Of a stretch of DNA of 64,000 nucleotides, positions 1 to 64,000 are shown one piece after another. The first letter of the stretch is position 1; every line of letters starts with the position of its first letter. The notes under the pieces were generated by a model, which worked only from the letters and a program-made list of their open reading frames with translations, did not search any database and was not told the origin of the DNA. The position numbers and the translations under genes were made by a program. The DNA comes from Falsihalocynthiibacter arcticus (lineage in GTDB: Bacteria; Pseudomonadota; Alphaproteobacteria; Rhodobacterales; Rhodobacteraceae), in contig NZ_CP014327.1 of assembly GCF_000812665.2 (NCBI RefSeq), positions 1,889,501-1,953,500 on the forward strand. Direction: 5' to 3'.

Positions 1-100
1 CTTGACTACTGGGTGCTTGTCCCACGCTGATTTTGCATTCCACTGGATTATTATAGGAGTCGGGGCAAATTTAAAATCTGCACGACACTTGTTACTCTAT

Positions 101-133
101 TTGTGATCACGGCAATTGGATGCGTGATCACAA
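101..133. promoter_or_regulatory. Paired palindromic operator upstream of sdhC
   Basis: TTGTGATCACG at 101-111 and its exact reverse complement CGTGATCACAA at 123-133 form a perfect inverted repeat. Each arm also contains the 8-bp palindrome GTGATCAC, so there are two identical palindromes with centres 22 bp apart, about two helical turns. It lies 130-162 bp before the sdhC start, so it is a plausible site for a dimeric or tetrameric regulator of the sdh operon. The spacing does not fit a CRP site (TGTGA-N6-TCACA), and I cannot name the factor. Confidence 0.55.
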
Positions 134-262
134 AACTCAAATTTATACCGCTTTGTTTATGTTTCAAGCATATTTACGACTCTGAAAGAGTGACATGTGT
201 AAAAAATGCGGTATTAGTTGTGAAACCGATCCAAAGGCATCTTATCCTGAAAGGGTGAACCC

Positions 263-646
263 ATGGCTGACATGAAGCAGAGCAAGCGCCCGCTCTCTCC
301 GCATCTCCAAATCTACCGCCCCCAACTTAACTCGATTACGTCGATCCTTTCGCGGATCACGGGCAACGCGCTCCTTGTGAGTTTTGTCCTCGTTGTGTGG
401 TGGCTCTTTGCGGCATCAACAGGCGAAGAATATTTTGCGGTAGCTAACGGCGTTCTGACGTCTTGGCTGGGGCAATTCGTAATGGTGATTTCGCTTTGGG
501 GCATTTGGTATCACTATCTTGCAGGCTTGCGTCATTTGTATTTTGACTCTGGGCGCGGGCTTGATCCTGTGACTGCGGATAAATTGGGATGGGGCTGTAT
601 CATTGGCTCCGTCGTTCTTACCCTGTTAACCTGTGTCATCGTTTAG
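263..646 (+). CDS. sdhC: Succinate dehydrogenase cytochrome b556 subunit
   Basis: Membrane anchor of complex II, which holds haem b and the quinone site and passes electrons from succinate oxidation to ubiquinone. The 127-residue protein begins with the family pattern RPLSPHLQIYRP, has three hydrophobic segments (about 30-50, 65-85, 107-127) and carries the His-containing stretch HYLAGLRHLYFDSG that supplies the haem ligand in this family. An AAAGGGTG ribosome site lies just before the ATG. It is the first gene of the sdh operon, 9 bp before sdhD. Confidence 0.95.
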   Translation: MADMKQSKRPLSPHLQIYRPQLNSITSILSRITGNALLVSFVLVVWWLFAASTGEEYFAVANGVLTSWLGQFVMVISLWGIWYHYLAGLRHLYFDSGRGLDPVTADKLGWGCIIGSVVLTLLTCVIV

Positions 647-655
647 GAGGCCACT

Positions 656-1027
656 ATGAGTTATATAACTGATCGTAAACGTGCAGAAGGCAAAGGCGCT
701 TCGGGCACAGGCACCCTAGACCATTGGTTCATGCAAGTCAGCGCCGTTGGCCTCGCCGTGTTGGTGCCCACGTTCTTGTTCATTTTTGGTCGCGCTTTCG
801 GTGGCAGCTATGAAGAGGTGCTCGCCACCTTCGCGCGCCCCGTCCCTGCGATCCTTTCCGCCCTTGTGTTGGTTTTTGGTCTTCTGCATTTCCGCAAAGG
901 TGCGCAGATGATGATCGAAGATTACATGAGCGGTTCAAGCCGCAAAATCGCGATTATCGCGGTGATCCTCTTTTCCTACGGGTTGATGGCTACTGGCCTT
1001 TTCGCCCTCGCTAAAATCGCGCTTTAA
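656..1027 (+). CDS. sdhD: Succinate dehydrogenase membrane anchor subunit
   Basis: Second membrane subunit of complex II, 123 residues with three hydrophobic segments (about 28-48, 60-80, 98-120). The pattern LLHFRKGAQMMIEDY contains the His and the downstream Asp-Tyr typical of SdhD haem and quinone contacts. AGGAGG lies directly before the ATG. It sits between sdhC and sdhA with short gaps, as expected for one transcript. The N-terminal charged segment (TDRKRAEGKGASGTGT) is typical of alphaproteobacterial SdhD. Confidence 0.93.
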   Translation: MSYITDRKRAEGKGASGTGTLDHWFMQVSAVGLAVLVPTFLFIFGRAFGGSYEEVLATFARPVPAILSALVLVFGLLHFRKGAQMMIEDYMSGSSRKIAIIAVILFSYGLMATGLFALAKIAL

Positions 1028-1039
1028 GGAGCTGGCTCC

Positions 1040-2845
1040 ATGTCTGCATATGAATACGAAACCCACGACTATGATGTGGTTGTTATTGGTGCCGGTGGCG
1101 CAGGTCTGCGCGCAACCCTTGGGATGGCCGAACAGGGCCTCCGTACCGCTTGCGTAACCAAAGTTTTCCCAACACGAAGCCATACTGTTGCGGCACAGGG
1201 CGGCATTGCGGCGTCGCTCTCCAATATGGGGCCGGATAACTGGCAGTGGCACATGTTTGACACCGTTAAAGGCTCCGACTGGCTTGGTGACACCGACGCG
1301 ATGGAATACCTCGCCCGCGAAGCGCCCAAGGCGGTCTATGAGCTTGAGCATTACGGCGTGCCGTTTTCGCGCACCGAAGAAGGCAAGATTTATCAGCGTC
1401 CCTTTGGTGGCCACACAACTGAATTCGGCGAAGGCCCTCCCGTGCAACGGACCTGTGCCGCTGCTGATCGGACCGGCCACGCTATTCTCCACACACTTTA
1501 CGGTCAATCCCTCAAGCATAACGCCGAATTCTTTATTGAATACTTCGCGATTGATTTGATCATGTCCGAGGACGGCCAATGCCAAGGCGTTGTTTGCTGG
1601 AAGCTTGACGATGGTACAATCCACGTCTTCAACGCCAAGATGACTGTTCTTGCGACGGGCGGCTATGGGCGTGCCTTCTTTAGCGCGACGTCTGCGCACA
1701 CGTGTACGGGCGACGGCGGCGGCATGGTTGCCCGCGCTGGGCTTGCATTACAGGATATGGAATTCGTTCAGTTCCACCCAACCGGCATTTACGGATCGGG
1801 CTGTTTGATCACTGAGGGCGCGCGCGGAGAGGGCGGTTATCTGACCAACTCCGAAGGCGAACGCTTCATGGAGCGCTATGCGCCCACCTACAAAGACCTC
1901 GCGCCACGCGACTATGTTTCGCGCTCGATGACGATGGAAATTCGCGAAGGGCGCGGCGTTGGCAAAGATGGCGATCACATCCATCTTAATCTAAGCCACC
2001 TGCCCAAAGAAGCTCTTGCCGAACGCCTTCCTGGTATCTCGGAAAGCGCACGCATTTTTGCGGGTGTGGATGTCACCAAGGAACCGATCCCCGTTCTGCC
2101 AACGGTGCATTACAACATGGGCGGCATTCCAACGAACTATTTCGGCGAAGTTCTAAACCCAACTGCCAAAGATCCTAACGCTATTTTGCCGGGCTTGATG
2201 GCCGTGGGCGAAGCTGGCTGTGCGTCCGTGCACGGGGCCAATCGTTTGGGGTCGAACTCCCTGATTGACCTTGTCGTCTTTGGCCGCGCGGCGGCAATCA
2301 AAGCTGGCAAAATTGTTGATCCAGAAGCTTCCAATCCTGTGCTCAATCAAGCCTCCGTTGATGCGGCCTTGGATCGTTTCGATACCTTGCGCTATGCAAA
2401 AGGCAACATCTCCACCGCCGAGTTGCGCCTCGAAATGCAGAAAACCATGCAGGCCGATGCCGCCGTGTTCCGTACGGATAAATCCTTGGCCGAAGGCGTT
2501 GAGAAAATGACCGTCATCGCTGGCAAAGTCGATGACCTCAAAGTCACTGACCGAAGCCTCGTTTGGAACAGCGACTTGATGGAGACGTTGGAACTGACCA
2601 ACCTTCTTCCAAATGCAATGGCAACGATTGTGGGCGCCGAAGCCCGCAAAGAAAGTCGTGGCGCGCATGCCCATGAGGATTATCCCAAGCGCGATGACGA
2701 AAAATGGCGGGTTCACACCATCAGTCGCGTCGATGGTAACAAAGTTGACCTGACATATCGTCCGGTTGTGACAACACCTCTCTCCACGGAAGCCGAGGGC
2801 GGGATTAGCCTCGCGAGAATCGCTCCCAAAGAGAGGACGTTCTAA
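1040..2845 (+). CDS. sdhA: Succinate dehydrogenase flavoprotein subunit
   Basis: Catalytic subunit that oxidises succinate to fumarate with covalently bound FAD. In the 601 residues I see the dinucleotide-binding motif [11 protein letters not shown] near residue 15, the flavinylation pattern SHTVAAQGG whose His carries FAD, and the substrate-site patterns [10 protein letters not shown] and EGARGEGG. The C-terminal SdhA domain ends in APKERTF. Length matches the family. AAGGAG precedes the ATG. Its TAA stop overlaps the next ATG by one base, which suggests translational coupling to the lipoprotein gene. Confidence 0.97.
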
Positions 2846-3384
2846 TGCGTCTGTCTTGGGCCGTCTTAGGACTTTTGGGGGTTGCAGCTTGCGGTCCCAC
2901 TCCACCGAAGACACCGAAAAACACGGATGAATGCCAGTCCTATGCCGCAAGCCGCGCTGGGCTGAGTTTTTCATCGGTTGGGGCAAAACAGGCGTATTTT
3001 AGTAAAGTTGTGACCGATACACATGGCGACAACAAAACTGTACGCTCCACATACCTTGGCTGCTTGGACCAAATTGGCGCGCTTCCAGAAGGCGTGAACT
3101 CTGTAGGCCAATCGGGGTCTATTCCTATTGGCGAGCGCACTGGAAACCGCAGCGACGTGATGTCGGGCGGAGCTGGCTACAAGATCGTCTCCTTTCGATC
3201 TGAGGGCCCTGGCATGATCGCGAGCGCTTCGGCCACGGGAACAGAGCCGCTCCCGCTTGAGTATGCCGGAATTTCTGGCGGAGCGGACCTTTGGTCCACC
3301 TTGTCACAATCACAACAAAAACGCGTGCAGTCTTACTTGTCTTCGGGGGGCGCGTTTATGTCTTCCCTTAAGGGAGGCCTATAA
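2845..3384 (+). CDS. Putative lipoprotein inside the sdh operon
   Basis: Unknown function. The 179-residue product has a short signal sequence ending in a lipobox-like LLGVAAC, so it is probably lipidated at Cys16 and held in an envelope membrane. The remainder is polar, rich in Gly and Ser, with no motif I recognise. Its start overlaps the sdhA stop (TAATG) and its own stop overlaps the next small ORF the same way, so it is translated with the sdh genes. It may assist complex II or may simply be co-expressed; the sequence does not decide this. Confidence 0.75.
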   Translation: MRLSWAVLGLLGVAACGPTPPKTPKNTDECQSYAASRAGLSFSSVGAKQAYFSKVVTDTHGDNKTVRSTYLGCLDQIGALPEGVNSVGQSGSIPIGERTGNRSDVMSGGAGYKIVSFRSEGPGMIASASATGTEPLPLEYAGISGGADLWSTLSQSQQKRVQSYLSSGGAFMSSLKGGL

Positions 3385-3479
3385 TGCGGAACAGTCATAT
3401 GAGCGCAAAAATCGCTCCGAATTACAGCAAGCTTGGTGTTGATATGGTCGAGCGAGCCACAAAGAAACGGGTGCTATAA
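3384..3479 (+). CDS. 31-residue ORF coupled to sdhB
   Basis: A short ORF of 31 codons plus stop joins the lipoprotein gene to sdhB. Both of its ends are TAATG overlaps: its A is the last base of the upstream stop, and its own TAA shares an A with the sdhB ATG. The product is basic (net positive, with Lys-Lys-Arg near the end) and has no hydrophobic segment. It could be a real small protein or a device that carries ribosomes from the lipoprotein gene to sdhB. No family recognised. Confidence 0.5.
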
Positions 3480-4258
3480 TGGTAGAGTTTACACTTCCAA
3501 AGAACTCCAAAATCAAAGTGGGCAAAACTTGGCCCAAACCTGCTGGTGCGACGAATTTGCGGAAATTTCAGATTTACCGCTGGAATCCAGACGATGGCAA
3601 AAACCCCCAAGTTGACACCTATTTTGTCAATTTGGATACTTGTGGTCCGATGATTTTGGACGGGCTTATTCAAATCAAGAATGAGATCGATCCAAGTCTC
3701 ACATTCCGTCGCTCCTGTCGCGAGGGCATCTGTGGATCATGTGCGATGAACGTCGGCGGGATCAACACGCTCGCCTGTATCTATGGCATGGACGAAGTGA
3801 AGGGCGACGTGAAGATTTATCCGTTGCCACATATGGAAGTGGTCAAAGACCTTATTCCAGACCTGACACACTTCTACGCACAGCACGCGAGCATTATGCC
3901 GTGGTTGGAAACCAAATCTAACCGCCCCGCCAAAGAGTGGAAACAGTCGATTGACGACCGCAAAAAGCTGGATGGCCTATACGAATGCGTCATGTGTGCT
4001 TGTTGCTCAACATCCTGCCCGAGCTATTGGTGGAACAGTGATGAATATCTTGGACCGGCGGCGTTGCTGCATGCCTATCGCTGGATTGTAGATAGCCGCG
4101 ATGAAGCCACGGGCGAGCGTTTGGATGATCTTGAAGATCCGTTCAAACTGTACCGTTGCCACACGATTATGAATTGCGCGAAAACTTGTCCCAAGGGCCT
4201 TAACCCCGCAAAATCAATTAGCCACATCAAACAGATGATGGTCGAACGCGCAGTTTAA
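3479..4258 (+). CDS. sdhB: Succinate dehydrogenase iron-sulfur subunit
   Basis: Electron-transfer subunit of complex II, 259 residues. The [2Fe-2S] cluster motif CREGICGSC is near residue 81, followed by the C-terminal ferredoxin-like half with [12 protein letters not shown] near residue 172 and [11 protein letters not shown] near residue 238 for the [4Fe-4S] and [3Fe-4S] clusters. Length is normal. The start is fixed by the TAATG overlap with the preceding small ORF. It is the last gene of the operon and is followed 22 bp later by a strong hairpin. Confidence 0.97.
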
Positions 4259-4280
4259 AAAATACAAAATGTTTAAAAAA

Positions 4281-4309
4281 GGGGCCGGACAATCTGTCGG
4301 CCCCTTTTG
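4281..4309 (+). terminator. Rho-independent terminator after sdhB
   Basis: GGGGCC (4281-4286) pairs with GGCCCC (4299-4304), extended by GAC/GTC after one bulged G, around a five-base AATCT loop, then TTTT. On the other strand the stem is followed by a run of T (from 4275-4280), so it may also end transcripts of the convergent deoD gene. Confidence 0.8.
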
Positions 4310-4330
4310 CGTTCCGGCTTCTAAGCCGAT

Positions 4331-5035
4331 TTAGGCAAATGCGGCTTCAAGGGCAATTTCTACCATGTCGCCAAAGCTTTTTTCACGTTGATCGCTCGGA
4401 AGGGCTTCCCCTGTCAAAAGATGGTCAGAGACCGTCAGGATCGCCAAGGCACGGCAACTGTGGCGCGCAGCCAGATTATAGAGTTCGGCCGCTTCCATTT
4501 CCACGCCCAGAATGCCGTGACGGATCATCTGTTCATTCAAATCGGGGCGCTCGTCATAGAAAACGTCGCTGGAATATATGCCGCCAACATGGGTGGGCGT
4601 GCCGCGGGATTGCGCCGCATCGGCGGCCGCGCGCAACAGGCCGTAATCTGCGCAGGGCGCAAAATTCATCTCTTTGAAAATCCCGCGTGACGGGGTCGAG
4701 AGGGTCGTTGCCGTCATGCCGATGATAACGTCACGGACCTTGATGGATTCTTGCATGCCACCACAGGATCCAATGCGGATGAGGGTTTTTGCGCCATAAG
4801 TTGTGATCAACTCGTTAACGTAAATTGAAAGGCTGGGCATGCCCATTCCGGTGCCATGGATGGTCACGCGGTTACCGTTCCACATGCCAGTATATCCAAG
4901 CATGCCACGCACTTCATTGACCAGTTTAACGTCGGTCAGAAAGGTTTCAGCGGCCCATTTTGCACGATAGGGATCGCCCGGTAATAAAACGGTTTCAGCA
5001 ATGTCACCGGGGGCTGCGCCAATATGGACTGTCAT
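4331..5035 (-). CDS. deoD: Purine nucleoside phosphorylase, DeoD type
   Basis: Splits purine (deoxy)nucleosides with phosphate into base and pentose-1-phosphate in the cytosol. The 234 residues match the hexameric bacterial DeoD class in length and pattern: an N-terminal [19 protein letters not shown], the phosphate-site segment RIGSCGG, and [10 protein letters not shown] around the nucleoside-binding Met-Glu. It is convergent with sdhB and shares the terminator region. A BMP-type ABC transporter that may import nucleosides lies about 11 kb away, but not in the same operon. Confidence 0.92.
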
Positions 5036-5103
5036 TCGGACCTCTTAAGTTTGACTGGATGGTCAATCTCTGCACAAAGCTTGGAGCGAGCGCAAGTAGT
5101 GTC

Positions 5104-7071
5104 TTACTGTGCCGCGATCGTTACAGGCGTAACAAGGGCGACAATATCAAACATGATTTTGTTCATTTCAAAGTCTTTCGGCGTATAAATTCGGGTAAGT
5201 CCCATTGCGAGCAGAGTTTTTGCATCGTCTTCGGGAATAATGCCGCCAGCGACGATGGGGATATGCCCAAGACCAGCATTCCGCATGCGCTCAACGAGTT
5301 CCCCCAATAGGGGAATGTGGCTGCCGGATAGGATCGACAATCCGACAATATGCGGCTCCTCGCGCAGGGCTGCTGCAACGATTTCTTCTGGTGTAAGGCG
5401 GATGCCTTCGTAGCATATTTCCATGCCACAATCACGTGCGCGGGTTGCGATTTGTTCGGCCCCGTTTGAGTGACCATCAAGCCCCGGTTTGCCGACGAGG
5501 AACTTGAGGCGACGACCAAGGGACGCGCTTACGCCTTCAACGGCAGCGCGAATTTCTTCAAGGCCTTCCGTTTGGTTCGAGACGGTTTTGCGCACACCAG
5601 TGGGGGCGCGATATTGCCCGAAGGCAGTGCGCACAACGTCGCCCCACTCGCCCGTCGTAACGCCGGCTTTTGCGCAGGCGATGGAGGGTGGCATGATATT
5701 GGCGCCGGATTTCGCGGCCGCGCGAAGAGCCGCGATTGCGGCTTGTACTGCGGTATCATTGCGCGCTTCCTTGAAGGCCACAAGACGGGCGATTTGGTCC
5801 GCTTCTGCGGCGGGATCGGCAGCCATAATCGCGCGTTCCCCTGCGGTAAGGGGGCTTTCTTCCGTTTCGGTCCATCGGTTTACCCCGACGACCGTGGTTT
5901 CCCCCGTTTCTATTTTTCTCAAACGGTTCGCGTTGCTCGTCACAAGGCGGGATTTCATGTATTCAATCGCCGCGATTGCCCCGCCCATTTTGTCGATCTG
6001 GGCCAATTCAGCGCGAGTGCCCTCTTTTAGGGACTCCACTTTGCGTGTGACTGCTGGGTTTTCGTCAAACAAGTCGTCGAATTCCAAAAGATCGGTTTCA
6101 TATGCCAAAATTTGCTGCATCCGGAGGGACCATTGTTGATCGAAGGGGCGCGGCAGACCGAGGGCTTCGTTCCACGCAGGGAGTTGCACTGCACGGGCGC
6201 GCGCGTTCTTTGAAAGGGTCACCGCGAGCATTTCGATAAGAACGCGATAGACATTGTTCTCCGGCTGCTGCTCGGTCAACCCGAGGCTGTTGACTTGCAC
6301 GCCATAGCGGAAACGTCGGAATTTTGGCTCCTCAATGCCATATCTCTCTCGGGTGATCTCGTCCCATAGGTCCACAAAGGCGCGCATTTTGCAAAGTTCG
6401 GTCACAAACCGGATACCTGCGTTAACAAAGAAGCTGATGCGCCCAACCATTGCGGGGAAATGCTCGGCTGGGACTTTCGTGCGTAAATCATCCAGAACCG
6501 CGATCGCCGTTGCAAGGGCAAAAGCCAGTTCTTCTTCGGGCGTCGCTCCGGCTTCCTGAAGGTGATAGGAGCACACGTTCGTTGGGTTCCATTTCGGTAG
6601 GAATTCGCGCGTATAGGCCGCGACATCCGTGAGCATGCGAAGGGATGGCTCGGGCGGGCAAATATATGTGCCGCGGCTGAGGTATTCCTTGATGATGTCG
6701 TTTTGGACGGTCCCCTGTAAGGCCGACACATCCGCCCCTTGCTCCTCCGCTGCGGCGATATACAACGCCAAAAGCCATGGGGCCGTGGCGTTGATCGTCA
6801 TGGACGTGTTCATTTTCTCAAGCGGGATTGCATCAAAGAGGGCGCGCATGTCACCGAGGTGGTTGATTGGGACGCCAACTTTTCCCACTTCGCCACGGGC
6901 AAGTTCGTGGTCGCTATCGTACCCAGTTTGCGTCGGCAGATCAAAAGCCACAGACAATCCAGTTTGCCCTTTAGAAAGGTTCGAGTGGTAGAGCGCGTTG
7001 GAGGCTTGAGCCGTGGAATGTCCAGCGTAGGTGCGGAAAAGCCATGGCTTGGATTTCTCGGAAATTGGCAT
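5104..7071 (-). CDS. ecm: Ethylmalonyl-CoA mutase
   Basis: B12-dependent mutase converting (2R)-ethylmalonyl-CoA to methylsuccinyl-CoA in the ethylmalonyl-CoA pathway of acetate assimilation. The 655-residue protein has the methylmalonyl-CoA-mutase fold: RTYAGHSTAQASNALYHSNL at the start, SVAFDLPTQTGYDSDH, and near residue 525 the cobalamin motif DxHxxG in GLDGHSNG. Its overall pattern fits Ecm rather than classic methylmalonyl-CoA mutase. I chose the ATG at 7071 because GAAGG lies 8 bp before it. It is divergent from the PlsB-like gene, and ccr, the preceding pathway enzyme, is 1.6 kb away. Confidence 0.93.
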   Translation of the reverse strand: MPISEKSKPWLFRTYAGHSTAQASNALYHSNLSKGQTGLSVAFDLPTQTGYDSDHELARGEVGKVGVPINHLGDMRALFDAIPLEKMNTSMTINATAPWLLALYIAAAEEQGADVSALQGTVQNDIIKEYLSRGTYICPPEPSLRMLTDVAAYTREFLPKWNPTNVCSYHLQEAGATPEEELAFALATAIAVLDDLRTKVPAEHFPAMVGRISFFVNAGIRFVTELCKMRAFVDLWDEITRERYGIEEPKFRRFRYGVQVNSLGLTEQQPENNVYRVLIEMLAVTLSKNARARAVQLPAWNEALGLPRPFDQQWSLRMQQILAYETDLLEFDDLFDENPAVTRKVESLKEGTRAELAQIDKMGGAIAAIEYMKSRLVTSNANRLRKIETGETTVVGVNRWTETEESPLTAGERAIMAADPAAEADQIARLVAFKEARNDTAVQAAIAALRAAAKSGANIMPPSIACAKAGVTTGEWGDVVRTAFGQYRAPTGVRKTVSNQTEGLEEIRAAVEGVSASLGRRLKFLVGKPGLDGHSNGAEQIATRARDCGMEICYEGIRLTPEEIVAAALREEPHIVGLSILSGSHIPLLGELVERMRNAGLGHIPIVAGGIIPEDDAKTLLAMGLTRIYTPKDFEMNKIMFDIVALVTPVTIAAQ

Positions 7072-7196
7072 AATCAAACCTTCGCGTAATTTTGATGCGT
7101 TATTATACTTATAATTGATCTATAGTTTCACTGTCAATCGCTGCGTTGCGGCATCTTGGGCTTTACCTAGGGGTCTGCGACTGAAACATTGGCACA

Positions 7197-8591
7197 ATGT
7201 TTCAAACCGTTGAATTTCCAATTTGGCTAGTTGTTCTCGTTGCCCTCTTGGCTGCGATATCGACGCTTGATCGCATTCTAGTACCCTCCGTGCGCTGGTT
7301 TTTTCGCCGTCGTATGGAGCGGGTCGTCGCGCGGATAAATCTCAGGCTCCAGCGTCCAATTGAGCCATTCAAGCTCGCGAGACGTCACGATATGATCCAA
7401 AGGTTGATTTATGACCCTAAAGTCGCAGAAGCAATTCAAGAGCATGCGGAGGCTAAAGGTATACCCGAAAATGTCGCCTTTGAAGCGGCGCATAGATATG
7501 CGCGCGAGATCGTACCATCATTCTCGGCGACAGCCTATTTTGGCTTCGCGATAAAAATCACACGTTGGTTTTCCCGTAGTTTTTATCGTGTCCGTCTTAG
7601 ATATTCTGACGAGGAAAGTATCGCTCAGATCGCGCCTACAGCAACGGTGGTTTTCGTTATGAACCACCGCTCGAACATGGATTATTTCCTCGTGACATAT
7701 CTCGCGGCCGAGCGAAGCGCCTTGTCATATGCCGTTGGAGAGTGGGCGCGCGTATGGCCTCTACAGGGGTTTCTCCGCTTTATGGGAGCCTATTTTATTA
7801 GGCGAAAGTCGCATAACTTACTCTATCGTCGCGTTCTTGGACGGTATGTTCAGATGGCGACTGAAGCTGGTGTTGCACAGGCCGTGTTCCCCGAAGGGGG
7901 GCTTTCTCTCTCGGGAAAAGTGGGGCCACCAAAGCTCGGAATCCTCAGTTATGTGATCTCTGGTTTTCACGGTGATGATGGCCGCGATGTTGTGTTTGTT
8001 CCCATCGCTTTGAACTATGATCGTGTTTTGGAAGATCGTGTTTTAATTGAAGCTGCGACCACGGGGTCGCGCAAATTTGGGTTCAGTTTTTTTAAGATGC
8101 TCGGATTTGTTCTTCGCCAGTTCCGCTTTTTCCTGACGGGTCGGTTCCACCGCTTTGGCTACGCCGCAGTGAGTTTTGGGCAGCCATTGTCTTTGCGGGA
8201 GTTTGCAGCCGAAGTACCAAAGGCAACCCATGATGAGCTCACGAAAACTGTGGGGCGGGAAATGATGAAACGTGTGCGCGAGGTTGTGCCGGTTCTTCCT
8301 GTTCCCTTGGTTGCCCTGATTTTAACCAGATCAACCAAGCCGTTGAGTCGCGAACAAATAGAAGCGCAAATGGGGGAGATTATTCAGGGCCTTAAAGAGA
8401 TTGGTGCGCATGTGCATATCCCACGGGAAAATATTTCCTATGCTACCGACGTTGGTTTGCGCATCCTATTGCTAAGACAATTTATCCGTGAGGCATCTGG
8501 AACCTATACAATTACAGAGGATTCCAAAGAGTTTACGGCGTATTATGCGGCCTCAATTGAGCATTTGGTGGACGGCGAGCTTGTTATTTGA
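7197..8591 (+). CDS. PlsB-like glycerol-3-phosphate acyltransferase
   Basis: Probable acyltransferase of phospholipid synthesis. The 464 residues have an N-terminal membrane segment (about 5-25) and, in order, motif I NHRSNMDYF near residue 157 (His and Asp catalytic pair), motif II GAYFIRRK and motif III FPEGG. These are PlsB-type blocks, though the protein is much shorter than E. coli PlsB (about 807 residues). It lies between ecm and ccr. The link to the ethylmalonyl-CoA pathway is positional only. The ATG has no clear ribosome site, so the start is uncertain. Confidence 0.75.
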   Translation: MFQTVEFPIWLVVLVALLAAISTLDRILVPSVRWFFRRRMERVVARINLRLQRPIEPFKLARRHDMIQRLIYDPKVAEAIQEHAEAKGIPENVAFEAAHRYAREIVPSFSATAYFGFAIKITRWFSRSFYRVRLRYSDEESIAQIAPTATVVFVMNHRSNMDYFLVTYLAAERSALSYAVGEWARVWPLQGFLRFMGAYFIRRKSHNLLYRRVLGRYVQMATEAGVAQAVFPEGGLSLSGKVGPPKLGILSYVISGFHGDDGRDVVFVPIALNYDRVLEDRVLIEAATTGSRKFGFSFFKMLGFVLRQFRFFLTGRFHRFGYAAVSFGQPLSLREFAAEVPKATHDELTKTVGREMMKRVREVVPVLPVPLVALILTRSTKPLSREQIEAQMGEIIQGLKEIGAHVHIPRENISYATDVGLRILLLRQFIREASGTYTITEDSKEFTAYYAASIEHLVDGELVI

Positions 8592-8724
8592 TGGGAATGC
8601 GCTGCATCTGCTCGGTTATAAAGTTTCAAAAATGACGCCTAAATGGTTGTAATATTGCTTTTAGGTCGGTAATTCTTTCTTTAAGGCGCGTGATTCTGCG
8701 CCGCAGAAACCGATGGAGGCCGCC

Positions 8725-10011
8725 ATGGCTCTAGATACAGAAAGCAAATTTCCTAGCAACGACGGTGCTAAGCTTGACCTATATGAGGTCGGTCAAATGC
8801 CGCCTTTGGGGCATGTCCCAAAACAGATGTATGCTTGGGCGATCCGGCGCGAGCGTCACGGTGAACCGGATAAATCTTTCCAACTTGAAACTGTGGCTGT
8901 TCCCGAAATTGACAGCTATGAAGTTTTGGTTTTGGTGATGGCCGCAGGTGTTAATTACAATGGTATCTGGGCGGGGCTTGGCGTTCCGATCAGCCCGTTT
9001 GATATTCACAAACAGGACTTCCACATTGCCGGTTCCGACGCTTCAGGCGTTGTTTGGGCGGTTGGGGATAAAGTTACGCGCTGGAAAGTTGGCGATGAAG
9101 TTGTGATCCATTGCAACCAAGACGACGGCGACGACGAGGAATGCAATGGTGGCGATCCTATGTTCTCATCGAGCCAGCGGATTTGGGGATACGAGACACC
9201 CGATGGGAGTTTCGCGCAGTTCACACGCGTGCAAGCGCAGCAATTGATGCCACGCCCCAAGCACCTGACGTGGGAAGAAAGTGCGTGCTACACACTCACC
9301 CTCGCCACCGCCTACCGGATGCTGTTTGGGCATCATCCACATGAGTTGAAACCGGGCCAAAATGTTTTGGTTTGGGGGGCCTCTGGTGGGTTGGGCAGCT
9401 TTGCTATTCAGCTCATTAATACCGCTGGGGCGAATGCAATTGGGGTCATTTCCGATGAAGAAAAACGCGCATTTGTGCTCGGGCTGGGGGCAAAAGGGGT
9501 CATTAATCGCAAAGACTTCAACTGTTGGGGGCAACTCCCGACGGTAAATAGCCCCGAATACAAAGACTGGTTCAATGAGGCGCGCAAATTCGGCAAGGCC
9601 ATTTGGGATATCACGGGTAAAGGCGTGAATGTTGACATGGTTTTCGAGCATCCGGGCGAAGCGACGTTCCCAGTTTCAACCTTTGTTTGCAAGAAGGGCG
9701 GTATGATCGTCATTTGCGCAGGAACGAGCGGCTTTAATCTGACGATGGACGCGCGTTATGTATGGATGAACCAAAAACGCATTCAAGGCAGCCATTTCGC
9801 GCATTTAAAACAAGCCGCCGCGGCGAACAAATTGATGTGTGAGCGGCGTATTGATCCATGTATGAGTGAAGTCTTTGGTTGGAACGACATTCCACAAGCG
9901 CACCTCAAGATGCTACGAAACCAGCACCAGCCTGGGAATATGGCTGTGTTGGTTCAGGCACCTCGTACTGGATTGCGTACACTCGAAGACACTTTAGACG
10001 CGAATCTCTAA
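8725..10011 (+). CDS. ccr: Crotonyl-CoA carboxylase/reductase
   Basis: Key enzyme of the ethylmalonyl-CoA pathway, joining CO2 to crotonyl-CoA with NADPH to form (2S)-ethylmalonyl-CoA. The 428 residues form a medium-chain dehydrogenase/reductase with GASGGLGSFAIQ as the NADP-binding turn near residue 220 and the Ccr-type stretches VWAVGDKVTRWKVGDEVVIH and QRIWGYETPDGSFAQF. GGAGG at 8715-8719 is ideally placed for the ATG at 8725; an upstream ATG at 8713 overlaps that ribosome site and is rejected. Presence of ccr with ecm argues that acetate is assimilated by this pathway. Confidence 0.96.
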   Translation: MALDTESKFPSNDGAKLDLYEVGQMPPLGHVPKQMYAWAIRRERHGEPDKSFQLETVAVPEIDSYEVLVLVMAAGVNYNGIWAGLGVPISPFDIHKQDFHIAGSDASGVVWAVGDKVTRWKVGDEVVIHCNQDDGDDEECNGGDPMFSSSQRIWGYETPDGSFAQFTRVQAQQLMPRPKHLTWEESACYTLTLATAYRMLFGHHPHELKPGQNVLVWGASGGLGSFAIQLINTAGANAIGVISDEEKRAFVLGLGAKGVINRKDFNCWGQLPTVNSPEYKDWFNEARKFGKAIWDITGKGVNVDMVFEHPGEATFPVSTFVCKKGGMIVICAGTSGFNLTMDARYVWMNQKRIQGSHFAHLKQAAAANKLMCERRIDPCMSEVFGWNDIPQAHLKMLRNQHQPGNMAVLVQAPRTGLRTLEDTLDANL

Positions 10012-10017
10012 TCCCGA

Positions 10018-10051
10018 TTGTGCCCGCGACTCACCTGTGTTGCGGGCACAA
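10018..10051 (+). terminator. Hairpin after ccr
   Basis: TTGTGCCCGC (10018-10027) pairs perfectly with GCGGGCACAA (10042-10051) around a 14-base loop, 7 bp after the ccr stop. No T run follows, so it may act as a 3' end stabiliser or a weak terminator. Confidence 0.5.
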
Positions 10052-10204
10052 ATCTAGACGACGAACAGGCCCCCTATAGCTTTCAAAGCGTTAAAAGAGG
10101 CCGCCTCGCTATTTTAGGGGAGGAATAATATGCGAATACCCAATTATTTAACTCGTGCTACGGTTGTGTTAGTACTCTGTTACCCACTGTGAAAGAGACT
10201 CGTT

Positions 10205-10420
10205 ATGACAAACGACTGGATACTGAGCGTTCTCACCGACCTACAAGTTTTTGCTGATGCAAACGATATGCCTCAGCTCGCCTTACAGCTTATTGAGACG
10301 AAAATATTGGCAGTCGCCGAGCTCTCTCAGAATCCGGAAAACCCAACAAGGGCGTTTAACGGGTATGAAGCGGAAGTTGGAGAGTATTATCGATCAGTTG
10401 GGCCAAGCGCAATCGCTTGA
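10205..10420 (+). CDS. Small protein upstream of and overlapping luxR
   Basis: A 71-residue ORF with no motif I recognise. The first half is leucine-rich and probably helical (WILSVLTDLQVFADANDMPQ), the second polar. Its last 56 bases overlap the luxR start in a different frame, so the two may be translationally coupled. Proteins of this size next to autoinducer-type luxR genes occur in Rhodobacterales as far as I recall, but no function can be assigned from the sequence. A weak GAAAGAG precedes the ATG. Confidence 0.6.
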   Translation: MTNDWILSVLTDLQVFADANDMPQLALQLIETKILAVAELSQNPENPTRAFNGYEAEVGEYYRSVGPSAIA

Positions 10421-11077
10421 GGCTCTGCAAGATCAGGTATTTCAGATTAGGGACCTCTATGAGGTCGAGCATTTGGTTTATCATTCAGTCAATTCTACAG
10501 GTCAGCAATACGCTGCGCTCACCTATGAGGACGCCTGGGTCGATCACTACATCGAGACCGATTTGGCGCGGGTTGATCCCGTGGTCAAAGGGTGTTTCCA
10601 GCGGTTTCATCCCGTCGACTGGAAGCGTTTGGATTGGTCGTCCAAAAAATCCCGTGACTTTTTGGGGAAGCTGTTGCTAAAGGCGTCGGCAACCAAGGAT
10701 TTTCCGTTCCAATACGCGGTCCAAACGGGCAGTTTGCTCTCTTTTCGGTGAATCAGAAATGCGGCGACGAGGAATGGGAGAAGTTTACAGACCACAGCAT
10801 TCAAGATTTAATTCTGGTTGCACATTACCTTAACCAAACTGCCCTGCGCATTGAACGTGGAACAGATGAGATGGCGACACGTGCCCTGTCTCCTCGTGAA
10901 AAAGATGCGCTAACTATGCTTGCGCTCGGGTATAGTCGTGCTCAGGCTGCCGAAAGCCTTTCCATTTCCCGCCATACTTTGCGCGTTTACATCGAAGCAG
11001 CCCAGTTCAAACTAGGAGCCGCCAATACAACCCATGCCGTGGCGCGCGCGATGGCGCAGGGGTTGCTCGTCGTGTGA
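10365..11077 (+). CDS. LuxR-family quorum-sensing regulator (frameshifted here)
   Basis: Transcription regulator responding to acyl-homoserine lactone. The N-terminal autoinducer-binding domain shows AWVDHYIETDLARVDPV and the C-terminal LuxR helix-turn-helix shows LSPREKDALTMLALGYSRAQ. The gene is broken: the first frame runs from 10365 to a stop at 10749-10751, while the matching continuation (GVGNQGFSVPIRGPNGQF) is in another frame. One base is missing at T5 (10659-10663) or the adjacent G4. Adding it gives 237 residues, a normal LuxR size. Either a sequencing error or a recent null allele. luxI follows, which supports a once-functional pair. Confidence 0.85.
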
Positions 11078-11173
11078 GTGTTGCGCAATTCGCGGGCAGG
11101 GCGCTCGCCTATGTTTGAGAATCTTTAGCCCTACGAAATAGACATCAAGGTGCCAATAACGACGGAGGGCACC

Positions 11174-11830
11174 ATGATCCATTATCTTTATGCAGACCAA
11201 CTCTCAACCTACCCAAAACTGCGCGACGGAATGTTCCGCGATCGCGCTCTTCAGTTTAAAAACCGCCTTGGTTGGGAGGTCGAAGTCGATGCAAATGGCA
11301 AAGAATGTGATGACTATGATGCCCTCAACCCCCTTTATGTGATTTGGGAAAATACCGACGGAACCCACGGTGGCTCCATGCGGTTTCTACCAACGACAGG
11401 CCCGACTATGGTCAACGATCATTTTAACGAGCTGTCTGATGGGGTGCATATCGAAAGCCCTCTTATTTGGGAATGCACGCGGTTCTGCCTCGCCCCAAAT
11501 GCGCCTGCTGGCACGGCTACGGCTTTGATGTTGGGTGGCTCCGAAGTGGGGGTGAATTTCCATCTCAGCCACGCTGTCGGGGTTTTTGATGAACGAATGG
11601 TGCGCATCTTTTCACGCCTTGGCTGGGGCCCCGTCATTATGGGAACTCAAGGAGAGGGGCGTGATGCTATTAGCCTTGGTTTTTGGGAGTATTCCAAGGA
11701 AATTCGCGAAAAAATGTACGAGAAATCGGGCATATCAGCGGCACAGTCGGCGCAATGGTTTAATCGTGCCTTTGGTACCCCATCGGCACAAGTTGGCGAC
11801 GCGGAAAAATCTCTAACCTTCGCTATGTGA
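11174..11830 (+). CDS. Acyl-homoserine-lactone synthase, LuxI family
   Basis: Makes an acyl-homoserine lactone signal from S-adenosylmethionine and acyl-ACP. The 218 residues contain the conserved LuxI blocks: RDRALQFKNRLGWEV (Arg, Phe, Trp), the acidic DDYD, GSMRFLPTTGP and WECTRFCL with the Glu and Arg of the active site. GGAGG lies 6 bp before the ATG at 11174, so the longer ORF starting at 11150 is not used. It is immediately downstream of the luxR gene, the usual order for a self-regulated pair. The acyl chain made cannot be read from the sequence. Confidence 0.92.
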   Translation: MIHYLYADQLSTYPKLRDGMFRDRALQFKNRLGWEVEVDANGKECDDYDALNPLYVIWENTDGTHGGSMRFLPTTGPTMVNDHFNELSDGVHIESPLIWECTRFCLAPNAPAGTATALMLGGSEVGVNFHLSHAVGVFDERMVRIFSRLGWGPVIMGTQGEGRDAISLGFWEYSKEIREKMYEKSGISAAQSAQWFNRAFGTPSAQVGDAEKSLTFAM

Positions 11831-11872
11831 TATAGACTGGCAACCTCTGGGGCGGCCCTGTAATGTCGCCCC

Positions 11873-13411
11873 ATGATCCTGCCAACCATTACCTATTCCG
11901 AAGATCAGGCCGAAGCCTTTGACCGCGTAACCGAAGTGTTGCGGGAGGCAGGCGTTGATCTTGAAAATTCAGTAATGACACCGTTAAGTGATGGAAAACA
12001 AAAGGCTTTGGCTGTGATTGGGAAGGCCGGATCCGGCAAAACCCTTTTGCTGGCGGAACTGTATAAGGCGCTTGAGGCCGCGGGCGTTGATGTTGTCTCC
12101 GGCGACTACGAAGGCAAGAAACGCAAATCGCGGCGCACACTTGCGATCCTTGCCCCCACCAACAAAGCCGCGAGCGTTTTGCGCAATCGTGGGGTGCCAG
12201 CGACAACGATTCACCGCATCCTTTATACCCCCGTTTATGATCCCGAATACGAGAAAATCGCCGAATGGTTGGCGGGCGAGGGGGAGCGGCCGCAAGTTGA
12301 GGGGCTGACCGATGCGGCGCTTGATCGTGCCTTCGCTTTTTTCCAGAATAATAAATCGGTTCCGGGGGCATTGGCCGCAGCAGGGCTTCGTGGTTCGGAC
12401 TTTATTACCGGCTGGAAGCGCCGCGATGATCCCCTCGACATTGGGTTCATCGACGAAAGCTCGATGCTAGATGAAAAACAATACAATGATTTGCGGGAAA
12501 TTTTCCCCACGCTGGTTCTTTTTGGAGATCCAGCACAGCTCGCACCCGTAGGGCAGTCGGGCGAGATGATCTTTGACCGTTTTAAAGGCCGTCAAAAGAT
12601 GGTTCTTTCACGCGTTCACCGTCAAACCCAAGACAATCCTATCCTTGATCTCGCGCATGCTCTTGCCGATGAAAATCTCACGTTTGAGGGGTTTGAGCGG
12701 ATGATAGAAGAGGCGTCAAAAAAGGACGAGCGCGTGGTTTGGGCACAGCGTGTCGAAAGCGATTTGATGGCGCGCTCTCCTGTCCTTGTGTGGCGAAATG
12801 CGACTCGTGTGCGCCTTATTCAGGCGTTTCGCGGTGCTTTTGGAGCTCCGGGAGATGCGCTTTTGCCGGGCGAGCCGCTGATTTGTGACGGGATTGAACT
12901 TCCCGCGAAGCACCGAAAAAAACGCATTGATCTTGAGGCGCGCGGGCTAATTAAAGGGGCGCAGGTGGTCTATCTCGGCCCAGGTCGTAATCCGGGTTTT
13001 TCGCGCATTCACGTAATGGGTGCCGAAGACCCGCAGGTCAGTGCGGCTTCGATCATCAAAATTGAATTCCCAGACGAAGAAGAGCCCTTCATTCCCTTTG
13101 CTGCCCGTATGGGGGCCGCGTTTTTGCACGGGGCCGCGGTAACCGTGCACAAGGCGCAGGGGTCGCAATGGGAAGATGTGCAGGTTTTTGGACCAGATAT
13201 TTATGCAGCTGCGCGCATGGGACGGGTCGAGGCGGGGCAACCTTTGTGGAAACGGTTGGCTTATGTCGCTATTACACGGGCGGAAAAACGCCTGTTTTGG
13301 GTGGTGCGCAATCGTTTGGCCCGCCCAAGTGGTCCGCTGATAACGTCAGATTTGACGGTAAAGCCATCGGTGCTGAAACTGGCGATTGAAAACGAAGGGA
13401 CAGAGGCATGA
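11873..13411 (+). CDS. RecD-like superfamily 1 DNA helicase
   Basis: ATP-driven helicase of the RecD/TraA-like branch of SF1. The 512 residues carry Walker A GKAGSGKT near residue 50, a Thr-Asn-Lys-Ala motif APTNKAAS, Walker B GFIDESSML, motif III GDPAQLAPV, motif IV-like LSRVHRQ, motif V TVHKAQGSQWEDV and motif VI AITRAEKRL. The set is complete, so it is probably active. No nuclease domain is seen. No clear ribosome site precedes the ATG. Its stop overlaps the SDR start by four bases (ATGA), so the two genes are likely co-translated. Confidence 0.9.
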   Translation: MILPTITYSEDQAEAFDRVTEVLREAGVDLENSVMTPLSDGKQKALAVIGKAGSGKTLLLAELYKALEAAGVDVVSGDYEGKKRKSRRTLAILAPTNKAASVLRNRGVPATTIHRILYTPVYDPEYEKIAEWLAGEGERPQVEGLTDAALDRAFAFFQNNKSVPGALAAAGLRGSDFITGWKRRDDPLDIGFIDESSMLDEKQYNDLREIFPTLVLFGDPAQLAPVGQSGEMIFDRFKGRQKMVLSRVHRQTQDNPILDLAHALADENLTFEGFERMIEEASKKDERVVWAQRVESDLMARSPVLVWRNATRVRLIQAFRGAFGAPGDALLPGEPLICDGIELPAKHRKKRIDLEARGLIKGAQVVYLGPGRNPGFSRIHVMGAEDPQVSAASIIKIEFPDEEEPFIPFAARMGAAFLHGAAVTVHKAQGSQWEDVQVFGPDIYAAARMGRVEAGQPLWKRLAYVAITRAEKRLFWVVRNRLARPSGPLITSDLTVKPSVLKLAIENEGTEA

Positions 13412-14133
13412 AGTCGATTATTATTACGGGTGCCAGCGGTGGTTTAGGCGCAATGACAGCGGATCTTTTCCTGTCACGCGGTTGGCGCGTTGGGTTGATG
13501 GCGCGCAATGCAGATAAACTTGCCGAGGTTGCTAATGGTGTTGAAAACGCTGTTCTTTTACCCTGTGATGTAACCAACGAGGTGCAAGTGGCGCAGGCTT
13601 TCGACAGCTTTGAGGGCCCCCTTGATGCGCTCTTTAATAATGCCGGAAGCTTTGGGGCTACGGGTCTTATTGATGAGATTAGCCTTGCCGATTGGCAACA
13701 GGTTATGGAGGTCAATGTGACAGGGATGTTCCTCTGCGCACGTGCTGCTTTCGGTCGGATGCGCAAGCAGTCGCCACAAGGTGGGCGCATTATCAATAAC
13801 GGTTCGATTTCCGCAACAACACCGCGTCCGGGGGCGATTTCCTATACGGCGTCCAAACATGCGGTTTCTGGGATCACCAAAACACTGGCGCTCGATGGCC
13901 GTCCTTTTGGCATTGCCTGTGGCCAAATCGATATTGGCAATGCGGCCAGTGCAATGACGCAAAAAATGTCGGGTGGCGTGCCACAAGCTGATGGCTCAAT
14001 TCGGCCGGAACCTGTAATGGACGCGAGCAATGTTGCGGAAACGGTTTTTCACATGGCGAGTCTACCGCTCAATGCGAACATTCTAAACGTAACGGTTATG
14101 GCGACCGATATGCCGTTTGTTGGTCGCGGTTAG
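13408..14133 (+). CDS. Short-chain dehydrogenase/reductase
   Basis: NAD(P)-dependent oxidoreductase of the classical SDR family, 241 residues. The cofactor motif TGASGGLG is at residues 7-14, NNAG appears as FNNAGSFG near residue 73, and the catalytic Tyr-Lys pair is in YTASKHAVSG near residue 150 with an upstream Ser in NGSISATTP. The substrate cannot be inferred. It starts inside the stop of the helicase gene (ATGA overlap) and converges on the TIGR02186 gene. Confidence 0.88.
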   Translation: MKSIIITGASGGLGAMTADLFLSRGWRVGLMARNADKLAEVANGVENAVLLPCDVTNEVQVAQAFDSFEGPLDALFNNAGSFGATGLIDEISLADWQQVMEVNVTGMFLCARAAFGRMRKQSPQGGRIINNGSISATTPRPGAISYTASKHAVSGITKTLALDGRPFGIACGQIDIGNAASAMTQKMSGGVPQADGSIRPEPVMDASNVAETVFHMASLPLNANILNVTVMATDMPFVGRG

Positions 14134-14141
14134 CGTGGGCC

Positions 14142-14909
14142 TTAAGCGCGGAAATAGCGGAAGATTGCGCTGGCACCCCAGCCCGCAAAAATTGCGATAA
14201 AGAGCGACATAATCCCGTAAATCAGAGAGTGTTGATGCGCGAGGTTGTACAGCCAGCGTTCGACACCCACTTTACGCACCTCAATGGAGGCCTCCGTTTG
14301 ATTGACAACTCTTCCGTTGCGCACCAGTAAAAAGCGCGTTTTGTATGTGCCCTCGGTCAAGTTCGCGGGCAGAGCAATTGAAGTCCGAAACAGGGTATCC
14401 GAGGAAAGTTCGACCGCGCCTTCAAGGAGTTGATACAGTTTTTCTTTGTCGCGAATGCGTATCAGAGCTTCCGTGAAAGTTTCGGAATCAGTGATGTTGC
14501 TCGGCGCGCCAACCGAGCGCACAGCGTTGTTGATCGTTATATCATGGCGCAAGTCAGAGGTTTGAGAAAGAATATCCTGTAGAGGAGACGTCGTAGCTAC
14601 GGCATAGAAACTGGGAGCGGCATCAACTTCGACCGCATCCGTATTTACCCAAATTCCCAATACACGCGACTTGCGGCGGACAAGGACGGGTAACGAGGGG
14701 CCCGCAATCGTAATGATAATGTCCAATTCCTCGCCCTCGGGAATCGGCGAGTCGCGTTTAATTGCGCCAAAAATGAGGATTTCAGAGCCGTCAAAATTAG
14801 CTGTGATGGCGACGTTATTATGGCTTAGAGCGGCGATGACTTCTTCGCGCGCCGGGGCGGTTACAACACTTGTTAAAAGCAGGAAGGTAGCAAGAAGAAG
14901 TGACCGCAT
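14142..14909 (-). CDS. TIGR02186 family envelope protein
   Basis: A 255-residue protein with an N-terminal signal sequence (cleavage likely after VTAPA), a periplasmic beta-rich body and one C-terminal membrane segment (about 228-248) before a short basic tail. This architecture and the text match the alphaproteobacterial family TIGR02186, whose function is unknown but which is commonly encoded next to a TauE/SafE permease, as here: the permease gene ends 2 bp upstream. A joint role in sulfonate or sulfite export is inference from position. Confidence 0.8.
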   Translation of the reverse strand: MRSLLLATFLLLTSVVTAPAREEVIAALSHNNVAITANFDGSEILIFGAIKRDSPIPEGEELDIIITIAGPSLPVLVRRKSRVLGIWVNTDAVEVDAAPSFYAVATTSPLQDILSQTSDLRHDITINNAVRSVGAPSNITDSETFTEALIRIRDKEKLYQLLEGAVELSSDTLFRTSIALPANLTEGTYKTRFLLVRNGRVVNQTEASIEVRKVGVERWLYNLAHQHSLIYGIMSLFIAIFAGWGASAIFRYFRA

Positions 14910-14911
14910 TA

Positions 14912-15825
14912 TTAGCTTCCCACCTTGCCCAAAGAGTAAAGTTCGCTGGGTTGGAGAAGTAAATCAAGCGCAAGTTTTCCGCAAACGACCAACACCAGAA
15001 GTGCCAAGAGCACACGCAATTGTTCAGCCTTGAGCTTGAGGCCAATGTGAGTGCCAAATTGTGCGCCAACAACCCCACCGATAAGCAGAAGAACCGCAAG
15101 GGGCATGTCGACAGTTTGGTTTGTTGTCGCGTGCAAAAGTGTGGTGAAACCGGTTACGAAAATGATCTGAAACAGCGAGGTTCCGATCACAACTTTGGTG
15201 GGCATTCCCAGAAGATAGATCATGGCCGGCACCATAATAAAGCCGCCGCCGACGCCCATGATGGCCGCCAATATTCCAACAAGTATACCCACAAGGATCG
15301 GGGGATTACACTGATATACAGGCCAGACGTGCGGAATTTCATTTTGAACGGGAGGTTGTGTACCCAGTTGTGTCTGCGTCGTATTGGTACTGCTCCGGGT
15401 CTTCTGGACCGAAGGATCGCACGAACGCTCTCGATAAACATGAGCGCACCGATGATGCCAAGGAAAACCACGTAACATAGGGTGACAAGCAAATCTACTT
15501 GCCCCAAAGATTTCAGCAGGTTGAAAAGATAAATACCAAAAGCCGCGCCGATCAGGCCGCCGATGAGCAAAACTGTCCCCATCTGAAGGTCGACGGTTTT
15601 GCGCTTAAAATGCGCAAGGACGCCGGAAATCGAAGACGCTACGATTTGGTTGGCCCCTGTCGCCACAGCCACGGCGGGCGGGATACCAATGAAAAACAGC
15701 AACGGCGTGAGAAGGAAGCCACCGCCCACACCAAACATTCCCGACAAGATTCCCACCAATCCCCCAAGGCCTAACAAAAGGAAGACGCTGACCGATACTT
15801 CGGCGATTGGGAGATAAATCTGCAT
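14912..15825 (-). CDS. TauE/SafE (TSUP) permease, frameshifted here
   Basis: Inner-membrane exporter of the TSUP family, often tied to sulfite or organosulfur anions. Both halves show the family repeat: GMFGVGGGFLLTPLLFFIGIP in the N-terminal half and IMGVGGGFIMVPAMIYLLGMP in the C-terminal half. The halves lie in different frames. The break is at G5 (15300-15304, plus strand); one more G restores VIPPILVGIL and a 304-residue protein, the usual length. I treat it as one gene with a probable base-call error, not two genes. It is followed by the TIGR02186 gene. Confidence 0.85.
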
Positions 15826-15935
15826 TTGGTTACCCTGCTAGTCGCACAGTCAGTATAAGATGTCGCACGCCGGTTGTAGACCCCCGCATGCGACAAATCG
15901 GATCACATCTGTGCAAAGCCGCACTTATTTTTCTT

Positions 15936-16889
15936 TTACGTAGGGCTGCCCCCAGCGCGCGGCGGAATGGCTTTGCCAACAAACCCTGCGAGGATGATAA
16001 CTGTGAGCAAATAGGGAAGGGCGTCGATGAATTGAGACGGTACTTCGAACCCCATAAACGATTTGTTTTCTAGATAGGGCGCCGCAGCTGCGAGGAAGCC
16101 AAACAAAATGCACGTTCCCATCGCCTGCCAAGGGCGCCATTTCGCAAAAATAAGCGCAGCAAGGGCAATATACCCCCGACCTGCCGTCATATCCTTCACG
16201 AAATTAGCGGCAAAACTCGCCAGATATACACCTGCTAGCCCGCACAAAATGCCGGCAATAATGATCGCGCTGTACCGGAGTTTAACCACAGAAACCCCTG
16301 CAGTATCCACGGCCGCCGGATTTTCACCCGCCGCGCGCAGGCGCAACCCAAAGCGTGTGCGAAATAAAACGAACCATGTGACAGGCACGGCGATTAACGC
16401 CACATAGACCAATATGGTGTGCCCAGAGAGCAAATCCGAATAAATCGGCCCCAGTATCGGCACGTTCGCAACAGAATCCGCAAAGGGCAGTGTGATGTCG
16501 TGGAATCGGGCGCTGCTTGGCAGAGAGGGCGTGCGCCCACCAAGACCAAACCACGCAGAGCCAATCACAATCGAAAGGCCTGCCGCAAGGAAGTTGATCG
16601 CAACACCTGAGATGAGCTGGTCGCCACGGAATGTGATGGAAGCAACACCGTGCAACATTGAAAGGGCCACGGAACCCGCAACTCCCGCCAAAAGGCCCAG
16701 CCAGATCGAGCCTGTTACAAACGCAACGCCGCCAGTGAGGAACGCTGCGCCGAGCATTTTACCCTCAAGGCCAATGTCCACGATCCCCGCGCGCTCAGAG
16801 TAGAGGCCCGCGAGGCACGCCAAAAGGAGTGGCGTTGCATAGCGCAAAGTTGAGTCAAGGATCGGGATTAAGATGTGAAAGAATTCCAT
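15936..16889 (-). CDS. ABC transporter permease (BMP system), second subunit
   Basis: Inner-membrane permease of 317 residues with about eight hydrophobic segments, of the branched type found with BMP-family binding proteins (NupQ/YufQ-like). The conserved GLYSERAGIVDIGLEGKML near residue 28 and AAGENPAAVDTAGVSV near residue 190 identify it. It is the last gene of a four-gene operon, 3 bp after the other permease. Likely substrate class: nucleosides or simple sugars, inferred from family. Confidence 0.9.
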   Translation of the reverse strand: MEFFHILIPILDSTLRYATPLLLACLAGLYSERAGIVDIGLEGKMLGAAFLTGGVAFVTGSIWLGLLAGVAGSVALSMLHGVASITFRGDQLISGVAINFLAAGLSIVIGSAWFGLGGRTPSLPSSARFHDITLPFADSVANVPILGPIYSDLLSGHTILVYVALIAVPVTWFVLFRTRFGLRLRAAGENPAAVDTAGVSVVKLRYSAIIIAGILCGLAGVYLASFAANFVKDMTAGRGYIALAALIFAKWRPWQAMGTCILFGFLAAAAPYLENKSFMGFEVPSQFIDALPYLLTVIILAGFVGKAIPPRAGGSPT

Positions 16890-16892
16890 GTC

Positions 16893-17993
16893 CTAAGCCC
16901 TCTTCTTCGAATTTGCGCGCATGAGAAAAATCCGCTCGACGGGGCCACGGACCATATAGTCGAGGGCGCCGGTTAGAAGAATGACGATGGCTTGAATCAC
17001 GGTGACCATTTCGCGCGGGATGCCATAGACAAACTGTAATTCCGCGCCGCCTTGCCACAAGAAGCCAAACAAAATCGCCGCGAGAATGACGCCGATGGGA
17101 TGATTGCGCCCCATCAAGGCCACGGCGATGCCGATGAAACCTGCCCCTTCGACCGCGTTGTGGATCATGCGCTCGGCTTCGCCCATGACGTTATTTACGG
17201 CCATAAGTCCGGCAAACGCGCCGGAGATCAACATGGTGATGATCATGATTTTGGCAGGTGAAATTCCTGCATATTTGGAGGCAGTCTCCGAGTGTCCGAG
17301 GGCGCGGATTTGATAACCCAAGCGCGTGTGCCACATCAAAACCCAAAAGAACAAACAGCACAAAAGCGCCACGAGGAAGCTGATATTCGCGGGGGCGTGT
17401 TTTGAAAATTCAATGCCAAAGGGAGCGAGCATCTCGTGGAAGGTTGGCAAATGCGTACCTGGTGGGAACGCGGCTGTTTCGGCAGCCATTTTGCCTTTCA
17501 CTTTCATTGGGCCGGTCAACAGATATCCCGTTAAGGCCGCTGCCATGAAGTTAAACATGATCGTCGTTATCACGATATGGCTGCCCCGTTTTGCCTGAAG
17601 ATAAGCGGGGATAAAGGCCCATGCTGCGCCAAACAGGCCACCAAAAACAATAGCTGCGGGAAGGGCGAGCGTCCAATGTGGCCACGGAACCGCCAATAAA
17701 ATAACGGCGACTCCAAGGCCGCCAATCGCCGCTTGGCCCTCGCCGCCGATGTTGAACATCCGAGCGTGTGACGCGATGGCCATTGCGAGGCCCGTAAAGA
17801 TAAAGTTCGTCGCGTAATAAAGCGTGTAGCCCACACCGCGCGAGCTGCCGAACGATCCTTCGATCATCGTGGCGAGCGCGTCAAACGGGTTGGTTCCGAT
17901 CGCAGCGAGAACAATACCAGAAATTACAAATGCAATGAGCAAATTTATGAAGGGGATAAGGGCAACATCCGCCCATCTTGGCATCTTGTTCAT
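16893..17993 (-). CDS. ABC transporter permease (BMP system), first subunit
   Basis: Permease of 366 residues, NupP/YufP-like, with a long series of hydrophobic segments and family patterns FNIGGEGQAAIGGLG near residue 84 and ALGHSETASKYAGIS near residue 230. Its start overlaps the ATPase stop by four bases. It pairs with the 317-residue permease to form the channel of the transporter. Confidence 0.9.
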   Translation of the reverse strand: MNKMPRWADVALIPFINLLIAFVISGIVLAAIGTNPFDALATMIEGSFGSSRGVGYTLYYATNFIFTGLAMAIASHARMFNIGGEGQAAIGGLGVAVILLAVPWPHWTLALPAAIVFGGLFGAAWAFIPAYLQAKRGSHIVITTIMFNFMAAALTGYLLTGPMKVKGKMAAETAAFPPGTHLPTFHEMLAPFGIEFSKHAPANISFLVALLCCLFFWVLMWHTRLGYQIRALGHSETASKYAGISPAKIMIITMLISGAFAGLMAVNNVMGEAERMIHNAVEGAGFIGIAVALMGRNHPIGVILAAILFGFLWQGGAELQFVYGIPREMVTVIQAIVILLTGALDYMVRGPVERIFLMRANSKKRA

Positions 17994-19585
17994 GCGCCCG
18001 CTCCGTCACTCTTGTCTGGTGTCATACCGGCCATCATCATCCCCAATTCGCGCTCGTTCGTTTCGCCCGCAAGGCGTTCGCCCATGATTTTCCCGTCAAA
18101 CATGACGACAATCCGGTCCGCAAGCGAGAGCACTTCTTCAAGTTCAACCGAGACCAGCAAAATCGCCTTGCCTTGATCCCGAAGCGCAACGATTTGCTGG
18201 TGGATGAATTCGATCGCTCCAATATCCACACCACGGGTCGGTTGGCCAATGAGGAGTAAATCAGGGTTGCGCTCAATTTCGCGTGCCAGAACAATTTTCT
18301 GTTGGTTCCCACCCGAGAAGTTCGCCGCGTGAAGATGCGGGTTCGGGGGGCGAACATCAAAGCGGTCCATCTTGCCTTGAGTGTCTTCAAGGATGGCTTT
18401 GTTGTCCATCAAGAACTTGTTTTTGTTGTATTTTGCGTCGTTGTGGTAGCCAAAGGCCATGTTTTCCCACGCTTCAAAGTCAAGGATAAGACCCTCTTCG
18501 TGGCGATCTTCGGGGACGTGGGCAATGCCATTGGCGCGGCGAGATTGGCCGTCGCTTTTGGAGCCTGTTAGGTCGAGTTCTTTGCCGTGCAAGCGGATGC
18601 TTCCGGTGGCCTTGGCATAACCGCCAAGAACTTCAAGAAGTTCTGATTGGCCGTTCCCCGAGACACCAGCAATTCCCAAAATCTCGCCTGCGCGAATATT
18701 GAAGGAAATGCCTTTGACGCGGGTGACCTTATCTTCGTCAACGACCACAAGGTTCTCGACCGAGAGGATTTCCTCACCCGGTTGCGCGGGGGCTTTGTCG
18801 ACATGCAGCAGCACTTTGCGGCCGACCATCAGTTCGGCCAACTGCTCAGGGCTCGTTTCCGATGTTTTCACCGTCGCGGTCATTTCCCCACGGCGCATGA
18901 CGCTCACGGTGTCGGTGATATCCATGATCTCGCGCAGCTTATGCGTAATGAGAATAATGGTTTTTCCAGAGGCGCGAAGCCCTTCGAGAATGCGGAACAG
19001 GTGGTCAGCCTCATCGGGTGTCAAAACCCCCGTGGGCTCGTCGAGAATAAGGATATCCGCCTTGCGATACAGAGCTTTCAGGATCTCAACCCGCTGACGA
19101 TGCCCCACCGAGAGGTCTTCAATCAGCGCGTCCGGATCAACATTCAACTCGTATTCTTCTGCCAGTTCCGTGAGCAGCTTGCGCGCCTTGCGCAACGACG
19201 GCGTCAGGCGCCAGCCATCTTCGGCCCCAAGGACCACATTCTCAAGAACCGTGAAATTATCAACCAGTTTAAAGTGCTGGAACACCATGCCAATGCCAGC
19301 CTTGATGGCGGCCTGACTGTCAGGAATGACCGTTCGTTTTCCGCTAATAATAATCTCGCCCGCATCGGCCTTGTAGAACCCATAGAGGATCGACATCAGC
19401 GTCGACTTACCAGCGCCGTTTTCGCCAATAATTCCGTGAACGGTGCCCTTTTGGACGGTGATCGAGATGTCTTTGTTGGCTTGAACAGGGCCGAAAGCCT
19501 TGGAAATGCCGCGCAACTCGATAGCGGGAGCGGGGGATGTTGGAGCGGCAGTTTCCTGCCGCCCCTTTTCTGGTGCCAAAGCCAT
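17990..19585 (-). CDS. ABC transporter ATP-binding protein, double NBD (BMP system)
   Basis: Energises the transporter. The 531 residues hold two nucleotide-binding domains: the first with Walker A GENGAGKST near residue 55, signature LSVGHRQRVEI and Walker B ILILDEPTG; the second with a degenerate P-loop GVSGNGQSELL and signature FSGGNQQKIVLARE. This tandem layout is typical of sugar and nucleoside importers (RbsA/NupO type). It is flanked by the BMP binding-protein gene (6 bp upstream) and the permease genes. Confidence 0.92.
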   Translation of the reverse strand: MALAPEKGRQETAAPTSPAPAIELRGISKAFGPVQANKDISITVQKGTVHGIIGENGAGKSTLMSILYGFYKADAGEIIISGKRTVIPDSQAAIKAGIGMVFQHFKLVDNFTVLENVVLGAEDGWRLTPSLRKARKLLTELAEEYELNVDPDALIEDLSVGHRQRVEILKALYRKADILILDEPTGVLTPDEADHLFRILEGLRASGKTIILITHKLREIMDITDTVSVMRRGEMTATVKTSETSPEQLAELMVGRKVLLHVDKAPAQPGEEILSVENLVVVDEDKVTRVKGISFNIRAGEILGIAGVSGNGQSELLEVLGGYAKATGSIRLHGKELDLTGSKSDGQSRRANGIAHVPEDRHEEGLILDFEAWENMAFGYHNDAKYNKNKFLMDNKAILEDTQGKMDRFDVRPPNPHLHAANFSGGNQQKIVLAREIERNPDLLLIGQPTRGVDIGAIEFIHQQIVALRDQGKAILLVSVELEEVLSLADRIVVMFDGKIMGERLAGETNERELGMMMAGMTPDKSDGAGA

Positions 19586-19591
19586 TCTAGC

Positions 19592-20581
19592 TTAGTACGC
19601 TGGGCAAGTTTCGTCGGACATGTAGTCATGTACCGTGATGTCGCCAGCAATGATGCCAGCTTTTGCCGCTTCAACTTGCGCGATCATGTCTTCGGTGATG
19701 AGTGCCGCATTGTGCTCGTCCATCGCATAGCTCACGCCATCGTTCGCAAGGCCCATTGCGTTGAAACCTGGCTCAACGGCTTCGCCAGCAAGGAAGCTTT
19801 CGTATACAGCGTTATCGACGCGCTTCATCATGGAGGTCAAAACCGACCCTGGCTGAAGGTAGTTTTGGTTGCTGTCGACACCAACCGAAAGGATACCTTC
19901 GTCAGCTGCCGTTTGAAGCACACCAAGACCGGTGCCGCCAGCTGCTGCGAAAACAACGTCGGAGCCTTGGCTGATTTGGCCGCGTGTAAGCTCGCCACCT
20001 TTTACGGGATCATTCCAAGCAGAAGGCGTTGTGCCTGTCATGTTGACGATGACTTTCGCGTCAGGGTTCGTCGCTTTGACGCCCTGTGCATAGCCACATG
20101 CAAATTTGGAGATCAATGGAATATCCATGCCGCCAACGAAGGAAACCGTGCCAGTTTCGGACGCCAAGGCCGCCAGAACACCCACAAGGTAGGAGCCTGT
20201 GTGCTCGTCAAAAACAATGCTGCGCACGTTTGGCTGGTCTACAACCATGTCGATCAAAACGAATTTTGTATCTGGGAAGTCAGGCGCCACTGTTTCTAGA
20301 GCGGAAGCAAACGAGAAGCCCGCCATGACAACAGGGTTGTTGCCGTTTTCGGCGAAGCGACGAAGAACCTGTTCACGCTGTGCATCAGCAGAAAGTTCGA
20401 ACTCGTCGTAAGAGCCGCCTGTTTCTTTTACCCAACGCTCAGCACCGTTAAAGGCCGCTTCGTTGAAGGATTTGTCAAATTTTCCGCCAAGATCAAAAAT
20501 CATAGCAGGGTCAGCCAAAACAGCGCCAGCCGATAGGGCCAAAGTCGCGGTTGCGCCGAGAATGGATTTCATGAGGGTCAT
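19592..20581 (-). CDS. BMP-family substrate-binding protein
   Basis: Periplasmic ligand-binding protein of 329 residues with a signal peptide ending near ALSAGAVLA; there is no lipobox Cys, unlike Gram-positive BMP lipoproteins. The mature part begins DPAMIFDLGGKFDKSFNEAA, the BMP (PF02608) hallmark, and has GGMDIPLISKFACGYAQG and VFAAAGGTGLGVLQTA. BMP proteins usually bind purine nucleosides or related ligands. GGGAGAG precedes the ATG. First gene of the operon. Confidence 0.9.
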   Translation of the reverse strand: MTLMKSILGATATLALSAGAVLADPAMIFDLGGKFDKSFNEAAFNGAERWVKETGGSYDEFELSADAQREQVLRRFAENGNNPVVMAGFSFASALETVAPDFPDTKFVLIDMVVDQPNVRSIVFDEHTGSYLVGVLAALASETGTVSFVGGMDIPLISKFACGYAQGVKATNPDAKVIVNMTGTTPSAWNDPVKGGELTRGQISQGSDVVFAAAGGTGLGVLQTAADEGILSVGVDSNQNYLQPGSVLTSMMKRVDNAVYESFLAGEAVEPGFNAMGLANDGVSYAMDEHNAALITEDMIAQVEAAKAGIIAGDITVHDYMSDETCPAY

Positions 20582-20708
20582 TATACTCTCCCAGTTGTGT
20601 TTTTTTAGGGTGTCATACCATGGATGACGTTACCCTTTGTTAAGAGCAGATCACAAGAAGATCATCGGGTATTTAGGGGAGAGAGGCGACCGTTGGTCAA
20701 CAATAATT

Positions 20709-20722
20709 TTACCATTTGGTAA
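20709..20722. promoter_or_regulatory. Inverted repeat TTACCA-TT-TGGTAA upstream of the BMP operon
   Basis: A 6-bp inverted repeat with a 2-bp spacer lies 128 bp before the binding-protein start. Size and position fit an operator for a dimeric repressor. No factor can be named. Confidence 0.4.
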
Positions 20723-20768
20723 TAAAACTTGGAATACCCGTGAAAATATTGGGTTATGTGCCGTGTTT

Positions 20769-21197
20769 TCAGGCCCCTATGGTTTTTCGAAAAACCTGAG
20801 CGTCTAAAATAGTACCGCTTTGCGAACGGTAGTATCCGCGTCGAAGCCCAGATTCGCGGTAACCCACTCCCCGATATAGGGAAAGTGCCGCTAGGTTATC
20901 TTCGGCGACCTCAAGAAATGATTCTGTGGATTCGCGTGCGATGGCCTCGTTTTCAAAGAGGTCCATTAAGGTGCGGCCTGCGCCCATTCGACGTGCATTG
21001 GGGGCGACGGCAATCGTAAGCAATTCGGCCTCTCCCGCGATAGCGCGCCCTAGAGCAAAGCCCGATGGGACCGTCACGAGGAATACCAATTTCTGACAAA
21101 GTAGCGAGGCGAACTCGTCCGCCGACCATGGACGCGGCGACGTGAAGGAGCGCGCGTGCAGCGCCGCGAGGGCCTGTGGTGTTTTGAGGCTAGTCAA
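20769..21197 (-). CDS. rimI: GNAT acetyltransferase, RimI-like
   Basis: Probable N-alpha-acetyltransferase of ribosomal protein S18, 142 residues. The acetyl-CoA loop is AVAPNARRMGAGRTLM (RRxGxG/A) and the C-terminal NLAALSLYRGVGYRE is typical RimI. I place the start at the TTG at 21197, whose bases overlap the tsaB stop; the longer open frame upstream is the antisense-free shadow of tsaB. A tsaB-rimI pair is a common arrangement and supports the call. No strong ribosome site, so translation may depend on coupling. Confidence 0.8.
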   Translation of the reverse strand: MTSLKTPQALAALHARSFTSPRPWSADEFASLLCQKLVFLVTVPSGFALGRAIAGEAELLTIAVAPNARRMGAGRTLMDLFENEAIARESTESFLEVAEDNLAALSLYRGVGYRESGLRRGYYRSQSGTILDAQVFRKTIGA

Positions 21198-21822
21198 GGA
21201 GCACCGGCGGCGCGTCCTTTGCGGGGGCGGCATCGGCAGAGCGTACATAAAACGGGGTTGGTCGTTGACCTTCGGATTGGAATTCAAAACGACGTGCCGC
21301 GATTTTAGCAATGGCAACCGCGAGCGGGATATTTGAGGGTGTAAATTCGGTGGTATCAACGGGGCCAACCGACGGTCCCTCCAAGACACGCGCCTGAGCC
21401 TCAACGAGGGGGATCTGCTCGATAACGTCCACATCAGCACCGAGACTTTGGATGTAATATGTATCCCGTGGGGCAGGGATCAAGGAGTAGATTGGGCGCT
21501 CTAGACCATCGGCCTGTGCTTCGAGCGCCGTGACGCCCACCGCCGGAATTCCAAGGGTCATCGCCAACCCACGGGCAAGGGCGACGGAAATCCGAATACC
21601 AGTAAAATTTCCGGGGCCGGTCCCCACACCAATCGCGGCAAGGTCAGCCCACTTGTGTCCCGCTTGCGCGAGGACGTCTTCAAGGATGGGCACGAGGTTT
21701 TCGGCTTGTCCTTTTTGCATCGGAACATAGGCTTGCGCCAAAACTTGGTCGCCAAACAGCAACGCGGCCGCACAATGGGCGGCCGACGTATCAAATCCTA
21801 AAACCAGTCGGTCAGGCTGCAA
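21190..21822 (-). CDS. tsaB: tRNA t6A biosynthesis protein TsaB
   Basis: Partner of TsaD in making threonylcarbamoyladenosine at position 37 of ANN-decoding tRNAs. About 210 residues with the ASKHA-fold start VLGFDTSAAHCAAAL and the conserved GVGTGPGNFTGIRI. GAGGTG lies 7 bp before a TTG at 21822, which I prefer over the TTG at 21837; both overlap the end of the nfu gene. It is followed by rimI with an 8-bp overlap. Confidence 0.88.
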   Translation of the reverse strand: MQPDRLVLGFDTSAAHCAAALLFGDQVLAQAYVPMQKGQAENLVPILEDVLAQAGHKWADLAAIGVGTGPGNFTGIRISVALARGLAMTLGIPAVGVTALEAQADGLERPIYSLIPAPRDTYYIQSLGADVDVIEQIPLVEAQARVLEGPSVGPVDTTEFTPSNIPLAVAIAKIAARRFEFQSEGQRPTPFYVRSADAAPAKDAPPVLLD

Positions 21823-22375
21823 CAGGCCGCACCTCAAGAACTTCGGGGATATAGTGCCGCAGCAGGTTTTCGATACCCATTTTCAACGTCAGCGTCGAAC
21901 TTGGACAGCCCGCACAGGCCCCTTGCATATGAAGATAAACGATGCCACGATCAAAGCCGTGGAACGTAATATCGCCACCATCTTGGGCAACCGCAGGGCG
22001 CACGCGCGTGTCGAGGAGCTCCTTGATTTGCTCAACGATCTCGCTATCTTCGCCTTCGTGAGCCGCATGACCAGACGCAGGTTTCACGTCTCCACTTAGC
22101 GCGGATTGGCCGGATTGGTAGTGTTCCATGATCGCGCCGAGAATTGAGGGTTTGACATGATCCCACTCCGTCGCGTCGTCTTTGGTGACGGTCACAAAAT
22201 CAGAGCCGAAAAATACGCCCGTCACACCACCAACAGCAAAGATGCGTTGGGCGAGGGGGGACGTGCCCGCTGTTTCAGCGCTCGGGAAATCCGCCGTTCC
22301 AACTTCAAGCACGGTCTGACCGGGCAAAAACTTCAAGGTCGCGGGATTTGGTGTGGACTCGGTTTGAATAAACAT
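21812..22375 (-). CDS. Nfu-type iron-sulfur scaffold protein
   Basis: Carrier of Fe-S clusters, 187 residues. The N-terminal Nfu domain starts MFIQTESTPNPATLKFLPG and the C-terminal NifU-like domain has the cluster motif CAGCPSS near residue 155 (CxxC). This two-domain build is that of NfuA/Nfu1 of alphaproteobacteria. AGGCC-type ribosome site (GGAGGC) precedes the ATG. It heads the nfu-tsaB-rimI gene string with overlapping ends. Confidence 0.92.
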   Translation of the reverse strand: MFIQTESTPNPATLKFLPGQTVLEVGTADFPSAETAGTSPLAQRIFAVGGVTGVFFGSDFVTVTKDDATEWDHVKPSILGAIMEHYQSGQSALSGDVKPASGHAAHEGEDSEIVEQIKELLDTRVRPAVAQDGGDITFHGFDRGIVYLHMQGACAGCPSSTLTLKMGIENLLRHYIPEVLEVRPVAA

Positions 22376-22474
22376 AGGGGCCTCCGTTTGATCCTAGATA
22401 TGCGCCTGCACGTCCTAAGTGTCAAGGTTTAGAACTGTTCTAAATACTCTTTTCCGACAGAAACACTTCGGTAA

Positions 22475-22930
22475 TTACGTGATGGCTTCAAGTTGCTCTT
22501 TGGTTAGGTCTCCTGGAACAATAGTCACGGGAATGGGCAAACTGCCCGCCGATTTTGACAGCGCCGAGACCAAGGGGCCGGGGCCACTTTTACCAGTACT
22601 TGCTCCAAGGACTAGGACACCGATCTGTGGGTCGTCGCGGATTTGCGCCAAGATTTCGTGCATTGGTTCGCCCTCGCGAATGATCAACGCTGGATCAATG
22701 CCTTGGCGGTCGCGCATCCATTTTGCGAAAACGTCAAAATGAACCTGAATCCGCTCGCGGGCTTCGGCGCGCATGATGTCGGCCACGCCAATCCAATGGT
22801 TAAACTCGTCTGGCGGGATCACAGATAGGATTTCCACACCGGCGCCTGTATTGGCCGCCCGCATAGCTGCAAATCGCATGGCGTTTAAACATTCGCGGCT
22901 GTCATCCAGTACCACCAAAAATTTGCGCAT
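22475..22930 (-). CDS. Universal stress protein, single domain
   Basis: UspA-fold protein of 151 residues starting MRKFLVVLDDSRECLNAMRF and carrying the ATP-binding type loop GASTGKSGPGPLVSAL near residue 110. The start at 22930 is set by GGGAGAA 6-7 bp upstream; the longer open frame has no ribosome site. UspA proteins are cytosolic and respond to stress or energy state; no specific role can be read here. Confidence 0.88.
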   Translation of the reverse strand: MRKFLVVLDDSRECLNAMRFAAMRAANTGAGVEILSVIPPDEFNHWIGVADIMRAEARERIQVHFDVFAKWMRDRQGIDPALIIREGEPMHEILAQIRDDPQIGVLVLGASTGKSGPGPLVSALSKSAGSLPIPVTIVPGDLTKEQLEAIT

Positions 22931-23031
22931 AAAATTCTCCCTTAATGGCGCGATGATGGCCGATTTTGGGGGCCTGCTGCAAGCACAATGAAAGGTGCCA
23001 CTGCGTCGCAGTCTCATTTGCGAAAGGAAAG

Positions 23032-23059
23032 CCGCCTCTGGTCGGGGAACCAGAGGCGG
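23032..23059 (-). terminator. Terminator after the VOC gene
   Basis: CCGCCTCTGGT (23032-23042) pairs fully with ACCAGAGGCGG (23049-23059). Read on the minus strand the stem is followed by CTTTCCTTT, and it lies 92 bp beyond the VOC gene stop. Confidence 0.65.
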
Positions 23060-23150
23060 GAGGGCTGTGTGGGATTGGTTGGGACTTGGGGCAAAGCTTG
23101 CCAACCCACAGGTTTAAGGTAGGCCGATTCTGAATCTTTTTTGTGACAGG

Positions 23151-23660
23151 TCAGCGGGGGAATTCGGCCAGCAATGCGTTAAGGTCGAACGGTGTATTGT
23201 TCATTGTCAGCGTACCGTTCTTATCTCGTGGCCACTCGTTTTCGGCGCGGTCCCAGTAAAGTTCGACCCCATTTCCATCGGGATCGTCAAGATAGATCGC
23301 TTGGCTCACACCATGATCGGCGGCACCAGTGAGGGGCCAATCGGCTGCGATCAAACGGTGCAGCGCATCGGCAAGTTCTGCGCGGGAGGGATAGAGGAAT
23401 GCCGTATGATACAGACCCGTATGCCCTTTGGGGAGCGGAGTCGCACCGAGGCTTTCCCATGTATTGAGGCCGATATGATGATGGTAGGAGCCCGCCGCGA
23501 GAAACGCTGCTTGCGGGCCGTAACGTTGCACAATGCCAAACCCCAAAATGCCGCTGTAAAAGGCAATGGCGCGGTCAAGGTCCGAAACTTTTAGATGAAC
23601 GTGGCCTATCCGAGTCTGGGGATGGACAGGCTTATTTTCGATGTGTTTGTTCGATGTCAT
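23151..23660 (-). CDS. VOC-family (glyoxalase/bleomycin resistance/dioxygenase) protein
   Basis: A 169-residue two-repeat VOC protein. The first repeat starts RIGHVHLKVSDLDRAIAFYS with a candidate metal His, the middle has HHHIGLNTWES, and the end has YLDDPDGNGVELYWD with the metal-binding Glu. This resembles extradiol-dioxygenase-like members rather than glyoxalase I. The substrate is unknown. It stands alone with its own terminator. Confidence 0.8.
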   Translation of the reverse strand: MTSNKHIENKPVHPQTRIGHVHLKVSDLDRAIAFYSGILGFGIVQRYGPQAAFLAAGSYHHHIGLNTWESLGATPLPKGHTGLYHTAFLYPSRAELADALHRLIAADWPLTGAADHGVSQAIYLDDPDGNGVELYWDRAENEWPRDKNGTLTMNNTPFDLNALLAEFPR

Positions 23661-23763
23661 GGCTTGCTCCTGTTTTCACATGTCAATTTAGGGATGTGCG
23701 CAGGAAAACGAAATGCTGATTGGCGCGCAGGGTTAGTTCATCTTTGCACATAGCGCGGGATGT

Positions 23764-23797
23764 GAAAACAAAAACGGGGCACCCGAAGGCACCCCGT
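23764..23797 (-). terminator. trpS terminator with UUCG tetraloop
   Basis: On the minus strand ACGGGGTGCC-TTCG-GGTGCCCCGT forms a 10-pair stem (two G-U pairs) closed by a UUCG tetraloop (23774-23797) and followed by TTTTTGTTTT. It lies 29 bp beyond the trpS stop. Confidence 0.85.
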
Positions 23798-23825
23798 AAT
23801 CTGTGGTAATTGTTTAAGGTGTGGT

Positions 23826-24869
23826 TTAGCGCACCATGCCAATGATATCGTAGGTTTTCTCAAGGATTGGTCCCGCAACAGTACGAGCGTTTTGGGCCCC
23901 TTGACGCAGGATTTTGTCGATCTCGGCGGTGTCTTGCATCAAACGCGCCATTTCGGCGGCAATCGGAGACAATTTGGAAACCGCAAGTTCGGCCAACATC
24001 GGTTTAAACACTGAGAACTCTTTGCCACCAACATCCGCAAGTACCGCATCCACAGTCATGTCGGCAAGACCCGCATAAATGTTGACGAGGTTGCGCGCTT
24101 CTGGACGTTCATTCAGACCAGAGGCTTCACTTGGCAGCGCATCAGGATCCGTCTTGGCCTTGCGAATTTTCTGAGAGATCATGTCGGAATCGTCCGTCAT
24201 GTTTATCCGGCTGGCGGCAGAGGGATCAGACTTCGACATCTTTTTGGACCCATCGCGCAAACTCATAACGCGTGTTGCCGCCCCCTCAGTAACGGGTTCG
24301 GGAATCGGGAAAAAGTCGACACCGTAGTCGTGATTGAACTTCGTCGCGATGTCGCGGGTCAATTCAATATGTTGTTTTTGGTCTTCGCCCACGGGAACAT
24401 GCGTGGCGTGGTACACCAATATATCGGCGGCCATCAAATTCGGATAGGCGAACAGACCCACAGAAGCGGCCTCGCGGTTTTTGCCAGCCTTGTCCTTGAA
24501 CTGGGTCATACGGCTCAGCCAACCCATGCGTGCTACACAGTTGAAAACCCACGCAAGTTGAGTGTGCTCGGGGACTTGGCTTTGATTGAACAGCGACGAT
24601 TTAGCAGGATCAAGACCCGCCGCAAGATAGCCCGCGGCCAACTCGCGCGTCGCGCGCCGCAGGTCATCCGGTTTTTGCGGCGTCGTGATCGCGTGCAAAT
24701 CGACCATGCAATAAAACGTCTCAATGCCGCTTGCTTGCATATCCACAAAGCGTTTGATCGCCCCGAGATAGTTGCCTAGGGTCAATCCGCCTGTTGGCTG
24801 AATGCCCGAAAATACGCGCGGTACAAACTGAGTGCCGGGCTGCGAGGGTGTTTGGACCACCTCGGTCAT
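23826..24869 (-). CDS. trpS: Tryptophanyl-tRNA synthetase
   Basis: Class I aminoacyl-tRNA synthetase charging tRNA-Trp, 347 residues. The HIGH-equivalent region is [20 protein letters not shown] and the KMSKS loop is [11 protein letters not shown] near residue 210. The start at 24869 has TGGAG upstream; the longer open frame adds 21 residues not typical of the family. It is followed by a strong terminator and is divergent from the rhomboid-like gene. Confidence 0.96.
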
Positions 24870-24959
24870 AATGAATACTCCATCTGGATTTTTAATGTCC
24901 TTTCGCTTACCGATAGGACAAAGGCACGTCAATGTAAGCCTGTTTCATGAGGTCAGTAA

Positions 24960-25667
24960 ATGAGCACACCCCAAAACGACAATGATTTCGATCACAATGC
25001 ATCGCCGTTCAATGCCCTGCCCATCGCGGTTGTGGGGCTTGTGATGGTGATTGTCGCGGTCGAAATCATCCTGAGCTTGGCAAGTAGCGGTTTGATTGGC
25101 GGACCGGAGGCCATTGCATGGCGTCGCGACGCGATTTTGGATTATAGCGTCCTTGGCCAAATCATCACCCCCTACCTTGAAACGGGGCGCTATGAGCCAG
25201 AAGTCCTTGGCCGTTTTGTAACCTATTCTTTCGTGCACCAAAACTTCACGTCCATGGCCTTCGTCGCGGTATTTATCTTGGCGTTGGGGAAAATGACCGC
25301 CGAAGCCTTTGGTAACTTCGCGTTTCTGCTCATTTACTTTGCCTCGACCATCGTTGGTGCGGTCCTCTATTGGATGATTTTTCGCGAAGAAGCCGTTTTG
25401 ATCGGTGGCTATGTCGGGGCATTTGGCCTCATCGGAGCCTTTACCTTCGTGCGTTGGGTGAGCTTATCGCTCAATGGCAGCAAGCAATACCAAGCCTTCT
25501 ATCTAATCGGCATGTTTATGGGACTACGGTTAGTTTTTGGCGTGCTTTTTGGCGGATCCAACGATTGGGTTGCCGAGCTTATTGGCTTCTTTGTGGGGTT
25601 TTTCTTGTCATTCGTTTTGGTGCCCGGAGGGGCGAAGGCGATTTTGGTGAAGTTGCGCCGCAGCTAA
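24960..25667 (+). CDS. Rhomboid-fold membrane protein lacking catalytic residues
   Basis: A 235-residue protein with six or so membrane segments and rhomboid-family layout, including SFVHQNFTSM after the first large loop. The usual catalytic GxSG is replaced by GGYVGAFGLIG (no Ser), and the usual His in the last helix is Glu in VAELIGFFVG. Both members of the Ser-His dyad are therefore missing, so it is a pseudo-protease rather than an active one. I recall similar Ser-less forms in related bacteria. Convergent with murJ, with the stops almost touching. Confidence 0.75.
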   Translation: MSTPQNDNDFDHNASPFNALPIAVVGLVMVIVAVEIILSLASSGLIGGPEAIAWRRDAILDYSVLGQIITPYLETGRYEPEVLGRFVTYSFVHQNFTSMAFVAVFILALGKMTAEAFGNFAFLLIYFASTIVGAVLYWMIFREEAVLIGGYVGAFGLIGAFTFVRWVSLSLNGSKQYQAFYLIGMFMGLRLVFGVLFGGSNDWVAELIGFFVGFFLSFVLVPGGAKAILVKLRRS

Positions 25668-25668
25668 G

Positions 25669-27206
25669 CTAGCGGCGCAATGATGCTTTGAAATCGCCAA
25701 GGCGGAAGGCCCCAATCAGGTGCCCGAAGCCGAAATAGCTGACTATTCCGGCTGTGATGAGCAAGAGTAGCGCCAAGACTTCAAATCCACCCGTGCCAAA
25801 AAGCTGCCCGAGCATAAGGTTTGCGGCCCAAAGACATACGCCCATAAACAGCGAGGCGATGACAATGCGGATTAAGCGGCGCCAAAACCGGCGGTCAAAA
25901 CGCACGGTCTCGCCATAGCGACGCGCACCAAGCGCTAGCATAAGCACCATGGTCCACCCCGCGACAGTGGTCGCAAGGGCGGCGGCCCAAAACTGAATGA
26001 ACGGCGCAAGACCGATGGCAATGGCGGCATTTAACACCATCGCGAACAGCGCAAAATAGAACGGTGTTTTCGTGTTTTCCCGCGCGAAATAAACGGGTTG
26101 CAGCAGCTTTTGCAGCACAAACGCAGGCAGGCCAAGGCCGTAAATCGCAACGGCGACGGCGGTCGCTGCGGTATCGTCCGTGCCGAATGCACCGCGTTCA
26201 AACAATACCCTCACAAGGGGGATTGGGATCACAACTAGCGCCACGGCGGAAGGAATGGTGAGGGCGAGGGAAATCTCGCCCGCGCGGCTCAACGCATCGC
26301 GGCTGCCCGCAAAGTCTTCGGCGCGTAACCTGCGCGAAAGCTCCGGTAGAAGCACAATTCCAACGGCAATTCCGACAACGCCAAGGGGCAATTGATACAG
26401 GCGATCCGCATAGGACAGCCATGCAACGGCGCCTTCAAAATGGCTCGCGACTTGGCGTCCCACCAGCAAGTTGATCTGTACGACGCCCCCGCGAGGGCGG
26501 CGGGGGCGGCGATAATCATCAGACGCTTAAGGTCAGGCGTCATGCGTGGACGGCGGGGGATCAAGCGATATCCCGCGCGCGAAGCGGCCACCCAAACGAT
26601 GGTCATTTGTGCGATACCTGCAATGGGCACCGTGATGGAAATGGTCGTCCCCATGTCCCATCCCGCCCTATGTGCCGTCAGCATGGAGGTGACCAAAAGA
26701 ATGTTGAGCAACACGGGGGCGGCGGCGGCGGCGGCGAACCGTCCGGACGAATTTAGAACGCCGGACAGCAGCGCCGCGAGGGAGATAAACAGGATATAGG
26801 GGAAAACGATCCGACCATAGAACACAGCCAAGTCAAACCGTGCATCATTGGCAAATCCGCTGGCCATCGCAAGCACCAGCCAAGGCATGAAAAACTGGGC
26901 GATGATGGTGAAAACAATGAGGATTCCCGCAAGCCCAGACATCGCGTCCCGCGCGAATGTATGTGCGCCTTCGCCGCCCTCAAGCTTCTTGGAGAACATC
27001 GGTACAAAGGCCATGTTGAAAGCCCCTTCGGCAAAGAACCGACGAAACATATTGGGCAGCGAGAAAGCGACCAGAAACGCCTCTGCGACGGGCCCCGTTC
27101 CCAGATAGCTCGCAATAAGTATATCGCGTACAAAGCCTAAAATACGACTCATGAGGGTCCAAAAACCGACCGTCATAAAGCCCGACATCATCCCTCTGGA
27201 TCTCAT
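25669..27206 (-). CDS. murJ: Lipid II flippase MurJ, frameshifted here
   Basis: Moves lipid II across the inner membrane for peptidoglycan synthesis. The N-terminal part (FWTLMSRILGFVRDI, PNMFRRFFAEGAFNMAFVP) and the C-terminal part (VGRQVASHFEGAVAWLSYAD, LPLGVVGIA) are in different frames. One base is missing at C5 (26486-26490, plus strand): adding it turns the junction into AGGVVQINLLVGRQV and gives 512 residues, the normal length. As murJ is normally essential, a base-call error is more likely than a real break. Its ATG overlaps the glnD stop (ATGA). Confidence 0.9.
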
Positions 27207-30024
27207 TCTTTGTTTGCTCTCTCGGCGCCACTCAAAATCGCGGCGCGAATTTTATCTTCAAGGGCTTTTTGCTTGGCGACCGTGTGATATTTAATGCCAA
27301 ACATATCTTTTACATAGAAGGTGTCGACCACCTGCTCCCCAAAGGTCGCGATGATCGCCGAGGCAATATACACGTTTGCATTCACCAACGTGCGCGACAA
27401 ATCATAGAGCAAACCCGGACGGTCGCGGGTGTCGACTTCGATAATTGTGTAAATTTCACTGCCTTCGTTGTCGAAGGTGATATTGGTCGCCACGCGGAAG
27501 GCTTTTTCCCGCTTCTTCAGCTTGTCTCGCCCTGCGAGCGCATCGCGGGCAACCACTTCGCCCTTGAGGGTTTTCTGGATCATATTGCGTAGCCGCGTCA
27601 TATGATTACTCGCGTAGGGGTGCCCCTCGGCGTCCTGAATCCAGAAAATCGCGGTCACATAACCGTCCTTGGTGGTGTAACTGCGCGCATCGACAACATT
27701 CGCCCCAACAAGGGCCAAAGCTCCCACGAGACGGGAAAAAATTCCGGGATGATCGACCATACAGAAGCACGCTCGCGTGGCATCGCGAGTTACATCTAGG
27801 CTTAGGTCGATACCAACTTCGCTGTCGTTGTGGTTCTTGAGAAGATTGGCGAATACGATGTGATCCGCAGACTGCACCCCTTGCCAATAGGGTTGGTAAT
27901 GGCGCGATGTTTCCTTGCGAATATCCTTTTTATCCCAATCCGAAAGCGCGATGCGGAGCGCTTTTTTGGCGACCTCTTCTCGCGTGGATCGATTCACCTC
28001 TTCGAGTCCGTTCTCAAGCGCCATGGAGGTTTGCGCATAGAGATCGCGAATGAGCACGGCTTTCCAATTGTTCCATGTATTCGGCCCAACACCGCGAATA
28101 TCACAAACCGTCAACACCGTAAGAAGATCTAGCCGTTTCTTGCTTTGGACCGATTTGGCAAACCCACGCACAGTACGGGGATCGGAAATGTCGCGTTTTT
28201 GAGCGATATCTGACATCACCAGATGGTTGCGCACGAGCCATTCAACGGTCTTGCAATCGGCAGGTTTGAGACCAAGCCGTTCGGCCACTTTACGTGCGAT
28301 TTTGGCCCCCAAAATCGAGTGGTCCTCGTCGCGACCTTTACCGATGTCATGCATGAGGAGGGCAACATAAAGAACTTTACGATCCACGCCCCCTTTCAGA
28401 ATTCCGCTTGCCACGGGCAATTCTTCGATCAACTCTCCACGCTCAATTTTTGCAAGTGTTTTGATACATTGGATCGTGTGTTCGTCGACCGTGTAGTGAT
28501 GATACATATTGAATTGCATCATCGCGACAATGACTTGAAACTCGGGATAAAGGCCCCTAAAACGCCAATTTCATTCATCCGTCGCAGGGCGCGTTCCGGA
28601 TTGCCATGTTTGAGCATAAGGTCGAGGAAAATTCGGCGGGCTTCTTTGTCGTTGCGCACCTCGTCATCAATTAAACCAAGGTTTGCATCAATCAACCGCA
28701 TCGCTTGCGGGTGGAGCAGCATCCCTGTGCGTAGGGCTTCTTCAAATATCCGCAGGATATTAAGCTTGTTTTCAGCGAGTTCCATGTCGCCGGAAAATGT
28801 AAGCCGGTTTTGCTCAATTTCGAAGCCATCGCGGACTTTGCGTTTGCGGCGGAAAAAACCTACGAGTCGGGGTTCTTTTTTAACCTGCGACGCTTCGAGC
28901 GACGTGAGGAAAATACGTGTCAATTCACCTACGCGGTTTGCGTGCCGGAAATAGTCTTGCATGAAAATTTCAACGGCCCGACGTCCGGCTTTGTCGACAT
29001 ACCCCATGCGGGCGGCAACCTCGACTTGCATGTCAAAACTCAGCGTGTCCATCGCGCGCCGCGAGATCAAGTGAAGGTGGCAACGAATAGCCCAAAGGAA
29101 AGATTCGGCACGTTCAAAGCTGTCATATTCATCTTGGTTGAACATGCCCAGTTCAACGAGCTCGGCGGTGGAATCCACACCATGTAGGTATTTCGCCACC
29201 CAAAACAGCGTTTGAAGGTCGCGAAGACCCCCTTTGCCTTCTTTGACATTCGGCTCAACAACATAGCGCTGTCCGCCTTGTTTTTTGTGACGCCGGTCGC
29301 GTTCCTCAAGTTTTGCCTCCGTGAATTCCGGAGCAGTTCCTTTGAAGAGGTTCTTTTTTAAACTTTCGTCGAACTCCCCAAGCAAGGGTTCATAGCCTGC
29401 AATGAAGCGATGCTCCAAAAGAGCGGTGCGAATGGTGAAATCCTCGCGGCCCAGACGGATACAATCTTTGATCGTTCGACTGGCGTGGCCGACCTTGAAA
29501 TGCAAATCCCAAAGAATATAGAGCATGCTTTCAATCACGCTCTCGGCCCAAGGTGTTATCTTGTAGGGTGTCAAAAACAACAGATCGACGTCCGAGTGCG
29601 GCGCCATTTCTGCGCGTCCATACCCACCCACCGCCAGTAGGGCGAGGCGTTCGCCCTCGGTGGGGTTCGGGTTTGGATGAAGCAATTGCGTAGCGACCCC
29701 ATGGGTCAAAATCACAATGCAATCGGTTAGGTAACTATAGGCGCTGGTGACGGGCTTCGCGTCAAATGGGCGAGCCAAAAACGCGGCTTCAATTGCTGCC
29801 GTCCCTTTGGCGCGAGCCTCCAAAAGAAACGCAACCGTGAGGGTGCGTTTCTCAGAGTTATCGCTGATCTCTTCAAGTTGTTTAAAAAGCGCCCTGCGTG
29901 ATTCCTCAAGATTGAAGATGTCAGCAGGGTCACAGATCAGTTTTTTGGCAGGATATGTGATTGAGGCGTTTTTGTCGGCGGTACTAGAAACCAGAGCCGG
30001 AGAAGCTTCTTGGAGCGGGGTCAA
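27203..30024 (-). CDS. glnD: PII uridylyltransferase/UR enzyme GlnD, frameshifted here
   Basis: Nitrogen sensor that uridylylates and deuridylylates PII. The first part has the nucleotidyltransferase motif GGYGRAEMAPHSDVDLLFL near residue 135; the second has the HD motif MHDIGKGRDEDHS and two C-terminal ACT domains (DHPGIFSRLVGALALVGANV and DTRDRPGLLYDLSRTL). The frames meet at G3 (28544-28546): one more G gives AFIPEFQVIVAMMQF and a 940-residue protein of normal size. An artefact is likely. murJ follows with an ATGA overlap. Confidence 0.92.
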
Positions 30025-31159
30025 TGACGATTACCTGATTTTCTTGGACCTGCGCAATTGCGAGGCCACGTTGATTTGTTCCATCGGGGAGAAGGCGGAA
30101 GACACCGTTCACACCCACAAAACCGGAGGATTGTGTGAGGGCAGCGGAGGAGAGTGCATTGGAGTTTCCGCTCTTAACCAGCGCCCCAATAGCCGCGATT
30201 CCATCATAGGCAAGGCCCGAGATCGGATGGGGAGGCTCGCCAAAGGCGGCTGAATATCGTGCGATATAACGGTTTGAAAGACCTGGATCGGGCAAGGCAA
30301 ACCATGCTCCCTGAACTCCAGGGAGGGACAACGTCGCGGTTGGAATATCCCACCGCGTGAGGCCGATAAACTGGGTTGTTTCCGTGTTTATGCCATTTTC
30401 AGGAAGAAGTTGCGTCAGAAGCGGGAGTGCCCCTTCCGTCCCTGACGCGAACAAAATTGCGTCGGTCCCCGAATTGCGCGCTTGTGCGGCAATGTTAGGA
30501 ATCGCATTGATCACGCCTTGCTGGCTCATCTCAAAGGAAGGCACGCCGGTGATTGTTGCGCCATTGCGGTTCGCGGCTTGCACCAAGGCGTCGCGGCCCG
30601 CTTCTTCTGAAACATTGTCGGCGCCGTGAACGATCATGACGTTCCGGCGGCCCTGATTTACACTATATGAAACGATGCGTTCGGCGGTATTTTGGAAGGT
30701 GTTGCCCAAAACAAAAACGTTTCCGCCTGCAATGGAAGGTTTATTTGAAAACGCGAGGATGTTTATGTTTTTGTTGGACAAAGCCAAGCCAACAGCATTG
30801 GCAGACTCACCGTATAGAGGCCCCAGAATGATCTGAGCGCCGTCATTCACGGCGGCCACGGCCACGGAGGCAGCCTTCTCGGCATTGCCCGATGTTCTAT
30901 AAACTCTCAGATCAATTTGAACCCCTTCAAGGTCCGAAATAGCGAGGCGCGCGGCATTTTCAAGCGAGCGTGCAATGATGTTGTCGCCCGCGCTTGATGA
31001 TTCTCCGGGAATCAGCAGAGCAACGCGCACAGGCTTCGACGTATTGATCGTCGGACCCGAACTCATCGACGATGGCTGACACGCGGCCACAAAAAGCACA
31101 ATAAATATGGGGAAAATAAGACTAAAACCCTTGCGGGCATTCTTTAAAAAAGCAAACAT
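29984..31159 (-). CDS. Penicillin-binding protein activator-like lipoprotein (LppC family)
   Basis: A 391-residue envelope lipoprotein: signal sequence with lipobox VLFVAAC, then a periplasmic-binding-protein fold (VRVALLIPGESSSAGDNIIA, IILGPLYGESANAVGLALS, GLAYDGIAAIGALV). This matches alphaproteobacterial LppC/PBP-activator proteins; the role in activating peptidoglycan synthases is known for E. coli LpoA and is inference here. The start at 31159 is chosen with GGAGCG upstream. Its end overlaps the glnD start by about 40 bp. It is divergent from rsmI. Confidence 0.82.
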   Translation of the reverse strand: MFAFLKNARKGFSLIFPIFIVLFVAACQPSSMSSGPTINTSKPVRVALLIPGESSSAGDNIIARSLENAARLAISDLEGVQIDLRVYRTSGNAEKAASVAVAAVNDGAQIILGPLYGESANAVGLALSNKNINILAFSNKPSIAGGNVFVLGNTFQNTAERIVSYSVNQGRRNVMIVHGADNVSEEAGRDALVQAANRNGATITGVPSFEMSQQGVINAIPNIAAQARNSGTDAILFASGTEGALPLLTQLLPENGINTETTQFIGLTRWDIPTATLSLPGVQGAWFALPDPGLSNRYIARYSAAFGEPPHPISGLAYDGIAAIGALVKSGNSNALSSAALTQSSGFVGVNGVFRLLPDGTNQRGLAIAQVQENQVIVIDPAPRSFSGSGF

Positions 31160-31266
31160 AAGTTGGTCTCGCTCCAAATTGCAAAAGTGTGCAAAGCAGT
31201 TTCCACGTTTGGAACGAACTTAAGCGCTTGCGCCTCATTAGTAAACGTCATGGAAGGCGCCAAATC

Positions 31267-32133
31267 ATGAATTTTGAAACAAAGAAGCTCGCTGCTGGGC
31301 TGTATTTTGTCGCGACTCCGATTGGAACTGCGCGTGATATCACGTTGCGGGCGTTGGATGTCTTGGCGAACGCGGATGTGATCGCCGCAGAAGATACCCG
31401 TACCGCGCGCAAGTTGATGGACATTCACGGGGTGCCCTTGGGCGAACGGCAGCTTGTTGCCTACCACGATCATAACGGTGCCCAAGCGCGTCCACGCCTG
31501 TTGCGGTATCTGGAGGAGGGGAAATCTGTGGCTTATGCCTCAGAAGCCGGAACCCCCCTTGTTGCGGACCCTGGATATGGTCTGTCGGTGGCAGCGATTG
31601 AGGCGGGATACACGGTAACCTCAGCGCCAGGCCCTAGTGCCGTCGTGGCTGCCCTCACAATTGCGGGCCTTCCCACCGATCAATTTCACTTCGCAGGCTT
31701 TTCCCCGAATACGCAAAAAGCGCGCCAAACCTATATGCAGTCTTTGGCGAAAATTGACGCCACGCTGGTTTTTTATGAATCCCCCAAACGGATTGCCGCA
31801 GCGCTGGCAGATCTTGCCCAAGTCCTCGGGGGCGCGCGAAGAGCCGCGGTTTGTCGCGAAATCACCAAGAAATTCGAAGAGGTGTCCCGTGGAACACTCG
31901 ACGAACTTGCCGCCAGCTTCTCCGAGCGAAGCGTAAAGGGCGAGATTGTTGTCGTGGTCGATCGTGGTGCACAGGAAGAAATTTCCACGACGTCGATTGA
32001 AGACGCCTTGAAACAAGCCCTCGAGTCTCATTCGGTTAAAGATTCTGCAACTATTGTGTCCGAAGCTTTGAATATCCCACGCCGGGATGTGTATCAAACC
32101 GCGCTTGCCATGAACAAAGGTCGCTCTGAATGA
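31267..32133 (+). CDS. rsmI: 16S rRNA (cytidine1402-2'-O)-methyltransferase
   Basis: Methylates C1402 of 16S rRNA using S-adenosylmethionine. The 288 residues begin LAAGLYFVATPIGTARDITL, then ADVIAAEDTRTARKL, SEAGTPLVADPGY and APGPSAVVAALTIAGLPTDQ, the RsmI hallmarks. The start at 31267 has GGAAGG 9 bp upstream. yraN begins inside its stop (ATGA), and the divergent LppC gene is the usual neighbour in this group. Confidence 0.95.
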   Translation: MNFETKKLAAGLYFVATPIGTARDITLRALDVLANADVIAAEDTRTARKLMDIHGVPLGERQLVAYHDHNGAQARPRLLRYLEEGKSVAYASEAGTPLVADPGYGLSVAAIEAGYTVTSAPGPSAVVAALTIAGLPTDQFHFAGFSPNTQKARQTYMQSLAKIDATLVFYESPKRIAAALADLAQVLGGARRAAVCREITKKFEEVSRGTLDELAASFSERSVKGEIVVVVDRGAQEEISTTSIEDALKQALESHSVKDSATIVSEALNIPRRDVYQTALAMNKGRSE

Positions 32134-32486
32134 ACGGACAAATGAATTACCACGCGGGCTTTGCCGCCGAAGAGGCTGTCGCGCGGTCATATGTCCGCCG
32201 AGGGATGCAGATTGATAAAACAAGATGGCGAGGGGCCGCGGGCGAAATTGATCTTGTTGCTCGAAATGGTGACGGCGTCGTCTTTATAGAAGTGAAGAAA
32301 AGTAAAAGTTTCTCCGCTGCGGCGGAACGTGTCTCACGGCGGCAAATGCAGCGAATTTACCAAACTGCATCCGAATTTCTCGCAGGCGAACCTAACGGGC
32401 AAAACACGGATGTGCGATTTGACGTTGCCTTGGTGAATGGCGTTGGGGAAATCCGCATCTTGGAAAACGCATTCGGCCAGATGTAA
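32130..32486 (+). CDS. yraN: YraN/UPF0102 family predicted endonuclease
   Basis: A 118-residue protein of the restriction-endonuclease-like UPF0102 family. The core is RGAAGEIDLVARNGDGVVFIEVKK, i.e. the E-D-ExK active-site arrangement (Glu-Ile-Asp, then Phe-Ile-Glu-Val-Lys). Function is not firmly known. It overlaps rsmI by four bases and precedes gshB by 58 bp, a gene order common in alphaproteobacteria. Confidence 0.88.
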   Translation: MNGQMNYHAGFAAEEAVARSYVRRGMQIDKTRWRGAAGEIDLVARNGDGVVFIEVKKSKSFSAAAERVSRRQMQRIYQTASEFLAGEPNGQNTDVRFDVALVNGVGEIRILENAFGQM

Positions 32487-32544
32487 TCTCCCATTGAAAA
32501 TACACCCTTGCTAGGCCATCTATTGGCCAACAAGGAGATTTCAC

Positions 32545-33486
32545 ATGGCACTTAAAATCGCGTTTCAAATGGACCCAATCGAGCATTTCGATATTTCTGG
32601 GGACAGTTCTTTTCGGCTTGCAGAAGAAGCGCAAGCGCGCGGGCATAAGTTGTTTTACTACACGCCGGACAAACTCGCCTACCAAGAGGGTAAAATCACA
32701 GCGCGGGGTTGGCCTCTCAAGGTTCAGCGTGTCGTTGGCGACCATTATTCTTTGGGTGAAGAAACAGAAGTTGATCTTGCTGATTTCGATGTGGTCTGGT
32801 TGCGTCAGGACCCTCCGTTTGACATGGGCTACATCACAACAACGCATCTTTTGGATCGCCTCAAAGCGACCACCCTTGTGGTAAATGACCCGTTTTGGGT
32901 GCGGAATTATCCCGAAAAACTATTAGTTTTGGATTTCCCCGATTTGACTCCGCCAACCACAATCGCGCGCGACTTGGCCACGATACGCGCCTTTAAAGAG
33001 CGCCACAAAGACGTGATTCTTAAGCCGCTTTATGGAAATGGCGGGGCGGGCGTATTCCGGTTGGATGCAAATGATCGAAACTTGGCTTCCCTGCATGAGT
33101 TGTTTTCGGGCATTAATCGCGAGCCGCTGATCGTTCAAAAGTTTCTACCCGATGTTTCAAATGGCGATAAACGCGTGATTTTGGTTGATGGGGTTCCTGT
33201 TGGAGCCATCAACCGCGTTCCTGCGGCGGGAGAAACACGGTCGAATATGCATGTTGGCGGGCGGCCCGAGAAAATTGGCCTGACCGCGCGGGATTTGGAA
33301 ATTTGTGATGCCATCGGACCGTTGTTGCGTGAAAAAGGCCAGATTTTCGTAGGAATCGATATTATCGGCGACTATCTCACCGAAATTAACGTGACCTCCC
33401 CAACGGGCATCCTCGAGTTGGAGAAATTCGATGGTGGAAATATTGCGGCGCAAGTTTGGGAAGCTATTGAAGCTAAGTGCCGTTAA
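32545..33486 (+). CDS. gshB: Glutathione synthetase
   Basis: ATP-dependent ligation of glycine to gamma-glutamylcysteine. The 313 residues show the family order: [17 protein letters not shown] start, [16 protein letters not shown], the ATP-grasp segment [17 protein letters not shown], and the metal-binding end [33 protein letters not shown] precedes the ATG. The stop overlaps the end of the convergent comM fragment by four bases. Confidence 0.96.
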
Positions 33487-34370
33487 GTGTTTCGGCGTGT
33501 AGGGAAACGATAACTGACAGCTTCGGAAACATGTTGTTTTAGAACGTTTTCCTGCTCACCCAAATCCGCAATTGTGCGCGCCACTCGAAGCACGCGGTGG
33601 TAACCGCGTGCCGATAGCCCAAATTTATCAGCAACTTTTGCGAGCAACTCTTTGCTTTCGTGGCCTAAGGCCGCGATGTCCTCAAGGACGTCTCCCTCGG
33701 CGTCGGCGTTCTGATGCATCCCATCTATTGTTTGAAAACGGGTCGCCTGAATTTCACGTGCGGCGGTTACACGCTTAGCTATCGTCGCGCTGCTTTCTCC
33801 ATTATTCGGCAAATCAAAGTCTGAAAACGGAACCGGCGGTACCTCAATCTGCAAGTCGAATCGATCCATTAACGGGCCAGAAATTTTTCCGAGATAGTCT
33901 TGGCCACAAATAGGTGCGCGGCTACAGGCTCGAGAGGGGTCAGGAAGATAGCCACATTTACATGGGTTCGCTGCGGCAATCAGCATGAACCGACATGGGT
34001 AGCGTACGTGTGCATTCGCCCGTGCCACCATGACTTCGCCCGCTTCGAGAGGTTGGCGCAAAGAATCCAAAACATTTCGGTTATGCTCGGGGAATTCGTC
34101 CATAAACAGGACACTGTTGTGCGCGAGGGAAATTTCGCCTGGCAAAGCGGCGCGTCCCCCGCCAACAATTGCCGCCATCGACGCTGTATGATGCGGGTCG
34201 CGGAAGGGGCGGTCACGATGAAGGCCTCCTCCCGAAAGCAAGCCCGCGACGGAATGCACCATCGACGTTTCGAGGACTTCGCGCGGAGTGAGAGGCGGTA
34301 AAATTCCGGGTAAACGGGCCGCCAGCATCGATTTTCCCGATCCAGGCGTGCCAAGAAGCAATATGTTGTG
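33483..34370 (-). pseudogene. comM: comM, C-terminal part (split by element)
   Basis: C-terminal two thirds of the ComM/YifB Mg-chelatase-like AAA+ helicase, needed for branch migration during natural transformation. It has Walker A LGTPGSGKS, Walker B LFMDEFPE and the zinc-site cysteines CPCRF/NPCKCGYLPDPSRAC. The matching N-terminal part is at 43087-43720. Removing 8,720 bp joins them into 505 codons in frame, so the split is due to insertion. The open frame continues 54 bp into the element with an element-derived ATG (34424), which is probably meaningless. Confidence 0.92.
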
Positions 34371-34415
34371 TATTATTAAACTTATATCATTTGAAATAGT
34401 TTGGTAGGATCTGAA

Positions 34416-36176
34416 ATGACCCAAAAAATTAAGGCCTACAGCTATTTACGCATCAGCACCGCTACTCAAAAAACGGGTGACGGGATCAGAAGGCAATTGG
34501 AGGCGAGCGAGCGATATGCGTCGGAGCATGGTTACGAATTAGTGGAAGCCATTCAAGATGTTGGAGTAAGCGGCTTCCAAGGAAAAAATTCAAAAGAAGG
34601 TGCATTCGCGGGCTTTTTGAGTGCAATCGACCAAGGTAAGGTTGAACATGGCAGTTTGCTAATAGTTGAATCTCTAGACAGATTATCCCGAGATGGGACA
34701 ACAAAAGCATTCTCGCAGTTTGCTGGAATTCTCTCAAAGGGCATAAGTATTGTTACATTGATGGATAACCAAGTTTACACGGAGGAAAGTGTTAACAGCA
34801 ATCCAGGGCAAATCTTTACCAGTTTGGGAATTATGATCCGGGCGAATGAAGAGTCTGAAACAAAATCAAAACGCGTAAAGGCTGCTTGGAGTAAAAAAAG
34901 AGCAAGTATTAATTCTAAAAAAATGACAACTAGGATTCCGGCGTGGTTGGAAATGGACGACGATCGCACGAAGTTTCTTCCAAAAGACAAAGCGGTAAGT
35001 AGTATTGAAAAGATTTACGATCTCTGCGTAAACGGCATGGGGATTTATTCAATCACTAGATACATGAATGAAAACCTACAGATTCACCCTCCTATCGCGA
35101 GGGCAACGCGTTGGAACAGCTCGTACATATCGAAGATACTGCACAACCGAGCGGTGTTGGGTCATTTTCAATCAAATACAGTATCGCGTGGAAAAAGGAC
35201 GCCTGTTGGAGATTTGCTATTAGATTACTATCCAGCAATTGTTTCTGAAGAGCTTTTCTATTTGGCTCAGAGTGCATTGAAAGATAGGCGACTAGGCAGT
35301 GCTGGACGCAAAGGCAGTTCTTATTCAAATCTCTTTACAAATTTAGCCTACTGTTCGGCTTGTGGTGGGACAATGACTTTCCGGAATAAAGGTAAACCTC
35401 CAAAGGGGCGAAATTATTTGCGCTGTCAAAATGCCATTATCAATAACAAATGTAGTAAACCTGCATGGAACTACAGCGAATTTGAGGAGTCGTTTTACAG
35501 ATTTGTTCAAGAAGTGAACTTTGAAGATGTCTTGGATAGTGGCCCCGCTAATCAAGCCGAAAACCTAGAAAACAAAAAATCATCAAAAATTGAAAAACGC
35601 GAACAATTGAGGCTGTCATATGATCGTCTCTTGGATCGTTTGGAAAAAGAATTCCTACCTGACGTTGTTATAAATAGTCTAGGTGAGAGAGCGCAGAAGT
35701 ATTCAGACGAAATTATTGCTATCCAAAAAGACGTGGATCAGCTCAACAATGAGATTGCGAAGAAAATCGCACAGGACATAGGTCGAGATCAGGCGGACTT
35801 CTTAACCGAGTATAAAAATCTTACCAGCAACATGCCAGCTGGGGAAGTATCAGTACTGCGCTACCAACTCCACGATACTCTCAAGAAATCGATTGATCGA
35901 ATTTCTATTTTTAACGGCTCGACATTGTTGCCGTGGGAGGTTGTATCCAATATTCCATCAAAGCTTAGAAGGCATCTGTTGAAAAAGGGAATAGAAACAG
36001 ATTCTGATTTGGAAGACTTTTTCTCAACAGATTATGGGCAAAGAGTGTTCGACCATTCGGAGAGGTTTTTCATCGTTAGGTTTCGAAACGGTGTCGAAAG
36101 GACCGTTCGACCGTTTTTTGATCAGTCAATGCTAATGACATCGGAGAAAATGGCAAAGCTAAAAACCGTGAAGTAG
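34416..36176 (+). CDS. Large serine recombinase
   Basis: Site-specific integrase, 586 residues. The N-terminal resolvase domain reads KAYSYLRISTATQKTGDGI with the nucleophile Ser near residue 10, and LLIVESLDRLSRDG. A recombinase domain follows, then a zinc ribbon (YCSACGGTMTFRNKGKPP ... LRCQNAI ... CSKP) near residues 310-350 and a coiled-coil region (about 395-460). AGGAT precedes the ATG at 34416. Position at the left end, next to the attachment site, fits an enzyme that inserted the element in comM. Confidence 0.93.
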   Translation: MTQKIKAYSYLRISTATQKTGDGIRRQLEASERYASEHGYELVEAIQDVGVSGFQGKNSKEGAFAGFLSAIDQGKVEHGSLLIVESLDRLSRDGTTKAFSQFAGILSKGISIVTLMDNQVYTEESVNSNPGQIFTSLGIMIRANEESETKSKRVKAAWSKKRASINSKKMTTRIPAWLEMDDDRTKFLPKDKAVSSIEKIYDLCVNGMGIYSITRYMNENLQIHPPIARATRWNSSYISKILHNRAVLGHFQSNTVSRGKRTPVGDLLLDYYPAIVSEELFYLAQSALKDRRLGSAGRKGSSYSNLFTNLAYCSACGGTMTFRNKGKPPKGRNYLRCQNAIINNKCSKPAWNYSEFEESFYRFVQEVNFEDVLDSGPANQAENLENKKSSKIEKREQLRLSYDRLLDRLEKEFLPDVVINSLGERAQKYSDEIIAIQKDVDQLNNEIAKKIAQDIGRDQADFLTEYKNLTSNMPAGEVSVLRYQLHDTLKKSIDRISIFNGSTLLPWEVVSNIPSKLRRHLLKKGIETDSDLEDFFSTDYGQRVFDHSERFFIVRFRNGVERTVRPFFDQSMLMTSEKMAKLKTVK

Positions 36177-36212
36177 TATAGGTGGTTTGGTTGGATACGA
36201 GACGTCAATCTG

Positions 36213-36809
36213 TTAGATTATATCGACTATACGTCGACGCGCGTTCTCAGAATAGTCGATATATCGTTCTGTCGTTTGCAGCGAAGAATGCCCTGCGAGA
36301 TATTGAACATCCCGCAATGACCCACCCACAGTCGCAATTTTCTTCGCGGCACTCGTGACAAATGTTCTACGCCCACTGTGCGACGAACAGCCAATAAATC
36401 CAAGATCACGATACCATTGGCTGAACATATTCACGATGACCTGAGGGCTAGTTTGCTTAGCCCTTTCGGTTTTCACTACGCAGTCCTCGGGCGAGAATGA
36501 AAGCTCTTTTTGGCTTGTTTCCAGTAACTCTTTAATTTTATCAAATAGCTTTTTGTTCATTGGGATTTTGCGTCCTGAGTTGCCTTTTGTTGCTACATTT
36601 TGCAGCGTGATGAATTGCGACAATGATCCATCTGAATCTAAGATCATTGACCATTCCAGCTTGGCTATTTCTTTTGCCCTTAGACCAGCCTTTATGGACA
36701 AAAGGAAAATGACTTCGTTTCTTCGCGAGTTCCTACGGCCATCCAGATAGTTGAGCACTGCATCGATCTGGTTGTTGTTGAGCGTTTTGGCTTGTTTGGT
36801 AAGTGACAT
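36213..36809 (-). CDS. Small tyrosine recombinase
   Basis: A 198-residue integrase of minimal type, with catalytic domain only. The catalytic set is present: Arg in KAGLRAKEIAKLEW, HSGRR in CSSHSGRRTF, His in LAGHSSLQTTERYID and Tyr at the end of that stretch. The order R-K-HxxR-H-Y looks intact. No arm-binding N-terminal domain is seen. It lies back to back with the serine recombinase inside the same element. It may resolve dimers, or be the integrase of an older nested unit. Confidence 0.9.
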   Translation of the reverse strand: MSLTKQAKTLNNNQIDAVLNYLDGRRNSRRNEVIFLLSIKAGLRAKEIAKLEWSMILDSDGSLSQFITLQNVATKGNSGRKIPMNKKLFDKIKELLETSQKELSFSPEDCVVKTERAKQTSPQVIVNMFSQWYRDLGFIGCSSHSGRRTFVTSAAKKIATVGGSLRDVQYLAGHSSLQTTERYIDYSENARRRIVDII

Positions 36810-37239
36810 TAAGTCTCCATTATAAAATAGTCTATTCTAATATAATATAATGAGACTACGGCGTAACCCGCTAGGATTTAGATTTTGTCCTTTTTTTTCA
36901 ATATGATATACATACTGATTATCTAATGATAATTCTATAATCAGACCAAATAGTCCGTGCTCTAATCCCGTCAAAATCAAAATGCCCTACTGTGTACGGA
37001 CCGTTGATTTGGGTAAGGCATACCGTCTTCAAAAATTGACTTCGACGACTAATTTTTTTAAATAAATTATTGGTATGGTTCACGATGTGAGAATGAATAC
37101 GGCCTATTTCGAGCATTCCCTGTCAATGCAAAAAATACCGACCAAAAATATTTCCGGTCTGAAGGGGGGAACTTCTAGGTATCCGAACCTCTATAAGTAC
37201 TTGAGAATATTCCGATTCGGGTTTCGCCTGACTTGAACT
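36810..37239. other. AT-rich gap without a supported gene
   Basis: The 430 bp between the tyrosine recombinase and the coiled-coil gene are AT-rich, with TATA-like stretches near 36835-36850 that suit a promoter of the recombinase. A 65-codon minus-strand frame at 36919-37116 has no ribosome site or recognisable pattern and is not called. Confidence 0.4.
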
Positions 37240-37776
37240 TCACCAATCCGCTTCGGTCAATCGACTTAACGCGAAAATCACAATAAATACAACAAAAACA
37301 AATGCGACAAAACCTGCGTATAATTTAAACATTATTTTCTTCGCCCGCATCACATCTTGCTTATCTGTTACTCTCCGAGCGATGGCATCTGCTTCTTCTT
37401 GTCGAATTTTGGCAGCCTCTTCCTCTTTTCGAATCGCCTCAAGAGCCGTCTCTTTAATTCTTTCAACTTCCAACGCAGCCTGAATTCGTGCATCGTCCTT
37501 AGCTTTTAATTCCGTAAGCCGCTGTAAGAGCCTCAACTTGAAATAATTGGTCTTTGCTGTGTTCTGGTCTTGGTTGGCGTCCACTAGACATTTAGCCCAC
37601 AGGCCTTTGAGAACGTTGCCACCCGTAATCTCGTTTTCAATCTCTTCATAGATTTTTTCCAAGTTGGAGTTGTAAGGCAACTGGTCTGCACTTTTCTCAA
37701 AGTTTGATACAGTGAAACTGTTTGGCTGCTGCTCAACGAAGTTTCGTTTCGACGCTTTGGACGGAGGAAATGCCAT
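37240..37776 (-). CDS. Tail-anchored coiled-coil protein of the element
   Basis: A 178-residue protein of unknown function. Residues about 85-140 are a charged, Glu/Lys/Ala-rich helix (IKETALEAIRKEEEAAKIRQ) likely to form a coiled coil; residues about 149-169 are one strongly hydrophobic segment (AGFVAFVFVVFIVIFAL) followed by a short polar tail. That is the layout of a tail-anchored inner-membrane protein facing the cytosol. It could be a cargo or defence effector; nothing in the sequence proves this. Confidence 0.65.
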   Translation of the reverse strand: MAFPPSKASKRNFVEQQPNSFTVSNFEKSADQLPYNSNLEKIYEEIENEITGGNVLKGLWAKCLVDANQDQNTAKTNYFKLRLLQRLTELKAKDDARIQAALEVERIKETALEAIRKEEEAAKIRQEEADAIARRVTDKQDVMRAKKIMFKLYAGFVAFVFVVFIVIFALSRLTEADW

Positions 37777-37921
37777 TCTTCATTCTCGCAATCAAATTCT
37801 GTGTTTTAACGAGTATCTGCATACAGATTTTTATTTCAAGAGGTAAGCTCAGTTCTGAAGTGGTCCGGCAAATTCGGACAGCGTGCTAAGATGTATCCAA
37901 CACTGATGAATGGATACGAGA

Positions 37922-38176
37922 ATGACGAAGCGACGGAACTTTTCAGACAAATTTAAGGCTGCTGTGGCGCTTGAGGCGCTGCGTGGCGACAAGACAGTCC
38001 AGGAGATTGCAGCCAAGCGCCAGCTTCTCCCGACGCAAGTGAGCACATGGAAACGGCAGGCGATTGAAGGCTTGGCCGGGGTGTTTTCGGATAAAATTAA
38101 GAAGGCTGAGAACAAGGACGGCGAGATCAAAGATCTGCACGCCAAGATCGGCCAGCTTGCGCTTCTCGGGGTGTAA
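37922..38176 (+). pseudogene. IS3 orfA, broken by a 35-nt insert
   Basis: DNA-binding helix-turn-helix protein of the IS3 transposase (MTKRRNFSDKFKAAVALEAL ... VQEIAAK ... TQVSTWKRQAIEG). The reading ends early at 38176 because 35 nt are inserted after KIGQLA. Skipping them gives KIGQLA-VENDFLSQGLKR and a TGA that overlaps the orfB ATG, the standard end. The insert contains the perfect hairpin GGGGTG-TAAA-CACCCC. The fused OrfAB product is probably not made. Confidence 0.8.
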
Positions 38177-38231
38177 ACACCCCTGCCAGCCAACGGGTGG
38201 AGAACGATTTTTTGTCACAAGGGCTGAAGCG

Positions 38232-39086
38232 ATGAGCCCGCCTGAACGTCGCGAGATGATCCGTAAGAAGAACACAAAGCTGAGCCTGACGCGCCAATGC
38301 AAGTTGCTGAAGATCAGCCGTTCGTCGATCTATTACACACCAGTTGGGGTGAATGCTAAGACACTTGCGCTGATGCATGAGATTGATCGGGTGTTCACCA
38401 AATATCCGTTCTTCGGAAGCCGCCAGATTGCCGCTTACCTTCCTCAGTCAGGGTTCTCTGCGGGTCGTCATCGTGTTCGTCGCCTGATGAGCATCATGGG
38501 ATTGCAGGCCATTTATAAGGGGCCTAACACCAGCAAGAAACACCCTCAGCACCGCATTTATCCGTATCTGCTGAGAAAGCTGCCGATCACGCGGCCCAAT
38601 CAGGTTTGGTGCAGCGACATCACCTACATACCTGTCAAAAACGGCTTTTTGTATTTGGTGGCGATTATGGACTGGGCGACCCGCAAGGTTTTGACTTGGC
38701 GGCTTTCCAATACGCTCGATGCCAGCTTCTGTGTGGAGGCGTTGGAGGAGGCAATCGCCCGATATGGCAAGCCGGAGACAATGAATACGGACCAGGGCAG
38801 CCAATACACAGGCGCGGGCTGGATCACGACTTTGACCAACGCTGACATCAAAATCTCAATGGATGGGCGGGGTCGCTACTTGGACAACATCTTTATCGAA
38901 CGGTTGTGGCGGTCGCTGAAACAGGAGGCCGTTTACCTGCATGAAATCACCGACGGCTTCCAAGCAAAACGGATCATTGATAGATGGATCGACTTCTACA
39001 ACACAGAGCGTCCACACACCGCGCTCGACAAACGTACGCCGGACGCGGCATACTTCGACCAAAGTGAAACACGAAAAGCGGCATGA
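38232..39086 (+). CDS. IS3-family transposase OrfB
   Basis: Integrase-core (DDE) transposase, 284 residues from the ATG at 38232. It has the HTH_21 region (FGSRQIAAYLPQSGFSAGRH), the first Asp in WCSDITYIP, the second in MNTDQGSQYT, and the Glu in DNIFIERLWRSLKQE, with the usual RPHTALDKRTP end. All three catalytic acids are present. A longer open frame from 38064 reads through orfA in another frame and is not the start. Confidence 0.9.
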   Translation: MSPPERREMIRKKNTKLSLTRQCKLLKISRSSIYYTPVGVNAKTLALMHEIDRVFTKYPFFGSRQIAAYLPQSGFSAGRHRVRRLMSIMGLQAIYKGPNTSKKHPQHRIYPYLLRKLPITRPNQVWCSDITYIPVKNGFLYLVAIMDWATRKVLTWRLSNTLDASFCVEALEEAIARYGKPETMNTDQGSQYTGAGWITTLTNADIKISMDGRGRYLDNIFIERLWRSLKQEAVYLHEITDGFQAKRIIDRWIDFYNTERPHTALDKRTPDAAYFDQSETRKAA

Positions 39087-39418
39087 AAACACACCAGATG
39101 CATCTTAGCCAAGCCGCAAACCTGTCCTAAAAAGCAGGACCACTTCATCCCAAAGGAATTGTAATGCAGATAGATCTAAGCCCTATGTTGTTAACGGAGG
39201 GCTTCCGCGAGTACGTCTTTTTGTTGATCAAGTTTAGGAAATTGCGAAGATATTTTCTTCCCTGTTTTTGGCCCAATTGCTTGCTTTTTAACTGAAGATA
39301 ATTTGATGTGGCCTTTAACTTAAGTAATCCCATTAAACATGACTAAAATTTAAAGGCCACAAAAGCGACCTCATCAACGATTTGAAACTGCAAGAAATTC
39401 ACGGACTAGAAGGAGTGT

Positions 39419-39883
39419 TTACTCGACGTCTAAGTGCGTGTTTTCGATATCCCAACCACCAATTGTTGGTGCTTTAGTGATGTAGTCTATCCAACCAGAA
39501 CTGAATACGGGTTGGATGTCGATTTCGTGGTAGCCCCATTTTGTTTTCGTCCAACAGTTGACTATTTCAGCACGAAAAATGTGCTCGTCATCAAACGGGT
39601 TCTCAATGATTGTATGGTAATGGTAACGGCCGACGAAAGGTTTTTCTAGAATAGGGATTACCTTTACTCTTCGATTGAATCTCTGGAAGGCGTTTCCGTA
39701 AGCCCTTTTATTTAAACAATTTAAAAAGTGCCTCATGTTTTTATTGGCTCGGATGCCGTCAAGAGCCTCACTACCAAACTGTTGCTTCATAGATAGTGTC
39801 ACAGCCATTTGGTTTTCTATTTTGGCATTGCGCAAGTATTCCCTGAGGCTTTCTTTTTCTTGTTGGTTATTCATTTTGGTCAT
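39419..39883 (-). CDS. HUH-like replication or relaxase protein
   Basis: A 154-residue protein with features of rolling-circle initiators: a HUH-like pattern GRYHYHTIIENP near residue 87 (His-x-His around Tyr) and WIDYITKAP near residue 133, which resembles the catalytic Tyr-x-x-Lys motif. It is similar in style to inovirus Gp2/plasmid Rep proteins, but shorter. GAAGGG precedes the ATG at 39883. If correct, the element can replicate or be nicked at an origin. The family call is from motif reading only. Confidence 0.6.
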   Translation of the reverse strand: MTKMNNQQEKESLREYLRNAKIENQMAVTLSMKQQFGSEALDGIRANKNMRHFLNCLNKRAYGNAFQRFNRRVKVIPILEKPFVGRYHYHTIIENPFDDEHIFRAEIVNCWTKTKWGYHEIDIQPVFSSGWIDYITKAPTIGGWDIENTHLDVE

Positions 39884-40160
39884 TCAAAACCCTTCTATTG
39901 GTTTCAGTGAAATTGACAGGCGATTGAGTTTTGGAAGCACCAAAACTACTAGTAAAATTATTCATATTTACTCCATTAAAAAAATACATTCCCAAAGAAG
40001 AATCCATTCAAGAACTACTTCAATTAAAAATATAAAATTGTGTGATTGTGTTTTCATTTACGAAAACGAGAACGTGCGACAAAATATCAAACACGAAAAG
40101 AGGGATTAATTCATTAAATCCTCTCACGAACTGTACCACAAAATGCGCTAAGTATCAACT

Positions 40161-40442
40161 TTAATTGGCTTCTGCCCTCAGGTGTATTGCAAGCGCGGCG
40201 AGTAATTGGTTTTGATAAGCTAGGTATATGCTTCGTTGTCGTGGGTTTTTTTCCAACTTAATTTTACGGCATAGCTGGTCAATGTGTCTTTGTATTTTTC
40301 GAGTGGCGTCAGTTGACCTAGCTATCTTTTTTCGAGCTTCGGAAAGGGCGATAAACTCTCGAAATTTGATTGTCCGGTTTTTCTTTCTAGAACTTTCCAT
40401 TTGGAACAAATTGTTTACGGGATCATTATATTTATTCGGCAT
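40161..40442 (-). CDS. Small basic protein of the element
   Basis: A 93-residue, strongly basic, mostly helical protein (TIKFREFIALSEARKKIARS, IQRHIDQLCRKIKLEKNPRQ). GGAGAG lies about 10 bp before the ATG at 40442, and the start overlaps the end of the ribbon-helix-helix gene by 11 bp, so both are co-translated. No family recognised; nucleic-acid binding is a guess from charge. Confidence 0.6.
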   Translation of the reverse strand: MPNKYNDPVNNLFQMESSRKKNRTIKFREFIALSEARKKIARSTDATRKIQRHIDQLCRKIKLEKNPRQRSIYLAYQNQLLAALAIHLRAEAN

Positions 40443-40671
40443 GAAGATGATCTCTCCAAGCCTCACCGAGTGGATTAGGAGGAAAACCATAATCCTGTGT
40501 CTTTGAGGGATTTTGACCCTTCACGAATTCAAGGATCATGAAGTTCAATCTTGCCGTCATTGAGATATGTTGGCTCCGACATATCAAATAGAAATCGGAC
40601 TTTAAGTGTTCTGGAATCCTGAAGTTCATCAGGGTATTGATTGCTCTTTGTTCTTCGAATGTTGTTTTCAT
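40432..40671 (-). CDS. Ribbon-helix-helix-like DNA-binding protein
   Basis: A 79-residue protein. Residues about 15-50 read NFRIPEHLKSDFYLICRSQH then ISMTARLNFMILEFV, a short beta strand followed by two helices, as in Arc/CopG-type repressors. TGGAG lies 6 bp before the ATG at 40671. As the first gene of a set with the basic protein and the Rep-like protein, it could be a copy-control regulator. Call based on pattern only. Confidence 0.6.
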   Translation of the reverse strand: MKTTFEEQRAINTLMNFRIPEHLKSDFYLICRSQHISMTARLNFMILEFVKGQNPSKTQDYGFPPNPLGEAWRDHLHAE

Positions 40672-40683
40672 TAATTGCTCCAC

Positions 40684-41644
40684 TTCGTCTGTAGCCTTAG
40701 TTTAGGTGTATCCAGAAACCAGATACTCTGAAGATTAAAGGCCCTGTTTAGAACCTTTACTCTTTAATTTAATTTGAAAAACCCGCTCGGAAGGGAGTGC
40801 TTACTCAGCGATCCAAAGACGTATTTTTGATGCCCCAGATATTGGTTGTAAGGGCATTATTCTGTAGGCAATCAAGCCGCTACTATGGGTCGGGGGAGGC
40901 GTGATTTCGCAAATTCCCAACGTGGTCTACGTTTCTGCACGAGCCATTCTTTATTCAGAAGTTTTAAAGCTTGATAATGGTCTCATAAACGCTGTTTCAA
41001 AAACGGTTACCTCAAATTGCTGTATATATAGGTTATTTATACAAATTGTTTTTTAAACCGAGAGGCGATTTGCCACTTAACTAGAAGGCTTGATATTTGT
41101 GGATTTGAAGGGGAAGAGTTGCCCATTGCGAAAAACACATGATAAGTCACTAAGTTCAAGGATGGGTGGTCCTACATTTAAACCGTCTGGCCAAGTGATT
41201 TGCTTTTGCCACTTAGGGGCCTAAAGGTCGCAAAGTTCTTTGACTTGATAGTTCGCTAGAGAAATTTTCGTGCGGCCCAGACAATGACTGATAATCTGGG
41301 TAATATTCCTTGCACCATACGAGCATCCATTGCCGACAAATCCTGCCGATTGACTGCTTCCACGGAGAACGGGCGTTCAGCGGATTGGGTTTAAGTTCCA
41401 CTGTGCTCGACTTTGCTGCCGTTCGCGTCGATCAGTCGAATTGGCGCTTCCGGCCCTTAGCTGCCGTTCGTGCTGAACGCGTCTAATGACCGCTCCCAGC
41501 CCAAAGCGGACATGCTGATAAATAAACGCAGTAAGTATGCTAGTAGGGGTTATGTTCCAATCTGTAGGAGCGCTGAGCTATAGGACCAGCTTGATGGAAG
41601 TTGCGACGAAGCGGATGAAATGTCACTTTGGGGAAGCGGTTTAC
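40684..41644. other. 961-bp gap with short repeats
   Basis: No supported gene. The right part holds two copies of GCTGCCGTTCG (41415-41425 and 41460-41470) and a stretch TGACCGCTCCCAGCCCAAAG near 41490. A third, inverted copy lies on the far side of the HEPN gene. The left part is AT-rich and may hold the promoter of the ribbon-helix-helix gene. Short ORFs in it lack ribosome sites. Confidence 0.45.
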
Positions 41645-42613
41645 TTAGTTTTGGCCCGAACTTGTTGTTGCTGCTACTGCGTCTCCAATAGCAATAATGG
41701 CTACTCGGACAGCGATGAGATACTGCTTCACGTCGTCGCAGTTTAACGTCAGCCGCTCACCTAAAGGAACTGTGTCGTTTGTTTGTTCCAAATAGGTGGA
41801 GTCAACTACACCACGATTGTGAACAAAAAGGTGTCGCCTCTGATTTAAAATCCTTAGATCTTCGCCTAATGCAGTCTGGACCGTAGACGATTCAAAAAGA
41901 GCTTTCATCGCGCCCTTGATGGTGCCGAGACTATCGAGACGTCGCCCCCGAAAGAGAACTGTGCCCATCGATTTTGATAGATCGTAACTGTGGTCGCCAA
42001 TTGTTTGAATATTGACCACCTGCTTTCCGAAGACCTCTTTCAATTCTGGAGAAGCAAGGATGGTCGACGCGCGGCTTGGATCATCATTAAGCCATTCAAT
42101 GATGAATGATCGAGCGAAGCTTTCGAAGATCGACCAAGTGGAAATCAACGTCTGAACAAGTAACTCTTCGGCAGCAATCCTTACATCCGGCGACATCAAG
42201 CGCCTGTCCAGCTCATAAAGCAGTTCATCGCGCACGGAGTCTTTTCCCTCGTCGCCGCTGAGGAACTCTTTCAACTTATGATCTGCAGATTTGTAGGCGA
42301 GCCTCTTTGCGTCCTCAGAAAGGCCACTGCCTGGCTTTTCAGGAATGAGCGCTAAAATACGTTCAGAATTGTGAAAGCTGTCAAATCGACGTTGCATCGT
42401 CGAGTCTTGAATGAGTTGGAACGGAAGCCCTGCCGCGCTGACTACGCTATGTAGACCCTCAATCGCAGACGCAATACATCTTGCGCTCGGGCACTCTCCC
42501 TCCGAATATGGCTTAAGCGGCTCCAGAAACGTTTCGGACGAGAATATCATAAAAGACTGTCCAACTTTGATCGCTAAGTCGCGGGGAGTGGGCGATTGTT
42601 GCTTGGTGGTCAT
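41645..42613 (-). CDS. HEPN-motif protein, candidate defence or toxin cargo
   Basis: A 322-residue soluble protein. The N-terminal third has no recognised domain. The C-terminal half is helical and includes LISTWSIFESFARSFIIEWL and, at residues about 260-265, RHLFVH, the R-x4-H motif of HEPN ribonucleases; the preceding helix pattern also fits the HEPN fold. Many HEPN proteins are RNases of toxin or antiphage systems. AAGGAC precedes the ATG at 42613. No partner antitoxin is adjacent. Last gene before the right end of the element. Confidence 0.6.
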   Translation of the reverse strand: MTTKQQSPTPRDLAIKVGQSFMIFSSETFLEPLKPYSEGECPSARCIASAIEGLHSVVSAAGLPFQLIQDSTMQRRFDSFHNSERILALIPEKPGSGLSEDAKRLAYKSADHKLKEFLSGDEGKDSVRDELLYELDRRLMSPDVRIAAEELLVQTLISTWSIFESFARSFIIEWLNDDPSRASTILASPELKEVFGKQVVNIQTIGDHSYDLSKSMGTVLFRGRRLDSLGTIKGAMKALFESSTVQTALGEDLRILNQRRHLFVHNRGVVDSTYLEQTNDTVPLGERLTLNCDDVKQYLIAVRVAIIAIGDAVAATTSSGQN

Positions 42614-43086
42614 ACTAAAATGTCCTTTGTCGTTGTTCAGCTTCGAGGTGGCACTTAGCGGTATCTCAAAAATTGCAGGATATCGTCTAGATGTGCCAGA
42701 AATCATTCGTTGCTGAACGGTAAATTGTACCGCGAGACAATGCTCAGGTTGAACATTGCTTTTACTTTTCTTTGCCGCCTCAGGAACAAACTGAGGCATA
42801 TCGCAGCGACGTCACAAAATAAATGACAGAAATGCGCAAGTTGCACTGCGACGACAAGAGGCTTGGCCAATGGCATTGTTAGGGCTGTTCGTGTGACTTT
42901 GCAAAGTTCACTATCTGCGCATAACGGACATCGGTGCGAGGTGCAGCGAACGGCAGCTCTCCGCCCATAGTGTCGGATGCTGCACTTGAAAATGAAGTCC
43001 GCTTGCCGCTGGTGTTGCTCTTGCATCAAGTCGAATAGACGATCAGTGTTCAAAACGGTGAAGTTTAATAGTTTACAATATTAACG
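42614..43086. other. Gap between the HEPN gene and the right end
   Basis: About 470 bp without a supported gene. It holds the probable HEPN promoter, the inverted AGCTGCCGTTCG copy and the terminal AAGTTTAATA. A 116-codon minus-strand frame (42703-43053) is Cys/His-rich by chance and has no ribosome site. Confidence 0.4.
42946..42957. repeat. Inverted copy of AGCTGCCGTTCG
   Basis: CGAACGGCAGCT here is the exact reverse complement of AGCTGCCGTTCG at 41459-41470, so a 12-bp inverted repeat brackets the HEPN gene with its flanks. An 11-bp direct form also occurs at 41415-41425. May mark a cassette border. Confidence 0.45.
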
Positions 43087-43720
43087 TGTGGTGACGCCCT
43101 GCCGCTGCGATTTCCAGCGCGCGTTTGGCGCGTTCTTGGCCTTTGACATCCCGCATGTCTTTTAGAGCGGGGGAATGTGTGGATTGTCCGGGCTCTGCGG
43201 CCGTTAGGAGTGTTTTTCCCGTGAAATGCTGAACCAAAGCCGTAAGGTTTGTCGCGCCAAGGGCGCGGGTTGTACTGACCCATGCCGCCTCGGAGGCACA
43301 TGAAATTGGACACAAAAGGTCTTTGTCTTCGGCCGCTGCTGTTAGGGCCGCAGGCAGGGAGCCATTCACATAGGCAAGGGTGCCATCCAGTGAAAGTTCT
43401 CCAATAGAAACATAGTCTTGTGCTGTGTCTTGAGGGATAATATCCAGCGCGGCGAGGAGGGCGATTGCAATCGGGAGATCGTAATGCGGCCCTGATTTTG
43501 GCAGGTCAGCAGGTGTGAGATTAATGGTGATCCGCTTGGACGGAAGGGCCACAGACATCGCCGTAAGCGCCGCGCGAATCCGCTCTCCGGCTTCGGACAC
43601 GGACTTTCCAGGAAGGCCGACAATTGAGAAAGCGGGCAGGCCGGGTGCAAGGGAGCATTGGACTTCGACCAGTCGCGCGTCGATACCTTCAAATGCAACT
43701 GTGTAAGTGCGCGCGACCAT
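43087..43720 (-). pseudogene. comM: comM, N-terminal part (split by element)
   Basis: N-terminal domain of ComM: MVARTYTVAFEGIDARLVEV, then FSIVGLPGKSVSEAGERIRA and NLTPADLPKSGPHYDLPIA, all standard. The chromosomal text ends at AAAGRHH and the next codons (to a stop at 43073) come from the element. The start at 43720 has AAGGTGG upstream. Without its AAA+ part this fragment cannot act. Loss of ComM is expected to lower chromosomal transformation. Confidence 0.92.
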
Positions 43721-43739
43721 TTTATCCACCTTAACAAGT

Positions 43740-43788
43740 GTTAACTCTCCTTTAGGACTACGATGATCATAGTTTACGAAGAGTTAAC
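43740..43788. promoter_or_regulatory. Inverted repeat upstream of comM
   Basis: GTTAACTCT (43740-43748) and AGAGTTAAC (43780-43788) are 9-bp perfect inverted arms 31 bp apart, just before the comM start on the minus strand. May be an operator pair or a hairpin after the GST gene. Confidence 0.35.
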
Positions 43789-43808
43789 GCATGTTCGGAT
43801 GCGACCTT

Positions 43809-44681
43809 TTAGTCCGCCAAAAGTGCCATAAATGCTGGCCATGCTGCGGGGTCTATAACCGTTTTACCGCGGCAAAACGCATTGCAGAACCCAAAGATAC
43901 GACCCTCAATTTTTGCAAAATGGGTTACAGGTTTTCCAGAATAGGGGCACATGGCGTTTTCTGAGGGGCCGTGCTCAATGGTTTCGGCGGCCTGCGATGA
44001 GGCATGTGGCCAATCCTGTAATGCAAAATCGCGTTTATAGAAGGGTTGATCGGGGCCATCGACCATGCCCATTGCCCGCCAGCGGCGAAAGGCAGGGTCA
44101 CTCAAATGTGCATCGACATAGGCCTGTGCATAGGGTGAAACTTTGAGTCCATAGCCCACAATGCGCGCGGCAATTGGCGCATAGAACACGTCGGCGGCGC
44201 TATATTCTCCACAGAGCCATGGTGTTTCGCTTAAGGTTTCCTCGCGGGCGCGATCCCAGATGACTTCAAGTCGGCGAAGGTCTTTTTCGACGGCCTCGGA
44301 GGGTACAAAATCACTATAGGAAACACGCATGTTCATCGGGCAAGCGTCGCGAAGCGCGCCAAATCCGGCGTGCATTTCCGCGGCTAAACTGCGCGCGATG
44401 GCGCGATGCGTTGGGTTGCTCGGCCATATCTTGGCTTCTGGGTGGCGGCTAGCGAGTTCTTCGGCAATGGTGAGGGACTCGGAAATAACCACGCCATCGG
44501 GCGTTTTTACCGTTGGTACCAGCCGCGCGGGCGCGAATTCTTTTAGCATCTTTGGGAAGGCGTCTGAATAGAGACGCGCGAACCGAGTTTGCACAGGAAT
44601 GTTAAATTTTTCAAAGAGCAGCCATCCCCTGAGGGACCAACTGGAGTAGGCGCGATCGCCCAATGCAAGTAAATATGTCAT
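43809..44681 (-). CDS. Glutathione S-transferase with C-terminal Cys-rich domain
   Basis: A 290-residue protein. Residues 1-80 are a thioredoxin-fold GST N-terminal domain (YLLALGDRAYSSWSLRGWLL, VPTVKTPDGVVISESLTIAE), and 90-205 the helical C-terminal domain. The last 45 residues are an extra domain with CPYSGKPV and FCNAFCRGK, resembling YHS/TRASH metal-binding units. The start at 44681 was chosen because family similarity begins there. Substrate unknown. Confidence 0.8.
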   Translation of the reverse strand: MTYLLALGDRAYSSWSLRGWLLFEKFNIPVQTRFARLYSDAFPKMLKEFAPARLVPTVKTPDGVVISESLTIAEELASRHPEAKIWPSNPTHRAIARSLAAEMHAGFGALRDACPMNMRVSYSDFVPSEAVEKDLRRLEVIWDRAREETLSETPWLCGEYSAADVFYAPIAARIVGYGLKVSPYAQAYVDAHLSDPAFRRWRAMGMVDGPDQPFYKRDFALQDWPHASSQAAETIEHGPSENAMCPYSGKPVTHFAKIEGRIFGFCNAFCRGKTVIDPAAWPAFMALLAD

Positions 44682-44739
44682 GCCAAAACTGTAGCTAGAA
44701 TTCCGCGGTTCACGAAGCGAATTAATGGAATAATTGGTA

Positions 44740-45312
44740 TCACATAATTTGATTGATGCTGGTCGCCCGCCAGCCTTCGTCAAACGAAAGGCAACTCAGG
44801 GAAAGGTTGTCTATTTTCTGCGCAAAAACTTCGGTCGTGCTGACGCCGAGAGCGCGTTGGACCTGACAGAGGATGGCTCCAAAATGGGCGACGATGATGA
44901 TGTCGGGTTCTGGACGCGCCAGAAGCCGGTCTGCGGCAGCATCGACACGTTGGCGTAAATCATTCCAGCTTTCTCCCGCAGGGGCGGCGTTTTCACCGGG
45001 CTGGTCCCAAAAGAGTTTGAGCGCGTCAGGATCTCGCGCGTTGGCGTGATCAAACGTGAGGTTTTCCCAGTCTCCGAAATGAATTTCGCGCAGGTCTGGA
45101 TCGGGCTCAAGGAGCGGCCGCGTCTGTGAAAGCATCTTGGCTGTGCCAATTGCGCGCTGCAACGTGGATGAAATAATTGGTGCTTGTGTGGGAAGAGTCA
45201 TGGAAAGGCGCGCGAAGGCTGCTTGGTCAGACAGGTCCGCTGGAATGTCGCTCCAGCCAACCATCGATTTTGCATGCGTCGGCGCGTGACGCACCCACCA
45301 TAGGCGCTTCAC
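44740..45312 (-). CDS. cobC: Histidine phosphatase, probable alpha-ribazole phosphatase
   Basis: A 190-residue phosphoglycerate-mutase-fold enzyme with the catalytic RHAPTH at residues 8-13 and the second His in IIVAHFGAIL near residue 143. It overlaps cobU by four bases, which supports a role in the nucleotide loop of cobalamin (removing the 5' phosphate of alpha-ribazole). The family contains many other phosphatases, so the exact role is inference from the neighbour. Confidence 0.78.
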   Translation of the reverse strand: MKRLWWVRHAPTHAKSMVGWSDIPADLSDQAAFARLSMTLPTQAPIISSTLQRAIGTAKMLSQTRPLLEPDPDLREIHFGDWENLTFDHANARDPDALKLFWDQPGENAAPAGESWNDLRQRVDAAADRLLARPEPDIIIVAHFGAILCQVQRALGVSTTEVFAQKIDNLSLSCLSFDEGWRATSINQIM

Positions 45313-45839
45313 GTGACCTCCGGCTTGGTGCCTTTAAGTGTGAGTGGCAGGCCCGCGACGACCAAAGCCGCGTAATCTGACTGCGCTGCTAGCTGTTGAT
45401 TTAAACGCCCTTGGGCCTCGCGAAATCTCCTCGAAAGTGCCTCAGCGGGCACGATTCCCGCACCGACCTCGTTGCTGACAATAACAACCGGAACGGCGCA
45501 GGATTTGAGCGCAAAAAGGAGGTTCTCCAGCGCTTCCTCGACGTTTCTGTCCGCTAGAAGCAGGTTAGAAAGCCAAAGAGTCGCGCAGTCGAAAAGGATT
45601 GCCGACTCTGGCTGCGCCTCCAAAAAAACGGGCGCAATATCCATCGGCCGCTCTATGGTGTCCCAGCCCTCGCCTCGCATGATTTGATGGCGCGATATCT
45701 TGTTTTCCATTTCGGAATCAAAGGATTGCGCCGTCGCGAGATAGGTTCGTGTTCCCGCGTGCACAGCGAAAAGACTCTCGGCATAGGCCGACTTCCCTGA
45801 GGCAGCCCCTCCCAAAATAAAGCTCAATTTAGGCAGCAT
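45309..45839 (-). CDS. cobU: Adenosylcobinamide kinase/guanylyltransferase
   Basis: Bifunctional enzyme of cobalamin nucleotide-loop assembly, also named CobP. The 176 residues start LSFILGGAASGKSAYAESL (P-loop at 8-15), with YLATAQSFDSEMENKISRHQ, and VVIVSNEVGAGIVPAEALSR near residue 120, all family marks. It forms a two-gene unit with cobC. The B12-dependent Ecm elsewhere in the window needs this cofactor. Confidence 0.94.
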   Translation of the reverse strand: MLPKLSFILGGAASGKSAYAESLFAVHAGTRTYLATAQSFDSEMENKISRHQIMRGEGWDTIERPMDIAPVFLEAQPESAILFDCATLWLSNLLLADRNVEEALENLLFALKSCAVPVVIVSNEVGAGIVPAEALSRRFREAQGRLNQQLAAQSDYAALVVAGLPLTLKGTKPEVT

Positions 45840-45953
45840 AACAATTTCCCCTATTCCTAGAATGGGTCTAGCAAACTATTTGGCGTAGGTTAAGGGTGGC
45901 AATTGGAGCGTTTGCGCACTAGCAATAAGGTAGGTTGAGTAAAAGGGCCGATC

Positions 45954-47147
45954 ATGCTGGCACAAAAACGGGTTCTCTTAATTATTGGCGGCGGCATTGC
46001 GGCTTATAAGTCTTTGGATTTAATCCGAAAGCTCCGTGAGCGCGGAGCGTCGGTGACCGCTGTCCTCACCAAGTCGGCCGCGGAATTTGTGACGCCGCTT
46101 TCCATATCCGCCTTGTCGGGTAATAAGGTTTATCAAGATTTGTTTAACCTTACCGATGAAGCGGAAATGGGGCACATTGAGCTTTCCCGTGCGTCAGATT
46201 TGATCGTTGTCGCACCAGCCACCGCAGACTTGATGGCCAAATCCGCGACAGGAATCGCCAATGATCTCGCGAGCACGCTCCTTTTGGCGACGGATACAGA
46301 TGTTCTATACGCGCCCTCAATGAACGTTCGGATGTGGGATCACCCCGCCACACAGCGCAATATTGCGCAAGTTATTGCGGATGGCGGCACTGTGGTTGGC
46401 CCGAACGAGGGCGATATGGCGTGCGGAGAATTTGGGTTTGGCCGTATGGCAGAGCCACTTGAAATTGTCGCTGCTATCGAAGCAAAATTGGCCGTTGGCC
46501 CCCTAAAGGGGAAGCGTATTCTTGTGACTTCGGGACCCACGCACGAGCCCATTGATCCGGTGCGCTATATTGCCAACCGCTCGTCCGGTGCGCAAGGAAC
46601 GGCAATTGCCGCAGCGTTGGTCCATCTTGGTGCCGATGTTGTATTTGTGACAGGTCCAGCGGATATTGCGCCTCCTGCGGGCGTGGAAGTTGTAAAAGTG
46701 CAATCCGCCCGCGAGATGATGGCCGCGGTTCAGCGCGTCCTTCCCGTGGATGCTGCGGTCTTTGCGGCGGCGGTTGCGGATTGGCATGTTGAAAATGCGC
46801 GGGCCTCCAAAATGAAGAAAACCAAAGATGGAATGCCTGACCTTAAATTTGCGGAAAATCCCGATATTCTTGCGACGGTCTGTGCAAGCGTTAAGCGGCC
46901 CCGATTGGTCGTTGGCTTCGCCGCGGAAACCGATGACGTTGTCGCAAACGCTACGGCCAAACGTTTGCGCAAGGGATGTGATTGGATACTCGCCAACGAT
47001 GTTTCGCCCGAAACGGGCATTATGGGTGGCAGTGAAAATGCGGTTAGCTTTGTGACGGAGGAGGGCGCGCAGGCTTGGCCGCGTATGAGCAAAACCGAAG
47101 TCGCCAAGAAACTGGCTGGATTGATCGCACAGACATTAAATTCATAA
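45954..47147 (+). CDS. coaBC: Phosphopantothenoylcysteine decarboxylase/synthase
   Basis: Two steps of coenzyme A synthesis in one protein of 397 residues. The N-terminal flavodoxin-like CoaC half has GGGIAAYKSLDLIRKL, APATADLMAK and the Cys loop DMACGEFGFGRMAEP; the C-terminal CoaB half starts near residue 185 with ILVTSGPTHEPIDPVRYIAN and has AAVADWHVENARASKMKK. Length and order are normal. dut follows. Confidence 0.95.
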   Translation: MLAQKRVLLIIGGGIAAYKSLDLIRKLRERGASVTAVLTKSAAEFVTPLSISALSGNKVYQDLFNLTDEAEMGHIELSRASDLIVVAPATADLMAKSATGIANDLASTLLLATDTDVLYAPSMNVRMWDHPATQRNIAQVIADGGTVVGPNEGDMACGEFGFGRMAEPLEIVAAIEAKLAVGPLKGKRILVTSGPTHEPIDPVRYIANRSSGAQGTAIAAALVHLGADVVFVTGPADIAPPAGVEVVKVQSAREMMAAVQRVLPVDAAVFAAAVADWHVENARASKMKKTKDGMPDLKFAENPDILATVCASVKRPRLVVGFAAETDDVVANATAKRLRKGCDWILANDVSPETGIMGGSENAVSFVTEEGAQAWPRMSKTEVAKKLAGLIAQTLNS

Positions 47148-47165
47148 AATGCGAGTGTTTTGAAA

Positions 47166-47639
47166 ATGGAACAGACCAGAATTTCCCTGAAATTTGTCGA
47201 GGGCGCGGATCAGGCCATAGCTTTACCAAGTTATGAAACCAGCGGTTCTGCTGGGGCGGATGTGCGGGCTAATTTCCCTGCCGAACAACGTGACGGGCTT
47301 GTGCTGCGCCCTAATCAACGGGCTCTGATACCGGCAGGTTTTTCCATGGAGATTCCTAAGGGTTTTGAGGTTCAAATTAGGCCACGCTCAGGACTTGCGC
47401 TCAAACATGGGATCACGCTTTTAAACACTCCGGGGACGATTGATTCGGATTATCGCGGTCCGTTAGGCCTGATTGTCGTAAACTTTGGCGACACGGATTA
47501 CCTTATTTCTCACGGAGACCGGATTGCTCAAATGGTTGTGGCTCCCGTAATTCAAGCGTCGTTTTCCCTAACAGAAACCCTTTCGAAAACCAAGCGTGGG
47601 GCTGGTGGTTTCGGCTCAACGGGAAAGCGTGACGGATGA
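47166..47639 (+). CDS. dut: dUTP diphosphatase
   Basis: Trimeric dUTPase, 157 residues. The five motifs are present: [44 protein letters not shown] and the C-terminal [12 protein letters not shown]. It follows coaBC, as in many proteobacteria. I use the ATG at 47166; a TTG two codons earlier is possible. Its stop overlaps the next gene by four bases (ATGA). Confidence 0.96.
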
Positions 47640-48679
47640 TCTTTCCGCTCTTTCTAATGGCGGCAATTTGGTTCGGGGGGGGCTATTTAAAAGCACCGCG
47701 CAGCTTACTTGGATTGTTGATATTCTGTATATACGGGGTCGGCTTACTGGCCCATTTTGCCTTGCCGGAAGGAAACGCGCTGCGCGGATATTTTGGCCAG
47801 TTTTGGGGGGAATGGGCGCTTGTTGGAATGCTCATCGGTAGTGTTTTTGGTTTTCAAAGGTGGATTCTCTGGTTGCGGCACAAAGTGGCGGAAAATGCGG
47901 AAACCTTGGGCCCTAATGCGATATTTCGGGATGTTGAAATTGATCGGTATTCCCGCCACATCTTTCTGCGCGAGATCGGCGGTGCTGGGCAAAAACGCCT
48001 AAAAGACGCGAAGGTTTTGGTCATTGGTGCTGGCGGATTGGGAGCGCCTGTTTTGCAATATTTGGCGGCGGCTGGGGTGGGGGCAATTGGAATCGTCGAC
48101 GATGACGTTGTGGATAATTCAAACCTTCAGCGCCAAGTGATCCACAAAGACGCCAGCATTGATATGCCCAAGGTCTTTTCCGCTGAGCAAGAGCTTCGTG
48201 CGCAAAACCCTTTCGTGGAAATTCGACCATATTTCAGACGTTTAGATCGAGAAGGCGCTGTCGAATTATTTGCGGAATACGATGTGATTATGGACGGCAC
48301 TGACAATTTTGAGACTCGGTATATGGTGAATGAGGTCGCAGTTCTCCTCCGGAAGCCCCTTATTTCGGCGGCTATGACGCAATGGGAAGGCCAGATTTCA
48401 CTCTATGATCCTGCGCGTGGTGGCCCTTGCTATCAATGCGTTTTTCCCGAAATCCCGTCGCCGGGTTTGGTCCCCAGCTGTGCAGAGGCTGGAGTCGTAG
48501 GACCGTTACCGGGCGTCATTGGTTCCCTGATGGCGCTAGAAGCCGTAAAGGAAATTACTGGTGCCGGCGAGGGGTTGCGAGGGCAGTTGTTGATGTATGA
48601 TGGGCTTTATGCGCAAGCGCGCAAAATTTCTGTAAAACGACGCAAAGATTGTCCGGTTTGCGGCGAGAATCCGCATTGA
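47636..48679 (+). CDS. HesA/MoeB/ThiF-family adenylyltransferase with membrane anchor
   Basis: E1-like enzyme that adenylates a sulfur-carrier protein C-terminus. The first 80 residues hold two or three hydrophobic segments (about 1-18, 23-43, 58-78), unusual for the family. The rest is standard: [20 protein letters not shown], nucleotide loop [26 protein letters not shown], the zinc cysteines CYQCVF and CPVCG, and no rhodanese domain. It is translated with dut. Could serve molybdopterin or thiamine synthesis; not decidable here. Confidence 0.85.
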
Positions 48680-48733
48680 TAGGGTGGTGATCCGCGGCCT
48701 TCGTGACTAGCTTATGGTCAAAGGAGACATTCT

Positions 48734-50752
48734 ATGACCAACCCGTTACTCGCTGCTTGGGACACACCCTTCAAACTCCCACCTTTTGCTGAAATTTCTG
48801 ATGACGATTTTGAGCCGGCGGTTCGGGAGGCCATGGCGCAAGCGCGGGCCGCGATTGCGGCGATTTCAGAAAATCCAGACTCGCCGACTTTCGCCAACAC
48901 GATAGATACGCTTGAGCAGGCGGATGAAAACCTTGGCCGTGTTTTAAGTGTTTTCTATAACCTCGCGGGGGCTGATAGTTCTGAAACACGCGAAAAATTA
49001 CAGCGCGTATTTTCCCCGCTATTGGCAGAATATTCCAGCGATATCAGTATGAACGCGGCCTTGTTCGCGCGGATAGACTCCGTGTGGAACAATCGTAAAT
49101 CCTTTGATTTGACCGATGAGCAGTTGCGTGTTTTGGAACTTACTCGGCGCGGATTTGTGCGCTCTGGAGCACAGCTATCGGGCGACGCACGCGACCAACA
49201 TCGCGCAGTGAAGGCGCGCCTTGCGGTTTTGGGGACGGAGTTTTCACAGAACCTTTTGGCCGATGAGCGCGACTGGTTTCTGCCGCTATCAGACGATGAT
49301 TTGGCGGGATTGCCCGAATTTGTGGTCGCCACAGCGCGGGCCGCAGGCGTTGAAAAAAAGGCCAACGGACCTGTCGTAACCCTTTCACGCTCGCTGATCG
49401 TGCCTTTCCTGCAGTTCTCGGAACGTCGAGATTTGCGCCAACTCGCCTATGAAGCTTGGGTTGCGCGGGGCGCGAATGGCGGAAAGACGGATAATCGTAA
49501 AATCACAAGCGAGACGCTCAAACTGCGCGAAACGCGGGCACAATTGTTGGGTTATGACAATTTCGCAGCCTATAAGCTTGAAACGGAAATGGCGAAAACA
49601 CCAGAAGCCGTGCGAGAATTATTGATGTCGGTTTGGGATAAGGCCAAACCCGCCGCAGAGGCCGACGCGGCTATTCTTGAAAGCATGATGCTTAAGGATG
49701 GAGTGAATGGCCCGCTTGAGGCTTGGGATTGGCGCTATTATTCGGAAAAACGTCGTTTGGCGGAGCATGATTTGGATGAGGCGGAATTAAAACCCTATTT
49801 CCAACTGGACCGGATGATTGAGGCGTCGTTTGATTGCGCGTATCGACTGTTTGGCCTTGAGGCCAAACCATTGAACGTTCCACTCTATCATCCCGATTGC
49901 CGTGCGTGGGAAATCAGCCGGAATGGCGTGCATGTGGCGGTGTTCATTGGGGATTATTTTGCACGAGGCTCTAAACGGTCTGGCGCGTGGTGTTCGGCGA
50001 TGCGCAGTCAGAAAAAACTGGGCGGGGAGGTGCGCCCGATTGTGGTGAACGTGTGTAATTTTGCCAAACCTTCGGCGGGCGAGCCTGCGCTTTTGTCCTA
50101 TGATGATGCACGCACACTTTTCCACGAATTTGGCCACGCGCTGCACCAAATGTTGTCGGATGTGACCTACGAAAGTGTTTCGGGAACCTCCGTTTCGCGC
50201 GACTTTGTTGAGTTGCCGAGCCAGTTGTTTGAGCATTGGCTTGAAGTACCCGAAGTTTTGGAAAAACACGCGCTTCATGCGGTGACGGGCGCGCCCATTC
50301 CGCGTGCGTTACTTGACCGACTGTTGGCGGCACAGACCTACAATATGGGGTTCTCGACCGTGGAATATGTGGCCTCGGCCCTCGTGGATTTGGACTTCCA
50401 CAACGGGGATGCTCCGGTGGACACAATGGCGCGTCAGGATGAGATTTTGGCCAGTATTGGCATGCCGCATGCCATTCGAATGCGCCATGCGACGCCCGGG
50501 TTTGCGCATGTGTTTTCCGGTGACGGATATTCTAGTGCCTATTACAGTTACATGTGGTCCGAAGTCATGGATGCGGATGCGTTTTTGGCCTTTGAGGAAG
50601 CGGGAGACCCCTTTGATTCAGAAACAGCTAAGCGGTTGGAGAAATTCATTCTTTCCACAGGTGGGTCACAGGATTCAGAAGAGTTGTATCTTCAATTCAG
50701 GGGCCGGATGCCAAAGGTAGATGCCCTTTTGAAGGGGCGTGGATTGGCCTGA
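48734..50752 (+). CDS. dcp: M3-family peptidase, peptidyl-dipeptidase Dcp-like
   Basis: Zinc metallopeptidase that cleaves small peptides, 672 residues, probably cytosolic as no signal peptide is seen. The metal motif HEFGHALHQM (HExxH variant: His-Glu-Phe-Gly-His) is near residue 460, and the Tyr/His region GYSSAYYSYMWSEVMDAD near residue 600. The tripartite M3 fold is complete. It could also be oligopeptidase A; length and text favour Dcp. GGAGAC precedes the ATG. Confidence 0.88.
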   Translation: MTNPLLAAWDTPFKLPPFAEISDDDFEPAVREAMAQARAAIAAISENPDSPTFANTIDTLEQADENLGRVLSVFYNLAGADSSETREKLQRVFSPLLAEYSSDISMNAALFARIDSVWNNRKSFDLTDEQLRVLELTRRGFVRSGAQLSGDARDQHRAVKARLAVLGTEFSQNLLADERDWFLPLSDDDLAGLPEFVVATARAAGVEKKANGPVVTLSRSLIVPFLQFSERRDLRQLAYEAWVARGANGGKTDNRKITSETLKLRETRAQLLGYDNFAAYKLETEMAKTPEAVRELLMSVWDKAKPAAEADAAILESMMLKDGVNGPLEAWDWRYYSEKRRLAEHDLDEAELKPYFQLDRMIEASFDCAYRLFGLEAKPLNVPLYHPDCRAWEISRNGVHVAVFIGDYFARGSKRSGAWCSAMRSQKKLGGEVRPIVVNVCNFAKPSAGEPALLSYDDARTLFHEFGHALHQMLSDVTYESVSGTSVSRDFVELPSQLFEHWLEVPEVLEKHALHAVTGAPIPRALLDRLLAAQTYNMGFSTVEYVASALVDLDFHNGDAPVDTMARQDEILASIGMPHAIRMRHATPGFAHVFSGDGYSSAYYSYMWSEVMDADAFLAFEEAGDPFDSETAKRLEKFILSTGGSQDSEELYLQFRGRMPKVDALLKGRGLA

Positions 50753-50763
50753 AATCTACCCGT

Positions 50764-51270
50764 TTAATCGCGAATTTCACCCACTCCGACGCCCCAATAA
50801 TTCGACTTTGGCGCCCACCCTTTGTAGCCATCTGCATTGAGTTCGCACCAGTCGGGATTACAGTCTTGAAGGCGGGCAATTACGCCCGCTTTTAATTCCG
50901 CCGTCGGAAGGGCGTTGTCTTTGGGATGGCTGAGAAGTTTGGTCAGGTCTTTGGTGATCACCACGGTGCGCACCCCCGAAAGCAGGGTGAAATGCACCCA
51001 GCCCCCAACGCCGTCCATGTCCCGCACGCGGCGCCAATGTCCGAATTCGGCGGTAATTTCCAGCGGCATGTTGCGGTGCTTATAAACCCAGTCAATTCGG
51101 TGAGTCAGGCTGGGCCCACGGCGCACATTGGCCTCCGAGGCTTTCATCGACACGAATCGCGGAATTGGTAGATTTGTGACGGCCCCGCGTGTTTCGGCAA
51201 AAGACGAAGGCGTCATGGACGCAAAAAGGAGCGCCGACAGGAGGGCCCGAACAAAGTTTTTGGAACGCAT
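50764..51270 (-). CDS. Secreted SH3-domain protein
   Basis: A 168-residue protein with a signal peptide (cleavage likely after SSFA) and a bacterial SH3-like fold: ASEANVRRGPSLTHRIDWVY near residue 44 and, further on, the second strand set GVIARLQDCNPDWCELNADG with a Cys pair. Such proteins sit in the periplasm and may bind peptidoglycan. It converges on dcp and is divergent from the dehydrogenase gene. Confidence 0.82.
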   Translation of the reverse strand: MRSKNFVRALLSALLFASMTPSSFAETRGAVTNLPIPRFVSMKASEANVRRGPSLTHRIDWVYKHRNMPLEITAEFGHWRRVRDMDGVGGWVHFTLLSGVRTVVITKDLTKLLSHPKDNALPTAELKAGVIARLQDCNPDWCELNADGYKGWAPKSNYWGVGVGEIRD

Positions 51271-51383
51271 TTTGCGATTGCCTGACTTATTTTCTGCTTC
51301 TGTGCGTCGAGTTCTTGTGCCCGATCGTCAACTCGGCCACCATAGTCTTGAGAGCTGGAAAAGAAAAGAAAAGGGAGCGCACC

Positions 51384-52370
51384 ATGCCCGCTAAACGTCT
51401 AAGTGTTGTCGTAACGCGACGGTTGCCTGCAGTTGTCGAAGCACGCCTCAAGGAGCTTTTTGAGACAACATTGCGGGTCGATGATACCCCGATGAGCCGT
51501 GAGGAACTCTTGGCGGCGATGCAGCATGCGGATGTTTTGGTACCTACGGTTACCGACAAGATTGACGCCGCGATGCTGGCAACGGCTGGCGCGCAGTTGC
51601 GCCTCATTGCGAACTACGGCGCCGGGGTTGATCATATTGATGTCGCTACGGCGCGTCAGCGCGGAATCCTTGTTTCCAACACGCCCGGTGTGGTTTCCGA
51701 AGACACTGCCGACATCGCGATGATGCTCATTCTTGCCGTTACGCGCCGAATCCCCGAGGGTCTTCGTGTGATGCAGGAAGGCGGTTGGCGCGGATGGACA
51801 CCGACGGCGATGTTGGGCGGACGGATTGCGGGCAAGAAGCTTGGGATATTGGGTATGGGGCAAAATGGCCGTGCGGTTGCGCGACGTGCGGCAGCCTTTG
51901 GAATGGAGATACATTACAACAATCGCAAACGGTTGCATCCCGAGGTCGAAGCCGAGCTTGGCGCGACATGGTGGGAGAGTTTGGACCAGATGGTTGCGCG
52001 CGTTGATGTCCTTTCGATCAATTGTCCGCATACGCCCAGCACGTTTCATTTGATGAATGCGCGGCGGTTGAAATTGATGAAACCGACGGCGGTGATCGTC
52101 AATACGTCCCGTGGTGAAGTGATCGACGAGAACGCTTTGACGCGGATGTTGCGCGCGGGCGAGATTGCGGGGGCGGGCCTTGATGTGTTTGAGGACGGAG
52201 CGAACATTAACCCTCGTTTGCGCGCCCTCGATAACGTCGCTTTGTTACCGCATGTTGGATCGGCGACGCGGGAGGGGCGGATCGAAATGGGCGAGAAAGT
52301 TATGATCAATATCAAAACATTTGCCGACGGTCATCGCCCACCGGACCTCGTTGTGCCCAATATTTTCTAG
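51384..52370 (+). CDS. D-2-hydroxyacid dehydrogenase (glyoxylate/hydroxypyruvate reductase type)
   Basis: NAD(P)-dependent dehydrogenase of 328 residues. The coenzyme loop is LGILGMGQNGRAVARRAAAF near residue 152, the substrate Arg is in NTSRGEVIDENAL near residue 236, Glu in the GLDVFEDGANINPRL stretch and the catalytic His in LLPHVGSATREGR near residue 288. GGGAG lies 6-7 bp before the ATG at 51384; the longer open frame starts inside the divergent SH3 gene. Exact substrate unproven. Confidence 0.88.
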   Translation: MPAKRLSVVVTRRLPAVVEARLKELFETTLRVDDTPMSREELLAAMQHADVLVPTVTDKIDAAMLATAGAQLRLIANYGAGVDHIDVATARQRGILVSNTPGVVSEDTADIAMMLILAVTRRIPEGLRVMQEGGWRGWTPTAMLGGRIAGKKLGILGMGQNGRAVARRAAAFGMEIHYNNRKRLHPEVEAELGATWWESLDQMVARVDVLSINCPHTPSTFHLMNARRLKLMKPTAVIVNTSRGEVIDENALTRMLRAGEIAGAGLDVFEDGANINPRLRALDNVALLPHVGSATREGRIEMGEKVMINIKTFADGHRPPDLVVPNIF

Positions 52371-52572
52371 CGCCCGTCTGTTGATTTAGCATAAGATACC
52401 GTTGGTCGTGGTGAGCGGCTAGGGGGTTGCCGTGCTTCGCGCCAGCGAACGCCAATTTGATTGAATACCCCTTTTACCACCGAGATTTATGCCGGATACT
52501 ATGACCGCTCCTTTATAATAGGGACGCAATGTCGGCAATTTTTAGCCGTTGGACACGCTTCTCCAAAGGCAA

Positions 52573-52586
52573 TTGATCTGCGTCAA
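52573..52586. promoter_or_regulatory. FNR-like box
   Basis: TTGAT-CTGC-GTCAA, one base from the consensus TTGAT-N4-ATCAA and within known FnrL variation. It lies 76 bp before the start of the 87-residue ORF, a good place for activation under low oxygen. Confidence 0.6.
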
Positions 52587-52661
52587 TCGAACTTTGGTGT
52601 TTCGGTGAAATCTTACCTAACGTTTCTGTCACGTTCTTTTGGTAAGCGAGAGGTGAAACCG

Positions 52662-52925
52662 ATGGACTACAAATATATTCAACCACACATCCAAAAGCTA
52701 CAATCGGGCAACAGCGTTCCTCATCCATTGGCGAGGGACCTCGCGCCCGAGATGCCAAGCCAGCTTAGCGAATATGTTGATATCCTTGGGCCCTTCCCAA
52801 AGCAAAGCCTTGAGGCCCTGACCGATCTTGGGTTGTCTGACGCCGAGATCGCGCGTTACCACATGATCCCTCGGCGCTGTGTTTCGGAGCTTCGCACTAT
52901 CTGGCATATTCACGGTCACGCCTAA
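52662..52925 (+). CDS. 87-residue protein with helix-turn-helix-like end
   Basis: Unknown function. The start at 52662 has GAGAGGTGA upstream; the longer frame from 52461 runs through the promoter. The last 35 residues (LTDLGLSDAEIARYHMIPRR) resemble a helix-turn-helix, with a conserved-looking Trp-His-Ile-His-Gly-His end. An FNR-like box precedes it and a 14-bp hairpin follows, so it is a separate, probably oxygen-regulated transcription unit. Confidence 0.65.
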   Translation: MDYKYIQPHIQKLQSGNSVPHPLARDLAPEMPSQLSEYVDILGPFPKQSLEALTDLGLSDAEIARYHMIPRRCVSELRTIWHIHGHA

Positions 52926-52936
52926 TTGCCGACCTG

Positions 52937-52970
52937 ATACCGGCCACGCAGTACAGTGCGTGGCCGGTAT
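52937..52970. terminator. Strong hairpin between convergent genes
   Basis: ATACCGGCCACGCA (52937-52950) and TGCGTGGCCGGTAT (52957-52970) pair perfectly over 14 bp around a GTACAG loop. Only a short AATTT follows. It lies 11 bp after the 87-residue ORF and 3 bp beyond the cfa stop, so it likely ends both transcripts. Confidence 0.7.
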
Positions 52971-52973
52971 AAT

Positions 52974-54317
52974 TTACGGTGCAGCTCCTTTATGCGGTGT
53001 GATCGCGGGTCTGCGTTTGCGATTTGGCGGTGCCGGAATGCCCGATAGGGTGACGAGATCAGGTTTTCGTTTTTTTCTGACAAGGGGCGAAAGCGTTTGG
53101 TCTGGGCGCAAATAAAGATAGTCGCGGGTAAGGGGGACCGCGTCAATTTTACGGGACAGTTGAAACTGATATACGGCTTGATACCCATGCCGAAATGTCT
53201 GTTCGCTGGCGGCGAGGTAAAAGCGCCACATCCGCACAAATTGGTCATCATAAATGTTGCGAGCCACGTCTTGGTTTTGGATGAAACGGTCGTACCATTG
53301 ACGCAAAGTATAGGCATAGTGCAGGCGCCAGCACTCAATATCTGTGGCCCACAACTGCGCTTTTTCGACTGCCGCCATTGTCTCCGAGACCGAAGGAACA
53401 TAGCCGCCGGGGAAAATATGTTTGGCAATCCAGGGGTTTGTGTCCTTTGACGCGCGTGACCAACCGATTGTGTGTACTAAGGCGATCCCCTCGGGGGATA
53501 GGCGGTTGCGAAGAGTGGTGAAATACTCGTCGAAGTGGCGCAATCCAACGTGCTCAAACATTCCAACAGAGACGATCCTGTCAAAATACTCCTCGATATT
53601 GCGATAGTCGCACAGGCGGATTTCAACGCGATCCGAAAGCCCTGCCTGTTTTGCGCGCTCTGTTGCAAAGGCGTGCTGTTCTTTGGACAGTGTGATGCCA
53701 ACAACATTTGCGCCATAATCCTGCGCCAAGGTCATCGCCATCCCACCCCAGCCACAACCGATATCCAAAACGCGCATGCCCGGTTCGATCAGTAACTTGC
53801 GGGTGATGTGGTCAATTTTTTGCGCTTGCGCTTGCTCCAATGTGTCGGACTTTTCCTTGAAATAGGCGCAGGAATACTGGCGGCTTTCGTCGAGAAAGAG
53901 ATCATAAAGTTGCCCTGAAAGGTCATAGTGGTGCGCTACATTGCGGCGCGCCTGTGGCACCATATTATTCTGTTTCAAACCACGCAAAATTGCTCGCATT
54001 TTTATCACAGGCTTTTGCCACCAAACGCGATCCGCCCCAGCGGGATCGACGTTAAGAACCAGCATCGCCAAAAAGGATTGTAAGTCGTCGCCATCAATTG
54101 TTAGCGACCCATTCGTATAAGCTTCCCCAAGAGCCAATTCCGGGCTGAGGGCCAACTTGCGGACCGTGGCCATGTTGTGAATGCGCACCAAAATGGGTTT
54201 GCCAGTCGCATCGCCATAGATGCGTTTTTCGCCGTCGGGCATCACAATATGTAGCGAGCCATTCTGCAATAATGGTTGCAGCATCTGGTCAAATGAATAT
54301 TTCCAAAACCAATCCAT
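52974..54317 (-). CDS. cfa: Cyclopropane-fatty-acyl-phospholipid synthase family protein
   Basis: S-adenosylmethionine-dependent enzyme that adds a methylene across double bonds of membrane lipids, 447 residues. A N-terminal lipid-binding domain is followed by VAHHYDLSGQLYDLFLD, the SAM loop VLDIGCGWGGMAMTLAQDYG near residue 185, GITLSKEQHAFA, and SVGMFEHVG near residue 250, which carries the bicarbonate-site Glu-His. A proline-rich basic tail (about 425-447) is added. An FNR-like box lies 128 bp upstream, shared with the divergent stress gene. Confidence 0.92.
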   Translation of the reverse strand: MDWFWKYSFDQMLQPLLQNGSLHIVMPDGEKRIYGDATGKPILVRIHNMATVRKLALSPELALGEAYTNGSLTIDGDDLQSFLAMLVLNVDPAGADRVWWQKPVIKMRAILRGLKQNNMVPQARRNVAHHYDLSGQLYDLFLDESRQYSCAYFKEKSDTLEQAQAQKIDHITRKLLIEPGMRVLDIGCGWGGMAMTLAQDYGANVVGITLSKEQHAFATERAKQAGLSDRVEIRLCDYRNIEEYFDRIVSVGMFEHVGLRHFDEYFTTLRNRLSPEGIALVHTIGWSRASKDTNPWIAKHIFPGGYVPSVSETMAAVEKAQLWATDIECWRLHYAYTLRQWYDRFIQNQDVARNIYDDQFVRMWRFYLAASEQTFRHGYQAVYQFQLSRKIDAVPLTRDYLYLRPDQTLSPLVRKKRKPDLVTLSGIPAPPNRKRRPAITPHKGAAP

Positions 54318-54764
54318 TCCGGGGCACCTTTGTTAAGAAATCAAAGACTTGAAAGGCAGGTCGCGTGGTGGGTTTTGCTCCCCGCTTGGCGGTTTGAGTA
54401 TACGAAGCCCTCTCCAAAATGTAGCATCCGCGCCACCGTCAGAATTGATACAAATCAACTTTGGCAACCGTAAAAACGGACTTGCCCTTCAGTCTAGGCT
54501 GCCAGATCGCAAAACGGGGAGCATAGCTAAGTTCATTGAACCCCAAAGTTTTGCCTCGGCTAATAAATGCTGATCCAGCGCCAGATTGATTTGCCTCAAC
54601 TGTGGCACCATTTTTTCGCCGACAACGGAGGAGATAGGTGCCTTGCGCCGGAGGGATTCATCTGGATTGCGCCATAATAGCACCGCCGATAGGCCCGCTG
54701 ATCCTCCTCAGGAATTGCTTCTGTCTCGATGTCAGAAAACCTGTATCCAAAGGAAATCGCGAAA
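54318..54764. other. Divergent intergenic region cfa / usp
   Basis: About 450 bp without a supported gene. It holds the FNR-like box at 54445-54458. Short frames on both strands lack ribosome sites. Confidence 0.5.
54445..54458. promoter_or_regulatory. Perfect FNR box
   Basis: TTGAT-ACAA-ATCAA matches the FNR/FnrL consensus exactly. It lies between divergent cfa (start 128 bp away) and the tandem usp gene (start about 310 bp away), so it may act on either. Universal stress genes are common FnrL targets in this group. Confidence 0.7.
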
Positions 54765-55781
54765 ATGGCCACGAATCCACACTTCACCCGTTCTCCTTCA
54801 CAGGCGCCCGAAAGCCACAAAGGGTGTGACGTCATGATTTTTCTGGAGGGTGCACACGTGGAAACCTCCGCGCCGTTCCATGCCCAAAAGGTCGCAAATG
54901 CGTTTTCTGGCAAAGTCGTACTTGTGCATATTATGGCGGACCCTCACGACGGGAAGGGCCCGATTGATCCCGTGGATTGGGATATCAAAAAACAAAAAAC
55001 CATGAAGGATCTTGCTGAACGTGCTCGCCCCTTTGCAGGGGAGGATGGGCCAGAATGCGAAGTAAAACTGCTTGAAGGGCAGTGTATCGGTCAAGTTTCG
55101 GATTTTGTGGACCATCGGCAAGGGGGCATCGCCGCCGCATTGCGGTCAACGGATGGCCTTGGCTGGCAATCGAGTGATACCGCTTGCGGTGTTTTGTTGT
55201 CGCAAAGTGCGGCAATTCTTATGATCCCTGCCCGCGCGAAAGGGGGGCAAGACAGGCGCTATCGCCGAATTCTGGTGCCCCTAGATGGATCGGTCCGCGC
55301 AGAGGCCGCCCTCCCGAAGGCTGTTTTGTTGGCTAAAGCGGAAAACGCCGAACTTTTGTTGTGTTATGTCGTCCCGAGCGTGGGTTTGACCGCGTTTGGC
55401 GTCAAAGATAAAAAGTCTGAAAAATCGCATGAAATGGTGGCAATCAAGAATGAGCAGGCAGGTAAAAGACATCTCGGCAGCATCAAGAAAAGCCTCGCAC
55501 ACAACGGTCTGAAAGTATCCACATGCATTGTTCACGTCGGTGATGTACGGCGCGCCATCCTGAGTTTTGTGTCTGAGAAGGCCGTTGATTTTCTGGTCAT
55601 GGCGACGCACGGACAAAGCGGACACGGCGATGTTGCCACTGGAGATGTCGCCCGTTTCATTTTGGACTGAGCGGAAATTCCGGTGTTGATGGTACGCCAC
55701 AAACACACTCGAGATAATGTCCATGCGTTCAATACGGTGTCGTCCAAGGGGGGGCGGCAACCTGTGGGTACGGACGGATGA
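54765..55781 (+). pseudogene. Tandem universal stress protein with internal TGA
   Basis: Two UspA-type units: the first half is degenerate (CDVMIFLEGAHVETSAPF ... LLEGQCIG), the second is canonical (YRRILVPLDGSVRAEAALPK ... DFLVMATHGQSGHGDVATGD). At 55668-55670 a TGA interrupts VARFILD-stop-AEIPVLMVRHKH; the residues after it are the normal last beta strand of UspA, and the frame stays open to 55781. A single base change (for example TCA to TGA) explains it. The start at 54765 has AAGGA upstream. The full frame overlaps ndvB by four bases, so the two were one unit. Confidence 0.8.
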
Positions 55782-57470
55782 ATGCCGCCGAAAAAGCGTC
55801 ACTTGGTATTAATCGGACCCCGATAAACTATGCGATTGATACGGGGCCTCGGGCGTTGCTGCGGCATCATGTTGGCTATTGGCTCATAGGGGACGGGTTG
55901 CCCGCATTGGAAGCTGCAATTGAGTATCGCCCGCCCCTCATTTCTGCATTTCAGCGCCAATTGTCCGGATTTAGGGGTGCGCTCTATGCTCTGGGGCTCT
56001 CGCTGCTTGTGGTGGCCTCCTTAATGGTGTCGGTCGTCTATTTGTGGGTCAATGGCGCAACGTGGGGTCAATGGATTATCGGTGTCGCGGCAACGTTGTT
56101 GCCCGCCACAATCCCAAGCGTGTGGGTCGGGCATTGGCTTATCACCCGTCTGAGCCGCCCCAAGCCGCTCCCTGAACTGGACTTTTCAAAAGCCATTCCG
56201 TCAGGATTTTCCACGGCCATAATGCTTCCTGTAATTGTCGCGTCTGAGGTCGAGGGGATTGCCGAAAAGCTGGAGATATTGCGCCTCGCCAATCCCGATC
56301 CGGCCCTCACCTTTGTGGTGCTGTTAGATCCGGTCGACGCGCCGACACAAACAATGCCCGACGACCCCCTGATCGAAATCGCATTTCAAAGCCGGATCGC
56401 GGCGCTCAATCTCCGGTATGGAAAACAGGGCAAAGCCCCTTTCATTTTGCTGCACAGGGCACGTCAGCACAATCCATCCAAAGGCTGCTGGATGGCGTGG
56501 GAACGCAAGCGCGGCAAGCTTGAGGAGTTTAACCGTTTTGTGTTGGGGGAGGGTGTTGATGCTTTCAACGTGGTTGCCGGTCCCGTCGAAAGCCTGCGCG
56601 GTCTGCGCTATGCGATCACGCTTGACGCAGACACCCAATTACCACCAGGGTACCACATCGCGTCTCATTGGAATTATTGCGCACCCCCTTGGCGTGGTTC
56701 CAAATCGCCACCGTGACCGCGTTTGCTCCTGTGGCCCAGAAAGGAGGGCAGGAAGAGGACGTTGTTCGCTGGCGTGTGCATACTTTGGGTTTGGAAAACT
56801 CACTGTCCACGCAGGCATGGGATGGAGATTGGTATAGGCGCGCTTTTGATGATGAGGGTTTGCCTTGGGGGGCGTCCGAAAATGAGGAATGTCGGATTGA
56901 TTTGATCGCTCAGGCATGGTCGGTTTTATCGGGTCTCCCTGCGGATGCGCGTGCGCTCAAGGCGTTGACTTCGGCAGGTGAGAACCTTGTCGATGTCCCA
57001 AACCGGCTTATCCTCCTGCTTACCCCACCCTTTGACAAAACCGACCGTGATCCGGGATATATTCGCGCCTATCCACCGGGTATTCGGGAGAACGGGGGGC
57101 AATACACGCATGCGGCGGTCTGGCTTGGCTTGGCCTATGTGGCGATCAATGAGGCGACCTCGCGCATCAGGTTTTCGACATTATCAACCCCATTCGACGC
57201 GCCACAATCCAGCAAGCGGCAGACCTCTATCTGCGCGAGCCCTATGCGCTGGCGGGGGATGGGTCGGGCGTGGGCGCTCAAACGGGACAGGGCGCGCCGC
57301 AGTCGTACTCGAGTGCGACAATGGCCGCCATGAAGTGGTCATCGAGAACCCCGATCACATCAGTCACGGGCAAGGGTCGTTTTGTGTTGATGGCAGCGCC
57401 GCGACACAATGCAACGGTGGCCTACCCGGGGCGGGGGCATACACGAAACGTAGTCTTACTCCTGAAATAG
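55778..57470 (+). pseudogene. ndvB: Decayed cyclic beta-1,2-glucan synthase
   Basis: Remnant of the very large NdvB enzyme (usually about 2,800 residues). The first 290 codons show its GT84 part (FILLHRARQHNPSKGCWMAW, ERKRGKLEEFNRFVLGEG, YAITLDADTQLPPG). A frame change at about 56655 continues with RLIGIIAHPL, and then the text jumps directly to the C-terminal glycoside-phosphorylase part (DECRIDLIAQ-like ECRIDLIAQAWSVLSGL, YPPGIRENGGQYTHAAVWL). Further frame changes follow near 57170 and 57330. A deletion of some kilobases plus at least three frameshifts make it non-functional. Confidence 0.85.
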
Positions 57471-57835
57471 AACCCCAAGCGCGCATCCGTATTTTTGTGT
57501 CCAACCCCAGGACCCACACGGACACATGGCGGCCCAGAATGGATTTTCTAGGCCGCCAGCAAAGACCGATGAAGGGCGCGGTGTCAGGGCAGGGACGGGG
57601 GGGCGGCCTCCATGGTCTAACTGGGGTGTTGATTAAATCGGAACTGGTTCAAAATACGGGGCGCTTTGGGTGCAAATCACACCTTAATGTGCCCTTGCAA
57701 ATGGCTGTGCCTTTTACGTCCACGCTGTCGTTTATTCTGTTTTCGTAGAAACGGTTTGTTTTTCAATTGTGCTTAATTGAAGAGATAATGGCACAAAGTC
57801 GGGAGAAGCGATTGATTTGCATCAATCTCTGCGCG
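57471..57835. other. ndvB tail and gap before the HhH gene
   Basis: The first bases may still be ndvB-derived; after that no gene is seen. It holds the FNR box at 57812-57825. Confidence 0.4.
57812..57825. promoter_or_regulatory. Perfect FNR box without a target gene
   Basis: TTGAT-TTGC-ATCAA, an exact consensus match. It lies 11 bp beyond the stop of the minus-strand HhH gene and the nearest downstream plus-strand gene starts 1.5 kb away, so its original target may be lost. Confidence 0.55.
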
Positions 57836-58720
57836 TCATCTGGATTCCGCTTCACAAGGATAAAACGCGTCGCAGGCAGCCTCTCGACCTCGAATGACGC
57901 GCTTTCCTTTTAGAGGGCCGCGATGCTCGGTGACCACAGTACATTGCCCTTGGACGCGTTTTTCTTGTTCGAAATAAACCACAACCCAATCGCGCGTCCG
58001 CTGGAAATTTTGTGCCGCAGGTGTGTTGGAAAAGATGGCGGTCAAATGCCATTTGTTGCGCTCAGTATGGAGGATTGGGAGGTTTAACGACCCCGAAGCG
58101 TGAATTCGACGTGACGAAAGCGTCGGCATTTGGTCGATCGCCGCTCTGTAGGCGCGATCAATCTCAAAGATATCAACAACGGAGGGCTGTTTTTCAAGCG
58201 CCTTGTGCAGCGTCGGCCGACGCCGAGAGAGGATTTCAGTTAACGCATGTGAAATGGCATTAACCCGCCGCTCGCCTACGCCTTTAAGCGCCAAGAGGCG
58301 ACCGTCCATAGTGGCCTTCTCCAGCGCCTCCAGCGTATCAATATTCAGTTGGGAATGGATGGATTTTGCGAGACGCCGGCCAATCAAAGGGATCGTTTGA
58401 AAGAGCTTTTCTGGGCCATTGTTCCCGCGCAACCTATCTATCAAGTTAAGATTTCCAGTTTCGTGCAGTTCGACAATTGCTTTTGCGACGGGAGCCGCAA
58501 CGTTGGGAAACGCATCCGGACTAGCCCTCTCCATAATAGATTGAAGAGGTTGCGCTAAGTCCGCGACATAATGTGCGGCCTCTCGATAGGCCCGCACGCG
58601 AAACAGCGATGCGCATTGTTGATCCAGCAAATCGGCGACTTCGTTGAGCCGCGCTGCAACAAAACGATTTTCGTTCAAAGTCTCGCTTAAGTGATCCTGT
58701 CGTTGGATGAATGCAGACAT
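57836..58720 (-). CDS. Helix-hairpin-helix DNA-binding protein, PolX-N-terminal-like
   Basis: A 294-residue protein whose N-terminal 175 residues resemble the DNA-binding region of family X polymerases: ARLNEVADLLDQQCASLFRV, FRVRAYREAAHYVADL, and HhH motifs IPLIGRRLAKSIH and LLALKGVGERRVNAISHAL. The polymerase palm and PHP domains are absent. The C-terminal half (from RKRN-like NKWHLTAIFSNTPAAQNFQR) is a separate domain with no known name. Probable DNA binding or repair role. Confidence 0.7.
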   Translation of the reverse strand: MSAFIQRQDHLSETLNENRFVAARLNEVADLLDQQCASLFRVRAYREAAHYVADLAQPLQSIMERASPDAFPNVAAPVAKAIVELHETGNLNLIDRLRGNNGPEKLFQTIPLIGRRLAKSIHSQLNIDTLEALEKATMDGRLLALKGVGERRVNAISHALTEILSRRRPTLHKALEKQPSVVDIFEIDRAYRAAIDQMPTLSSRRIHASGSLNLPILHTERNKWHLTAIFSNTPAAQNFQRTRDWVVVYFEQEKRVQGQCTVVTEHRGPLKGKRVIRGREAACDAFYPCEAESR

Positions 58721-58822
58721 TTAGGCGGCCTCTCTTTTGCCGATGATACCATTCGACGCGGTGTGGCGTATGGGCGGGTACGTTCAAATCGTTGTGGATT
58801 TAAGAGTAACGAAAGGATCAGC

Positions 58823-58906
58823 ATGCCGATTGATATGTCTCAACCGGCGCGATTAATTCTCGGGCTTGGAATTGCCTCAGAATCGATTGAGTGTCTCTGT
58901 GTTTGA
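58823..58906 (+). CDS. Possible 27-residue ORF
   Basis: Starts MPIDMSQPARLILGLGIASE with a good ribosome site (AAAGGA) but no similarity I recognise and no coupled neighbour. Weak call. Confidence 0.22.
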   Translation: MPIDMSQPARLILGLGIASESIECLCV

Positions 58907-58992
58907 TTCCTGCGAAAAAGCGCGCGTAGTGCCTTGGCGCGTCGAAATTCAAAAAAAAGAGTGGTGCGTGTGCAGGCATCTAGACGATTTGG

Positions 58993-59006
58993 TTGACTCA
59001 AATCAA
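58993..59006. promoter_or_regulatory. FNR-like box upstream of a LuxR-type regulator
   Basis: TTGAC-TCAA-ATCAA differs at one base from the consensus. It lies about 280-330 bp before the regulator, depending on its start. Confidence 0.45.
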
Positions 59007-59271
59007 TTCGACCGCGTCAGAATAGGGCAGTTAAATAAGGTGCTTCAACCAAGGGAGGGGAATCCATTTTGGTTTGAAGGGGATTTGGATTGTACTGGGG
59101 TGATTGGGAAAGGGGGATTAGGGAAAACGTGTTTCGGGCCAAGGGACGTTCGAACCGAAATCAACTTTTCATACAGTAACCACAAAGAAAACCTGCGGCG
59201 TTTTTCATTGCTTGCACGTTGGTGGTTTTGATATGTGCCCATGAATCCAACTATTTGACAGATGTAGGAGC

Positions 59272-60546
59272 TTGCGGCTTTACGCGCAAGTCTGGGGGAA
59301 ATCTCGCGTACGATCGATAGCAATGTTTTCAGAAACATCATTTTTTGCGTGTCGAGCGACATTTCTAAATGTTCAAAAAGTGGAATGTATTGTGAAAAAT
59401 TTAGTTCTAAACACGTCTGATACACTCGAACGCATTTACGATTCGGCGCTTCGAAACACGCTCTTAGATACGATTTTGGATGTCGTTTCTCATTTCTTGC
59501 CAGGGACGGCGGTTGTGTTGTTCGGACAGGATACTGTGCGTCTGCCGGGAAATTTCATGTTGCACAAGGGGCTGGGGACGAATGCTGTCGTGGCGTCGAT
59601 GGCGAACTTGGCGGTTGATAATCCGTGGTTTGAGCGCCAGTGGCACCAGCGGCTCGGAGAGATATACCAAGACGGTGAACTCATGTCGCGAGAGGAGCAA
59701 ATCGCTTCACGTGGATTGACCATATGGAATGCGACGATGGGGGCAATGGTCCACGCGTCAGGGATCGTCCTTCATCGACAGCGCACCCGACAGCTGGTTT
59801 TGGAAATTCGGTTTCCAGAAACAACAGACGCGAAATCACGGCGCGACGCGACGGCCCTGCTGGAATCTTTAGGGCCGCATCTCGTGCGGGCGGCAAAAAT
59901 TATGTACCTCAAAAGCCGCTTTCCGTTGAGCACACAAATGGCCAATGATGTACTTGAGCTGTTTCCTTTTCCGGTTCTGATTGTTGACACGGAATGCCGC
60001 GTTCGCAGTATGAATGAGCGCGCCGAACTTTTGGCCAACAGGATGGATACATTTTTCATTAGTGCCGACAGCATCTTTCATGCCACCAATTTGGACGCCG
60101 AGTTGGAGTTTCGAGCCATGGTGAACCGGATGGGAGCCGGAGTTCAGCACAGCACCGAACTGTTTTCCCTGCCCAATGCCGAAAAGTCACAACAGATCTT
60201 TCTTTCGTTAACCAAACTCGGAGCGAACTCGACGCAGCGCCTAAACTCGCGTAACGTGTATGAAAAGCAAGGTGCTCGCTTGGCTCTGATTATTCAGGAT
60301 ACAACGGAGGCGCTTAAACTAAGTCACAGCGCACTTTGGAATGCATTCAAACTGACCAATGCCGAAGCCGAATTGGCCTCGCTGTTGTTGGAGGGGTGCA
60401 CAATCGGGGACTGTGCGCAAAAGCAGAGTTTGGCGAAACAAACGCTGCGCAATCACCTCGGTTCTATAATGAAGAAAACCAAGACGAACCGGCAACCACA
60501 ACTCGTTGCGTTATTGACTCGATTGGCACTCACGACGACACTCTAG
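59272..60546 (+). CDS. LuxR-type HTH regulator with PAS-like domain
   Basis: Transcription regulator, up to 424 residues. The middle part (ANDVLELFPFPVLIVDTECR, near residue 227) looks like a PAS-type sensor domain, and the C-terminus has a LuxR helix-turn-helix (FKLTNAEAELASLLLEGCTI ... LAKQTLRNHLGSIMKKT). No autoinducer domain is present. The start is unsure: a TTG at 59272 sits too close to AGGAG, and an ATG at 59323 or GTG at about 59393 is possible. It precedes the outer-membrane and curli genes and may control them. Confidence 0.75.
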   Translation: MRLYAQVWGKSRVRSIAMFSETSFFACRATFLNVQKVECIVKNLVLNTSDTLERIYDSALRNTLLDTILDVVSHFLPGTAVVLFGQDTVRLPGNFMLHKGLGTNAVVASMANLAVDNPWFERQWHQRLGEIYQDGELMSREEQIASRGLTIWNATMGAMVHASGIVLHRQRTRQLVLEIRFPETTDAKSRRDATALLESLGPHLVRAAKIMYLKSRFPLSTQMANDVLELFPFPVLIVDTECRVRSMNERAELLANRMDTFFISADSIFHATNLDAELEFRAMVNRMGAGVQHSTELFSLPNAEKSQQIFLSLTKLGANSTQRLNSRNVYEKQGARLALIIQDTTEALKLSHSALWNAFKLTNAEAELASLLLEGCTIGDCAQKQSLAKQTLRNHLGSIMKKTKTNRQPQLVALLTRLALTTTL

Positions 60547-60639
60547 AGGTAGATAGCCTCTCGCAGGCGTCACTTTGGGCCCATCGTATTACGGGGGGGC
60601 TTGGTGATGGCATGTGACCTGATACTGTAGGAGTGATCG

Positions 60640-61920
60640 TTGAAATCCCAATTTTTCGTCCTCGCGATGATCTGTTCTGGCTCCGTGGCCCATTCTCAAA
60701 CCTTTGATCAAGACCTCCTGAGTCCCTTTTCAGCGCTTGGAAGCGGCGTGACGTTTGGGTTTGCGGATATGTCCCAATCGGACGAATTCAACGTGACGGG
60801 CCCCAGTGTAGGGTTCGGACTTGCTGCTAAAATCGACAGTGACGACGTTGCACCGTTTTATTTGGAGTGGAGTGGATCGTGGGCGTGGGGGTCGAACTTC
60901 ACGTCTAGCACCGAAATGCAGGGATCCGATGCCTACGTTTATGCGCCCAGAAGAAGCCCCGTGGGCACAATCGACCTCTCCACCGAGATCAGTGCCACTG
61001 GCCCCACCGCGGCGGCGGCGGTGCAAATCACAGATAATTCAGGGGATACGGCGACCATTTTCAGTTCTGCATTTTCGCCTTTCGGAACCGGAAACTCCGT
61101 GGCGCAGTTTGCCACAACGATGACGGATGCGGGCGGTATTTATGCGGCATTAACCACAGACGGCGAGGCGATCACCGCCACGTCCTATGGGGGAATGTTT
61201 GACTCGACGGGCGTTTCGTTCATGGGGACGGGCAATGAAAGCAACACCACGACCATCACGACCACGGTTGAGGACAATATCAAATTTTCCAATCAGGTGC
61301 TTTACCTGAGTAAGCGTTTTTCACTGGATGAGAACTGGATTTTGTCGCCCAAAATCGGGCCGAACTATCGTAGTTTTGATCGCAGCAATACAACGCGCAC
61401 GACCATTAATATTGACGGAAATCGCGGATCGGATTCCTCCATTCCGACAGTAACAATGGAAGATAACTGGAAGCTAAACGGGAAATACTATGGTGCCGTT
61501 TTGGGGGCGGGCCTCACGCGAAAAATAAACGACGCTTGGAGCATCAATTTTGGGGCGGAAGCTGGACTGACAAAGTTCAATGCCAAATCTGAAACGATGG
61601 AGCTGGTGAATTTCGCGGGATCTGCTTCGGCCATTCCCGGCGAGCGCAAATCCTTGAATGGCACCTCACGCGTTGGCCGGTTAACTGGTGCATTAACCCA
61701 TGTTGCCGAGAACGGCGCGATTATCGTTTTTGGTGGTTATTTGGATTACATGTCGGATGTTCCGTATTTACAATTTGAGACGGTTGGCAGTCCTAACATA
61801 ACCACGGCAGGATCATCCGTCGGCTTGTCAGGGAACGGCGATACCTATCGCACACATTCGATCCAAAAAAAGAAGATGATCGGCTCGGGTCTCAATCTGA
61901 GTATAGTTTTTCTCTTTTAA
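60640..61920 (+). CDS. Outer-membrane beta-barrel protein
   Basis: A 426-residue protein with a signal peptide (cleavage after SVAHS or nearby), repeated amphipathic strands separated by Gly/Ser/Asp loops and a C-terminal Phe (LSIVFLF), the signal for barrel insertion. The reading starts at a TTG with GGAG 7 bp upstream. No transport family recognised. It converges with the curli genes; a role in fibre export or a separate porin-like role is open. Confidence 0.75.
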   Translation: MKSQFFVLAMICSGSVAHSQTFDQDLLSPFSALGSGVTFGFADMSQSDEFNVTGPSVGFGLAAKIDSDDVAPFYLEWSGSWAWGSNFTSSTEMQGSDAYVYAPRRSPVGTIDLSTEISATGPTAAAAVQITDNSGDTATIFSSAFSPFGTGNSVAQFATTMTDAGGIYAALTTDGEAITATSYGGMFDSTGVSFMGTGNESNTTTITTTVEDNIKFSNQVLYLSKRFSLDENWILSPKIGPNYRSFDRSNTTRTTINIDGNRGSDSSIPTVTMEDNWKLNGKYYGAVLGAGLTRKINDAWSINFGAEAGLTKFNAKSETMELVNFAGSASAIPGERKSLNGTSRVGRLTGALTHVAENGAIIVFGGYLDYMSDVPYLQFETVGSPNITTAGSSVGLSGNGDTYRTHSIQKKKMIGSGLNLSIVFLF

Positions 61921-61939
61921 CCTCCCTTAAAACTCTGAA

Positions 61940-61968
61940 AGCCCGACCTGATTGTCACAGTCCGGGCT
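61940..61968. terminator. Hairpin between the barrel gene and csgH
   Basis: AGCCCG-AC (61940-61947) pairs with GT-C-CGGGCT (61960-61968), one bulge, around a 12-base loop. It lies 20 bp after the barrel gene and overlaps the csgH stop. A T run is weak. Confidence 0.45.
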
Positions 61969-62428
61969 AGTCTAGCGTGGTATCGCAGGCGGCCTCGTTT
62001 CCGCCTGAGCGAACTGACAATCGCGCCAGATAGCGATCTCCGGCCAAGGCATTGACGATGACCATTCCGACAATCTTTCGCTCGTCCGGTGCGACGTCAA
62101 ACAAGCCACTTTGCGCAATGTTGGAGCGGCCACTTACTCCCTGTTTTGTAACGACAAAACTGTAACTCCCCGCGGCCTTGTCCCCCGACCAGACCACGCC
62201 ACGGAGTTGAAGATTCTGCGACACCGTTTTGGTTGTTATCTCACAGTGGAGTTTCCCAGAGGAACTCTCTGTCTGTACCTCTCCCAAGGCCGATTTTTCT
62301 GTTTGGCTCATGGCGTTTGCCCTTTGTATCATGCAAAGTGTCGATACGCCGATAACCAAAAAAAGAACCAGCGCCTTGTGCCACGAAGGGTGACGAGCGC
62401 CGTTAATATCCAAAACTGATACGGGCAT
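61967..62428 (-). CDS. csgH: CsgH-like curli chaperone
   Basis: A periplasmic protein of 153 residues with an N-terminal signal/anchor segment (about 18-38, ALVLFLVIGVSTLCM) and a beta-sandwich body: LHCEITTKTVSQNLQLRGVV, AGSYSFVVTKQGVSGRSNIA, and two Cys (near 61 and 148) that may pair. This fits CsgH, the alphaproteobacterial inhibitor of premature curli amyloid formation. GGGGAG precedes the ATG. Last of three co-directed curli genes. Confidence 0.78.
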   Translation of the reverse strand: MPVSVLDINGARHPSWHKALVLFLVIGVSTLCMIQRANAMSQTEKSALGEVQTESSSGKLHCEITTKTVSQNLQLRGVVWSGDKAAGSYSFVVTKQGVSGRSNIAQSGLFDVAPDERKIVGMVIVNALAGDRYLARLSVRSGGNEAACDTTLD

Positions 62429-62616
62429 CTTCTCTGCTCCCCTTTTTACGGGATAATTTGGTTCCTGGGTTAACGAGGCGCAACGATTTTTTGCACTGTA
62501 ATTCGCTCGCCCAGGTAACTCATAACTTGTCCGCCGGTTGAAGTTTTACCGACGCGGTCTACCGATCACCTCGTTTGTGAGCACAAAATGCCTAGAGAAA
62601 TGATCAAATTGACCTG

Positions 62617-62991
62617 CTAGTTGTTGATTCCGAATTCTAGCGTCGTCGTTGCGCCACCACTCCCCCATGTTTGAGAGTATGTAGAAAACGAACCGGTATA
62701 TCGTGGTGCGGAGAATTGAAAACTTCCGTACCCCTGATAATTTCCATTCTGGTTTACGCTTCTGCTAAAATTATCCCCAACTTGGGCGATGGATGCTGAG
62801 TTCCAGCGTCCGTTCTGACCAATGGACGCACTGTTATTATCTCCAACCTGAGTTGTGTGTGCATCATTGTCACCAGCTTGTGTTGTTGTAGCTTCGTTGT
62901 TGTCTCCGGTCTGATTTGTGTCTGACGTGTTTTGTCCAAATACGGAGAGTGGGGCGCTTATCAGCGCCGCAGTGATAAAGATCCTGAGCAT
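62617..62991 (-). CDS. Curlin-repeat protein, CsgB-like
   Basis: Secreted protein of 124 residues with a signal peptide (cleavage after SVFG) and curlin-type repeats of Q-x-G-D-N: TNQTGDNNEATTTQAGDNDA, HTTQVGDNNSASIGQNGRWN, SIAQVGDNFSRSVNQNGNYQ. The last 35 residues are aromatic and not repetitive, as in a nucleator. GGAGG lies 7 bp before the ATG at 62991. Minor fibre subunit or nucleator by inference. Confidence 0.8.
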   Translation of the reverse strand: MLRIFITAALISAPLSVFGQNTSDTNQTGDNNEATTTQAGDNDAHTTQVGDNNSASIGQNGRWNSASIAQVGDNFSRSVNQNGNYQGYGSFQFSAPRYTGSFSTYSQTWGSGGATTTLEFGINN

Positions 62992-63133
62992 CGTCAATCC
63001 TCCCTTTTTTCAAAGAAATAAAATTTGTGGTTAGCCTGACTTGAACAGTTCTCTTTAGAAAGCCTGACTACCTAACAAAAAATTTTAAAGAGATCCGATT
63101 CGGCATGGCAAACGTGTTTGTATAGGGTCACAC

Positions 63134-63158
63134 GGGGCGGCATTTTTAATGCCGCCCC
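63134..63158. terminator. Hairpin between the two curlin genes
   Basis: GGGGCGGCATT (63134-63144) and AATGCCGCCCC (63148-63158) form an 11-bp perfect stem with a 3-base loop. On the minus strand it lies just after the CsgA-like gene and before the CsgB-like gene, with no T run, so it is likely a partial stop or an mRNA-stabilising 3' hairpin. Confidence 0.6.
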
Positions 63159-63171
63159 TGCATTTTAATGG

Positions 63172-63540
63172 TTAGTGTGGCGAAACGCCGTCCACTTGAA
63201 TTGTATTGGAGCCGTTGCCCACACCAACTTGATTGGTGTTGGAATAGTGACCTGTACCAAATTGGCTGGTTCCCGCAGCATTTAGATGACCAGCTTGAGT
63301 CGTAACCGAGCCATTCCATCCGCCGACTTGCAATGTGCCAGAAAAGTTTCCGGAACCGTTTTGACCAGTGAAGGCGCCATTGGCAAGACCGTACTGACCT
63401 GTCATCGCGAGGTTAGCCCCAGCCTGCATTGTGGTTTGGTTGTTGAAAAATCCGCCCTGATCGACGATTGAGATGTTCTGTGCGTAAGCTGCGCCTGACA
63501 GAAGTGCGGAAACAGCGACGGTTGCAAAAATCTTTTTCAT
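63172..63540 (-). CDS. Curlin-repeat protein, CsgA-like
   Basis: Probable major amyloid subunit, 122 residues. A signal peptide (MKKIFATVAVSALLSGAAYA) is followed by regular Q-x-G-x-x-N repeats with a period of about 11 residues (TTMQAGANLAMTGQYGLANG, AFTGQNGSGNFSGTLQVGGW, TTQAGHLNAAGTSQFGTGHY, SNTNQVGVGNGSNTIQVDG). The start at 63540 has a GGAGG site 5 bp upstream; the longer frame runs through the promoter region. First gene of the csgA-csgB-csgH string. Confidence 0.85.
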   Translation of the reverse strand: MKKIFATVAVSALLSGAAYAQNISIVDQGGFFNNQTTMQAGANLAMTGQYGLANGAFTGQNGSGNFSGTLQVGGWNGSVTTQAGHLNAAGTSQFGTGHYSNTNQVGVGNGSNTIQVDGVSPH

Positions 63541-64000
63541 AATTTCCTCCATAGAGTTGATAATTAAGGTGTTGAACTTGGTATGCGTTGCGGGTTCCTC
63601 CCCGATCTGCCTCATAAATTTAGCTTGGAAAACGGCGGGAATCCCGTTGGAAAGTGCCACGAAAATCTACATTTTTTCTATATAATTCAAATGCCTATAC
63701 TTCGAATTAGCCAATTGTCCCTTCTTGGGATCAATTGCGGAGGAAATGGCGAAAACGGCTGGCCAAACAAGCAAACGGTCCACAAAATATACGTGTCTAC
63801 CGCGCGGTCAACATTTTGGGGCAAAATTGGATTTTTGTACCCATCAGCTAGTATAAACGTACTGGGTTTTTCGTTCGAAATGACCCGAACCACGCGCATA
63901 AAAACCCTCTAGCAAGGGAGCGACAAAACTACCGGGTTCGAAACTTGCCCTTTGTAAGAATCATATCCCAGTGCCTTCAAGGGTGGCCACCGACCCACTG
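63541..64000. other. Upstream region of the curli cluster
   Basis: No supported gene in these 460 bp. The region is AT-rich, presumably holding the csgA-like promoter. The secretion genes csgG, csgE and csgF are not in the window. Confidence 0.45.

Follow-up and report, generated by a model that had tools for sequence, protein, structure and literature searches.

Curli of Escherichia coli, encoded by csgBAC and csgDEFG, have two curlin-repeat subunits, a periplasmic chaperone of the CsgC/CsgH type and a LuxR-type regulator, CsgD, whose gene lies nearby. In the Fap functional amyloid system the amyloid subunit is exported by FapF, itself an outer-membrane barrel, and the barrels of OpcA and OmpT/Pla are ten-stranded. 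Loci with curlins and CsgH, lacking CsgG, have already been published (Dueholm 2012, PMC3521004); according to the available text of that paper, many Alphaproteobacteria must have other proteins in place of the absent Csg partners, and how their curlins get to the cell surface and are kept there was named as an unsolved question in 2012.

The locus described here lies in a window of 64,000 nucleotides of Falsihalocynthiibacter arcticus, the whole stretch of DNA that was analysed. It shares with E. coli curli two curlin-repeat subunits, a chaperone of the CsgC/CsgH type and a nearby LuxR-type regulator gene, but shows no match to CsgG, CsgE or CsgF and is linked instead to an unrelated outer-membrane barrel. 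As in the loci of Dueholm 2012 (PMC3521004), curlins and csgH are the only recognisable csg genes. Judged by the available text of that paper, it differs from them in its curlin-curlin-csgH order (the commoner one being curlin-csgH-curlin), in a separate CsgH clade for the genomes that carry the barrel, and in its linked luxR-barrel pair, which that text does not mention. A literature search of open-licence papers returned neither a luxR-barrel-curlin locus nor an answer to how curlins reach the surface without CsgG. The link of the luxR-barrel pair to one curlin subtype appears to be new. Barrel and regulator, found in our searches only with one CsgG-less curlin subtype, are a concrete and genetically simple candidate for part of the route.

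Results

The five-gene cluster claimed in a preliminary description of this DNA was confirmed, each gene being found at its position: two curlin-repeat proteins and CsgH form one string on the reverse strand and face the barrel gene and the LuxR-type gene on the forward strand. Third codon positions are where each of the five genes diverges most from a related locus (L125), the pattern expected of maintained proteins. ORF clustering returned two extra conserved neighbours (clusters 2 and 3), which were judged to be mere shadow frames on the strand opposite the curlin and csgH genes and were set aside.

Curlin 1 (63172–63540, reverse strand), the predicted major fibre subunit, carries eight N/H-x5-Q-x-G motifs, spaced 10–11 residues apart and running to the C terminus; shuffled sequences contained 0.31 motifs on average and none of 10,000 reached eight. 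It gave a weak match to the NCBIfam CsgB model (E 7.8e-6) and, searched alone, none in Pfam. Curlin 2 (62617–62991, reverse strand), the predicted minor subunit, has five motifs, a count likewise reached by 0 of 10,000 shuffles, and a non-repeat C-terminal tail. Its open reading frame (62617–62997, reverse strand) matches Pfam Curlin_rpt (E 1.1e-14), and the start was placed at the ATG at 62991, which is preceded by GGGAGG. The curlins were aligned separately (curlin 1 in the six-row alignment A7, curlin 2 in A8). Signal peptides of both curlins and of the barrel protein were judged by eye, without a prediction program; on this reading both subunits combine curlin repeats with a signal peptide, the criterion for curli subunits. 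A second curlin-like stretch elsewhere in the genome resembles a remnant.

The csgH product (61967–62428, reverse strand), a periplasmic curlin chaperone, matches Pfam CsgH (E 2.9e-16, 59.7 bits, cut-off 27), NCBIfam chap_CsgH_alph (E 6.5e-24, 83.8 bits, cut-off 35) and PDB entry 2N59 (E 3.6e-11). Two cysteines far apart in the sequence, by which the family is recognised in the available text of PMC4838910, are present as C62 and C148.

The preliminary description had noted CsgG, CsgE and CsgF as not in view, and had named a complete csgEFG elsewhere as a finding that would count against it. Profile searches of all 4.38 Mb of the genome (99.99% complete) extended the first statement and returned no such set: CsgG gave no match, CsgF none at E ≤ 1 and CsgE none at E ≤ 0.1. 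At the same threshold CsgE was found in 0 of 5 genomes with a curlin-curlin-csgH cassette. The CsgG profile works in this family, as it detects CsgG in 17 of 198 genomes; among 14 control genomes, the CsgE and CsgF profiles each found only E. coli above the cut-off. CsgH occurs without a CsgG match in 35 of the 41 genomes that have it, both counts including a doubtful csgH place in G005 (E 3.7e-4) unconfirmed by a dedicated csgH profile, and 31 of these 35 also have no barrel match.

The gene facing csgH (60640–61920, forward strand) begins with TTG after AGGAG and encodes an outer-membrane protein of 426 aa with a C-terminal F. Neither Pfam nor NCBIfam assigned it to a family at curated level, and its profile gave only chance-level matches to PDB sequences. 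The AlphaFold model, built on four sequences and of moderate confidence (pLDDT 74.5, pTM 0.68), is a narrow barrel of ten long strands. The nearest solved folds (Z 17–21) are Legionella porin I (20.7), the OpcA adhesin (19.5) and OmpT/Pla (17–19). The amyloid exporter FapF, which likewise is an outer-membrane barrel associated with an amyloid subunit, lies far below these at 9.1. The protein resembles OpcA and OmpT/Pla in its predicted closed ten-stranded barrel (Z 17–19.5) and is set apart from them by the missing sequence-family match, by its association with curlins, and by about 95 residues of beta structure inserted between strands 3 and 4 (60940–61251, forward strand). This insert is the best-conserved part of the protein, with a mean pairwise identity of 0.41 among five sequences against 0.23–0.24 elsewhere. 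Modelled alone it reached a pLDDT of 81.9. A PDB search with it gave no clear match (best Z 4.5), which does not in itself make the fold new. In the full-length model the insert probably faces outward; as that model rests on four sequences, it could instead be a plug.

Upstream of the barrel gene lies the LuxR-type regulator gene (59392–60546, forward strand). The preliminary description was right about the gene and its type, the latter by a GerE/LuxR helix-turn-helix match below the curated cut-off (E 3.1e-4, 20.8 bits against 23.5). In place of the start that it had put at 59272, GTG 59392 is more likely, since the resulting 384 aa equal the length of the Loktanella homologue. No CsgD model was among the NCBIfam matches. 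LuxR sequences were aligned in A4, and A5 served as query against the genome contigs. Of 310 family genomes, four have an orthologue above 600 bits, and these are exactly the four that carry the barrel; the next best score was 118. Matches of 81–118 bits in nine further genomes were treated as paralogues, as were weak LuxR-like matches edging two ordinary curlin loci, L065 and L101 (E 2e-8 to 3e-8).

A profile search of 394 family genomes found the barrel in four, each with the curlin-curlin-csgH order and each with luxR followed by the barrel gene. Loktanella sp. bin.44, a fifth genome found independently, has the identical five-gene layout, which is kept in several genera, and the CsgH proteins of the five form one clade (support 99/100). 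The luxR-barrel pair adjoins the curlin genes in four of the five; in G081 pair and curlins lie on different contigs. Genome G393 combines curlin-curlin-csgH with an adjacent LuxR gene but gave no match to the barrel, whose place is taken by another small outer-membrane protein; the CsgH of this genome is not part of the clade. Beside the commoner curlin-csgH-curlin cassettes lies neither a LuxR nor a barrel gene. No plasmid matched the barrel. Among 385 genomes of the class there were, apart from G000, three weak partial matches (E 4e-7 to 2e-5), taken as generic barrel similarity; their short flanks contained no curlin or csgH. A single-sequence search of 61 relatives gave one match outside G000, a weak one in G008 (7.2e-4) that was not reproduced with the profile.

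Discussion

We consider it quite possible, if somewhat short of probable, that the locus is a dedicated CsgG-independent module for a curli-like fibre, with the barrel as surface anchor or nucleation platform and the LuxR-type protein as its switch. Curlin 1, as major, and curlin 2, as minor subunit, would reach the periplasm via Sec, be held soluble there by CsgH and pass through the outer membrane by some means other than CsgG. The narrow ten-stranded barrel would sit at the surface as a fixed anchor or nucleation platform whose conserved outward beta domain may grip or seed curlin 2 or curlin 1, and would so replace the base that CsgF and CsgB provide for curli in E. coli. Both the barrel gene and the facing curlin genes would be turned on by the LuxR-type protein. 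A bolder version is conceivable and held more tentatively: the luxR-barrel pair may be an undescribed module of curlin surface assembly, in which the outward domain serves as a membrane-fixed template for amyloid seeding and possibly gates exit, giving a curli pathway without CsgG, CsgE and CsgF.

The preliminary description had taken the barrel for an exporter or anchor of the fibre. Co-occurrence and gene order speak for a link to the fibre, and of the two roles that of surface anchor or nucleator fits the protein better than that of an export pore, given the narrow OpcA/OmpT-like barrel with its conserved, probably outward beta domain. Counting against the anchor are the unlinked pair in G081, the barrel-less locus of G393, and a simple scan for k-mers and palindromes, in which the regions upstream of the curlin and luxR genes showed no common promoter motif.

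The barrel might instead be a separate adhesin, protease or porin that is under the same LuxR control and co-expressed with the fibres without touching them. Its closest folds are indeed a porin, an adhesin (OpcA) and surface proteases (OmpT/Pla), and the unlinked pair of G081 would suit such a protein. We nevertheless regard this as rather unlikely, since the 394 genomes contained no barrel without this curlin subtype and the insert is better conserved than the barrel around it.

Improbable, in our estimate, is an export pore that replaces CsgG as FapF serves FapC. The missing CsgG match, the barrel's occurrence, within the sample, with this curlin subtype alone and the substitutes called for in the available text of Dueholm 2012 (PMC3521004) would accord with it. 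It is disfavoured by a predicted ten-stranded fold nearest porin I, OpcA and OmpT, with FapF ranking far lower, by the 31 of 35 CsgG-less CsgH genomes that also lack a barrel match, and by G393. A general exit route for curlins is an unlikely role for the barrel, given the locus of the G393 type and the curlin-csgH-curlin cassettes with neither partner alongside. Least probable of all, the curlins could be periplasmic or a decaying curli-operon remnant that forms no surface fibres and has incidental neighbours, as the lack of an outer-membrane route in the CsgG, CsgF and CsgE searches and the remnant-like second curlin stretch might suggest, but coding constraint in all five genes and a layout conserved across several genera speak against it.

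The curlin string contains one further element. An 11-bp GC-rich hairpin (63134–63158, reverse strand) lies about 13 bases past the stop codon of curlin 1, and the gap after this gene has RNA-fold z values from −3.1 to −7.0 in six of six curlin-curlin-csgH cassettes; the hairpin may stabilise the RNA or act in attenuation.

The curlin locus and its flanks

All five genes named in the preliminary description are present at the locus. From the right, the minus strand carries curlin 1 (63172–63540; 8 N/H-x5-Q-x-G motifs), the predicted major subunit, curlin 2 (62617–62991; 5 such motifs), the predicted minor subunit, and csgH (61967–62428), encoding the periplasmic curlin chaperone; a LuxR-type regulator (59392–60546; GTG start likely) and an outer-membrane protein, here called the barrel (60640–61920), lie on the plus strand. 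Signal peptides were assigned by eye. A Pfam profile search found no match for curlin 1, and neither motif count was reached by any of 10,000 shuffles. CsgH scores above the Pfam and NCBIfam cut-offs and matches solved CsgH (2N59) at 3.6e-11. In Loktanella sp. bin.44 (L125), the nearest relative found, the five genes show 41–64% amino-acid identity to those of the window, with third codon positions the most divergent.

Stress-type genes surround the locus (window 54729–58720 and 1272–8391 of locus L001; most names by eye), among them universal stress proteins, a Crp/Fnr-like regulator, a histidine kinase and a response regulator. Near the Loktanella locus, too, there is a similar gene adjoining a stress protein (names mostly by eye).

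Export genes

The preliminary description saw no CsgG, CsgE or CsgF in view, and this holds for the whole genome, where profile searches matched none of the three. The CsgG profile works in this family (17 of 198 genomes matched); the absence of CsgE and CsgF is less secure, because the in-family positive control was run for CsgG only. CsgH was found in 41 of 394 Rhodobacteraceae genomes at E ≤ 0.001 (37 above cut-off), nearly all from different genera. Thirty-five of the 41 gave no CsgG match, three a strong one (G129, G374, G025) and three a weak one (G089, G223, G226); CsgG-less curlin/CsgH loci are therefore ordinary in the family. Such loci are already known in print: Dueholm et al. (2012; PMC3521004) describe many Alphaproteobacteria in which curlin subunits and csgH are the only recognisable parts and the remaining Csg parts must be replaced by other proteins, and a 2023 survey (PMC10192328) gives 1,033 of 43,279 CsgA genomes as lacking CsgG. 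The window system resembles curli in its subunits and chaperone but gave no match to CsgG, one criterion of a curli system, and is therefore classed as a variant of curli and not as canonical curli.

Two kinds of cassette

The 44 loci compared, the window's among them, cover all 45 CsgH places. In 28, csgH lies between two curlin genes, with mostly apparently unrelated housekeeping genes as neighbours (first 26 loci, names by eye). The curlin-curlin-csgH order of the window occurs in five (G000, the window genome, and G071, G081, G108 and G393). A single curlin was detected in six loci and none in three, of which one has no confirmed csgH either; overlapping frames left the order ambiguous in two. 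Both kinds occur together in G108 (L080 and L057) and G393 (L107 and L108), so they are not alternatives, and profile search gave a CsgG match in neither genome.

The luxR-barrel pair

A barrel profile, built from three of its four matched genomes, hit 4 of the 394 genomes (G000, G071, G081, G108; best four candidates per genome scored), all carriers of the curlin-curlin-csgH order. The probability of 4/4 falling by chance within 5/394 is 5e-9, too small a figure given shared descent. Among 310 genomes, a LuxR orthologue above 600 bits occurs in exactly these four, the next best reaching 118 bits (best six candidates per genome scored); weak homologues may be missed at either number of candidates. 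The barrel gene lies directly 3' of luxR in all four, and the pair adjoins the curlin genes in three, occupying a separate contig in G081. A search of named genomes with the LuxR alignment as query returned three loci, of which Oceanomicrobium pacificus KN286 (Rhodobacterales) was taken as G081 and a Rhodobacteraceae MAG as G108; the third, Loktanella sp. bin.44, is newly found, and its locus shows the window's five-gene arrangement in full. In a CsgH tree, the five barrel genomes make up a single clade on a long stem (support 99/100).

The exception is G393, which has curlin-curlin-csgH and an adjacent LuxR without a barrel match, and whose CsgH sits on a long branch outside this clade. Its LuxR is a row of the LuxR profile and is absent from the matches, so the genome presumably lies outside the 310-genome sample. 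The outer-membrane protein that faces its cassette (260 residues; L108:9566–10348) is unrelated to the barrel and may be an alternative partner serving the same role.

Predicted structure and role of the barrel

At curated level, searches of Pfam and NCBIfam assigned the barrel to no family (best Pom, 0.04, below cut-off). The AlphaFold model from four sequences (pLDDT 74.5, pTM 0.68) has ten long strands, with strands 3 and 4 separated by an insert of ~95 residues. Even-stranded barrels usually have both ends in the periplasm, and with the ends so placed the insert is predicted to face outward. Structural comparison returned Legionella porin I (Z 20.7), OpcA (19.5) and OmpT/Pla (17–19), then, after a clear step, folds at 11.7 and lower (FapF 9.1). 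Surface loops are usually less conserved than the barrel; here the reverse holds, with mean pairwise identity of 0.41 for the insert against 0.23–0.24 for the barrel (five sequences). Modelled alone, the insert forms a beta meander (pLDDT 81.9; other four models 55–63); in structural comparison nothing in the PDB matched it clearly (best Z 4.5).

Of the two roles first proposed, exporter or anchor, the latter fares better: the barrel most likely anchors or nucleates the curlin fibre at the surface, and would be controlled by the same LuxR protein. Export of curlins through it is the weaker reading, because the predicted fold is narrow and 31 of the 35 CsgH genomes without CsgG also gave no barrel match.

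Expression

A strong hairpin lies 3' of curlin 1 in all six cassettes folded (window, L125, L127, L058, L056, L108; stretches of our choosing, curlin-curlin-csgH kind alone; z −3.1 to −7.0), which would be consistent with a higher abundance of the first subunit. A simple scan for k-mers and palindromes found no regulator site shared by the upstream regions of the curlin and luxR genes.

Other observations

Frames guessed by eye to be a glucan-synthase-like membrane protein (55778–57748) appear to be fragmented into short ORFs that overlap; the first of these gave no Pfam or NCBIfam match. At 33483–43729 a comM/yifB-type gene lies in two pieces (33483–34424 and 43073–43729), split by a mostly low-GC island of ~8.6 kb with a large serine recombinase (34401–36176) and an IS3 transposase (38064–39086). 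Elsewhere in the genome, a 69-residue curlin-like stretch with no visible signal peptide (L083:9628–9837; G000:C1 ~361,630–361,840) stands back to back with a frame for an RTX-repeat protein and appears to be the remnant of a curlin.
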